Part shown: one piece after another, positions 1 to 64,000 of the stretch
How the letters are laid out: each line of letters starts with the position of its first letter
Position numbering within the stretch: position 1 is the first letter of the stretch
From: Plumapathes pennacea
Lineage: Eukaryota; Cnidaria; Anthozoa; Antipatharia; Myriopathidae
NCBI GenBank assembly: GCA_964036295.1
Contig: OZ038470.1
Span: 5,873,578 to 5,937,577, forward strand
Length of the DNA stretch: 64,000 bases
Reading direction: 5' to 3'
Made by a program: the position numbers and the translations under genes
The notes under the pieces: generated by a model
Databases searched by the model: none
What the model saw: the letters and a program-made list of their open reading frames with translations, nothing else
What the model was told of the DNA's origin: nothing

Positions 1-3000
1 CAACAAAGGCGATCATGTCCTCTTTCTTCCTGTAGTGGGTACCGCCTTTTTCGTGCCACTCATCATACAGTGGCGTTAGTGCTTTTTGACACTGCTCACT
101 GATGTTGGCAATGGCTGACTTGGCGGTGTCACTGAAGAAATCAGCCAGCGTACTGACCACAAAAAGCATCTGTTTAAAATACAAACCGGCGTCATTAAGC
201 CCAGTCACCACACCCTCTAAACTCCTATCCCATGGACTTTGACGTTATGACTATTGTTGAAATCGAACCTCAAAACACAAGAAGATTCATTAAGTTTCCA
301 ACTTTTTGTTTAATATTCAGCAGTGGTTCTAAACTGACGCAAACAGCACAGAATAAGAAACGTTAGTGTTGAAACACTTAAACACCCAAGGTGTATCGAA
401 CATGTCTCAGCTACAGAATACAACAAATACATGATTTTGGGCTACCGTAAAACTTCATATCAGTTTATTTTTCTAATAGCACTGCCTATAAAGGAATGTG
501 GACACTTCGTAAAGCGTAAACCATTGCATTTATTATTAGTCTAAAGTGAACCGTGACGATGAGGTATGCAAGACTCTTACAAAATTGGACACTTTTCGGA
601 AACCCTCGACTTTAATACACTTTCCCGTTCACAAGATAAACTAACCTTTCCCCTGATAAGGGCAACACAAGGCCAGACCACGCCAGGTTTTATCTTGTGA
701 AGCGTTTCAAATCCCTTGTAGACCACACTGTCCTCTGCAATCCAATCTGTTTCAAACTTCTTGAGCTTTTCCAAAATTGTACTAAATACGTTGTGCCAGT
801 CTAGCGCGACGTATTCCACCATGTCTTTCGCAAGATCATCACTGATGACGATCTTTTTAGTTTTCTTGCTCACAAAGGATCCATTGTTTTCTAGTGTTGC
901 TCTTAGTGTATTCCAGGGCATCTAAATACAACAACCAAGTTTAGAATATGTCGAATCTCTTACTACTGTGCATTTATCCATTGAACAGCAGTCTTCGTTT
1001 CATACGCGTATAAAAACTAAACTAAAGACAGTGTTGGGCCAAGGTTTCAACTTACTTCTGTTACCGAACGAGAAGGACGGTAACACCGTAGTCGACAACC
1101 CATCGATTTCGTAATTTTTTTTCGCCTCGTCCCCCATGCTTCACGTTTGACATCTATTTGTGCACAATGACTGCCAGCTTAGTGTCTCCATCAATTTATT
1201 GTTAGTTGCATTATGGTTTTTAAGTGAGAAGGAGCTAAGATGGATCTATAACCGGAAGGGGTCCATAGGCGTGTTACAAGTGACATTTTTATATAGCAGC
1301 TTTTCCCAACAATTTCAAACATAAATAAATAACCAACAAATAAACAAATAAATAAATAAACAAATAAAGGATACAGTGACTCACTTTTCTACACTTTCCC
1401 AAAACCTTGTTGATTCTTTCCGGAAACGTTTTGATTTTCTCCTTTGTGGCTTTCTCGATCGCTTTTAGATCGCCACTGATTAGCCCATCTTGGAACTGGT
1501 CAATGATTTTCTCGACAGAGTCCAGCAATATCTCAACATTCTTTTCCCACTGCTGCTCTTTCTGAAAATCATACAATAGGTAGACAACATTAACCACTAA
1601 TCCTATTATATAGAATAAAGGTCTTCATCTAGAGTATTCATTTAAAATGCAAATATTTATCAGATATGTCCCACAAAGTATAATAGTTTGTAAAAAGAAC
1701 TGTAAGTACAAGTGAAATTGTATAAAAATATTATACACCAGTATGTCACATGAGGTGAACTTGTTGCCAAGACAAGTCATCTTGTACAACAGGACATATT
1801 AACAATTTAACCACTACAACGGCAAAATAGGGATGAATCAAGCCACCCTTTTAATAATATGATTATCAACAATAATTGAAAACATAGATAAATAATATTG
1901 TTTTTTTTGCTGCACACAAACAGGTAGTTAGACTTTCAGTCTACTCAAAACCAATACCACGCTGGTACATGTCATTAGGGAAATATCATTCACTGTAATG
2001 TACTGTACACCTCTTCTTACTTTGCCTCTAAGCAGCACTTTAAGCAAGACAGAATTGAACGAACCTGGTCCTTTTTTGTAAGGCCAACCTCACATTCCAG
2101 TTTCTTGCACAAACGTGCATTTTCGTGGCAAAATCTGGCAATGAAATAATATGTACCAATGTCAAACTTTGCAATCAAAGTGTCCAATATTTCAATCCAC
2201 CATCAAGTCAAGAACGTGTCCCCAACTTTGAAAGTCACATGCTCTATCTGTTGCATGTTTATTTTAATTGTTAGTTTAGGTTTGGTACTATAGCCAAAAA
2301 AAAGAAACCATTCAACATGTAAGAACCAATCAAGGTGCAAAAACTTCCGTTGTCTAAAAAGCTCAACAATAAAGTAATGTGTAGCTGTCATGCTTCTCAG
2401 CAAAGTGAACATACTCTTCCACTTTGAAGTGATGATGTTTATCAACTACTTCATGGAGGACTCTCTGCAGTTTAGGAATGCCTGTATCCTCCGACTTGGT
2501 AAATACAGCTGGAATTTTACCCCCTAACAAGCGCAAATGATCCTTTGCAGATACGGCGAACACCGAAGCTTTCCAATTGCCACGGTTTATCTGTTGGAGG
2601 TATGGATAAAATAAAAGGTGAGAAGGAGGGAAGAGAGAAATACTGAAAACTATCTCAATATAAAACCAGTGTTTGACATTAAAGAGACCCTCTCACCATA
2701 GAAGCTTTGTGTACCAATGTATATATTTTTACATCTGAAGCTCAACTTTCCTGAGGTGCCCACATTATGACTGACCAATCTGAGTCTCGCTGCTTGTCGT
2801 ATTCAGTACACTTTCTGAGTTTGTGCTAATTTATTTCACGATAAAATGTAGAAAAATGTGAGAATCTTCCATTTTCATGATACGAAAATGGCCCCTGTCA
2901 GTCACTGGGCACGCAAAGCATCTACGGTGAGAGGGTCTCTTTAAGATTTTAGGTTGGTTGCCCTTCTAACTGTACATTGATTTCAAGCAATTATTGAATG

Positions 3001-6000
3001 TTTTATAATTATTTCTGGTTGCCTGGCCCTAAATTTACCTGCCAGACCAAATTTTTTGGGCATAGTGGCCACCTTTTATGTTGAGCACTGAAAACCATTT
3101 GGTTTCTGAGCTTCTTTTGACAGCAATTTTCCAATGGACAACCACAAGGCATGTTTTGGTTGCCCCCACAATGTGCAACTGTGTTGTAAAGCAGCAGCGT
3201 TATGCAGCAGCCATATATTGCCTTTTTTTCTCTAAAGCCACTGGTTGAATAAGGGACCACAACCATTGTGCACTATTTGGTTGCCCAAGCATGGTCCCAA
3301 ACAACTAAGCAGTTTTGAATCCTAATATCAACAGCTTTAGTAAAGTGACAAGTTATCATAACCCAAATTATATGTACAACTATAGTTCTGGAGAGAATGA
3401 AAAGAGAAAATGCTGAAATACAGGGTTTTGACAGGAGTGCAAAGTATATGAAAAACAGATCCACTAACTGTGCTGTTACTAATGTTCGTAGATATACAAA
3501 ATCAACAAACACGGGCAACAATCATTATTCAAACCGTCTGAAATTGCTGGTGAAGGTCCTGCTCAACTTTCAGCCCTCTCCACCTTGCATACAACACCTT
3601 CCACTGCGTTTTGAGTAGTTGACACTAAGATAAAGAAGACAATAACTTTTTTACTATTACAATTTACCGGTCCATATAATTCTTACACAGATCAACACCT
3701 TTATTTTTCAGCAGAATGCCACAAAATGAATATCTTATTAACCATGTTTGTACATTTACTTACAGTATGGGCAACACTTTTGGTTGATAAAATATACTGT
3801 ACATTTGTATAGTAAAGACCAATGCTGGATCAAAACAATACCATATAGCTACAAAATGACAATGTTGATTTTTACATTTTACTCCTCAGCTGCCTTGTAA
3901 AAAAACCTTCTCCTGTAACTGAAATCAAATTGCACTAAAGTGTTACCACTATCTGAAACTTGGTTGTATGGAGCAGAATCTATTTCCCCTTGGAAATGAA
4001 TTTGGTAGAAATTTGCCTTGGTAGAACCTGGCTATCTTGATCCCAAGCTATCTCAAACTATTCCTTTCTTCCCTTAGGAGTTCTAGATAGCAAGGTTCTA
4101 CTGTAATGTGTATTAAATAAGTATGTAGGTACCTATATACATGCACCTGTAAAATCTGGTATTTATTAACTCAAGGCTGAACTGTATACACTCGATGACC
4201 ACAACAACTTGGAACACAACCAACTTTCAACTCAACTCACAACAGTGATGCCAAAACTAACTAGCTATACCTTCGTCAGCACTACACTAGCACTCAGCTC
4301 TTCTAAAGTACACATATTCTTTACCCGTTTTTTGTCCTTTTCATCTTTACACTGTTGAGCCAAATCTTGCATGTTCTCCTGGATCTCCTTCATCTGAGGA
4401 TCATTATATTTCCGAAAGATGCTGCAGAGAAAAAAATCTGATGCAATAGCTTGCGTTTTTAATGAGTGAAATTACTCTAGCTTAGCATGGACATTCTGGA
4501 TGTTCCAGTGACAAGACCAAAGATCATATTCACATAAGAATGTTACACTCAAGTGTAAGTGTTTCTTTCTGGTATTTCGGTGGTTAATGCCTGAAATTGT
4601 GGCAAAACTGAACTACTGATTGATTGATGAAAAACTGATTGATGAAAAAAAAAATGCCTTTGTCATCTTCTGGCATTAAAACAGCAGAGTTCATGACCAT
4701 TCTCATTTTAACAGTGAAAACAGCAGAACAAAGCAGTTTCCTATGAAAACACAGCCATTACACTCATCCACAACATTATTTGATTGGTAAATCCTTTTCA
4801 ATGTCAATACTGTAGTACATACCTCAATCTGAAAATAAATTAAAGTTAAAGGAATAAATTTATTAGCAAATTTGCATTTTATTGAGACCCACTTCTTTCA
4901 AACACAGCCTTACAAAATGAAATTAAATATACGCATATGCAAGTACATGTATTTCAAAAATAATGCCTGGGAACACAGTTGCTATCCTATCCTATTGATC
5001 TGAATGAGGCACTGGCACATACCTCTTCATGTTTTTGGGAAGGTCTTCACATTTGTCATCATTTTGCGTGCATATGAACGCCAGAGTACTTTTTCGTGCT
5101 ATGTTTCCCTCCATAACTTTGGACACAAGGAACTAGATGAAACAAAGCTGTCAGGACATGTACTACAACTGTGCATAACATATCAATAATATTATTTGTT
5201 ACAACATAAATTATCATTAAAATTAAGCTTGGAATTGATCGACATATTTAACCACTCTAAGTAATTTGTACTGGTTGTGTCAAGTTTAACTCCATGCGAT
5301 GTTGCACAACAGGCACATCTGGCAAGTGTCAGTGTACACTGCCACTCCCTACATAAAGTCAGATGAATTGTCTCATTAAATCTCTTCTTGTTCCGGTTCA
5401 CACCTGCATTGTTAGTCTGTTGAGTCAGCTTAGCTATAGTTGGGCTTTTGGGCTCAGCCAGGCATGAGGGGCCTGGCCTTAAACGTTACTATTAAACTTT
5501 CACAATAATAGGAGATTTGTAGTAAATGAAAGAGAATTGAATAGTAAAGAAAACAAGCCCTTTGAAGCAGGCTGGTCACATGACCAAAATGCACCAGTCC
5601 CATGACTGAAACTTCATCACCTTAAGCTTTTTGGGTGACAGAAATGGCCTGTGGTGAAAGAGTTAAATAGTACTTATGCAATAAGATATCTTATTTTAAT
5701 CCCCAAGCAAAGTGAGGGAAATAATCACGCTAATGCAGTAGTATTGCCTTATTCGGAGACTCCAAGCAGGTTGCCATCTCGAAATTTAATGTTCACTGCT
5801 GGTGCATTTTGACATGAAGAAACCGCTGAAACTGGCCACGGACGCTTCCTCATATGGAGTGGGGGCAGTCATTTCCCATTTAATGGAGGATGGTCAAGAA
5901 AGACCCATTGCTTTTGCTTCCAGAACACTGACAGCTAGTGAGAGGAACTACTCCCAACTAGAAAAGGAAGCACTGGGAATTATCTTCGGAGTGAAGAAGT

Positions 6001-9000
6001 TCCACCAGTACCTTTATGGTCATAAATTCACACTGGAAGTGGACCACCAGCCTCTAACAACGATTTTGGGTCCCAAGAATGCGGTACCAACATTGGCAGC
6101 TGCACGGCTACAAAGATGGGCGCTTATATTAGCAGCATACCAATATGACATTGTATACAGGAAGTCAGCGGACCATGCTAATGCGGATGCGATATCCAGG
6201 CTACCCCAGACCATAGAGCCTGGGAAACCTCAAGTAGCAGAGGAAGCAGAGATTTTCTATTTCACATATTTGGATGAACTACCCATCACTGCGTCAAAGA
6301 TATGTGAAGCTACCAAGAAATTGTTTCGGATAATGGGCCTCAATTTGCAAGTCAAGAATTTGCTCAGTTTGCATACTTGAATGGTATCAAACATACCTTG
6401 GTGCCCCCATATCATCCTGCCACGAATGGCGCGGATGAGAGATCTGTACAGATCGCCAAAGATGCACTGATCAAGCAATGAATGGATGACTGAATACGTA
6501 CATACGTACAAGAATGTGTTGAGTTTGTTCGAGCAAACTCTTAATAATTGTAACTCATTATCAACGAAGAACACCAAAGTAACCTTTCGTTCAAGGGCTT
6601 CAGCATACACAATAATTATACTTCAAGTCTTGTGGTAAGTTATCCAGGCAAATTTAAACTGAGGAATGTAAACAACTAAACAGTGCTCGACATTAAGGTT
6701 TTAGGTTGGTTGCCCTTCAGACTGTAGATTGACTTCAAGCAATAAAAAGTTTCGTCATTTCTGGTTGCCCAGCCCTGAATTTACCTGCCCGACCTAAAGT
6801 TTTGGTTGCCCCGGGCAAGCGGGCAAGCGGGCAACTGTTAATGTCGAGCACTGCTAAATCACGCGCATCCACTGCACAATGAGTGTCGATAGAAATGAAC
6901 GCCGGAATCCTGTGTATGGTCAACCGACTGAAACATTGATACAAAATGATAACTGCACGATCGATATAAAGTCCATACCGTTACGCAGTATGAAATGTTG
7001 TTTTCACACAGAGTTTATCAGGAAAACCGGGTGATGCTTGAAACACTCGAGGTATCGGCCAAGAGCAAGTATAAACCTTTGGAGTGTCCTCCGCATTCAT
7101 ACTTACACCAAAAGCTGTCATTCAAAGGCCGTAAAATTCCGTGCTTTAAAGTTAATCTATCTCTTGAAATGTATTTCATCGTGCCCAAACTTGGAATAAA
7201 TTTCCTAATTTGGAAGTCTATTGTTGACACAGCATGATGGACTGACTGACTGACGGTGTCATGCTGACTGACTGACTGACACCGACCTTAAAAAAGATTT
7301 TAAAATAATCTCCAAACGGAAAATAAACAAGAACCCCACTTTCTGAAAACCCACTACAGAGCGAGGGGATATCTGCGATTATCGTATTTCTAGTAGATTA
7401 TCGTAGTTAGGTAAGTATAATCCTTCAAGTACAACTATTATGGTTTCTGTTATATAGCTTCTCCTCAACTCCCTACACAACCAGTACCATTTACAAAGTA
7501 TTTAATACTAATGACAATCAAGTATACATGTACAATAACATGCTTTTGCCTTACTTACCTTGGGAGTGTCAATTGATGCCGCTCGACCAATGGTGGCAAC
7601 AACCCATATAATGTCTGCATCTTTAATTTGCTAAATAATATTATATATTATAATAAAATAATGACACATAGTACATGACATTCTACTAAAGCTGTAGATA
7701 CAATAATAATTTTTAAACTATGCAGTGGATATGACACAAGTTTGTACAAATACATCGATTAGGATGGTGTCTTTATAAAGGGACAGTGAATTCATGTACT
7801 AATTCTCTTCTCTAGAGGAGTTCAATAAAAAGCTAAGTCTTACTAACAATATTCTAAGAAGTAGTGTAAGGAGAATATTGACAGTTGAAGCAGCTTAAAC
7901 AAAAACAAAAGATCACTAGCTGCCATGTTATCCACAGATTACTGATAACTGGACAGCTCAACACTGCAACAGATGCAGTCGCAAATGCAGTGCGAAAATA
8001 GCACTTTTTCTGACTAAAACTTCTCTGGCAGTCGCAAAACCGCTACAATACCTTACTCAAACATCATCTCTGTATAAACTGTATAAACCTACATACACTA
8101 CTAACTATATTTGCACCATTAATATTGAGACTCAACTACCCTACCTTATCAGCAATTCGCACACGCACAAGATTACTGTCATGGTGGCCAGGGATGTCAA
8201 CCAAGATTATGTCCTTTGGCACTTTTGTAGTTGGGACATAAAATTTAATCTTCTTCACAATAGGATACAAGCATGAAACACAATCCTCCACCTCAGATTG
8301 TATGTCCTCTGGATTCTGTGAAAGAAATGCATTAATTTTAAGTTAAGTCAATCTTTCCCATTTTTGTCCTAAAACAGCACTGTTAAAAAGACCCTCTCAC
8401 CATAGGTGCTTTGTGCACCCATGTTTATGAAGGCCCGAGTGCAATATAGGCGTTGCTGCCACCGCCGTGCATCTTACAGTCACCCTGGCCGTTCCATTGT
8501 CTTCACTTCGTTTTACGACAGCGGCTCAGACGTGTACTCTCTGCTTCAGTCAGTCAGCCTCGTATTCTTTTCATAAACGTAAATTTTACATCCAGAGCTC
8601 GACTTTCCTGAGGCATCCTTGTTATGACTGACTGATCTGACTGTCACTGCTTGCCACATTCAATAACTTTACTTTATAAGTCTGTGCTGACTTATTTCGC
8701 GAAAAACATGAGAATCTGCCATTATTGTATAATATTAAAATGGCCGCTATCAGTCACTGAGCACACAAAGCATCTACAGTGAGAGGGTTCTCTTTTAAGT
8801 TAATCTTGTTAAGTGACATGTAAATACTTAAGACTTTACATAGTTAGACTAACTTCAAAGTATCCCAACTCACTGTCATTTCCATATTAATCATTTTTGT
8901 AAGATGTTTTCAGTTCATTTCGAACCCGAAAAGTGACAGATCGATGGATCAAACCTAGCTGTTAAGAGCATAAACTTAGGCTAACCCTGCAGAAAAGCTA

Positions 9001-12000
9001 AACGGCAACTTGATGGTTAGATGGTTAGGCTAAACGGTTGCTTGCTTTATGTTTTGATTTGGTTTCTGACATTTCTGACCTGTTGCATATTTTCATCTGC
9101 TACTCCTTGAGTTCATGATAAAGGTGTTTGTTAATAAAGTGTGACTGATTTTGGTCAGTAACAGGACCTGGGACCACAGAAAAGAGATTTTTATGGAGTC
9201 TTTGACTCTTCCATGGCCTAAATGATGCCTTCTGATATCAGCTCATACACGGCAAATTCTGGCTGACCACGAGAGCAAGAAAGAGAGAACAATCTGGTTT
9301 TCTCTTTTAAATGCATAGCCATTGAAAAAGGAACATTCGAAAAAACACAGTGATCTGTTTACAACTTTTACTGACGTTTGCCAACTTCCTATCAGATCCA
9401 TCGGAATTGACAATGGCACAATACATCATGTTTGAGCTTCGAGTTTGACTTGGACTGGAAAAGTTCTATTTCGGCATTCTCTTTTTCCTGTTGTCTTTGA
9501 GTTATTTCCTTTCTTCATGTGTTTGTGATCAAAATGATGGTGATCACGCATGAAAAAAAGCAGGATTTTAGAGACAGCAAAGTAAAAAGTTACAGAAGAT
9601 GGTCTTCTTTTCACACATTTAAATCTAACCGTTACACTACTGTACATGCTACCATGTATGTGAAACACAAATAGCACAGAGAATACTATTAAAAGTTCTT
9701 GTGTGGTAAAGTACCTCATGGACAATCTTGTGAAACCCTTTGCGAATGTGGGATTTAACATTCTCGTTATTCAGCATCTCTTCTGGAGAGCTCGGTATTT
9801 CATCATCAAACAGAGCTTTCAAATCTTTGGAAGCTTCTTCAGGAGATTGATAAATGTCAGCATCTTCCTGGTTTGGGTCCTCATTCTCATCTCCTAGCAA
9901 AAATTGAAAATACACCACAAATGATACAATATATAACAATACAATAATTTATTTGAACACTACACAATTTAGAAGACAATTTGATAAGGAAGAAGCCATA
10001 GGGTATTTAACTACCTAAATATAACTAAAAAGCTAAATGGTCTACAAAATGGGTTAAATCGTGTTTTAAACTTCATACTTTTGTCAAAATTACTGTGGCG
10101 TGAGTCATCTGATTACATGGCTATATCTAATTAATTTACCAACATTAAATGGAGGGAGGGGGAAATGATTGCATCAACAGTTTTGTCCACTGATGTAGGT
10201 TGTAAACACATTTATAGAATAATGAGCCACATACAAACAAGCACTCTGCAACATGTTAACATGCTTATGTATATAAACCATGCTCCATTGGTTTGCTTTG
10301 GTATAGAAGTTTGACTATACAGTAAAATCATTTTTTATCAACTAATTTAACTTGATGTTTTTAATGCTATATGCCAGGATAATTGACAAGTACAGCTAAA
10401 ACTTGTACCTCGTTCTCTATGGTATCATTGATAAGCATGTCCAAACCACATCAGCTTTTAGCTGCATGATCCAGTGTAGAATAAATATATACAGTGCATG
10501 GACTGACCAGAGATTATGCAGTAGGGCTAGTAGACAATCAACGTTTTTGATAAAAATAGTAATAAGAATAGTAAAGAAACATAATTATCCAACCTTCCAA
10601 GCGTGATGATTTCCAAAGCTTCTCAAATACATCTCTGCATTCATCATGAGGTAGAAACTCAAATTCTGCTTTGTACTCTGCATTCTCTGAATTGACAATG
10701 AACACTTCTGATACAGCTAATGTGCATGCTTCACCAAATGAAACTGCTGGCAGCACTTCTGCCTCTACTAAGGCATTTAGCAAAGTGGACTTCCCATCCC
10801 CTGTTTGCCCACATAAAACAAGCCGTTTACATTCCTCAAATGTAAAGTTCTCCCACTTCTTTTCTACTTTTTCAATGGTCCTCCTGCATGATTGGATTTA
10901 AGAAAAAAAAAATCAATAAAGAACAAATCAAAATGCCATCATAGGTTTAACCATTATTTTGTATCCTTCAGCAAACATCAGTATATGCCTAAGGGAGTGC
11001 CAGTAACTACACAATCTTCTTCCATACTTTTGAGGAGTACCGGAAACCACCCCACCCTCCCCTAGAAGTACAGATGTATACCTGAATTCTGCTGGAGCAT
11101 TCAAATTTTGCACTGCAACACTCAGATCCCGAAGAGCATTCTTTTGCTTCTCGTAGTACATTTTCACCTCTTTAGAAGAAGAGCCTTCAGGGATGAACTT
11201 TATCCTGCCAGTTCCTGCAAGCACACTATAAAAAAATGTCAGAAGAATCAATTCAGGTAAACTGAGATAGGTAGGTCCTTTATATCTTATCATATTGATC
11301 AGTCCCTTTCAATAGGATAAGCGAGCAAGTGCAAAGCAACTGCACACAGTCTGGGGAAGGGAAGCTCGGACCCAACAACCTCCTCGCATGACGCTCGCTT
11401 GCTCTCCTCAGACCGCACGCGCTCACTTTGCACTTGCTCAATTATCCTAGCACAAAGAAGGGACTGTTTTGCAGTCTACGCAAATAGTGCCTGCATACCT
11501 CTCATCTGGGTCGACATCCATGGCTTCCACCTCATCAGTGACTACAGCTACCCTGGGTCCAGTCCCCATGTTGCCATAATCCATGTCAAGCAAATGTGGG
11601 TACACACAAGGATTCTGTGATCCGGCTAACCATTCCATCATTTTATGCTTTGTTCTAGAGACCAGGTCGACCATAGGAATTACTTCTCCTTCCGTAAAAC
11701 TCGTCATGGTTTCCGCAACGGCTTTGGTGAAGAATGGGCACCACGAAGCCTCAAGGCCACTTTGGTTGATTTGGGACAACTCAGTCGCCCCACACGACAT
11801 AAAATATACAATACCAGTGCCTTCCTTCACAGCATCCCTGGCTTCTTTGTTAAATCGACCGGAAGTGTACCCACCAAGCGTTGCGGGCGGTCGGGGATCG
11901 GGATAGGCAAGGGCTCCAGAATAGCAAGACTCCAGCAATAACCAAACCTTGCCATCGGGAAGTGCGTCTTGCAACTGGGCCATGTAGTCCCTGAGAACTT

Positions 12001-12382
12001 CGCCAGATATGGACCTCTCATAAAATAATTCCCCTTCACTCGGGTCTGGGGAATCGCTCGTCATCAAGTGAAGCTCCCCAGTACGCTGATTTACAACGCC
12101 ATGCGTACAAACATACACGACGGCTTGGGAAGGCTTTGGGTCTGCTTCCCTGCACTCATCAATGAATAACCTCATGTAGGTCTTAAAAGATTCACACGAA
12201 ACGTTCGCGTGGTGGTTAAACGGCGCTCCAGACGTGTCATGAAGTGCGTTTCCAATTGTTTCGACCGCGGTGTTGATAGCGTCCGTGTCGTAATGTCTCC
12301 CCGCTCCCTTGGGTCGTGGAACATGTAGGGCAATTGCCACTGTGGGGAACATTGCCTTCCTCCTTTTGTAGGGGGACGACAT
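1..12382 (-). CDS. Caspase-like protease / SLIP-GC-like GTPase fusion, copy A (3' end outside window; one in-frame stop)
   Basis: Exons on the minus strand: 12382-11499, 11225-11082, 10883-10594, 9893-9715, 8315-8145, 7630-7559, 5132-5023, 4421-4325, 2590-about 2423, 2247-2065, 1561-1385, 921-646 and 169 to the left edge. Exon 1 encodes a C14-type caspase-like domain with the likely catalytic pair His94 (YVCTHG) and Cys153 (ESCYSG). Exon 3 carries a P-loop, GQTGDGKST, near residues 368-376. Exon 5 carries DIPG (G3), exon 7 the G4 position, and exon 9 the G5 motif SAK. The ACT just after the P-loop and the YKAE stretch resemble nuclear GTPase SLIP-GC (from family knowledge). Exon 10 contains TGA at 2203-2205 where copy B has TTA, so this copy may be a pseudogene or make a shorter protein. 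All other exons are open. The start is the ATG matching that of copy B. Confidence 0.75.
2667..3090. mobile_element. Small TIR element (hAT5-like) interrupted by a second element
   Basis: The element is flanked by AAAAC direct repeats (2662-2666 and 3091-3095) and begins CAGTG and ends CACTG. The same insertion with the same target repeat is in copy B (17673-17871), so it predates the duplication. Here it is split at an internal TTAA by another element. The internal text is a degenerate GGTTGCCC-rich sequence. Confidence 0.75.
2683..2940. mobile_element. TTAA-flanked MITE nested in the element above
   Basis: TTAA occurs at 2679-2682 and 2941-2944. The ends are inverted copies, AGAGACCCTCTCACC and GGTGAGAGGGTCTCT. 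Copy B keeps the single TTAA in the matching place (a CATTAAGG context), so this is a clean insertion in copy A after the duplication. There is no coding capacity. Confidence 0.8.
5802..6480 (+). mobile_element. Ty3/gypsy-like retrotransposon remnant (RNase H and integrase pieces)
   Basis: The open stretch 5802-6380 opens with TDASSYGVGAV and continues through a DHQPL motif to HANADAISRLP, the RNase H region of Ty3/gypsy polyproteins. It then jumps, in another frame near 6330, to a short integrase-core remnant containing SDNGPQF and PYHPATNG that stops at TGA (6479-6481). The region between, including the integrase zinc finger, is missing. No LTRs, gag or protease were seen. It is a dead internal fragment, present in copy A only. 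Confidence 0.85.
6681..6853. mobile_element. 173-bp TIR element (hAT5-like MITE)
   Basis: It has perfect 16-bp inverted ends, CAGTGCTCGACATTAA at 6681-6696 and its complement at 6838-6853. It is flanked by exact 5-bp repeats CTAAA (6676-6680 and 6854-6858). It belongs to the same family as 2667-3090 and 17673-17871. The 5-bp duplication and CAGTG ends fit the hAT5 type (from family knowledge). Confidence 0.85.
8387..8794. mobile_element. Longer TTAA-flanked MITE, AGACCCTCTCACC family
   Basis: The ends are AAAGACCCTCTCACC and GTGAGAGGGTTCTCT, with TTAA at 8383-8386 and 8795-8798. The ends match the 258-bp element at 2683-2940, but this copy carries about 150 more internal bases. It is absent from the matching intron of copy B. 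Confidence 0.7.
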
Positions 12383-12699
12383 GGTGTAAAAACGAAAGGA
12401 ACTTTCACATCATGTTTCGGCGCCAAAACTTCGGGTGAGCTGGCCCGCTGCCAGGTGCTAGAACGCAGGGATTTTCTTCACAAATGACCGAGCGAGCTGA
12501 GTAGACTGGAACAGGCCATATTTGCATAAAACGACGAGTGCGGCCAGCTGAAAGCCACTCAGTTTTCCAACCAGTATGTAGTCAAAGTGAAACGCGCACT
12601 TATGAGACTTGAAGGCAAAAGTTACATGTGCCAAAAATAAAGATCAGATCCTTTTATTGATCGCCCGCAATCTTTTTTTTTTTTTTTGCCAATTGAAGG

Positions 12700-12730
<31 letters not shown>

Positions 12731-13312
12731 AGATACTCTATTCAGTTTACTGACCTTCAGGTTTGCTATTTTATAGATACTCGCTTCATACAACTGATCA
12801 TCATGACGAAACAAGGGCAATATTTTAGCTGCAGTAGAAGAGAGTATATCGTTAGCCCCGCCTAAACTAAGTTTAGTATTGCGACGCAGATCTGTTTGAC
12901 GCCGTCTTTATACCGGCCAAGGAAAAGCTGAAATCGTGTATTGCATACGATGTTGGTAGTTTATCGTCAATTGATGGCGTGTAAACAAAACCGAGAAGTT
13001 TTTGTTTGTTTTTTCTCGGAGTCGGGTATATTCAATTAACATAATTTCGTGGTAGCGTCCCTCTCATTGATATTTTCAACTTCTTTTTCCCGCATTCCTT
13101 CTAAAGGGGAACTCAGAGAGTGCACAAACCCAGAACGATGACACTCGTAACGAGAACTATGCATCAGAATCCAGCAATCCGCACAATACAGAAGATAATA
13201 GAGTTGGAGATCAAGAACGATTCCCACAACCAAAGGTGTCACCGGTCGCAATTCTTCCACGTATTGATCGATGTTAGATTTTATATTTACATTATATAAC
13301 ATAATTTATTAT

Positions 13313-13511
13313 ATACATACTGAGACATACTCACGAAAAAGCCATATCGTAAAATTTCGTACGCAAATGAGTTCTAGCCAATGAGAGGCCGCGAACGACG
13401 CTTTTCACACGTGAAAAAAATCGTTCGTCCAATCACAAGCTGCGAACGACAATTTTTCACTACTTTTAAAGGGTTTCCAGGTCCCATCATAAATGTCTCA
13501 GTATGTATATA
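13313..13511. repeat. Inverted-repeat element
   Basis: The ends ATATACATACTGAGACAT and ATGTCTCAGTATGTATAT are perfect complements. It is absent from the matching place upstream of copy B (near 31919), so it inserted after the duplication. Confidence 0.75.
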
Positions 13512-13526
13512 ATAAACAGAAAACAT

Positions 13527-13665
13527 CATGGAAAGTGCTTTGTACAGTTTTTATTCACTCGTTGTTTCGTATCATAAAACTCACTCGCTCGCAAAGCCTC
13601 GCTCGTTCGTTTTATGATACTTCACAACTCGTGAATAAAAACCGTACGCGCGCACTTTCCATGAA
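13527..13665. repeat. Foldback (hairpin) element
   Basis: The left arm from CATGGAAAGTGC through ATCATAAAAC is mirrored by GTTTTATGAT through GCACTTTCCATG. It directly follows the inverted repeat at 13313-13511 and is also missing from copy B. Confidence 0.7.
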
Positions 13666-14491
13666 GTAATCTCTATATCCATGATGGGTAATGGGCATCA
13701 AATGCATGTGGAAGTAGAACTCTAAATTCTACTAGAGTTGCGAAAAACAATAAAAAAGAGGGAGAAAGTCAGACTCATCATCCACCAAAAAAGCAATCGG
13801 AGATGGGGGACCGCAGTTTTGAATCTAAATACCCCGAAGCGTCCATCTATATTATGTGTCACCGAACCCTGACCCGTCTATTTAGAAATGTATTTGATTG
13901 ATATAGTGGGGACCTTAGCACAAAGATTGAGGTTAGTTTTATTGTTTGGGAAACGCTATCTGGGTACTCTATTGTATAGTATTTGGGTACTCTTGTGTGA
14001 TTATGCCGAAATTTGTTTTTAACAGGCTTCCACAAACGCGAGTTGTATACAAAAAAAGTTTTAGAAGGTTTTAAAATCCTGTAATGGGAAAATACCCCTT
14101 TTTCCCGTTGTCGAATAAAGTTTCCCCAAGCCACTACATATCAGGTGTTAATATACTTTAATCTGTGTGTAAGAAAAATAAACCAGAGCTTGCACATAAT
14201 TTGGTCGAACGTTTTTTTTTGTACAGAAACTTATAAAAAAGAAATCAGTGCACTTTGTGCCAATACGATTTTCTAAAATCCAACGTCTGATTTGACGTAA
14301 TCGTGTGGCCCTAGGCCAACATTAGTGCTTCCAATAATTGCTTATACATGGCGTCATAAAAGTTAAAACGCCGCATAAAAGAACGTAAGTAAAATTTGGA
14401 ATGAGTTCCTTGTTGTGCTATTACAGATATATGTATACTGTATATTAATTACAGCTTCTTATCCAACCCGCCAGACTAAGTCACCTTTGTC

Positions 14492-17400
14492 TCAGTCGAA
14501 CGAAGACTTTAAGTTGCTCTTAAATGTGGTTACTGCTTGGATAAGTCTTTGCTTGGTTTCCGGTGGAACGTCGCTCAACACTTCGCCTTCCACAAGCATC
14601 TCTTTAATACCGTCTTTGAAGGTGTCCAGCTCACCCTTGATATTGTGCTGTGAAAAGGTGAAAGGTATAAGTAGAGGTACCTACTCCGGGTAGCCAAGTA
14701 CGAAGTAAATAGTACAGTCACGCGATCTGACTGATAACTCAACATTGCACGCGCACACAACCTGTCTCAGTCTGGCATCAAACTTAATTTTTAATTTTGC
14801 AAAGCAATGAATAAATGGAAGTGTCAAAAAACGTCCTTTAGCACTTGTCAACGTGTTACGTTGAATAATTGAAGCACTCAAGGACCTTAAGAGAACCCCC
14901 CTCCAAGTGTGCAGAAGCACTCCCAGGATAATTTGTGGAAGCATGGAGTTATACCTGAACAGAGCGAAGAGCTCGCTCCAGTTTGGCTTCAACTCCCTCA
15001 ATAACGCATTTGCCAATGTCGCCGGTCAGCTTCTCCTTAACAAAAGCGATCATATCCTCTTTCTTCCTGTAGTGGGTACCGCCTTTTTCGCGCCACTCAT
15101 CATACAATGGAGTTAACGCTTTTTGACATTGATCGCTGATGTTGGCAATGGCTGACTTGGCGGTGTCGTTGAAGACATCAGTCAGCGTACTGACCACATA
15201 CAGCATCTGTTTAAAATACAAATCGGCGCCATTCAGCAAAGTCACCATACCCTCAAAACTCCCATATTAACAATGAGGCCCATCCCATAGACTTTGGCTT
15301 CATGATTATTATTGTAATCGAACCTCAAAACACTTAGTTGTCAGTAAAAATAGGGGGGGGGGGGGGGGGGAACATTTGTCGGCATGAAAACAGAAAATGC
15401 TTCAACGTACTCTTTGTCTCAACAGGTTTTGCCCAAGATTGAAGAAGATTCACTAAGTTTTCAACTTTTTGTTTAATATTCAGCAGTGGTTCTAAACTGA
15501 CGCAAACAGCACAGAATAAGAAACTTCATATCAGTTTATTTTTCTAATAGCACTGCCTATGAAGGAATGTGGACACTTTGTAAAAAAAATGTAAACCATT
15601 GCATTTACTGTTAGTCTAAAGTGAACTGTGACGATGAGGTATGCAAGACTCCTACAAAGTTGGTCCCTGTAATCTTTTTAGAAACCCTCGATTATAATAC
15701 GCTTCCCCGTTCACAAGATTAAACTAACCTTTCCCCTAAAAAGGGCAACACAAGGCCAGACCACGCCAGGTTTTATCTTGTGAAGCGTTTCAAATCCCTG
15801 GGAGACCACACTATCCTCTGCAATCCAATCTGTTTCAAATTTCTGGAGCTTTTCCAAAATTGTATTGAACTCGTTGTTCCAGTCTTCCGCGACGCATTCG
15901 ACCATGTCTTTTGCAAGATCATCACTGATGACGATCTTTTTAGTTTTCTTGCTCACAAAGGATCCATTGTTTTCTAGTGTTGCTCTTAGTGTATTCCAGG
16001 GCATCTAAATACAACAACCAAGTTTAGAATATGTCGAATCTCTTATTACTGTGCATTTATCCATTGAACAGCAGTCTTCGTTTCATACGCGTATAAAAAC
16101 TAAACTAAAGACAGTGTTGGGCCAAGGTTTCAACTTACTTCTGTTACCGAACGAGAAGGACGGTAACACCGTAGTCTCGGCAACCCATCGATTTCGTAAT
16201 TTTTTTTGCCTCGTCCCCCATGCTTCACGTTTGACATCTAATTGTGCAATACACACACAATGATTGCCAGCTTAGTGTCTCCATTAGTTTATTGTTAGTT
16301 GCATTATGGCTTTTAAGTGAGAAGGAGCTGAGATGGATCTATAACCGGAAGCAGTGACTCACTTTCCTACACTTGTCCAAAACCTTGTTAATCCTTTCCG
16401 GGAAAGTTTTGATTTTCTCCTTTGTGGCTTTCTCGATTGCTTTTAGGTCGCCACTGATTAGCCCATCTTGGAACTGGTCGGTTATTTTCTTGACAGAGTC
16501 CAGCAATGCCTCAACATTCTTTTCCCACTGCTGTTCTTTCTGAAAATCATAAACAAACAACATTAATCCACTAATCTTATTATATAGAATAAAGGTCTTC
16601 ATCTAGAGTATTCATTTAAAATAATGCAAATATTTATCAGATATGTCCCACAAAGTATAATAGTTTGTAAAAAGAACTGTAAGTACAAGTGAAATTGTAT
16701 AAAAATATTATACACCAGTATGTCACATGAGGTGAACTTGTTGCAAGGACATGCCATCATGACAAGTCACCTTGTGCAACAGGATATATTAACATTTTAA
16801 CCACTACAGCGGCAAAATAGAGACGAACCAAGCCACCCTTTAATTCAAAATATGACTATCAACAATAATCGAAAACACAGTTAAAAGCATTGTTTTTGTT
16901 GTTGCACACAAACGGGTACTTAGACTTTTAGTCTACTCAAAACCATACCACAAATAGCTGGTATGTGTCACTGGGGAATTACCATTCACTGTAATGTACT
17001 GTACACCTCTTCGTACCATTTGATCTAAGCAGCACTTTAAGCAAGACAGAAGTGAACGAACCTGGTCCTTTTTTGTAAGGCCAACCTCACATTCCAGTTT
17101 CTTGTACAAACATGCATTTTCGTGACAAAATCTGGAAGTGAAATAATATAAACTAATGTCAAACTTTGCAATCAAAGTGTCCAATATTTCAATGCACCGT
17201 AAAGTCAAGAACATGTCCTTAACTTCAAAAGTCACCTGCTCTATCTGTTGCATGTTTGTGTTGTTAGTTCAGTTTTCATCCGACTGGTACTATAGCCACA
17301 ATAAAATAACTGTGCAACATGTAAGAACCAATCAAGGTACTAACACTTCGGCTGTCTAAAAAAACCTGAACAATAAAGTAATGTATAGCTGTCATGCTTC

Positions 17401-20400
17401 CCAGCATAGTGAACATACTCTTCCACTTTGAGGTGATGATGTTTATTAACTATCTCGTGGAGGACTTTCTGCAGTTTAGGAATGCCTGTATCCTCCGACT
17501 TGGTAAATACAGCTGGCGTTTCATCCCTTAGCAAGCGCAAATAATCCTTCGCAGATACGGCGAACACCGAAGCCTTCCAATTGCCACGGTTTATCTGTTG
17601 AAGGTATGGATAAAATGAAAGATGGGAAGGAGGGAAGAGAGATTAATACTGAATACTTTCTCAATATAAAACCAGTGTTTGACATTAAGGTTTTAGGTTT
17701 GTTGCCCTTCTGACTGTACATTGATTTCAAGCAATTATTATTGGATGCTTGATAATTGTTTCTGGTTGCCTGGCCCTAAATTTACCTGCCTGACCAATCT
17801 TTTTTTTTTTTTTTTTTTTTTTTTTTTGGTTGCCCTGGGCATAGTGGCAACCTCTCTAATGTCACGCACTGAAAACCATTTGGTTTCTGAGCTTCTTTTG
17901 ACAGCAATTTTCCAATGGACAACCACAAGGCATGTTTTGGTTGCCCCCACATTGTGCGACTGTGTTGTAAAGCAGCAGTGTCATGCAGCAGCCATAAATT
18001 GCTTTTTTTTCTCTCCAAAGCCACTGGTTGCCTAAGGGACAACCATTGCGAACTATTTGGTTGCCCAAGCATCAGGTTCCAAACAACTAAGCAATTGCAA
18101 ACTCTAGAAACTCTAGACAGCTTTCTTAAAGTGACAAGTTATCATAACCCAAATTATATGTACTGTATTTGGAGAGAATGAAAAGAGAAGAGCTGAAGTA
18201 ATGGGGTTGATCATTATGCTGCATGCTTTTAAATGAATTCAAGCAGCTGTTATTTGTGCTGTGTCCCACCAGTATTTGACAGGAGTGCAAAGAATGTAAA
18301 AATCAGATTCACTGTGCTCTGTGTTCACAGATATACAAAACCAAAAAACACATGCAATAATCATTATTCAAACCGTCTGAAATTTCTGGTGAAGGTCTTT
18401 TTCAACTTTCAGCCCTCTCCACCTTGCATACAACAGCCTCCACTGCGTTTTGAGTAGTTGACACTGAGATAAAGAAGACAATAACTTTTTTACTATTACA
18501 ATTATCGGTCCACATAATTCTTACAGAGTACAGATCAACGCATTTATTTCTCAGCAGAATGCCACATAATATCTTATTAACCCTGTCACTCCATTTTCTC
18601 CTTCAGTTTCTCACCAGAAATGTATCATATAGTAAGGAGAACTTGGCTTTTGATACATTGCTCAGATGATAGTTGATTAAACTATCAATTCTCACTACAT
18701 TACTCATACATTTTACTCTTAAATGGCTGGGAGAATCTGTATTTTGAGCTTGGGAGTGAAAGGGTTAATCATGTTTGTCCACTTACTTACAGTATGGGCA
18801 ACACCTTAGGTTGATAAAATACTGTGCATTTGTAGTACAGACCAATGCTGGATCAAAACATACTGTAGCTACAAAATGAGAATGCTATGCAATGTTGATT
18901 TTTACATTTTACTCCTCAGCTGCCATGTAAAAACACCATCTCCTGTAACTGACATCAGTGCACTAGTGTTATTTTTAAACATACAGTAAAACCCTGCTAT
19001 CTCAAAAACAGCTGTCTGGAACAGAATCTAATTCCCCTTGGAAATGAATTTGGTAGAACTCTGCTATCTTGATCCCAAGCTTGATCTCAAACTATTTTTT
19101 TCTTCCCTCAGGAGTTCTAGATAGCAACAATCAAATGCAAAATAGTTGAGACACTTGCAGAAAAAAAACCATTCTTCTCTTCTGTTCCCTCACTCTCATC
19201 TGGATTTCATTTGACAGCATCTTTACCCCCTCCCCTGTTTCAATGTTGAGTATCCAATATCGCACAACAAGATTTCAGGCCCAAACAACATTGAGACGGG
19301 GGGAGGGGGAGGCAGAAATCAACAAAACTTAAAAGCCAATAAATTGCTCAAAATATGCACAGTGTCTCAACTACTCTTGCAATTGGTTGAAGATTCTACT
19401 GTAATATATATAGATAAGTAGTACGTAGGTGGTACAAACTGTACCTATACACCTATATACCTGTTCCTTGTCCTTTTCGCCTTTACACTTTTGAAACAAA
19501 TCTTGCATGTTCTCCTGGATCTTCTTCATCTGAGGATCATTATATTTCCGAAAGATGCTGCAGAGAAAAAAATCTGATGAAATAGATTGCATTTTAATGA
19601 GTCAAATTACACAAGCTTAGCATGGACTTATGGACAAGACCAGACCAGACCAAAGATCGTATTCACATAAGAAGGTAACACTAAACTCTTGAACAAATTA
19701 AGGTGTACAAAATCATATTGGTCTGTACAAAAGGCATTTACCCAATTTGTGCACCTACATTTTGTTTGAGCTGATTGGTTGACAAATCCCTCAAAGAAAT
19801 GTTAAGCTACAAAAAGTTTCTAATGAAAACACAGTCATTTACACTTATCTACAATATTATTTGACTAGTGGGACCCCTGTTTGACTAGCAGGACCCTGAC
19901 TTTTTCTTTTTTTTCTTTCTTTTTTTCCTTTATGAAGTCCATTTAGAGCATCTCAAATGCAATTTACAGTGTCAAACTACAAACTTCTATGTAGTACATG
20001 TAGCACTCGACTATACCACTCGACAAATTGCCGATCAATTGACATGAAAATCTCCCCGTTTTTCGAACATGCTGCAGCATCGGCCTGACATCCAGTCACC
20101 TGACAGCACAAATTCTTTTTAAACTCATTTCCGATTTCTAAAAGTCCTGTAGTCAGCATACAAGGCCAATATTTACACTTAGTTTCACTCAATGTGGCGA
20201 CCATCTTGGATTTTTTTATGATGAGGAGGCCTGGGAAAGAGCATTACGGACGGACAGACGGACAGAAGTGAGTTAGCGTATAGATTGGGAAATCCTTTCA
20301 ATGTCAATAATAGTATAATGCAAACACAGGAAGCAGTATTTTCATTGTATAGTGCTTCTTCACTCTTTCTTTGGTCATTTAAAGCCGGAAACATGCTTAT

Positions 20401-23400
20401 GGAGTGCTGAGAGGTATTATTTTTTGTGATTGAAGTTGGACTACTGGTTGTGAAAAAAACCGAAAATCTGAACCAGCAAAATGATAAGCAGTTTTAACTA
20501 TTGTGATGTCATATGACATGAACAAGCGCTGCGTCATGTCGCAAAACGCTCACTTCTTGCTAAAACTATTCAATATCTTCAAATTTCTGCAACTTCTGCT
20601 ATGTGAGATCTTGAAGATGAGAAGTACAAATCTCCTGCACTTGCTGGCACTGTTCACACCATGTGACATCACACACATTCATTAATAAGATGGCAAACTT
20701 TTCACACTTTCGTGGTCAAAATACCGGTTTTCGTGTCCAAAAAAATGAACAAAAATATTTTCACAACTGTAAATAGGGGATTACGAATCATTAATATACT
20801 GAGCTACATGTTTACAGTTAATTTGGCAGTTTGTGCATGATTTTCATTTCAGTAGCACTTTAACATTAGGAAATTAGGAAATTAAAGTTAAGGAATAAAT
20901 TTATTAGCAAATTTGCATTTTGGGCACAGCCTGACAAAATGAAATTAAGTAAAGAAAAAAAACTTTATTTAAGTCTCAATGTATTTAGCACTGCCATGCT
21001 AATTGGGTAGACTTGAAATGCAGAAACCAAATATCATAAACTTAATGCAAATTTGTTAAGAATCCCAACTGGTCGGAGGCTAACCAGTTGGCTATTTACA
21101 TAGTGTGGCTGAGGATTTGAACTCAGGGCTACCTTGTTAGAAATTCAGCTAGTGGTCAGAGCGGGACTTGAACCTGGGAGCTCCGGATTTCAAGTCTGGC
21201 GCCCTAACCACTCAGCCACTGCCTCCCCTATAAGTAACACATATATGTATATAAAAGCACATGTATCATAAAAATAATGCCTGGGAAAGCAGTTGCTATC
21301 CTTTCCTTTTCATCTAAATGAGGCACTATCAATGCATGGCACATACCTCTTCATGTTTTTGGGAAGATCTTCACATTTGTCATCATTTTGCGTGCACACA
21401 AATGCCAGAGTACTTTTTCGTGCTATGTTGCCCTCCATAACTTTGGACACAAGGAACTAGATGAAACAAACCTGTCAGGACATATGCTACAACTGTGCAA
21501 AACATAATATTATTTGTTACAACACATTGTAATGAAGTTAAAGCTTGGAATTGATTGATATATTTAATCACTCATAATTTGTACTCATGGTTGTGTCAAG
21601 TTTAACTCTATGTGGTCCAGTGTTGCACAACAAGCACATCTGGCAATTGTTAAATGTGATGTGTACACTGCCATTACATAAAGTAAGACAAATAATTGTC
21701 CTGTTTCACGCCCACATCGTTGGTCCATCAAGTCAGCTCAGCTACTGTTGGGCTTTCGGGCTCAGCCAGGCCTAAGGGCCTGGCCTTAAACTTTACAATA
21801 TTAGACTTTCACAATAATGAGAGATTTGTAGCAAATGAAAGAGAATTGAGTGGTAAAGAGAACAATTTTTTTGCAGCAGGCTCATCACATGACCAAAATC
21901 CATTGGTGACTGAAACTTCATTGTCTCAAGGTAATGCGATAATTTCTCGAATATCCCACACCAGACATTGACACCAACTCAGAAAGTTACGAGATCTTTT
22001 ATGTTTTTCATGACATTTCTACAAAAAGAAACACAACAGAATTCACTTTTGTGCATGCCTTGTGCATGACGTCAATCCAACATGGACACCGTGGGATAAG
22101 GCAAGTTTTGGAAACACAGGAATAACGCAAAAGTTAGTTTGGTGACCTACCCTGAATTTTTGGGTATAGATCTCTACATTTAAGATCTGCATTTTGCAGA
22201 AAAAAAGAAAAAAAAAATACAACTGTGGAGCAGTTTTTTCAGAATTTGGGTTAAAGCTGGTGCACTTTATTGTAAATTGTTCTATTTGGGCAGAAAGCAT
22301 ATGATATATCGGCCACAATAGCACCTAAATGGAGTTTTTTTTATAATTCAAATCTGGTACACAAAAGGAGTCTTTTGTAGTGAATTTAAGGACAGAAATG
22401 GCCTGTGCTAAAAGAGTTAAATAGTACTCACGCCATAAGATATCTTATTTTAATCAAGTAAGTGTAATCTCTCAAGTACAACTATTAAGGTTTCTGTTAG
22501 AGATTTTCCTCAACTCCCTATACAACCAATAGCATTTTACAAAATGCTACTGATAATCAAGCATACATGTAACATGCTTTAATTTGTCTTAACTTACCTG
22601 GGGTGTTTCATTTGATGCTGCTCGACCAATGGTGGCAACAACCCATATAATATCTGCATCTTTAATTTGCTGAATAACAATATCATATATTACATAACAG
22701 TACATAGTTACATGACATTCTACTAAAGTTGTAGATACAACAATAAAAATTGTTGTATCTACAACAATTTTTAAACTATCTTGATGCTGCAGTTGTGATA
22801 CAGGTTTGTACAAATATATCGATTAACAGGCTGGTGTCTTTATAAAGGGACAGTGAATTCATGTACTAATTCTCTTCTCCAGAGGAGTTCAATAAAAAGC
22901 TAAGTCTTACTAACAATATTCTAAGAAGTAGTGTAAGGAGAATATTGACTGTCAAAGCAGCTTAAACAAAAGAGATCACTAGTGGCCATGTTATCCACAG
23001 ATTATTGATTATTGGAGGGCTTGACACTGCGACAGATACAGTTGCAAATGCAGTTCCAAAATAGCACCTCTTGAGGCTAAAACTCCTCTGGCAGTCACAA
23101 AATGATGACTAGCCTTCAATTAAACAGCATCTCTGTATAATACACTACTAACTATATTTACATCACTAAACTACCCTACCTCATCGGCAATTCGCTCACG
23201 CACAAGATTACTGTCATGGTGGCCAGGGATGTCAACCAAAATCATGTTCTTCGGCACTTTCTCAGTTGGGACATAAAATTTAATCTTCTTCACAAGAGGG
23301 TGCAAGCGTGAAACACAATCCTCCAACTCAGACTTCATGTCCTCTGGATTCTGTGAAAGAAATGCATTAAAAAGTTAAGTCAAGCCAATCTTTCCTACTT

Positions 23401-26400
23401 TAGTACTTTCATCCTAAAAAGCTCTATAAAGTTAATCTTGTTGGGTGATATGTATATTTAAGAAATTTATAATGTATTCTAATGTAATATAGCCTCATTG
23501 AAACACACAGAAAGTTATAGAAGAGCATGAGAGGGCAACGATACAGGGCAACCATCATCTGGAACTCACTCCCAAATGAATACAAGAGCATGAGTGACAG
23601 TTCTAACTTTAAGAGACGCGTTAGAGCATTACCCCTGAATGATTTTAGTTTTAAAAAAGAAGCATGCATGATAACTTTTAAAGATAAGAAATTTACTTAC
23701 TTTTAATTATAATAGTGTGTATGCGTGTGCGTGCGTGTGTGTGTATGTGAGCGGACGCGCGTGGGGATGGTGGGGGGAGGAGGGGGGTCGAGGTAGTCAA
23801 ATGTACGTAAGGTGTAAGTAATAATGTAAGTTAGGTAGCAAAGTGAGTGACTAAAGTGCAAAAGTAAAGTAAAGAGTTAGGTGAATGACGGGAGCGAGTC
23901 TGTAGGATAACGATACTCGATAGATAATTTAATATGTAGATTTTAGATAGAAGACACGACCCCACCAGCGTTTTGCTGAAAGTTTGTAATCGTGTATAAA
24001 TAAAGGTTATTGATTGATTATTGATTGATGAGAGTAGTGTAGGGAAACCACACATAGTTTAGACTAACTTCAAAGTATCCTAACTCACTGTCATTTCCAC
24101 ATCATTCATTTTTGTGGGGTCTTTTCTTTCACTACAATAATATATTACTTCTTGGCTATTTTTCCATTTTTTTCCACAAAACCCTATGGGTTGGGACCAT
24201 TTTGCATGTGATCTACTGTATGCAGAAATTCATATACAGTTTCATCAATTTGTGATCTAAGCATGCTATCAAAACCCAAGCTCCACAAACCATACATATT
24301 TTTGCTGAGAAACTGAAAGAGAAAATTATGGATGTTGATCACTAAATGAAGAGAAAGGTCAAAGTATATTGCTGGCCAACTTTAGTACACTACAGGGCCC
24401 AGTTGTTCGAAGCAAGGTTAAGCTAACCCCGGGTTAGGAGTAAACTTTGTTTTCATTTTTAAACTTAAAAACAAAAGTGTTTGATCACAAAAGGAGTCCA
24501 TCATTCTGTTTTGAACAAGAACAAACTTTTTAGCTAGTCTATGATCAAAACTCTGCAGTTTGTTAACCACAAACAAGAAAGAAAAAATTTGGTTAACTCT
24601 GGGTTAGCTTACTGGGCTTTGAACAAACCCAGCCCTGAATTACATTTAGGAGATCTAGTAAACCTGAAACCTTGAAAGAAGACCATCTTATGTGACTTTT
24701 TACTTTGCTCTCTAATCCCAATTTTTGTGACTTCTGTCATTTTGATCAGAATTCACAGAGGAAGGAAATAAAGTCAATAATGACAGAAATAATAGAACAG
24801 AAAAAAACAGAACATTTTCAGTTCAAGTTGAACTTGAAAACCATTGGTTAAACCCAAAAAGTGACAGGTAAAATGGACCAAACTTGGTTGTTCAGAGCAT
24901 GAACTTAGGCTAACCCTGCTGAAAAGCTAAATGGCAACTTTGGTTGCTTGCTTTATGTTTTGATTCAGTTTCCAACATTTCTACCCCTAGCTAGAACATT
25001 GAATTTTAGTCTTTGACCAGGTTGACAAACAAACTCAATTATAGCCGAAATTGCATTGTGCAGCAAAACTCAACATTTCAAACTTCTTTCAGTATTGGCT
25101 GGTCGAAAAATTCTATAAAATCATATACATTTGTTGAAATCACAGAGCCATGCAGTAGAACCTTCCTTGGTCTAAATGATGCACAGCAAATTCTGGCTGA
25201 TCACATGAGCAAGAAAGAGAGAGCAATCTGATCTCCTCTCTTCGATACCTGGCTGTTGAAAAAGGAACACTCAAAAAAACACAGCTGCATTTATCCACAA
25301 AAGTGACAGACACATCTCAGCCATCTATTTACCACTTTTACCAATGTTTGCCAACTTTCAATCGGATCCACTGGAATTGGTGACAGCACATTATGCCACA
25401 TTTGAGCTTTAAGTTTAACTTGGGCTGAAAACGTTTTCTTTTGGCTTTTTTTCCAGTCATTTTTGACTGTATTTCCTTTCTTTGTGTTTCTGATCAAAAT
25501 GACAAGGATCAAACATGAAAAAATCGAGATTTTGAAGACAGCAAAGTAAAAAGTCACATAGGATGGTCTTCTTTTCACACATTCAATTCCAATATTGTTA
25601 CACTATTGTACATGCTACCATGTATGTGAAACACAAATAGCACAGAGAATACTATTAAAAGTTCTAGTGTGGTACAGTACCTCATGGACAATCTTGTGAA
25701 ACCCTTTGCAAATGTAGGACTTAATATTCTTGTGATTCAGCATCTCTTCTGGAGAGCTTGGAATTTCATCGTCAAACATTGCTTCCAAATCATTGAAAGC
25801 ATCTTCAGGAGACTGATAAATGTCAGCATCTTTCTGCTCTGGGTCGTCATTCTCATCTCCTATCAAAAGTTGAAAATACACTGCTAACAATACAATACAT
25901 AACAATACAATAATTTACTTGAATACCACACAATTTACAAGACAATTTGAAAAGATAAAGAAGAAGCCATAGGGTGTTCACTACCTAAATATAACTAAAA
26001 AGCTAAATGGGCTACAATGGTGGACAAAATGTGTTGACACATGTATTAAACTTAACACTTTTTACAAAATTGGGAATTTTGATCAGTTAATCAAATAGTT
26101 TAATTATTCACTTGTGTTGGTAACCCACAGCTTTGTATTTCCTACCTCGTGATTCATAGCTGTGGTGTAGCGTTCACACGTTATCCGCCTTAATCATTAG
26201 CTTTTTCAACCCTCCCTCCCTCACCTAGGGTATACTTTGTGTCTAAAAAATCAATTCATGCCCAAACATGCCACTTAATTACTCATCCCACTGATTAGCA
26301 GGGATATAATATTACTATGCCTTGAGTCACCCGGTTACAGAGAAAACTGCTTTTGAATCCCCCTCCCCCCCCCCCCCCCCCCTGGATGAATTCCAGTAGG

Positions 26401-29400
26401 ACTTTGACAAGAAACCATAGCTAAATAGTTAATTTACCAATATTGAATGGGGGGAGGGGGGAATGATTGCATCAACAGTTTTGTCCGCTATTGTAGGTAG
26501 TAAACACATCGCAGTTTATAAAATAAAGAGCCACATACAAACATACAGGTATATAAACCACACTCCATTGGTTTGCTTTGGTATAGGTTTGACTAGTAAA
26601 ATCATTTTTTGAATTTTGTTTGCAACAAATTACTTGATGTTTGTATGCTATATGCCAGGATGAATGACAGTAGAGCTAAAACTTGTACATCGTTCTCTAT
26701 GGTACTATTGGTAAGCTTGTCCAAACCACATCAGCTTTTAGCTGTATGATCCAGTGTACAATAAATATATACTGTACAGTGCATGGACTGACCAGAAATT
26801 GGACAGTAGGGCTAGTAGACAATCAATTTCAAGGCTTCCAAGGCACGGGGGTCACCTCGGCTGTTTTTATGCACATTCCAATGAAGCCACGCATCCGAAG
26901 CAGTTTCAAATCTGTGTCCCTTGGTTCTTCGTTACACATGGTAAGTCCGGGGAGTTTACAACTGAATTATCTAATGCAAATCCGTTCAACGTACTGGACA
27001 TAAAAACGCAATTCTGTTGCCGACGGATGAACTACGTTCACTGAGACTATTGGATTTGTAGAGCCGGTACAAATAAGAACCAAATTGTAACAACTTAACA
27101 AAACAGTGCATTACATGCAGTAAATACACCTGGTCACTGCAAGAAATGAAAGAAGGGGCCGGTGTTGTGAATAGTCATTGATATTTCAGTGTTAAATTCA
27201 ACCTCAATGGTTGCTTTAACTGATCATTATGACGAAACAAGGGCAATATTTTAGCTGCAGTAGAAGAGAGTATATCGTTAGCCCCGCCTAAACTAAGTTT
27301 AGTATTGCGATGCAAATCTCTGTTTGACACCGTCCTTATACCGGCCGAGGTAAAGCTGAAATCGTGTATTGCATACGATGTTGGTAGTTTATTGTCAATC
27401 GATGGCGTGTAAACAAAACCGAGAGGTTTTTGTTTGTTTTTTCTCGGAGTCGGGTATATTCAATTAACATAATTTTGTGGTAGCGTCCCTCTCATTGATA
27501 TTTTCAACTTCTTTTTCCCGCATTCCTTCTAAAGGGGAACTCAGAGAGTGCACAAACCCAGAACGATGACACTCGTAACGAGAACTATGCTTTTAGCTGT
27601 ATGATCCAGTGTACAATAAATATATACTGTACAGTGCATGGACTGACCAGAAATTGGACAGTAGGGCTAGTAGACAATCAATTTTTTTTGATAAAAATAG
27701 AAATAAACATAGTAATGAAACATAATTATCTAACCTTCCAGGAGCGATGATTGCCAGATCTTCTGCAAAACATCTTTGCATTCATCATGAGATAGAAATT
27801 CTACCTCTGTTTTGTACATTGCATTCTCCATGTTGACAATGCACACTTCTGATACAGCTAATGTGCATGCTACCCCACACGAAGCTGCTGGTAACACTTC
27901 TGCCTCTACTAAGGCATTTAGCAAGGTGGACTTCCCATCTCCTGTTTGCCCACATAAAACAAGCCGTTTACATTCCTCAAATGTAAAGTTCTCCCACTTC
28001 TCTTCTACTTTTTCGATGGCATTCCTGCATGACAGGATTTGAAAAACAAACAAACAAGAGATCAATAAAGAACAAAGCAATGGTGTCATAACCTTAACCA
28101 TTTGTGTCCTTCAGCAGACATCAGTATATGCCAAAGGGAGTAAATATAATGGAAAATGTGTGCAAATTATGTGTTGAATCAAACAACTACTAACTGTAAG
28201 AAATCCAAAGACTGGAGCCAATTAAATGCACATTTACACACTAAGCAGGGATAGAACTTACTATTTTTTCTTACTAGGCAGCCGGACTAGTAGACCCCAA
28301 ATTTTACTAGTCCACCAAGATTTTTACTGGTCCAATACAAGTGATACAAATTTTAAATGCAATGACGCGCTCTGGATACAACACTGGCTTGTGATAGTTT
28401 ATTGGACAGCCGGACTAAATTGTGGGCAATTTTACTAGTCCGAGGTCATTTTTACTAGTGATCGGACAAGAGGACTACTGCTAACTTTGAACCCTGCTAA
28501 GTATTTTACAAGTTATACCATTATCTACTCTATTCTACCCACTATTCTAATATTATTCTGCAATATTATAGCATGTCATGAGATCAGAACCACAAGGCAG
28601 TCGAAGGAACAACTGCACAACCAAAAAACTCCAAAATAACTATAAGCCATGAAGGTATGTGCCATCCAAAAAGTATTCTGGAAATAGGGCATAAATAATT
28701 AACGTACATTTTTTGTCTTTTTGGTCTGAAATAGGGTAGTAGATTTTCCTCAGTGTTCCTGTATTTAGTCTGAAACACCCAATTTGCTCCCTATCTCAGA
28801 CCAAAAGGACAAAACTTATGGTATTTAATGCCCTAAAATTTTGGGAATAGGTCTGAAATAGGGTAAGAATCTTCAGAACTGTGCAGCACACTCCCATACA
28901 AAATTATGAGTACCTAGAAGTACAGATTCATACCTGAATTCTACTGGAGCATTCACACTCATCACTGCAGAACTGAGATCCTTAAGAGCATTCTTTTGCT
29001 TCTCGTAGTACATTTTGACCTCTTCAGGTGAAGAGCCTTCAGGGATGAACTGTATCATGTCTTTTGATCCAGTTCCAAGCACACTACTGATACAAAAATA
29101 GCCATTCTTGATTTAGAAGAAACTAAATTTAATATTTTTCCAGGTATCATTTTTATCTACAGTAACATGTCTTTATCATGTCGAATATGTACAGTCAACT
29201 CCCTCTTAATGGGCAACACCCCTTTCAAGACAGGCACCTATCTAAGATGGACACCTGGTAGGAGTGGTCCCTACTGTTTCTTCATTCATTTACTCTAACT
29301 GACTGACACCTCTCTAAAATGTACAGTTGGAGAGGGAGTTGACTGTAATATTGGTAAAATTAATGTCCAGTAAATACATGTTGACCAGTTCCTGCTGGTC

Positions 29401-30357
29401 GCAACTCCAGTGGAGGGGAAGACCAGGGTTGAAACTAACTAGTATATATATATATATATAGCAAATGATGCCTGCATACCTCTCATATGGGTCGACCTCC
29501 ATGGCTTCCACCTCATCTAGAGTATCTACAGGTACAGTCCCAGTGTTGCCATACTCTATGTAACGCAAATCTGGATACACACACGGTTTCTGTTTGCCGC
29601 ATAACTCTTCCTTTATTCTATTGCATGTTTCTGAGACCAGTCTGACCATAGGAATCCCTTCTCCTGGCGGAAAACTCATCATGGTTTGTGCAACGGCTTT
29701 GGTGAAGAATGGGCACCACGAAGCCTCAGGGCCACTTTGGTTGATTTGGGACAACTCAGTCGCCCCACACGACATAAAATATACAATACCAGTGCCTTCC
29801 TTCACAGCATCCCTGGCTTCTTTGTTAAATCGACCGGAAGTGTACCCACCAAGCGTTGCGGGCGGTCGGGGATCGGGATAGGCAAGGGCTCCAGAATAGC
29901 AAGACTCCAGCAATAACCAAACCTTGCCATCGGGAAGTGCGTCTTGCAACTGGGCCATGCAGTCCCTGAGAACTTCGCCAGATATAGACCTCTCATAAAA
30001 TAATTGCCCTTCACTCGGGTCTGGGGAATCGCTCATCATCAAGTGAAGCTCCCCAGTACGCTGATTTACAACGCCATGCGTACAGACATACACGACGGCT
30101 TGGGAGGGCTTTGGGTCTGCTTCCCTGCACTCATCAATGAATAACCTCATGTAGGTCTTAAAAGATTCACACGAAACGTTCGCGTGGTGGTTAAACGGCG
30201 CTCCAGACGTGTCATGAAGTGCGTTTCCAATTGTTTCGACCGCGGTGTTGATAGCGTCCGTGTCGTAATGTCTCCCCGCTCCCTTGGGCCGTGGAACATG
30301 TAGGGCAATTGCCACTGTGGGGAACATTGCCTTCCTCCTTTTTTCGGGGAACGACAT
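14492..30357 (-). CDS. Caspase-like protease / SLIP-GC-like GTPase fusion, copy B (complete)
   Basis: Fourteen exons: 30357-29480, 29083-28934, 28024-27735, 25859-25681, 23350-23180, 22669-22598, 21456-21347, 19557-19461, 17594-about 17427, 17244-17062, 16539-16363, 16004-15729, 15206-14955 and 14647-14492 (TGA). Phases agree and give about 1,052 residues. Residues 1-290 form a caspase-like domain with His94 and Cys153 (ESCYSG, close to the metacaspase DSCxSG form). The GTPase follows: GQTGDGKST near 368-376, DIPG near 539-542, TQND near 602-605 (G4 with Gln for the usual Lys), and SAK near 663-665. Exons 10-14 are charged and helical, as in large dynamin-like GTPases. There is no signal peptide or membrane segment, so the protein is probably intracellular. 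The function is inferred: a GTPase switch linked in cis to a protease, reminiscent of GBP/caspase immune modules. The exon 9 donor is unsure; the frame stays open to about 17367. Confidence 0.85.
15352..15371. repeat. G homopolymer in intron 12 of copy B
   Basis: A run of about 20 G between the last exons of copy B, absent from copy A. It is likely to be length-variable. Confidence 0.8.
17673..17871. mobile_element. Small TIR element (hAT5-like), undisturbed copy
   Basis: It is flanked by AAAAC at 17668-17672 and 17872-17876, with CAGTG and CACTG ends. It is orthologous to the interrupted copy at 2667-3090. It contains a T-run of about 30. Confidence 0.8.
18581..18764. mobile_element. 184-bp TTAA-flanked MITE (CCCTxTCACTCC family)
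   Basis: TTAA is at 18577-18580 and 18765-18768. The ends are CCCTGTCACTCC and GGAGTGAAAGGG. The matching intron of copy A has a single TTAA (3738-3741) and no insert, a direct empty site. CCC ends and TTAA duplications fit piggyBac-type non-autonomous elements (from family knowledge). Confidence 0.85.
20953..21230 (-). mobile_element. tRNA-derived SINE
   Basis: It is flanked by TAAGTAA at 20946-20952 and 21231-21237. On the minus strand the head reads like a Ser/Leu-type tRNA: A box TGGCTGAGTGGTTAGGGCG, an anticodon-arm-like GACTTGAAATCC, and B box GGTTCAAGTCCC. A non-tRNA body and a T-rich tail follow. It lies in intron 7 of copy B and is absent from copy A. Confidence 0.8.
23465..24035 (+). 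mobile_element. 5'-truncated LINE 3' end (CR1/L2-like)
   Basis: The plus strand encodes the typical C-terminal end of a non-LTR reverse transcriptase (IWNSLPNEYKSM, then SNFKRRVRALPLNDF). A GT-rich tract, an untranslated region and a short ATTG-repeat tail follow at about 24008-24028. Copy A lacks it at the matching position. Confidence 0.75.
24394..24637. mobile_element. MITE, GGGCCCAGTTGTTC family
   Basis: The ends CAGGGCCCAGTTGTTCGAAGC-like and GCTTTGAACAAACCCAGCCCTG-like are inverted. Related copies lie at about 30752-30969 and 55968-56264. It lies in intron 4 of copy B, within a stretch absent from copy A. No certain target duplication was seen. Confidence 0.65.
26734..27684. repeat. 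Insertion of the gene's own upstream DNA between 96-bp direct repeats
   Basis: Positions 26734-26829 and 27589-27684 are identical over 96 bases. Between them, 26830-27588 is a close copy of 31017-31778 from upstream of the same gene. Intron 3 of copy A has the 96-bp unit once and no insert. Confidence 0.85.
28246..28496. mobile_element. 251-bp TIR element with 5-bp target repeat
   Basis: It begins CAGGG and ends CCCTG, with exact CTAAG repeats at 28241-28245 and 28497-28501. The interior has several ACTAGTCC-type motifs. The 5-bp duplication matches the hAT5-like elements at 6681 and 17673, although the inner sequence differs. Confidence 0.7.
29443..29460. repeat. TA dinucleotide repeat
   Basis: A short (TA)n run just outside the exon 1 donor of copy B, absent from copy A. 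Confidence 0.8.
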
Positions 30358-32543
30358 GGTGTACAAAATAAAGGAACTGTTACTTCGTGTTTCGGCGCCA
30401 AAACTTCGGGTGAGCTGGCCCGCTGCCAGAGTTGGTGAAGGCCAGGTGCTAGAACGCAGGGATTTTCTTCACAAATGACCGAGCGATGCTTAGTAGACTG
30501 GAACCAGATCAAAACGACGAGCGCGGCCAGCTGAAAGCCACTCAGTTTTCCAACCAGTATGTAGTCAGAGTGAAATGCGCACTTATGAGCTTTGAAGGCA
30601 AAAGTTACATGTGCCAGAAATAAAGATCAGATCCTTTTATTGATAGCCCGCATTCTTTTTTTTTTTTTTTTTTTTTTTTTTCTGCCAATTGAAGAAAAAA
30701 AAAACAACAACAACAACTCTAGATACTCTATTTAGTTTACTGACCTTCTGGGCCCGGTTGTTCAAAGCCCGGTTAGGCTAACTCCAGCTTAAGGCTAAAT
30801 TTTGTTGCCATTTTTATTCCTACAACTACAAGCGTTTGCTCACAAAATGACTCCATCGCTAACTTTTTAGCTGTAGTCTTTAATCCTGCAGTTTGTTGAG
30901 CAAAAACGCAAGAGAAAGAATTTGGTTAACCCTAGGTTACCTTAACCTGGCTTTGGACAACCCGGCCCAGGTTTGCTATTTTGTGGATACTCGCCTCATA
31001 CCCCCCACCCCCGGTTTGGCTTCCAAGGCACGGGGGTCGCCTCGGCTGTTTTTATGCACATTCCGATGAAGCCACGCATCCGAAGCAGTTTCAAATCTGT
31101 GTCCCTTGGTTCTTCGTTACACATGGTAAGTCCGGGGAGTTTATAACTGAATTATCTAATGCAAATCCGTTCAACGTACTGGACATAAAAACGCAATTCT
31201 GTTGCCGACGGATGAACTACGTTCACTGAGACTATTGGATTTGTAGAGCCGGTACAAATAAGAACCAAATTGTAACAACTTAACAAAACAGTGCATTACA
31301 TGCAGTAAATACACCTGGTCACTGCAAGAAATGAAAGAAGGGGCCGGTGTTGTGAATAGTCATTGATATTTCAGTGTTAAATTCAACCTCAATGGTTGCT
31401 TTAACTGATCATTATGACGAAACAAGGGCAATATTTTAGCTGCAGTAGAAGAGAGTATATCGTTAGCCCCGCCTAAACTAAGTTTAGTATTGCGACGCAG
31501 ATCTCTGTTTGACGCCGTCTTTATACCGGCCGAGGTAAAGCTGAAATCGTGTATTGCATACGATGTTGGTAGTTTATCGTCAATCGATGGCGTGTAAACA
31601 AAACCGAGAAGTTTTTGTTTGTTTTTTCTCGGAGTCGGGAATATTCAATTAACATAATTTCGTGGTAGCGTCCCTCTCATTGATATTTTTTTTAACTTCT
31701 TTTTCCCGCATTCCTTCTAAAGGGGAACTCAGAGAGTGCACAAACCCAGAACGATGACACTCGTAACGAGAACTATGCATCAGAATCCAGCAATCCGCAC
31801 AATACAGAAGATAATAGAGTTGGAGATCAAGAACGATTCCCAGAACCAAAGGTGTCACCGGTCGCAATTCTTTCCTTCACGTATTGATCGATGTTAGATT
31901 TTATATTTAATATATAACATAATATCCATGATGGGTAATGGGCATCAAATGCATGTGGCAGTAGAATTCTAAATTGTACTGGAGTTGCAAAAAACAATAA
32001 AAAAAGAGAGAGAAAGTCAGACATCATCCACCAAAAAAGCAATCGGAGATGGGGAACCGCAGTTTTGAATCTAAATACCCGGCCCGAAGTGTCCATCTAC
32101 ATTATGTATCACCGAACCCTGCCCCGTCTATTTAAAAATGTATTTGACTGATATAGTGGGACCTTAGCACAAAGATTGAGGTTAGTTTTATTGTTTGGGA
32201 AACGCTATTCAAGCGATAGCGGAGAGAGAGAGAGTTTTGCGAGAAAAAAGTATTAGAAATACCTCAAGACTAGACAGGGTTGGCACACAGGCCCGTAGTG
32301 GGAAATGGACGCTCCCAGTAATGGTCTCCTGGGTAGAGATGTTCGATCGTCCAAATCAAATGAAACGTCCAGGCAATTTTAACTAATGATTTTAGGGCCG
32401 CGGCGACTTTTGTAAAACAATACGACCATGCCGGCCATACAAATCCAAAATATTGGAACTTCAAAACTAAAACAATTCAGTTTATAAGGTATAAACTTGG
32501 ACGGGGGACGAAAACAAACAATTTAATGCTTTTGTTAATTCAG
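30358..32543. other. Intergenic: 5' flank of copy B and start of unique DNA
   Basis: It contains T/A runs near 30655-30712 and a GGGCCCGG-ended MITE (30752-30969). The segment 31017-31778 was also copied into intron 3. Homology to the flank of copy A ends at about 32206, the outer edge of the duplication. No gene was supported. Confidence 0.6.
30752..30969. mobile_element. MITE, GGGCCCGGTTGTTC family
   Basis: The ends GGGCCCGGTTGTTCAAAGC and a near complement ending ACAACCCGGCCC are inverted. Copy A reads straight through at the matching point (GACCTTCAGGTTTGC), giving an empty-site comparison. Confidence 0.7.
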
Positions 32544-35500
32544 TGTTTACCGACGACACTTCTTTGCTGCAGGTAACCAGGCCCAACAAACAGGATGGTC
32601 AAACTCCAAGCTTCTTGGAAAGGGATTCTGAGAATCTAGAAATTTTAAAGAAAGGGGCAGCTAGCAAAACGAAACATACTTCACGTGACCCGCTCGAACA
32701 CGCGGGACAAAAAGCTTTAAGGAATATAAAAGAGATCATCATTCATTCACAGAAAGAACACGAGTACAAGACGATAGAGATACGGAAAAAACAACACGGT
32801 TTGTGGAGTCGTATGAATGATTTTGTCTAAACATCCTTGTAGTATTTATACTAACTAGTTCAAGTCAAATCTATTACCCAAAAAATAAAATCGTAGACTA
32901 GTGAAACCATCAGATTCGCCTGAAAAAGATTTTTGTTTTTGTAGCCAAACTTGGTATCGCTCTTGAAGGAGGAGTCACTTGTCCTATCATACCTGGCGAC
33001 CCAGGCATTTTCATCAAAGCTGTCATTCCAGGAGGACCCGCGGACGGCAAATTAAAGAAAGGAGACAGGATTCTAAAGGTGAAGTAATACGGGCAACCTT
33101 TTCTTGCAACTTGTCGTGCAACTGCGGCCTGTGTTGCACGTATTACTACCAACGCACGCAACAAAATTTCTTGTTGCGAGTTGCGGCAACATGTTGCAAA
33201 AAGTAGACTTGGCTTCTACTTTTTGCAACATGTTGCCGCAACTTGCAACACGAAATTTTGTTGCAGAACAAGTTGCGTGCGTAGGTCGTAATCACGTGCA
33301 ACAACAGACCGCAATTCGCTACGCAACTTTGGTGCACGACAAGTTGCAAGAAAATGTTGCCCGTATTACTTCACCTCAACGGTAAAACCCTAGTTATAGA
33401 ACGTAATTGCAGTTCTGAAGTGGCAAGTGCAATTGCACAAAATCCTTTCATGAAGCGTTGTGTTAAGCTTCGTGACTTTATGTGCTTTCTATTTCCAGGT
33501 CAATGGTGTAAATTTGACTCGGGTAACTCTGAAGTTTGCTATCGGCGCGATAAACAAAGCTCCTGAGAGTGTTCAAATTTACGTCAAGAACGCTTCAAAA
33601 CGTCAGGTGCGTAAATGTTCAATCTCTGTCCACTGTCCAATCAAGCCAAGGCTCACAAAAACTGTGTATAACTTCAGTTAAGTTAACTTCAGTTTCAATA
33701 GTCAGTTATTGTGACCTGCATTGGATAGTCGGACTCGTAAGTCACCCCGAGTTTTCTACCGTTCGGCCGGTGCTGACCCAAGTCGAACTAAGCCACGTAA
33801 GCTGATTACACCAGCCTTTATTATGGAAACTGAATGATTTTCTTGCGACTTGGGCTGACTTGGGTCAACTTGCAAGTGCCTTGCAACGTAAATCCGTAAA
33901 CTACGCACATTTTACAGTTCAGAAAAACTTGGGAATTAAGTTGATTAACTTGGGAGTCGGTTTGTCGTACATTGTTCGTTTAAAACTACACTTCTGTCAG
34001 TTCGTCCCTATATTATCCGGCGTCATTTTAGTACGTGTCTGTTCTCCACAGCAAACGATTAACAGTGTGATGAAAGCCGATTTCATTCAAGGACGGAGCA
34101 GCGGTTTTTTTAGTGAGCAACAGTTGGAAGGCAAGGCTATATGATTTCTGTGATTTGGTCCGTTCTTGCCGTACTACTGCACGTCTGTGTCAGCCGTACA
34201 GTCTATTTTACTTAAACAGGGCAGCTGTATCTTTTGGCAAGGCCTGAGTTGTTGTATTAATGTCCAAGAGCGAACTAATCTGGACTAACTTCTTACTGAA
34301 GTTTATGGAATCGAATATCGTAATGGCACATTTACAGTTACTTATCTCACTCAGTGAGACTGAAATTCTCCTATTTTGTGTGTCCTAGAGTTTCAAGAAG
34401 CATTTTCTGTGTTTGACACAAAAGGACGCGGCAAAATAAGCGCAAGTCAGGTGACCTCCCTCATTCGCTCACTCGGCCACAATATCGACGGATCTCTGCT
34501 TGACGTGTACCTCAACGAGCTAGAACTGACAGGTAAAGCCTCGCCCATTGGTCTGAATGTTGTGTCTAAATGAGGGCATATCTCCCTAACACCATGAAGC
34601 TTTAAACTGAACAAAGAATCTTGATTCTTAGTTCACAGGAATATAAAATTTGCCGAATTCGTCAGGCTGATGAGGATTGTTGTAGAAGAGCAAAATCAAG
34701 AGAGTCACGTGGCGAACGCAATCAGAGTGTTTGATGACGAGGAGACGGGATTCATCAGTATTGACGACCTCAAGGACGCATTTAAACGCATGCCAGGAAA
34801 GGAACGCATGCGCGGCTCTGAGCTGAAGGAGATCTTACGACGAGCGCGCCCAAATAAGGAGGGGAAGATTTCTGCAGAAGGTTGTTACACTGTTTTATTA
34901 CACGACTTCACATTTTCGAGTGCAAATACGGGCCAAGACGAGTGCAAAGATGGTAGCGTATTGCACTCGTCAGGAACCAGATCAACTGGTTTATTAGCTT
35001 ACGTGATCAGTTTTCGCAAGCAAAGTTTACGAACGCGTCATTTTTTTGTTCCATTTTGCGAGCAGCGAGAATGTTTGCCCTGCTTCGTTTGTCGTGTAAT
35101 AAACAATTTATTACACGAAAAGTCGTGCAATACGGCTGTATTTTTACTCGTCAGTTTTATTTTTTCTCGCCTGAAGCAGGCTCGAAAAAATAAAACCGAC
35201 TCGTAAAAATACTCCGCCGTATTGCACTCCTTCCCGTGTAATAACCTCTTTTTATTGTCGTGTGTTTGTTTTATTCTCATTAGGGCCGGAGAAATGTCTT
35301 TTTCTTGAGGCCATCTTTCTCTATGGTGGTATTTTCAGTTTGGGTAGCAAGGATCGATATATTTAGTTTACAAAATACGGCCTTGTTAATCATTGATATT
35401 GCCATAAAATGGATAAAACCAAAAATAACGCTAGCACTGTTATTAGGATGTGGAGAAGCATTGCTGGTGATGAGTGTTATAGTATTTCCACGTGTAATTG

Positions 35501-35663
35501 CGGGGCACAGTTCTCAAATAGGAGTTGAAATCTTCTAGGGTGGACTCGAAATTGGCTTTGACAGTAGAGCTAAACATTTTGTGATTGTTCTTTCTCATCC
35601 GTTGTGCATGTCTTTCCTACAGATTTTGCAACACTTCTGATGCCCTCCATTAACCTTTACTGA
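32544..35663 (+). CDS. PDZ domain plus degenerate calmodulin-like EF-hand protein (5' end not found)
   Basis: Exons placed: 32544-about 32810, 32945-33078, 33499-33606, 34052-34112, 34389-34532, 34632-34880 and 35623-35663 (TGA). Exons 2 and 3 encode a PDZ domain: the carboxylate-binding loop is KLGIALEGG, followed by IPGGPADG and KKGDRILKVNGVNL. Exons 5-7 follow the calmodulin plan, with a 144-nt exon beginning FQEAF and phase-1 introns. The loops are decayed: DTKGRGKISASQ ends in Gln, and DDEETGFISIDD ends in Asp with Glu at position 3, so calcium binding is doubtful. The link between PDZ and EF parts uses a GTGAGC donor at 34113; without it the PDZ part would end at a TGA at 34142. The first listed exon is hydrophilic and fits by phase only, and no convincing ATG exon was seen. 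The product is probably a cytosolic adaptor (inference). Confidence 0.65.
33077..33376. repeat. 300-bp foldback element at a splice donor
   Basis: The left arm from AGGTGAAGTAATACGGGCAAC is mirrored by GTTGCCCGTATTACTTCACCT at the right end. The arms continue to a small centre near 33210-33220 (AGTAGACTTGGCTTCTACT). The left end overlaps the donor of the PDZ exon (exon end at 33078). Confidence 0.85.
35100..35240. repeat. Foldback element in the last intron of the PDZ/EF gene
   Basis: The left arm TTACACGAAAAGTCGTGCAA...TTTTTTCTCG is mirrored by CGAAAAAATAAAACC...GTGTAA. The centre is CCTGAAGCAGG. Related fragments (TTGCACTCG) lie at 34900-34990. Confidence 0.7.
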
Positions 35664-36061
35664 CTTTACTGGCGTCAAAAAGTCATGAAGACCAAACAAA
35701 CGAACTGCCACCTGTGACATGGCAACTTCTTGTCTTCAGAAGGACAGATCGCATGTAACACCAGCAGTGATGATAGAAAACTTCTCCTTTCAATACATGT
35801 GAACTAAGCACTGAGTATGGAGAAAATGACAGGTGATCTTTGCTTGAGTTCAGGCTGAGCAGACTACGAATTATTTTGACACTGCTCACATATTTTGTTC
35901 AGGACACGTAAGGAGAATTATATATACTGGAAATAAAGACAATACAGCGGGAGGTTTTTCAGTCTTGTTCTAAGTAAACCAAAAAGTTCCCCAACCCTTC
36001 CCCCACAGTCCTTGTATGTTCGGAGTCGCTGTGATCGCGGGCGCTTGTTTACCAAAGCAAA
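35664..36061. other. Short intergenic gap
   Basis: It separates the PDZ/EF gene stop from the next calmodulin-like start. Nothing recognisable was seen beyond presumed 3' and 5' untranslated sequence. Confidence 0.5.
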
Positions 36062-38635
36062 ATGGCGGAAAGTGCAGAATTGATCACGAGTGCCCAAGAA
36101 CGGGTATGTACAGCGAAATAACAAACCTGAGAAAATTTTCTCTCGTTTTCTTTATTGTCCACGACAATTTTATGCTACAATTGAAATGGTATTTATATCA
36201 CAAGAAAAACTTTGGCATCATTGATGCACATAATGACATTGAATTGGACAACCCGGCCAGTTCATGAATTTTAATTTTCAGCGAACTGTCCCCTACCCGA
36301 TCCGATCCTGTTTCATCCTGTTAGACAATCAGAATCATCCTTAATCATCTTGCTATTATGTGTACATGTTTTAAATCACATATTTGAAAAACTATGCCAT
36401 GAACCTACTGATATCACTGACGTGTGAGTCATGCAATCATGCGTGTAAAATCAAATGTATTCGAGCGTTTAGAAAAGCCCACAGCCAATAAGAACATCTA
36501 CCCATTCTTTCGGAACGGGTTTTTATTAAGTGAGCACTCAGCATTCCATCCAGAAACACTACGTATTGCTGCTCGAACTACGATAACTAAAGTTGTTAGT
36601 CAGAATGGTAAGTTGACCTTTCTTCCTTCTCAGTTTTGTAATGCGATGTTTCGGCGGACGATTTGGTTTTCAAATTTCATTTGAGGTATTTAATTTGCTC
36701 AATTGTAGCCGACTTTGTTGTGCACTGTCGCTCGAAAGCCGTCCGCTCCCATTTCTGCCCCGAAACTTAGCTCCTTTTTAATTCTCTAAAACCTCAGCTG
36801 GAAATGCCTGTCAAAACGTTTTGTGAGGACACTCATCGTTGACTCATTCGAGACTATATTAAGTCGAAGGGATTTGTTTGTGATACTCTTGTTCGACACT
36901 GAATTTTCAAGGCGAAATATTTCCAATATATATTTTGTGCCTATACGGGCATCGTGTGGTTGCACGAGTTAAATAGTCGTCGTTTCTTCGTAAAAAAAAA
37001 GCCAGTTTGTGATTAAACCAACTTTCCAGCATTAAATGTCGAATATTCTAGCTACATTTAGAAGATAAATGTTGTGCAACCAACCATGAATACGAATCAG
37101 TTGTCGATTTCAACAGGGTAATAAATATCCAATGCAACTCGCTTCTTTTGTTGATATTGCTCTTTGTGACTAGAGCTCCTGGTTTTCGTTTTGTATGTCT
37201 ATTTCGTTTGAGCAACCTGTAAAGCATGTTAAAGTAATTCAGAAAATATTGGCTTTTGAAACGTGGGAATGCTAATTTTAAACGAGAAACTTCTGGTAAG
37301 TGAGCATCACTTAATCCAAGCGAATGTTATCTTGAATATGGTTTGTTGGAAATATATTTCTTGATGTGTTTATCATATACAATTTTGAAAACATTTATTC
37401 TAACAATAATTATTGATCAGACAAGCAACCTAGCGTATATATCTCAATGATTTTTAATGTAAAGTTCCAGAAGATTATGCAGACAAAGTCAAAGATTGAA
37501 CTAGGATTCATTATAAAAACGACTGTTACATCCTACATTGCCCTGTATGAGCTAAAGATAGCATTGAATGGTCCACAAAAAAAGAACTAACAGTTACTGT
37601 CCTGCCTTTCGTCTCACAGGCATCGAAAATGAGTGAAAAGGAAAGAAAACGTAAGTATGAGAAAACGTATGGTCTGGGTTTATTGTTGTACGTTTGTCTG
37701 TCTTGCTGTCTGTGTTTTACTTTTGATAATTATTAAAAGACAATATTTTCATGAAGTCTAGCTATCCATGTGCCCCTGTTTCCTTTAGTTCTTGTACAGT
37801 ATACTGTATATTATTTTCTCACTCTCCCTCTTTCTGTTTATCTGTGAATCTTGTGTAACTGTCAGCTTGTATCATACAATCCTTAGAATACAAAGAAGCA
37901 TTCAACATGTTTGATCATGATGGAAATGGCTGGATCACCACAGAAGAGATCGGAGTCGTGATGACAAGACTGGGGCAGAACCCTTCACCGGAAGAGCTGC
38001 AGGACATGATCCGGGAGGTGGATGCCGACAGTGAGTGATGTTTCATTATCACATGACCTTTGTCTCTGTCTCTGTCTCTGTCTCTCTTTGTGTGTGCCTA
38101 ATCTTTATCTGTCTCTGTTTGTGTCTCTGTGTCTGTACCTATCTCTGTTTCAGCTAACTGTCTATCCCTATAGTTTTGTGTGTTTTCAGTTTGTCTTTGT
38201 GTCTGCCTCTCTCTCATTAATATTAATTGTGTCTACTTCCACAGAGAGCGGCCATGTTGATTTTGAAGAGTTCCTGGTCATGATGTCCATGACCCATCAA
38301 CATCACTCCGGTGAACTGCGCGCGGCCTTCAAGATGTTTGATGCAGATGGTGATGGCTACATTACCCTGGACGATCTCAAGCGAGTGATGAAGGTGGCCG
38401 GAGAGAATTTGTCAGAAACCGAGCTCAGGGAGATGTTCCGTAAGGCAGATCAGGATCGAGACAATTTGGTCAACTTCAGTGGTGAGTAGTATTGGCAGTA
38501 GTAGCAGTAAGGTATAGTGTAATAGTAGTACAGTAGTATTAGTAGTAGCTATAGTAGCACTGGTTAGAAACGGTAATAGGGTAATAGTGGTTAGTAGTAG
38601 CAGTAATAGCCTAAATATTGATCTCTCTCTTTCTT

Positions 38636-38669
<34 letters not shown>

Positions 38670-38697
38670 GTTTCAAGCTATTGTCAGCAAGAACTGA
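36062..38697 (+). CDS. Calmodulin-like EF-hand protein
   Basis: Exons: 36062-36103, 37620-37650, 37887-38030, 38245-38481 and 38669-38697 (TGA), about 160 residues with consistent phases. The ATG at 36062 adds a short leader ([14 protein letters not shown]) ahead of a second possible start, ATG at 37629 (MSEKERK). There are four EF-hands. Loop 1, [12 protein letters not shown], and loop 2, [12 protein letters not shown], are canonical. Loop 3, [12 protein letters not shown], ends in Asp rather than Glu, and loop 4, [12 protein letters not shown], lacks the central Gly. Calcium affinity of the C-terminal lobe is therefore probably lower (inference). The 144-nt EF exon and phase-1 introns match the neighbouring calmodulins, so it arose by local duplication. 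A run of about 30 T precedes the last acceptor. An AATAAA lies about 290 bases after the stop. Confidence 0.85.
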
Positions 38698-39821
38698 AGT
38701 GGCTTTGCAACTCAGACCAATGAATACTTGAAAATAGTTTTTCAGTGTATATTCATCGTAAATATTCTACCAACACTGTAACAGTAATGGGAGACGTGCC
38801 CTGCCCGGTAATTAGGTATAAAACGTTAGAATAGAAAAATACCAGAAAGAAAAACATTAAAATACAAAAAGCGTTGAAAAAAAAAATTGCTCCAATATTG
38901 CACGTCTTGGTTTGGGTGTGTTAGTAGAACTGGATATCATCATTAAATAACAATAAGCAGCTGTAAGACAACTGTAGCGTGCGTGAAGGGAATAAAGACA
39001 ATGTTTTTCTTGTGGAAGTATTGTATTGGTTAATCTCACAGCCACAGCAAACAAGAAAACCCCAAGTTCATGAGCTGTGGTCCAGCCACTGAGTCACAGA
39101 ACAAAGTGAATGGGTCACAACTTGGTCACAACAAGTGCGCGCGATAACTACACGCGTTTTGTTTATTCAAACCATGCGCGCGAGCTTTCAGCGTCCCAGC
39201 GTCCATTGTTCCTAAATCAGTAGTGCTGATAATATAGAAAACAAAACTAATATAATTTTAGTAGCAATAATTTAAAGGTATACATACAAAAATTAACACC
39301 AGAATTGCAATGCGGTATTAGTTTTGGTTGTTGGTATGACTAGAGTGACACTATGGCGCACTTCGTGCCCGGTCGTGAAATTCCGTGAAGTTACTCGGCA
39401 CATTTATTGCGCCTGGTCGACCTTTAGCAAATCTGGTTAGCCGCGAGCAACGAAAGTACAAGAGATATGCGTCAGTGTAGACATCCTTGCGCTCGCGTCG
39501 GGTCATTTTTCACAGTGAAATATACAAAAGACTTGTTAGTGAGCCTCTGTTGCTTGCGTCGCTCGTGAAAAAATGGGTGCTTCACGGCGTTTCAACTAAC
39601 CATGTCCTCCATAGGACAACTACCAATGCACAAATACCAACAATTGAAAAGCATACAATACACTGGCAGAAAATGAATTCAAGGCGACGCAGCCTCACCC
39701 AAACTTAGATTAAAATTTTAACAATAAAACTCGCATGAGAACTACTCCTGCGCTGAACACTAAAACGAGGCTTGACCTGTTCGACTTGTGGCATTGGGTT
39801 TTGCGAAAACTCATTGTGAAA

Positions 39822-39853
<32 letters not shown>

Positions 39854-40059
39854 CAAAAATGTAATATTTATGATAAACATTTTAGGAACCAATACCTGAA
39901 GCTTTTTAAAAATTTATAACCCAAGCAAAGGTCTTGAAGCTTGCAAATCAGTAGAATTTGGCAGTTATTCAGCTGGTTCGCCGTTGCAGGAGAGTGATCT
40001 CAATAGTTGGATTTCTACTTTGCAAGTTTTAGTTCATAAAACGCCGAAATACTTCAGCA
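38698..40059. other. Intergenic between two calmodulin-like genes
   Basis: It contains the 3' UTR of the upstream gene, an A-run of about 30 at 39823-39852 and presumed promoter sequence of the downstream gene. No coding exon was supported. Confidence 0.5.
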
Positions 40060-42109
40060 ATGGTAAGGCTATTTGACGTCAGTCACAAACTGTAATTATG
40101 CTCTAAGTTTTTCTTTTACGTTTGTTTTCGTTTTGTAGCAACACAAACCTCGAAATCCTAGCTATCTTCATGACGAATAGAAAGTTTTTTATGCTGCTAA
40201 CAGTCTGTCAATTGCAGACGGATTTTCTCGAAGGGCCTTTCTGCCAACGATTTCAGTGTGGTCTTTTGATCAATTCGTTTTCGCTGTGATGTTTCGCGGT
40301 TGACTACTTGTTGACGATTCAGGGATTGAGCTAAATATGTGTTTACTGTAGGATTTCAAAAAAGATGTATTTTATACGAGCAAATACAAAACATCACTGA
40401 GGAAATGGCTTTGCAAGTACGCTGTTGAAGACATAGCAGTAATACCATGAAGACTCAACCCCTCACGAAAAGTTTAATTTATCCTGATTAGTAATGTCAA
40501 CGATGAATTATTTTCAATTTACTTGGTCGCAAGAAATTTCTTAGAGTACAAGGAATCATCTTATTCGGAGAATATACGAAGCATAAAACCTCTGGAAAAT
40601 CGATCCATTTTAATTTTTAGTCTTTTCTCTGAGTTTACTTCATGTTCACACGCGGGTCCCCGCCAGCTGTTAATCTTCTCACACTTTATAATGCTTTCTC
40701 AACAATTATCATTATTCACTTAATCAAGACTTTCTGGTTTGTCCACTAAAACTGAGACAGAAATGGAGCACAAGGCTGGCCATCTTTTTCTTTTTTACCT
40801 CTGTCCCACTACATACATTTCTTCACTTTCTTTTTTCTCGATTATCAGCTTGCGGTATCAAAATACCGAACTCAACGAATTGATGTTGTAACATGTTTAT
40901 TTTGTGTATATTTTAGTTTTCATAAATCGATTCCAAAACAGTGAAGAAATCTTTCAAGCTTGAAAAACCCGTCTTTCATTCTGAATAAATGCATATTTTT
41001 TATCATGGCATATGCTGCTTAATAATTCATCACCCAACAGTTCGATAGGCTCTTGCATAAAAGAACTGACAAACTCCTAATGCATGTTTCGCCAAAATCG
41101 ACAAAATAATGTCACAGCAAGTAAGGTGTAAGGTTTGACACAGAAGAACGATAGACTGTGAACGCAAATTAAGAACAAAAATAAAAGGGGAAAAAAATCA
41201 CACTGCAGAAAACCGCACTCACGTTATAAGTGTGATATTTCTATTATAAGACATGTAATTAATAATTACCAATGTGGGGATTATAAATATAAACAGTAAT
41301 TGCACCTGCTTGTGCTCGGAGCATTGGGGAGGGTGGAGTCATGGAACGGATAGATCACTGCTGAGGGCCCGGAGTTTGCCGGCTCAACAACAACCCCAAA
41401 ACAATGATTGACAAAGGAGTCAATCTAAAACAAAAGCAAATCCTCATTCAGATAGTGACGACACAAGAACAAGACAACATAAGCAACAGCAACAGCCATA
41501 GCTCCTCAAGCGACAACAGTTAGGCAATGACACAGCCAACGACAGCGACAACAGCAACAACAACAACAATGTTATAATAAAAACTAGAATTGGGATGAAA
41601 ATTCTTGTAAATAAGTGGCGATTTGTATTTTTTTTTTTTTTTTTTTAAGGCTCAAAATCATGGGTTATCCGAAAGTGAAGTTGCAGGTGAGTGAGGACAA
41701 TCAAAGTTTTAGCCAGCGCTTTTCAATTTACTATGTTAAAGTAATTGCGATTGGTTTTATATACGTTCACGGCCCGAGACCCAATCTGAGCCGGCAGCAC
41801 TTGAGTCATGTAAGCGCAACGGCTTTCCTGGACCTGTTCTGCTCTGTTTTGTTTTTGTTTTTATCAGCGTTCATATCATAGGGTGGCACTCACAGTTATA
41901 TGATCTTTAATTTCTGTTTCACAGAATACCGGGAAATGTTCAAACGGTATGACACTGATGGAAATGGCACAATCAGCGTGAAAGAATTAGGAGACGCGAT
42001 GAAATCTATTGGACGTTCCGTACCAGACGACGAACTCGAGAGAATGATCCGTGAAGTTGATATTGACAGTAAGTTTAAGTTTTGTAACCCTTTTGATGCC
42101 ACATCCCCC

Positions 42110-42140
<31 letters not shown>

Positions 42141-43372
42141 AAAAAAAAAAAACGGTCGTCCGGTCGTACTCCATTGAATAATTTTAATTTCCAAGAAACT
42201 TGTCACTATGATATTTCTTGCATAAGATGTTAGATGCAAATGACGGAATACTAATTGTAGTTGTGCTTGACTGATACCAACACTGTTATTGATTTTAACA
42301 ATTTTATATAAATATTGACAGTAATACTTACCAGAGCCGATCAACTTCAATAGTTCCTCTTTTCATTTTCTTCGTAACGGAGAACTTTGCAGTTTAATTA
42401 GCTTGCTCGAGTGAAAGCTGATTAAACTATCAACTCTATTCTCACTATACTGCATAACATAACTATTAGAGGGTAAACCACTTAGTTGCTTGTACTCGTC
42501 TCGTCTTGTCTCTCCTTTGTCTGTCATCATATCCGGACTTATCGTTTAATTTTCCTTTGCAGAAAACGGTACAGTGGATTTTCAGGAATTTCTTAAGATG
42601 TTTGCCAAGAAATCCCCTGACGACGAGCTCAGGGAAGCCTTCAACGTTTTTGACACAGACGGCAGTGGCTATATCTCCTTTGACGAACTGAAGCAGGTCT
42701 TGAAGAACATGGGGGAGACATTAACTGATGCTGAAGTGTCCGAGATGCTGAAAGAAGCGGACGATGACTCCGATGGACAAGTTAGCTTCGAAGGTGAGAG
42801 ATGCTGACCTCAGCAAATTTTCAGGCAGCCACTCCCTTGCTAAAAAGTAGTCAAATGACACCGCTTTTCACCTTCTCGAAACAAGTTACTTCCCTTCAAC
42901 ATTAGAAATCCCAGTTTTAAAATACCATTTGGGGGTCGAAATACTGATCCTTTTATATATCTGTGGTAAAAAATTGCCCCCTAAATATCGCACGTGCTGA
43001 CTGGGCAACGCGACTTTTCCGAGGGTCTCAATCTATGGAATGTCAATACGATTTTCCTTTGGTCAGCTACCGCTCCTACCAACACTTTAAAGTACAAATA
43101 AGCTTCATTTTTCTATACCCGTTTTTATTCCCCGAGGCTTTGAAAGAGATCGCTTTCGGGCAGAGCCTCTCGACCCCCCTTCCCCCTTTTCTCTTTCCTG
43201 GTGTCAATTAGTTGAAAAAAATTATGGAGGGGCGGCCAGCTCTGCAAGATTGTCCACTTTGGGCTCGTCCCCAGGCTATGCAAGGAAACATCAGCTGAGA
43301 CACTTTTTAACTGGTGACTATTTTTCCTATTTTCTAGAATTTGTCAAGATGCTGTCCAACAAAAATGCATGA
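40060..43372 (+). CDS. Calmodulin paralogue with four canonical EF-hands
   Basis: Exons: 40060-40062 (the ATG alone), 41650-41686, 41925-42068, 42563-42793 and 43338-43372 (TGA). The total is 450 nt, 149 residues, exactly calmodulin length. The first intron falls directly after the ATG (ATG then GTAAGG), as in the two true calmodulins nearby. Loops [36 protein letters not shown] and [12 protein letters not shown] all keep the acidic and Gly positions needed to bind calcium. The flanking helices are well diverged from calmodulin ([20 protein letters not shown]), so this is a paralogue with its own targets rather than a third identical calmodulin. Intron 3 contains a C-run followed by an A-run at about 42107-42151. 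AATAAA is at 43459-43464. Confidence 0.9.
42107..42151. repeat. C-run followed by A-run
   Basis: About 20 C then about 20 A in intron 3 of the calmodulin paralogue. Length is likely to vary or be misread. Confidence 0.85.
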
Positions 43373-43458
43373 GAACAACCACCGGCAGGTCTAATTGTCA
43401 TTATAACAGACTCGCCTGGAAGCAAGTTTGACGTTGTTTGTATGTGCACACCGTACTA

Positions 43459-43464
43459 AATAAA
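43459..43464 (+). terminator. Polyadenylation signal of the calmodulin paralogue
   Basis: AATAAA about 87 bases after the TGA. Confidence 0.6.
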
Positions 43465-44023
43465 ATTCAATTATTAGAAACATTCACATGTCTCTTGACT
43501 GATGTCTTGTGTGTAGATGGGACATATCCAGATATTTTCATACCAACAGTTTTACACAAAATTGAAATCCAATTAGTTTGTCAAAGCTAAATAATTAAAT
43601 AGTCATTATTATCATTACAATATTATACTAAGGCTGTGTTTGATTGGGTCTATTCTGGAAAAAGAATAACTAAAATTTCCAAAGTTGCTTGTTTCACATG
43701 GAAATTTTGTTTGAAATTGTTTTGAAGATCACTACGCTGGAATTTCGAACAGATCCCAATACAATTTTACCCAAGTCAGCTCCAAACCAAGGATAGACAG
43801 TCTGTAAGACCCAATGAATGCACCCTAACATTGTAAAGCACAGATAACACTATAATCACACAGTATGAAGAATTTTGCTCTATACCTTCTCCATGAGCTG
43901 ATCAAACAATGAATTCTCACCATATTACTCACAGACTTTCTTGAAGGATTATTCCCTGCTTTCATTACAGGAAAACTAAATCCATGCACAACACCACAGA
44001 CATTTGAGTTGCAGTGAGAAATC

Positions 44024-44029
44024 TTTATT
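44024..44029 (-). terminator. Polyadenylation signal of minus-strand calmodulin
   Basis: AATAAA on the minus strand, about 220 bases past the TAA. Confidence 0.55.
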
Positions 44030-44246
44030 TCCATAAGCTTCCCCAGTTTGCAATAGCTAGTATTTTAGTTATGAGATGGGGGTCACCCTGGCACACCATC
44101 AACAACTTGTGCAATGTCTCTCTTGCTTGTTTTGTGACCAACTGTTTGTGCATCGGGTGTGAGATTTGTCTAGGGACTTGTACTAGTGTACCACAGGCAA
44201 AGTGTTACTTGGCTATATATATTGTTGTGATGGTTGGGATGGTTTT

Positions 44247-46429
<2,183 letters not shown>

Positions 46430-47333
46430 CTTTTCACTGTTCGGTTTGTACGGAAGGACTCGAAATGCTGCTTGAGAGCTCGAGGGCTTACCAAAATCTG
46501 CAATTCTAATTGGCCCATTTAGTTCGCCGACTGCGGCACATGAAAGAACTCAAAGCAAACATCTTCCTTCGCATTCCCTCCCTGTAGTGGTGCATTCATA
46601 GAAAACACTCGCAGTTTATTAAAAGACCATTTTTCGAATAAAGCAAAGAAACCATTATTGTCTGAACAAAAAAGAAATTGGACTACAAGCTTGCCGCAGT
46701 CGGTTTCCTTGGTTACCCACTTGGGGAGGACGAAAACGGCGAAGGAAAAGTAAGAGAGGAGGGGACGGAAACACCATATGTTTTTTAATATGGCAGAGAC
46801 AAAAGACATTAGTGCAGCAAAAATCAGGGGACGCGCCGTTATAGGTACTTTATTTTCTACATACATCTTCTCTTGTTCTTTCGCTATCTGGGAACGCCGA
46901 CGCAGTCCGTACCAAAAAGCCGCAGCGGAAGTAATTTTGCTTGTATCGGACAGCCAATCAGAACTTGCAAGTAGTTACCAAGGAAACGACTGCGGCACAT
47001 TTGGTCAGCACTGCGGCATATCTTTGTCCTGGCAGAGAACTGATATTTTTGCCAAAAAAATGATACTTAAACACGAAAATAAGCGTGAATGTTTTTACCA
47101 ATGTGTCACAGGGATAAGGGCGAATTAAGTTTATTTGTATCCGTCACGTGTTTACCACAGCTGCCGCAGTAGACGCGGTGAAGTTGTTGACGCGCACCTA
47201 TATATGGAGGGTATTGTCCCGAATGGACCAATACAATTGGAGATGTTAAAAATATCTTTTCGAATTTTTCAGGGAGTCTCGCTTGATCAACGTTGTTGGA
47301 AAGAGCTGCAAACGGAGAAAGATAAAATAAAAC
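46430..47333. promoter_or_regulatory. Shared intergenic region of two divergent calmodulin genes
   Basis: About 900 bases separate the two ATG codons, which read away from each other. The region is richer in CpG-containing words (GCCGACTGCGGCAC, GCCGACGCAGTCCG) than the surrounding introns, and GCCGCAGT-like words occur several times. It presumably holds both promoters. Confidence 0.6.
47198..47207 (+). promoter_or_regulatory. TATA-like element of plus-strand calmodulin
   Basis: CTATATATGG about 130 bases before the ATG-only first exon, a reasonable distance for a TATA box and a 5' UTR of about 100 bases. The transcription start is inferred. Confidence 0.45.
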
Positions 47334-51582
<4,249 letters not shown>

Positions 51583-51851
51583 ACAATACAAGTAGCAGGT
51601 TTTGAACATGCTGGATGTACTGTTTTTGTCCATTTTTGTTAGTACCATTGCAGGAATAATGAGCCAGTGAACAGTTTCCTGTGATTGTGTGCAAGTTCCT
51701 TAAGTAGATTTCACAACCAGAAACAGTTGCTCACAAATAGCAACAGAGACATTGCACAAGTTGTACCTGATGCCAGAGTGTGACCATTGTGCTATAGTAG
51801 TGGAATTTATTTATAATATACTAGCTATTGCAAACATGGGAAGCTCATGGA

Positions 51852-51857
51852 AATAAA
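51852..51857 (+). terminator. Polyadenylation signal of plus-strand calmodulin
   Basis: AATAAA about 270 bases after the TAA, followed by a T/G-rich stretch. Confidence 0.6.
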
Positions 51858-52183
51858 GGTTATCACTTCAACTTGAATATCGACAGTGGTGTGCATTGAT
51901 TCAATTTGTTTGTTACAAAAGCAATGAATCAACTTCAATTTCATTTAAATTCTCTCAGCCATTCAAGAAGGAAATGTATGAATGAATATTGATAGTTCAT
52001 AGATTCCTTCTAAGTAAGGTGGGAGGGAGGGGGTGCTTATTAAAACATACAAGGTTTGCATGACAGTGACATATGCTTGTCTGATAAAACAACAAGAACA
52101 TTTCTGACTGAATCAAATTTGGAAACATGCTGTTGGTGATACCCACTGATGTGTCTGTGTAACAGGGTTTGTTCTTCTGTTAA

Positions 52184-52375
52184 CCCTTTAACTTCTGAGC
52201 TCAAAATACAAATTCTCCCAACCATAAAATAAGAAAAAGGATGAGTGATGAAAAGAGAATTTGTTTTAATCAGCTGTGTCATTTGAGCAAGGTATCAAAT
52301 GCCAAGTTCTCCATACTTTATGATATATCTCTGGTGGGAGACTGAGAAGAGAAAATTAAAGTTGATCACTCTTGG
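52184..52375. mobile_element. 192-bp TTAA-flanked MITE
   Basis: TTAA is at 52180-52183 and 52376-52379. It belongs to the family of 18581-18764: it begins CCCTTTAACTTCTGAGC and contains AAATTCTCCCAACC and TTGATCACTC. Confidence 0.75.
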
Positions 52376-52772
52376 TTAAGGGGGGGGGGGGGGGGGGGTG
52401 TGTGTGTGCTTATTTCAAAGTTCATGTTTACAGGTGGGCAAGCACATGATTATTTTTGGCAGTAATCCCAAAGATGACTATAATAAACACACTGCTGTGT
52501 AATAGTATATAAATTCCTGACTTCGTCATGACATTGTTCTTCAAATTTCTTGGTTTGGGCTTTAATGCTGTTTGCAAATAGGCCAGTGCAAAAGTGTCTA
52601 AGTAAGACTGCACATGGTTATAATAACATTACATACTCCTGGCCTCTATTGACTACCGTGGAAACAATTGAACAATGATAGTTTGAGTTACATGTACATG
52701 GTGGAAAAGAAAGTGAGCACAGAGCAACAGTGGCTAAATGAGGCATTGAACTATTCACAGAAGTGCCAGCTA

Positions 52773-55700
52773 TCATCTTCGAACTTGTGATCCAAAAACC
52801 TTCCCACTTCCTCTTAACCCCCTGTGGATGATAAAGCAAAATGCCACTGTCAATACAGAGTAACTTGTTTGCTCAAAATACAAATTCTCCCAACCATAAA
52901 ACAAGAAAATTTACTGAGTGATAAAATGAGAATATAGATATCTCACTGAGCTTCTACATTTTTTTATATTTGGATAAGTTACTGAATGCCAAGTTCTCCA
53001 TACCATGTGACATAGCTATGGTTAGAGGCTGAAGAGAGAAAATTGAAGTTGATCACTCTTGGGAGTGAAATTGACACTTGCACTTCTGAGCGCATACAAT
53101 CATCCACACATTGATTGCAAATCTAACCCCAGCCTCCTCCAGTTCAATATCAGGTGGTTCAACCCTGTTCCCAAGAATGAATGTGGGAGAGGGATTTGAG
53201 TCTGGGAATATGAGCCTCTTGAAGGTTGCAGGGAAAATTATGTTCTAAGTGACTTTGACCAGGGTTTTTGAAGGTCTTGGAATAAGCCAGTGATCAACTT
53301 AATTTTCTATTTCAATCTCACCAGAAGTATTTTCATAAGAGTATGGATAACTTGGCTTTTGATATGAAGGCTATGTTGAACCATTCATATTCTCATTACC
53401 ACATTATTACTTTTTCTTCTTGACATGTTGGGAGAATCTAGGTAAACAGTCAACTCACCCCTTTTGTTTGGTGTTAGACCCCTTCTGTTGATACTGTTGG
53501 CTCTGATATGAACTCACAGCAGATGAACCTTCCTCTGCAATATCTCCCTGGGATGAGGCTTTGATGGCTTTCTTCAAGTTTTCCACCTGAGGAAAGAAAA
53601 CCACAAGAGTACAACGCTAATTCTATATTTGATATATGTCTACATTGTATATCTTACTGTGTTCACAGATTGTTTTTCTCACATGTCAACTGTCAGTATT
53701 TTACAACTACAGTTTCACAATTTTTTTTTTATCTCAAAATTAGGAACAAGTAACTCTCACCTCATTTTCAACCTGGGTTTTTTGCTTTTGTTTCTTTTCT
53801 CTGTATGTATTGGCTCTTTGGATTTGTCTTTCTATACTTCGTAAAACTGACTCACAGCTATCACACCTGGAAAATCAGGATCATATTATTGTGTAAGAAA
53901 ACAAACAAAATATACAAAAAGGCACAACAGCAGGACTGTGCACTTATCACATAAAAAGAGATGCAACGCATTCCCAGAAACTTACCAGTCTTCTAAAACA
54001 TCCACAATCTGATCCACATTTTCTGATTTGATATCTCTCCCAATTGCAAAGTCTACTTCAAGCTAACAGAAGAAACAAAGAAACAAAGTGATTAGCTTGA
54101 AGCCTGCCATGCACAAAGTATTATTTTGAGTTGTGTAAGAAGAATTATTTGCTAGTGAACAAATTTGATACTAAACTCATGCCTTAAAAATATGGGAGTC
54201 CTCTAACCAATTTCTCTTAAAAAGGTGGATGTTGGACTATGGCAAAATGATATTAAAACCACTTTATAAAATAACAATGATACTAAGCACATGCTGATTG
54301 GCTAAAAAAACAATATATATTTTAGTAAGTACAAAGACATGGTTTTGTGAAGCATGTTTATTTATTTTTATAAAATTAGTATAAATTCAATTTATGACTT
54401 ACTTGTTTATTTTTCTGATCTAGTTTTCCATGAATAATGCCTCCATAGATTGCCTCAATAATTAAATCCTGTAGAATTATAAACATTCCATCAAGACATT
54501 TGTTGGATTTAGACTTTAAAGGTAATGTACTCTCAAAGTGCAAACAGCCACAATGAGCATGAACAGAACTGTCCTAATATTACAACATACCTCTAATTCC
54601 CTAAGATTGGTAATGCCAAGTTGCTGAAGGAGTACACGATATGAAATAAACTGAAAAAATAATATTAAAACTATTACTACCATAATGGTATGTACTTGAT
54701 ATTAAATACCAGTGCGGCAGAGATGACAACCTCAACAAATTTACAGGTATTTGTTATCTGCAACCCGCTGTCCTCCCTCTGCCATCTGACCATCAACCCT
54801 ACCCATCTGCCTGTTGACCTTCACTATATTTACCCAATATGAGGTGTTTAACCCTTTCACTCCCAAGAGTGATCAACCTCAGTTTTCTCCTTCAGTTTCT
54901 CACCAGGGATATATCATACAGTATGGAGAACTTGTTTTGATGGCTTGTTCAGATGACCACTGAATAAACTGTAAGCTCTCACTACATCATTAACACATTT
55001 TCTTTTAAAAGGTTGGGAGAATTTGCATTTTTGAGCTTGGAAGTGAAAGGGAATCACAACTGTGGGCACAATGAACATGGCTGTGTCCAGAAACAAGTTA
55101 CAAAAGATAAAACAAACCTTTGATCTGGCTGTTAAGGACACTATACTTAAATGTCGCAACTTTGTCACTTGTGCTGGAGAAAGTTCTGGGAGAGAGTCTG
55201 CACTGGCTATAAAAGACAATCGGGAAAGAATATTATTATGTTGAGAGCTATACCAAAAGAAATATATGGCACCTGTAGGACTCATCAACTTCTATCAATC
55301 ATTTAATAAGCCTGTTCACTTTCGAGAGTCTCTTGTAGCCCTGGCATCCCATAAAATACCATGTAATAATAGAGAGTGATTATTAATTTGCTTTGTATAC
55401 CTTAAGTTGCATTTCTTACCTATGTAGTCACTGTAGGTACCAAATGCAAATATATTCAACAACTTCCAGTGGGGAGCATGTTCAGAATTTGCCAACTGAA
55501 ACATAAAGATCACAAGAACAAATTAAAATAAAGATGCATCACTCAGGGTAGGAAAAATGATCTAGCCAGATGTACAGAGCTGGCAAAGTTTGAGCAAGCA
55601 TGAAATGTTTGTCCTGAGGTTGACCATCTAGGATGTTTTACTTTTCCTCAACTTCTTCATTCTTTGTCTGGTAATATTGTTTTCTTTCAGATTGCCCAAC

Positions 55701-56460
55701 TTTCTATGCACAACTATCAAAAACTAAATGCAGTTCAGTTTCTTTGAGTTGTGCCAGCTCAATGGCAACTTCATAGATCAATATTCCCAGTGATTTGCTT
55801 GAAAAAAATGTTATGTTCAGGACTAGAGTTCCCTAAATATGGACCACCACACTTGTGTCACCTACTTGCCCATGAATTATAAGGCAGAAGAAGAAATTTG
55901 GAACCAAATCACATATATCACCTACCTCAATTTACACACTATCCCACCAGAATAAAATATTGTACAAGGCCCAGTTGCTCAAAGCACAATTTGGCCCAAA
56001 TGTTTTTGCCATCTTTGAACCTCCCTTCCTTGGATAAGTTTGAATCAGACAAACTTTTTAGTTGGTCTTTGATTAGCCTGCGGAGCAAGCATTTCATTGG
56101 GTTTTGCAGTGCATATGAAAACTCTTTTTTTATTTTTGACCATTTACTTCTGCACTGAGAAACCCACACAAACGCTCACTCTAGTCTTTGTTCAAAACCC
56201 TGCAGTTTGATGCCCAAGAGACTGGAGGAAAGAATTTGGTTTCATGCTTTGAACAACTGGGCCCAGATCAATTATTTAATAATTATATAACGTACCTCTT
56301 GGATATTGGGCATCTCTAGCAATTCACCAAACACATATACTCCAGGAGCATCAAGCACCTGTTTAATGAGTGCCACGAGGGCAGCTCCCCTGGCAGACTT
56401 GGCTAACAAAACAAACTGTTCCAGTTGCTGGTTAGATCCCTTGCCATCCTTCTCGGCCAT
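52773..56460 (-). CDS. COPS7: COP9 signalosome complex subunit 7
   Basis: Nine exons: 56460-56296, 55495-55420, 55206-55118, 54650-54591, 54468-54403, 54062-53986, 53866-53761, 53586-53459 and 52821-52773 (TGA). They give 271 residues with every phase agreeing; human COPS7A and B are 275 and 264. The N-terminus has [16 protein letters not shown] and [15 protein letters not shown], a hallmark of the subunit. A PCI domain follows ([41 protein letters not shown]). A charged coiled-coil segment ([13 protein letters not shown]) leads to a basic [10 protein letters not shown] tail. The complex removes NEDD8 from cullins and so controls cullin-RING ubiquitin ligases (established). The stop-like TGA after exon 8 is bypassed by a GTGAGT donor, because the last exon restores the known tail. 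It is head to head with UBE2J2. Confidence 0.96.
52866..53075. mobile_element. TTAA-family MITE, decayed ends, in a COPS7 intron
   Basis: It holds the family core AAATACAAATTCTCCCAACC at the left and TTGATCACTCTTGGGAG at the right. The flanking TTAA is not intact. Confidence 0.6.
54852..55051. mobile_element. 200-bp TTAA-family MITE in a COPS7 intron
   Basis: The left TTAA is at 54848-54851, followed by CCCTTTCACTCCCAAGAG. The right end is GGAAGTGAAAGGG with a degenerate flank. It is in the same orientation as 18581-18764. Confidence 0.75.
55968..56264. mobile_element. MITE, GGCCCAGTTGTTC family, in COPS7 intron 1
   Basis: The ends AAGGCCCAGTTGCTCAAAGC and GCTTTGAACAACTGGGCCC are inverted. 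It is related to 24394-24637 and 30752-30969. Confidence 0.7.
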
Positions 56461-56777
56461 TACAGCCTAAAAATACAGTGGAATACCAGTCCCCTGTGAG
56501 AATACTACAATCCTGGACAAAATAATTATATGGGACATTATCTTGGGTGGCTCTTGATGCTTACGATTCCACAATATTCTAACAATGCATGCACAACATG
56601 TCCCCTATGAAAACTACAATCCTGGACAAAATTATGCGAACACCTATCTTGACCAGCTCTCAACTCACAGAAAACTCTCAGTCAATTTCTTCTGTCCACA
56701 AGGTTGACAATAGAGGAAATCACACAATCATGTTGTTAATACTTCACACACACGTCTTGGTTGCTTGTTTTCCAACA

Positions 56778-56905
56778 TTGAAAGGTGAGGGGGAAGGTGG
56801 AAAGGGGAGAGAATGGGGAAGGGAGAAGGGGCAGGGGAGGAGGCAGGAGGAAGAAGGGAGGGGAAGGTGGAAGGGAGAAGGGGGAACAGGGGAACAGGGG
56901 GAGGG
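56778..56905. repeat. G/A-rich low-complexity tract
   Basis: GGGGAA and GGGAGG variants fill this stretch. Open frames across it are low complexity and not genes. Confidence 0.85.
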
Positions 56906-57015
56906 GTAGTGGCAGTGTGACTGCTGTGTGAGAGGCCCAAGCTTAGTATTTTCCTATCATTCTTGTCCAAAAACACTGTAGTTTTAGTCTGCATCAGAGA
57001 GGTCAGTGTGGATTT

Positions 57016-57212
57016 AATAAATTTCCACTGGTTTGCCACAGTGTGGACTCTTATTTACTATGATTTATGTCATCACATGGTCAAAATGTTGTGGACTCAC
57101 GAGGCGCTTCGCCGAGTGAATCCACAACTAATTTTGACCACGTGATGACGTAAATCGTGGTAAATAAGAGTCCACACCATGGCAAACCAGTGGAAATTTG
57201 TTTTTTTACCAC
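57016..57212. repeat. Foldback element
   Basis: The left arm starting AATTTCCACTGGTTTGCC is mirrored at the right end by GGCAAACCAGTGGAAATT. The arms pair through GACTCTTATTTAC and its complement. The centre is CGAGGCGCTTCGCCGAGTG. Confidence 0.8.
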
Positions 57213-58540
57213 AACATTTAGAAATATACAGGAAACTTTCGTTGTATTTCTCTGCAAAATGTGACATGCTGGCGTCAGCATTGTTGTTTGGACTCTTATT
57301 TACCACGGTAAATCGACCAAACAGAGAGCGAGAAACTAGTGTGTTGTGGTAAAAATACTGATTGCTGTCAAACGTGTGGTGGTAGACAGTTCAAGTCCCT
57401 TCTTTATTCTGGCAAAGGGTCAGTGCTTGAAACATCAGTGTAAAACATTCTCTACAGTGTAATCACAGCATATCCACATCAACCACTACAATGACACAAC
57501 ATTACTGACACCAAATTGTACATCTCAGTTTAGTGCTGTACAAAGAATCTAGAATCTAGCAATGAAACAGCCACCTTCTTACATGCATCATTTAATGTCT
57601 AACTGTTGTCAGTTTATGGACGATTGTTACGAAGCTTCTGGTATTCATGTACATTTCTGTCAAAATATGCATTGATTATGATATAACTATACATTGTACT
57701 TTTCCCAGCTAATCAGACGATTGTCTGGTTTATGGACGTCAGCAAGGCTCAGTAAGTATTGATGGTACAATATTAATAAACAGAAGCGCCATCTACTAAC
57801 CTTCAAGAACTTCGATGCTCTGCCAAGTTCTTCAAGAAACTGAAGAAATGGCAAGTTCGAGTTTCCCCAAGGCTATCACTAAAAACATTAAACAAGATAA
57901 AATCACAAACGCTCAAATCAAGCCAAAATACACACATGTCAATACAAATAAGTCAAAGCGAGTAGTTTCTGATTATGAAACGTGATGATTGACACTTGAG
58001 AAAAACTATTGACTACAAGCTGCACATTGCCGGGTTACGATTGCATAAGTTGTTCCCTAACTTGGAAAATACAATGCGGCGACAGTTAAATATTCTTCGT
58101 AGTGTATTAGGCAGACTGTATAATAGAAAAATATCGAGAAAGCCGAGAAGAAAAGAAGAGAATTTTACCTCAGCAGAGTCCATTCCTGAACAAGGAACCA
58201 TGAGATCAACAAGCTCAACCCCAGGGTCATCCGCGCAAATGCTCAAACTGGACACCAGTCTACCACGGTTTCAGATTGTTGATGTGCGAAAAACGAGCGT
58301 TTTAAAATTTTAAAATGGAGAATTCAAATCTCGAGCCAAATTTTATGATGTAGGATAACTGAAAACCGGACAGTAGGTTCAGCGATATAATTTTTTGGCC
58401 AAATGACCCTCAACTTCCCCCATATAGTACAAAATCTCGCCAGCTTTTTGCCAGCGGTATGCCCCATTTATGACGTTTCACGGAAGCTTTTTGTTTCTCC
58501 ATATTTTTCCCACAGGGTGGACGAAGATCTTGCGGTATTT

Positions 58541-60878
58541 ATGGCATCTCGCAAGCGGGTACACACAACAGCAGCTTCTAGATTAAGACAAGACTACCTG
58601 AGGATAATCAAAGATCCCGTACCATATATCACAGCTCTACCCCTTCCATCAAATATCCTCGAATGGTAGTGTTGATTTTGCACTTTTTGTCAGCGAAGTT
58701 ATTATTATACTGGTGACTCTATATACATGGGGATCGTTCGTACTGGACTGAATAGTTTAACATAATAACTAAGCATCGAAAACAAAACGGCAGCTTGTTT
58801 GAAGTTTAGTTTTTAGGTCTTATAAAAATATACTTCGTCGCTAACAACAACGTGCCGTTCACTGAACTTGAAAAGTTGTTTCGTTAGCCAGAACGGGGCC
58901 TTGTGTTTTATATAGGCAGTATCTTTTGATAGAATCTGCAGATATCTGTTTAATACATGTATTTTGCAACTTATGCAGGCATTATGTCGTAAGAGGGCCG
59001 GAGAATTCCCCATATGAAGGTATGGACTGATTTGATTGCGTGTTCAACACAGAAAACATGTTCTAATTTTGACATAATATCGAATTTCGGACATCTGTTG
59101 TCTCTAGTTGTCACTTGGTAAATTTCGAAGCCAGGAAAAACATGTGATTTTAACGTATTATTAAACAATGGCTATGTTTACTTTCTTAAAAGACAGGTAA
59201 TATACAAACAGTGAAGATCGGTGATTGATTTCTTCTTCTATACCCAGGGGGTTTTTATCATGGAAAACTTGTGTTTCCACATGATTTTCCTTTCAAGCCT
59301 CCAAGAATATTTATGATCACTCCAAATGGAAGATTTAAAGTGAATACCAGGTAATGTATATATTAAGTGATCAACCAAAATTATTTTCTCCTTCAGTCTC
59401 TGACCAGAGATGTCTGATGGAGTGAGGAGAGCTTGGCATTTGATCGGTGGAAACTGATTGAACTATCAGTTCCCTCTGTAGCACTCATACAGTTCTTTTT
59501 TTTTAATGGTTGGGAGAGTTAGAGTTTCAACCCTTGCACTTCTGAGCTGATAACACAAATTCTCCTAACTATCCAAGAAGAAAATGTATGAGTGATGTAG
59601 TGAGAGGTGATACTTTGATCTGGTGAGAGCATTTAAGGAGAACATTGAACTTGATCACAGAAGTGAGAGGAATGGGTGATAATAGCTTTGACTGACTTCC
59701 AACGTTTGTTTTGACTTGATAGATTGTGCTTATCAATCAGTGATTTTCACCCCGATACCTGGAATCCAGCATGGAGTGTTTCCACAATTCTCACTGGACT
59801 TCTCAGCTTCATGGTATGTAGTATAACATATAATAAAATTGATCTGAAACCTTGCCCACATGTCGTGGCATCAAAAGTGAATCCAGATCGATTTACAGAA
59901 ACCAGTCAGATGTTTCAGGAGTTTTCAGCCTCCAGATTTGGCAGGAAAGGTTGTTTTAAAGAGAGCTAAATCTCACATTTTTGGGGAGTGAGGAGCAAAG
60001 GAGGGGGAAGCAAGAGCTGGAGCATGCCTCCAAAGCCCTTAGATTAGACATTTGTGGCCTCTGCACTCATACGATATTCAAAAAGGGTTATTTTCTCTTT
60101 GGTCTCTCCTGAACATACTGTATCTAGTATGGTTATACTGTATTGTGGTTTATTTCTCTCTTTGGCTTCTATAAAATAATGAAGTTTATTAACAGTGCTT
60201 TGATTGTTACTTTTAGTTGGAAACTGCACCAACCCTGGGGAGTATAGACACTTCAGATTACCAAGTAAGATCACTGTCTTCTTTTTGTATGGTTCACTCT
60301 CAGTCTCCATACAACAAAAATCTTATATAACTGAGGCTTACTGTTGATTGCAAAACATTCCATTTTTTTTTTTTTTTTTTTAGAAAAAGCAGTTTTCTGT
60401 TAGAAGTGGGCCATTCAACTGTCAAGACAAGATCTTCTGTGAGCTGTTTCCAGATTTAGTACAGGTACAAAAAGAATGAAAAACTGTTAAATAATTATCC
60501 TGAAATTCTGAAGAAAAAGCAAAACAGAATTCATATACACTTTGTGTGTGTATTTCATTGTGCTCAAGATCTCAGGTCTGAATTCTGCCGAGCATCCCTG
60601 AAAGAATGTAGAAATTAGGGAATTGACAGTCAGATCATCCCCTCTTAGCTGGGTTCCTTATCTTGCAGGAAATTAAAGAAAAAATAAGAAAACAAGAAGA
60701 AAATGCACAAAATTCCTTGAATCAAAGAATTGGAAGTTTGGCAAGCCAAGGATCAGAGGATGGAGCAGGAGACAATGGGATGGTGGGCAGCACCCTCATG
60801 AACATTTGCGTCATTGTTGGCTTTGCCTTATTTGCTTACACTGTCAAGTGTGTGTTAAAAGCTGTGGATCACAGTTAG
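58541..60878 (+). CDS. UBE2J2: Ubiquitin-conjugating enzyme E2 J2
   Basis: Exons: 58541-58665, 58979-59019, 59248-59350, 59723-59813, 60217-60264, 60384-60464 and 60669-60878 (TAG), 232 residues. It opens with [14 protein letters not shown] and PLPSNILEW. The UBC core has [15 protein letters not shown] and the family form [15 protein letters not shown], with the catalytic Cys at residue 92. As in all UBE2J proteins the usual HPN triad is replaced (TPN). The linker is short and is followed by one hydrophobic segment ([15 protein letters not shown]) at the extreme C-terminus, a tail anchor in the ER membrane. The enzyme supplies ubiquitin in ER-associated degradation (established). The coding exon begins at acceptor 58516, so part of the 5' UTR lies in an upstream exon. 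Confidence 0.97.
59375..59680. mobile_element. Two adjoining TTAA-family MITE fragments in UBE2J2 intron 3
   Basis: A left part with TTTTCTCCTTCAGTCTCTGACC runs to GGTTGGGAGAGTTAG. It joins a second part in opposite orientation starting CAACCCTTGCACTTCTGAGC. Borders are approximate. Confidence 0.5.
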
Positions 60879-61852
60879 TCTTCAGGGGGATAGCGTTGAT
60901 TAGAAAATAATGTAGCAAAGTTTTATCAGGCAATACTGCAACGATAACAAATTAAGAAACATCAAAAAAATGATTGCATTGATAAATTATTATTAATTAC
61001 AAGTAGATCCAAATGATAGAAAACCTTACATTAAACTTTGTGTAGTATTTCCAAGGGAGAAGTGAGTGTTTGCCCTTTCAGCCCCAAGATTGACACATCA
61101 ATTCTCCCAACCTGCCCTGAACAAACTCTTAATGTACAAGCAGAAAAATCTGACTAGCTTGAACCCAAGCAAGAGGTCACCTAATATTCCCAGCCTGCCC
61201 TGAACAAAATGTGTGAGTAGTGTTAGGAGAATAATTTTTTATTGTTAATGGTCTAACAAGCCTGAACTCAAACAAGAGACCACCTGCCATTTAAGGAGGA
61301 GTTTACCTCTGGTTGCTTGTGAGGCTGAAGGGTATATAGTAGGCTTGTATTTGGTAATATTTTTGTCCTGCATTTGTAGAAATCTCAGAAAAAGCAGGTT
61401 TGAATTTCGCACTAAGCCATACTGTAGGTTCTGACACAGAAATGTGTGAATACTGTATTGGTATAGATCCTAAAAATACACTGTAATATTATGTACTGAA
61501 ATTTTAATACTACTGACAGGTATTTTAGACCACTCGGTGTTGAATAGTGGCGAGGAGGAAAAAGGTTCTTTCTTGTCACTGTCCAACAGTGAGTGGTTTA
61601 ACCCAGCTCAGACTCTACTGGCATAACGTTCATTTTTGTCAAAGAAAACAGATGAACCTTTGTCGTAAAGATTGAAACTATAAAGTTTTGAGAGTGCTGT
61701 GTGTTATGATGGTCAACTTGGGTAAACAGTGAACAAGCTGCACTGGTGGGTATTTGAAGATGGTAACATTTATACATGTAGTCGGTATATCCCAGGTTTG
61801 TAGTGGAGAGACTTTTTTTATGATCACCCCAGTAGTTTATGCATGGGAACCA
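60879..61852. other. Convergent 3' region of UBE2J2 and PEX10
   Basis: Presumed 3' untranslated sequence of both genes. TTAA-family MITE fragments lie near 61070-61300 (CCCTTTCAGCCCCAAGATTG and AATTCTCCCAACC). No coding exon was seen. Confidence 0.5.
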
Positions 61853-63135
61853 TCAGCTAGGTTCAAAATGATGTAGATACACTAATCTCGACAGATGAAC
61901 TTGCTCTCTGCACAGGGGACACTCAGCCTACAAAGCAAGGAGACTGTCTATGAGAGACTGCAACATGTGAATGTGTTACCAAACATAATGTCATAAATGC
62001 TATACATTTTTTGCATACAAAGATGCAAACCTCAACAAAACAATTCAGGTCACATTCTTGGAGACCACGGGAAGATCGTGGGACAGTGTGCAAAAAGTGG
62101 CCGGAGGGGGATCCCCACAAAATCTGCCCCTGGATCTCCAATGTTAGTATATACCACACAAGTGAATAGTGCTTTTCGCGCGCTCTGATTGGCTCCTCAA
62201 TCTCGGAATATCAAGTACTATTCACCTCCCGGCAGCTTCCGGTAAAACAAAATGGCGCGCGAACCCAATTTTGGCCCAATTTTGTCGGAAATAAAACAAC
62301 TATTTGGGAGTTGGCTATTAAACTTGTGTGGTATATACTAAAACACTTATTCGCCTCAGTGTCGGTGAATAGCGGTGGATATTTACCTCGCCGAAACGGC
62401 TTGGTAAATATCCACCACTATTCACCTCCACTTCGGCGAATAATATTGTTAAATGTTCAGATCTTGGCCTCACTCGGTTGAGGGGTAGGGCATAGGGGTA
62501 AATAATAAGCTGAAGCTGAAATTACTGAACAGCTGTGCCTTTTTGAGATGTCACACTTTGTTTTGTTTGCCTGGTGGCTGTTAGTTTGCAGAAGATGGGG
62601 TATGGAAGTGGGGATTAATGTAAGTTTGTGGGAGCTGAGCTGTAAACATTGAGTCCCATCAAACTAGATTCACTTTACACCGGTTACCTTACTACTGCAC
62701 CACTCAGCAATGCACTGCCAACAGAAAATGTGCCCACAAGGTGTGGCTGTCATATCTCGCACCCTCTCCAGACACAAGGAACATGTCAGTTTGGATGTGC
62801 CCATCTCTACTCTGCTTGTCGTTGAATCACAGCTCCCTAGGCCATTGTCTTTGCTTTTCTTTAGTGTCTACAACAAAAGAATTAATTATTGTTATAATCA
62901 AGTTTCATTTTGTTGGCTGTAAAACGTCATCGTTGTGTGGTGGTCACATGACACAAGCATTTTGTTACCTACCTACCCCTCCCCCCTCCTCTTGCCCCTT
63001 TGCTAAAGCCCTGAGATTTTTTCCACAGTTCGATGTGGGTTAACCCTTTTACTCTTGAGCTAACAATACGAATTATTCCAACCATTCAAGAAATAAATTT
63101 AAATCCTTGCACACAGTTTGCACATGTACTGACTT

Positions 63136-63167
<32 letters not shown>

Positions 63168-63932
63168 TTTTAATTCATATAACATTACAGAATACATTTC
63201 TGAAAACACTGCACTGCTGACCTTGTATAATTGCACTAGAAGTGTGATAGACAGTTGTATAACAGACAGATATCCTAGGAGTTGGTAGGTTGGCCTGGGT
63301 CCCTTGTCTTTCAAGCTGCTCCGCACTAAAAGCTGCACATGCATAACACACAGAAAGGTAGTTACACAATGCTTGCTCTCTTGAATATCAAATAATGGTC
63401 AACATTACTATGTTGTTATTGTATCCATCAGAGTGATGAACTACTCACATACTGAATTGCAGTCACTCTCTTTGCAATATGATAAAAGAGGCCAGTGAGA
63501 TAGAACAAGGTCAAATGGGCCCTGTGTAGAACTGAAATGAACAAATAGATGGGTGAATAAATGAATGAATGAATGAATTAACAAAGTATCAGAGGAATGT
63601 TAAGCAATATTTAGAGAAAAAAAAATGGCTTGAAGTAGCACATATTTATACATACAGTACAGGAGCAGGGCATGATGAAAAGTTTGTCTGTTAATCTGGG
63701 TTACCAGGCTTCCCGCTGACAACTTCTTCAAAAGAAATAGTCTTAACTTGAACAAGCTGCCAAAGTTGTGCCTTGAGAAGATCTGTACTGCAAGGAGGCT
63801 TTGAACTCATCTACAACTCATAAAGCCAAGGGTACATTTAGTACATAGCTCCCTTTGTAGACTTACTTATAACCAGCTGTCTCACTACAGGGACTGAATT
63901 ATGAAGCAACTGTCTCAGGCGCTCATTAAACC
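61853..63932 (-). CDS. PEX10: Peroxin 10, RING E3 ligase of peroxisomal import (5' part beyond the right edge)
   Basis: Exons seen on the minus strand: 63932-63867, 63531-63449, 63332-63222, 62867-62688 and 61927-61853 (TGA); the N-terminal exons lie past 64,000. The membrane part reads [12 protein letters not shown], then [13 protein letters not shown] and [17 protein letters not shown], matching PEX10 in order and spacing. The RING is split by an intron: CSLC, then [19 protein letters not shown] in one exon, and AECPLCRE in the last. With PEX2 and PEX12 it forms the ubiquitin ligase that recycles the receptor PEX5 at the peroxisome membrane (established). It is tail to tail with UBE2J2, with about 970 bases between the stops. 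A foldback element sits in the last intron. Confidence 0.95.
62143..62345. repeat. Foldback element in the last intron of PEX10
   Basis: The ends GTTAGTATATACCACACAAG and CTTGTGTGGTATATACTAAA are inverted. The interior has further mirrored GAATAGTG / CACTATTC words up to about 62440. Confidence 0.7.
63044..63110. mobile_element. TTAA-family MITE fragment
   Basis: TTAA at 63040-63043 is followed by CCCTTTTACTCTTGAGC and AATTATTCCAACC. The right part is missing. Confidence 0.5.
63130..63166. repeat. CTTTCA hexanucleotide repeat
   Basis: About six tandem copies in a PEX10 intron. Confidence 0.85.
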
Positions 63933-64000
63933 CTGACAAAGACAAAAAAGTAGGTTACATTTAATTTAACAATTCAATCTTTAGAGCTCTGACTGTAAGT

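Follow-up and report, generated by a model that had tools for sequence, protein, structure and literature searches.

The minus strand of the window (the whole analysed stretch of 64,000 nucleotides from Plumapathes pennacea) carries a gene, here gene A, which runs from 30357 to 14492 in 14 exons with canonical splice sites. Its caspase-like first exon leads into a GTPase, and the predicted product has 1018 amino acids. Both ends are exact: the ATG lies at 30357 and the stop codon ends at 14492. A 15-exon assembly of the gene has one frame throughout and GT..AG at every junction. One of its members, candidate exon 5 (24312-24238, minus strand, 75 nt, 25 codons), is in frame with canonical sites but was dropped, because no counterpart was found in copy B or in the C1 paralog. 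The remaining 14 exons are still in frame and give the 1018 residues; exon numbers below keep the 15-exon count, with number 5 vacant. Gene B is a tandem copy of gene A that extends from 12382 to beyond the left edge of the window, with exon order and phases kept. The features are as follows, those of gene B being placed by the exon chain unless other evidence is given.

29480..30357, minus: gene A exon 1, 292 codons, ending in phase 2; caspase-like C14 domain
28934..29086, minus: gene A exon 2, linker, phase 2 to 2; own open frame without an ATG ahead of the exon
27735..28024, minus: gene A exon 3, Dynamin_N, P-loop GQTGDGKST at 27951-27925 (exon chain and Pfam)
25681..25859, minus: gene A exon 4, counterparts in B and C1
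23180..23350, minus: gene A exon 6, DIPG (G3) at 23233-23222, counterparts in B and C1
22598..22669, minus: gene A exon 7, part of the GTPase domain; B and C1 have counterparts
21347..21456, minus: gene A exon 8, TQND at the G4 position (SQND in the C1 counterpart)
19461..19557, minus: gene A exon 9, counterparts in B and C1
17419..17594, minus: gene A exon 10, SAK (G5) at 17555-17547, counterparts in B and C1
17062..17131, minus: gene A exon 11, counterpart in B
16363..16539, minus: gene A exon 12, C-terminal region, counterpart in B
15729..16004, minus: gene A exon 13, C-terminal region, matched in B at 921-646
14955..15206, minus: gene A exon 14, C-terminal region; the B counterpart spans the window's left edge
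14492..14647, minus: gene A exon 15, containing the stop codon; the B counterpart lies left of the window
11499..12382, minus: gene B exon 1, caspase-like, sharing 88% identity with A as well as its dyad, donor and phase
11082..11225, minus: gene B exon 2, linker
10594..10883, minus: gene B exon 3, P-loop (P-loop exon search and exon chain)
9715..9893, minus: gene B exon 4
8145..8315, minus: gene B DIPG exon
7559..7630, minus: gene B match of A exon 7
5023..5132, minus: gene B match of A exon 8, TQND
4325..4421, minus: gene B match of A exon 9
2415..2590, minus: gene B match of A exon 10, SAK
2065..2134, minus: gene B match of A exon 11
1385..1561, minus: gene B match of A exon 12
646..921, minus: gene B match of A exon 13, 276 nt, phase 0
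1..169, minus: gene B match of A exon 14, truncated at the left edge of the window, its start taken from the translation

A diverged paralog, C1, is found on another chromosome. Nine of its exons were assembled, and 8 of 8 junctions keep the phases and order. The P-loop exon finds matches at E 0.001 or better at three loci (A, B, and C1), and all three have the caspase-like exon; the genome has 69 Dynamin_N places, and linkage was read at these three. A sequence-only reading had joined the caspase-like exon in frame to a P-loop GTPase. The 14-exon chain, repeated in B and C1, upholds this, and a fused protease-GTPase gene in cis is confirmed as a gene model; we infer that the exons form one mRNA.

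The alternative to one fused gene would be two adjoining genes, a single-exon caspase-like protease followed by a GTPase with its own start, whose matching phases are an inherited coincidence. Exon 1 does stay open past its donor for 55 residues in A and 17 in B (in C1 a stop comes at once), and exon 2 contains ATGs, one of which (VKM) is common to A and B, so that a downstream start is possible. Two further copies of the caspase-like exon, on C3, also lack a neighbouring match to this GTPase. However, the first ATG of exon 2 is differently placed in each of A, B, and C1, the gap (intron 1) is only 393 nt in A and 273 nt in B, and in all three genes a strong donor at the same place joins phase 2 to phase 2. 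This donor is the top-scoring GT of its neighbourhood in both A and B, while the exon 2 acceptor ranks first among the AGs in copy B and no higher than fourth in copy A (scored with a matrix built on the two genes' 21 other introns). With the linkage preserved on another chromosome as well, two separate genes appear quite improbable. The likeness of the tandem copies, with almost identical exon 1 cores, could suggest an artefact of assembly or gene model. But the same structure occurs at three loci on two large contigs, and intron 1, where A and B give no alignment below E 0.5 past the first 19 bases, is unlike between copies whose exons 1 and 2 align. An artefact is hardly credible.

The C14-type His/Cys pair that had been noticed in exon 1 (YVCTHG and ESCYSG) is placed in gene A at His94 (codon 30078-30076) and Cys153 (codon 29901-29899). 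This dyad is invariant in five animal copies and in the two bacterial rows aligned with them, and it aligns with bacterial SGHG and DCCHAG. The cysteine motif is ESCYSG in A and B, DCCHSG in C1, and DCCH(S/A)G among the paralogs, including both copies on C3. The D-x-C-H-x-G type of site (metacaspase or orthocaspase) is present in C1 and in both C3 copies but reads ESCYSG in the window pair, and for this reason the activity of the window pair may be altered. Death or ZU5 domains lie downstream of the C3 copies, but no splice chain to them was found, and they are not among the best 150 matches of a Death profile search of the genome. Exon 1 of gene A also has an N-terminal KRRK cluster.

Membership in C14 is borne out by profiles. 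The C1 exon 1 matches Pfam Peptidase_C14 (PF00656) above the cut-off, at E 1.3e-14. Neither window copy matches Pfam, and window exon 1 has no match in PADLOC or PHROGs; the copies do match the NCBIfam family "caspase, EACC1-associated type" (NF047832), A at E 6.4e-8 and B at 4.4e-8, with 32 bits against 50 bits for C1, both under the curated cut-off of 140 bits. Six-frame scans of the genome missed the window copies and C1 with PF00656, and both window copies with NF047832. The protease profile matches five bacterial orthocaspase-type domains (hhalign probability 99.0, E 5.7e-18). Against canonical caspases of the same genome (5 of 8 fetched loci) the probability is 0.8, that is, no match. 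The canonical caspases share the broad C14 superfamily and the His/Cys dyad with the fusion protease, but they have QACRG or QSCRG with SHG/THG motifs, and the QACxG-type site is absent from the caspase-like exons, which read ESCYSG or DCCH(S/A)G. By profile, the protease is nearer to bacterial orthocaspase-type C14 domains than to the five canonical caspases. As read from its sequence, this half is a broad C14 (caspase-fold) protease, neither canonical nor inflammatory, and the kinship with inflammatory caspases implied earlier is not supported.

Other searches bear on the same kinship. A tree of 15 rows, with eukaryotic metacaspases left out, adds little: besides the animal group, its only firm split unites the canonical caspases, and the bacterial rows do not form one group. 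The five-copy profile, run against the PDB, matched metacaspases weakly (best E 4.8e-4), with one stretch lying over the Cys motif. With the C1 copy, the best PDB rows were SAKe proteins, matched over short repeated stretches and rejected as chance. Protein searches, in which anthozoan coverage was uncontrolled, returned nothing convincingly related to the protease half and no cnidarian name. Nothing was found by tblastn of the window exon 1 against plasmids. The C1 copy, run by tblastn on phages, and pattern scans over prokaryote genomes and viral contigs likewise produced no relative.

Seven bacterial C14 loci were fetched. One adjoins an iSTAND protein and an AAA ATPase, two adjoin EAD1 proteins, one ends in an EAD10 match below cut-off, and three have no listed conflict-system neighbour. 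The animal protease is like these bacterial orthocaspase-type domains (EACC1, iSTAND ternary, EAD1-linked) in its dyad and profile, and some of them adjoin NTPase or EAD partners. At the loci seen, however, the partners are separate genes, whereas the animal gene is fused; it also has introns, and its exon reaches 32 of the 140 bits of NF047832.

The GTPase region matches Pfam Dynamin_N (E 3.9e-15) and aligns with SLIP-GC (NUGGC, a vertebrate nuclear GTPase) at hhalign probability 99.8 and E 3.6e-29 over 447 columns with 28% identity, in agreement with the SLIP-GC likeness and the DIPG and SAK motifs of the sequence-only reading. G1, G3, and G5 are present (GQTGDGKST, DIPG, and SAK). The usual G4 motif is TKxD. 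Its lysine is lacking in all three genes, which read TQND (A and B) or SQND (C1). SLIP-GC has the same GTPase order and motifs, with Dynamin_N in both. It differs in that three cartilaginous-fish proteins list no C14 among their Pfam domains, and in that one SLIP-GC protein (P0001) has DUF7605 and TKTD at G4; the window protein gave no DUF7605 hit up to E 1. Nor does the GBP N-terminal family occur among its 17 Pfam rows, listed to the same limit, and the implied GBP kinship is not supported. On these matches, the GTPase half is dynamin-type and SLIP-GC-like, not GBP.

Between A and B, the GTPase exons have Ka 0.086 and Ks 0.242. In codons 216-292, which close exon 1, Ka (0.267) is about equal to Ks (0.269), which is compatible with relaxed constraint. 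Codons 1-215 of exon 1 have low Ks and almost identical cores, which looks like recent gene conversion. Because of this, the comparison of A with B cannot show purifying selection on the protease core.

Dynamin-family proteins undergo GTP-driven dimerisation or assembly. In the mechanism proposed here, a single chain of about 1018 residues would consist of an N-terminal orthocaspase-type C14 domain, a linker of about 50 residues, the SLIP-GC-related GTPase, and a C-terminal region. The GTPase would act as a threshold switch, its dimerisation or assembly bringing protease domains together, and the juxtaposed domains would activate in trans. The active protease would then cut after Arg or Lys, like orthocaspases, and not after Asp. 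This specificity is suggested by analogy with orthocaspases, for which PMC6426788 describes a His-Cys dyad and cleavage after positively charged residues. The likely setting would be a cell-autonomous defence or cell-death response. That the polypeptide is such a GTP-gated, probably Arg/Lys-specific protease is moderately probable; that its GTP state governs the protease is a postulate, and the sensor-executioner role suggested by the sequence-only reading may apply to the fused protein on the same footing.

Two other functions of the same fused protein were weighed. The protease might act first, cutting the linker and freeing the GTPase as an effector, with no gating of the protease by the GTPase. 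For bacterial EACC1 systems, PMC7159879 proposes that variable C-terminal effectors are set free when the constant N-terminal caspase cleaves its own chain. The animal protease also stands at the front of its chain, followed by the GTPase on C9 and C1, and on C3 its partner may be a different one. But no cleavage site was identified and the support is by analogy, so that release of the GTPase seems rather doubtful. Or the fused protein may work through its GTPase, the protease domain having lost catalysis or having a regulatory part as a scaffold or decoy. The ESCYSG of the window pair and the Ka/Ks values at the end of exon 1 would fit this, and pseudo-orthocaspases are common in some bacteria (PMC6426788). 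It is nevertheless unlikely, since His and Cys are invariant in the aligned animal and bacterial copies and the full DCCHSG is kept in C1.

According to a published proposal (PMC8195603, PMC7159879), the cell-death machinery of animals and the conflict systems of bacteria have some building blocks in common, and the fusion bears on this. The mitochondrial contig of the genome indicates a hexacoral. Tentatively, a hexacoral lineage may have fused a conflict-system-type protease to a SLIP-GC-like GTPase, yielding a single-chain GTP-gated Arg/Lys protease that senses disturbance inside the cell and sets off cell death or processing with no need of a separate adaptor, and then duplicated it. If an animal indeed has a bacterial-type caspase that retains the dyad and is joined to a large GTPase, the control of a caspase-fold protease by GTP could be measured directly in a system made of one protein. 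No description of a protease-GTPase fusion was found in literature searches. In the vertebrate pathway of GBPs and inflammatory caspases, a large GTPase also works with a caspase-fold protease. The pairing is alike as an idea, but there the partners are separate proteins, the GTPase is of another family, and the protease is of another subfamily.

The putative fusion gene, gene A, is encoded on the minus strand and reads from 30357 to 14492 in a single frame, ATG through stop, with GT..AG at all junctions. The final model has 14 exons in frame and encodes 1018 residues. A candidate exon 5 (75 nt) was dropped from a 15-exon chain because its counterpart is found in neither paralog. Exon 1, which encodes the caspase-like domain, ends in phase 2 with GAGAG followed by the donor gtatgc. 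Exon 2, the linker, is preceded by a cag acceptor and starts in phase 2, and the P-loop is located in exon 3. The sequence-only reading had placed a caspase-like protease joined in cis to a SLIP-GC-like GTPase at 14492..30357, and its coordinates and motifs are correct in the reconstructed chain. As far as sequence can tell, the architecture, the His/Cys dyad, and the GTPase motifs are established. Related copies in the same genome are as follows.

From 12382: copy B, a tandem copy with the same exons as gene A
Contig C1, 11420370 to 11405246: third copy (C1 copy), nine exons assembled
Contig C3, locus L019 5900-6727 and locus L020 5791-6618: caspase-like exons, near-identical copies

Copy B has 11 modelled exons in the window, a twelfth at 921-646, and one cut by the left edge; matches to its last exon fall outside the window. 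One of its introns contains a retroelement RNase H-like domain on the plus strand (5790-6380; PF17917, E 9.9e-37). The C1 assembly, which stops short of the last exons, matches gene A exons 1-4 and 6-10 with identical phases at 8/8 junctions.

When the genome is searched with exon 1, five places are found. The P-loop exon gives three places (E up to 0.001), and a protease exon exists upstream at all three. The whole GTPase finds only two further, distant matches, both on contig C5 (E 0.014 and 0.052), where neither the genome PF00656 scan nor the exon 1 search gives a protease match. A Dynamin_N search finds 69 places; the protease-exon link is judged at the P-loop-exon matches. Two further protease exons are on C3 and have no match to the fusion-gene GTPase. 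Since ZU5 (L027 3115-3723) and Death (L020 1756-2136, L028 8114-8653) domains are found downstream of them on the same strand, the C3 exon may connect at these loci to a different death-type partner, a candidate link read from domain order.

The GTPase assignment of the earlier reading is upheld. Dynamin_N matches the window GTPase with E 3.9e-15, and three SLIP-GC proteins of cartilaginous fishes are the sole matches among the 7995 protein database candidates sharing most words with it (hhalign probability 99.8, 28% identity over 447 columns). Profile search for a GBP family match gives none. DUF7605, present in one of the cartilaginous-fish SLIP-GC proteins, is not found by Pfam in the fusion protein. 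The G4 position reads TQND in A and B and SQND in C1; the Asp is retained and the usual Lys is missing. KRRK or KRK clusters occur within the first ten residues of all three fusion copies and of neither C3 copy. Such a cluster is possibly a nuclear signal, agreeing with the nuclear name of SLIP-GC.

The claim of C14 similarity by profile is supported. PF00656 matches the C1 copy (E 1.3e-14) and one C3 copy (E 1.2e-9). In Pfam nothing matches window exon 1. NF047832 of NCBIfam matches this exon (E 6.4e-8) and that of copy B (E 4.4e-8) below the family cut-off; six-frame genome scans with PF00656 and NF047832 missed both. In an alignment that adds two Nostoc plasmid proteins, His94 falls on the bacterial SGHG residue and Cys153 on the DCCHAG residue. 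A profile built from the five animal copies (A, B, C1, and two from C3) matches five bacterial domains with probability 99.0 (5/7 fetched, drawn from 6 and 29 plasmid records and trimmed to 300 residues) and five canonical caspases (5/8 fetched) with probability 0.8. The bacterial domains match these caspases with probability 8.3. In the 15-row tree, the animal family and the canonical caspases each form one group (100/100 for both) and the bacteria form no single group. The three fused members cluster at 91/92 under midpoint rooting, which fits a single fusion event; the tree gives neither the fusion's origin nor horizontal transfer.

Among the seven bacterial loci, an iSTAND protein and an AAA ATPase adjoin the domain in one, EAD1 proteins adjoin in two, and the end of one is an EAD10 match below cut-off. 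PMC7159879 describes such settings for conflict systems. Window exon 1 finds nothing in plasmids. At E up to 1 the NF047832 genome search gives 140 places, of which many are weak matches within very long open frames. One of the 140 (L038 348-1400), which precedes the C1 fusion gene by about 5 kb, carries AAHG and SCCHSG and resembles a CHAT-type protease end. Loci L036 and L037 (contigs C1 and C7) hold p20 fragments with FAGHG and LLDVCRK, presumably paracaspase-like.

Exon 1 and the GTPase exons would form one gene. Alternatively, translation may start within exon 2, leaving exon 1 separate from the GTPase gene. One gene is favoured because intron 1 is short (393 nt in A, 273 nt in B) and alignable between A and B over its first 19 bases only (E 0.001; next best E 0.53), exons 1 and 2 align unlike most of the intron between them, the exon 1 donor is the top-scoring GT of the region in both A and B, and C1, on a different chromosome, keeps the same layout across reverse-transcriptase-like sequence in its intron 1 (a predicted peptide recognised by eye). 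The exon 2 acceptor ranks first among the AGs in B but no higher than fourth in A.

If the exons are transcribed as one mRNA, GTP-driven assembly would gather the protease domains together, in a setting of defence or cell death. Cleavage would then probably occur after basic residues, as PMC6426788 describes for orthocaspases. In rival readings, self-cleavage by the protease would set the GTPase free, or the protease domain would be a pseudo-enzyme.

Substitution between A and B differs along the gene. In exon 1 codons 1-215 (30357-29713 in gene A) Ka is 0.014 and Ks 0.028, compared with 0.086 and 0.242 in the GTPase exons, and this low Ks suggests recent gene conversion across the protease core. 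At codons 216-292 Ka is 0.267 and Ks 0.269; the end of the protease exon therefore changes fast, under either relaxed or diversifying selection.

The protease half has no relative in the protein database at E up to 1, and its C1 version finds a single marginal protein, which Pfam labels CHAT (E 0.36). Among the papers that literature searches listed, none describes this fusion in its title or abstract start. PMC8195603 reports TRADD-N fused to AIG and GBP GTPases, and the sections consulted do not mention an animal caspase-GTPase fusion; PMC5094078, PMC12373286, PMC4083563, PMC7159879, and PMC6426788 were also consulted. Since anthozoan coverage of the protein database is uncertain, absence of the fusion elsewhere does not follow.

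Elsewhere in the window, EF-hand exons are found at 34625-35206 and 44479-44943 (the second calmodulin-like) and a PDZ domain exon at 32905-33087. The mitochondrial contig has two tRNA genes by ARAGORN, one for Met and the other, labelled SeC, with a tca anticodon; its genes are read with table 4, and its cox1 match falls into parts that flank another open frame. These three features together fit a hexacoral.
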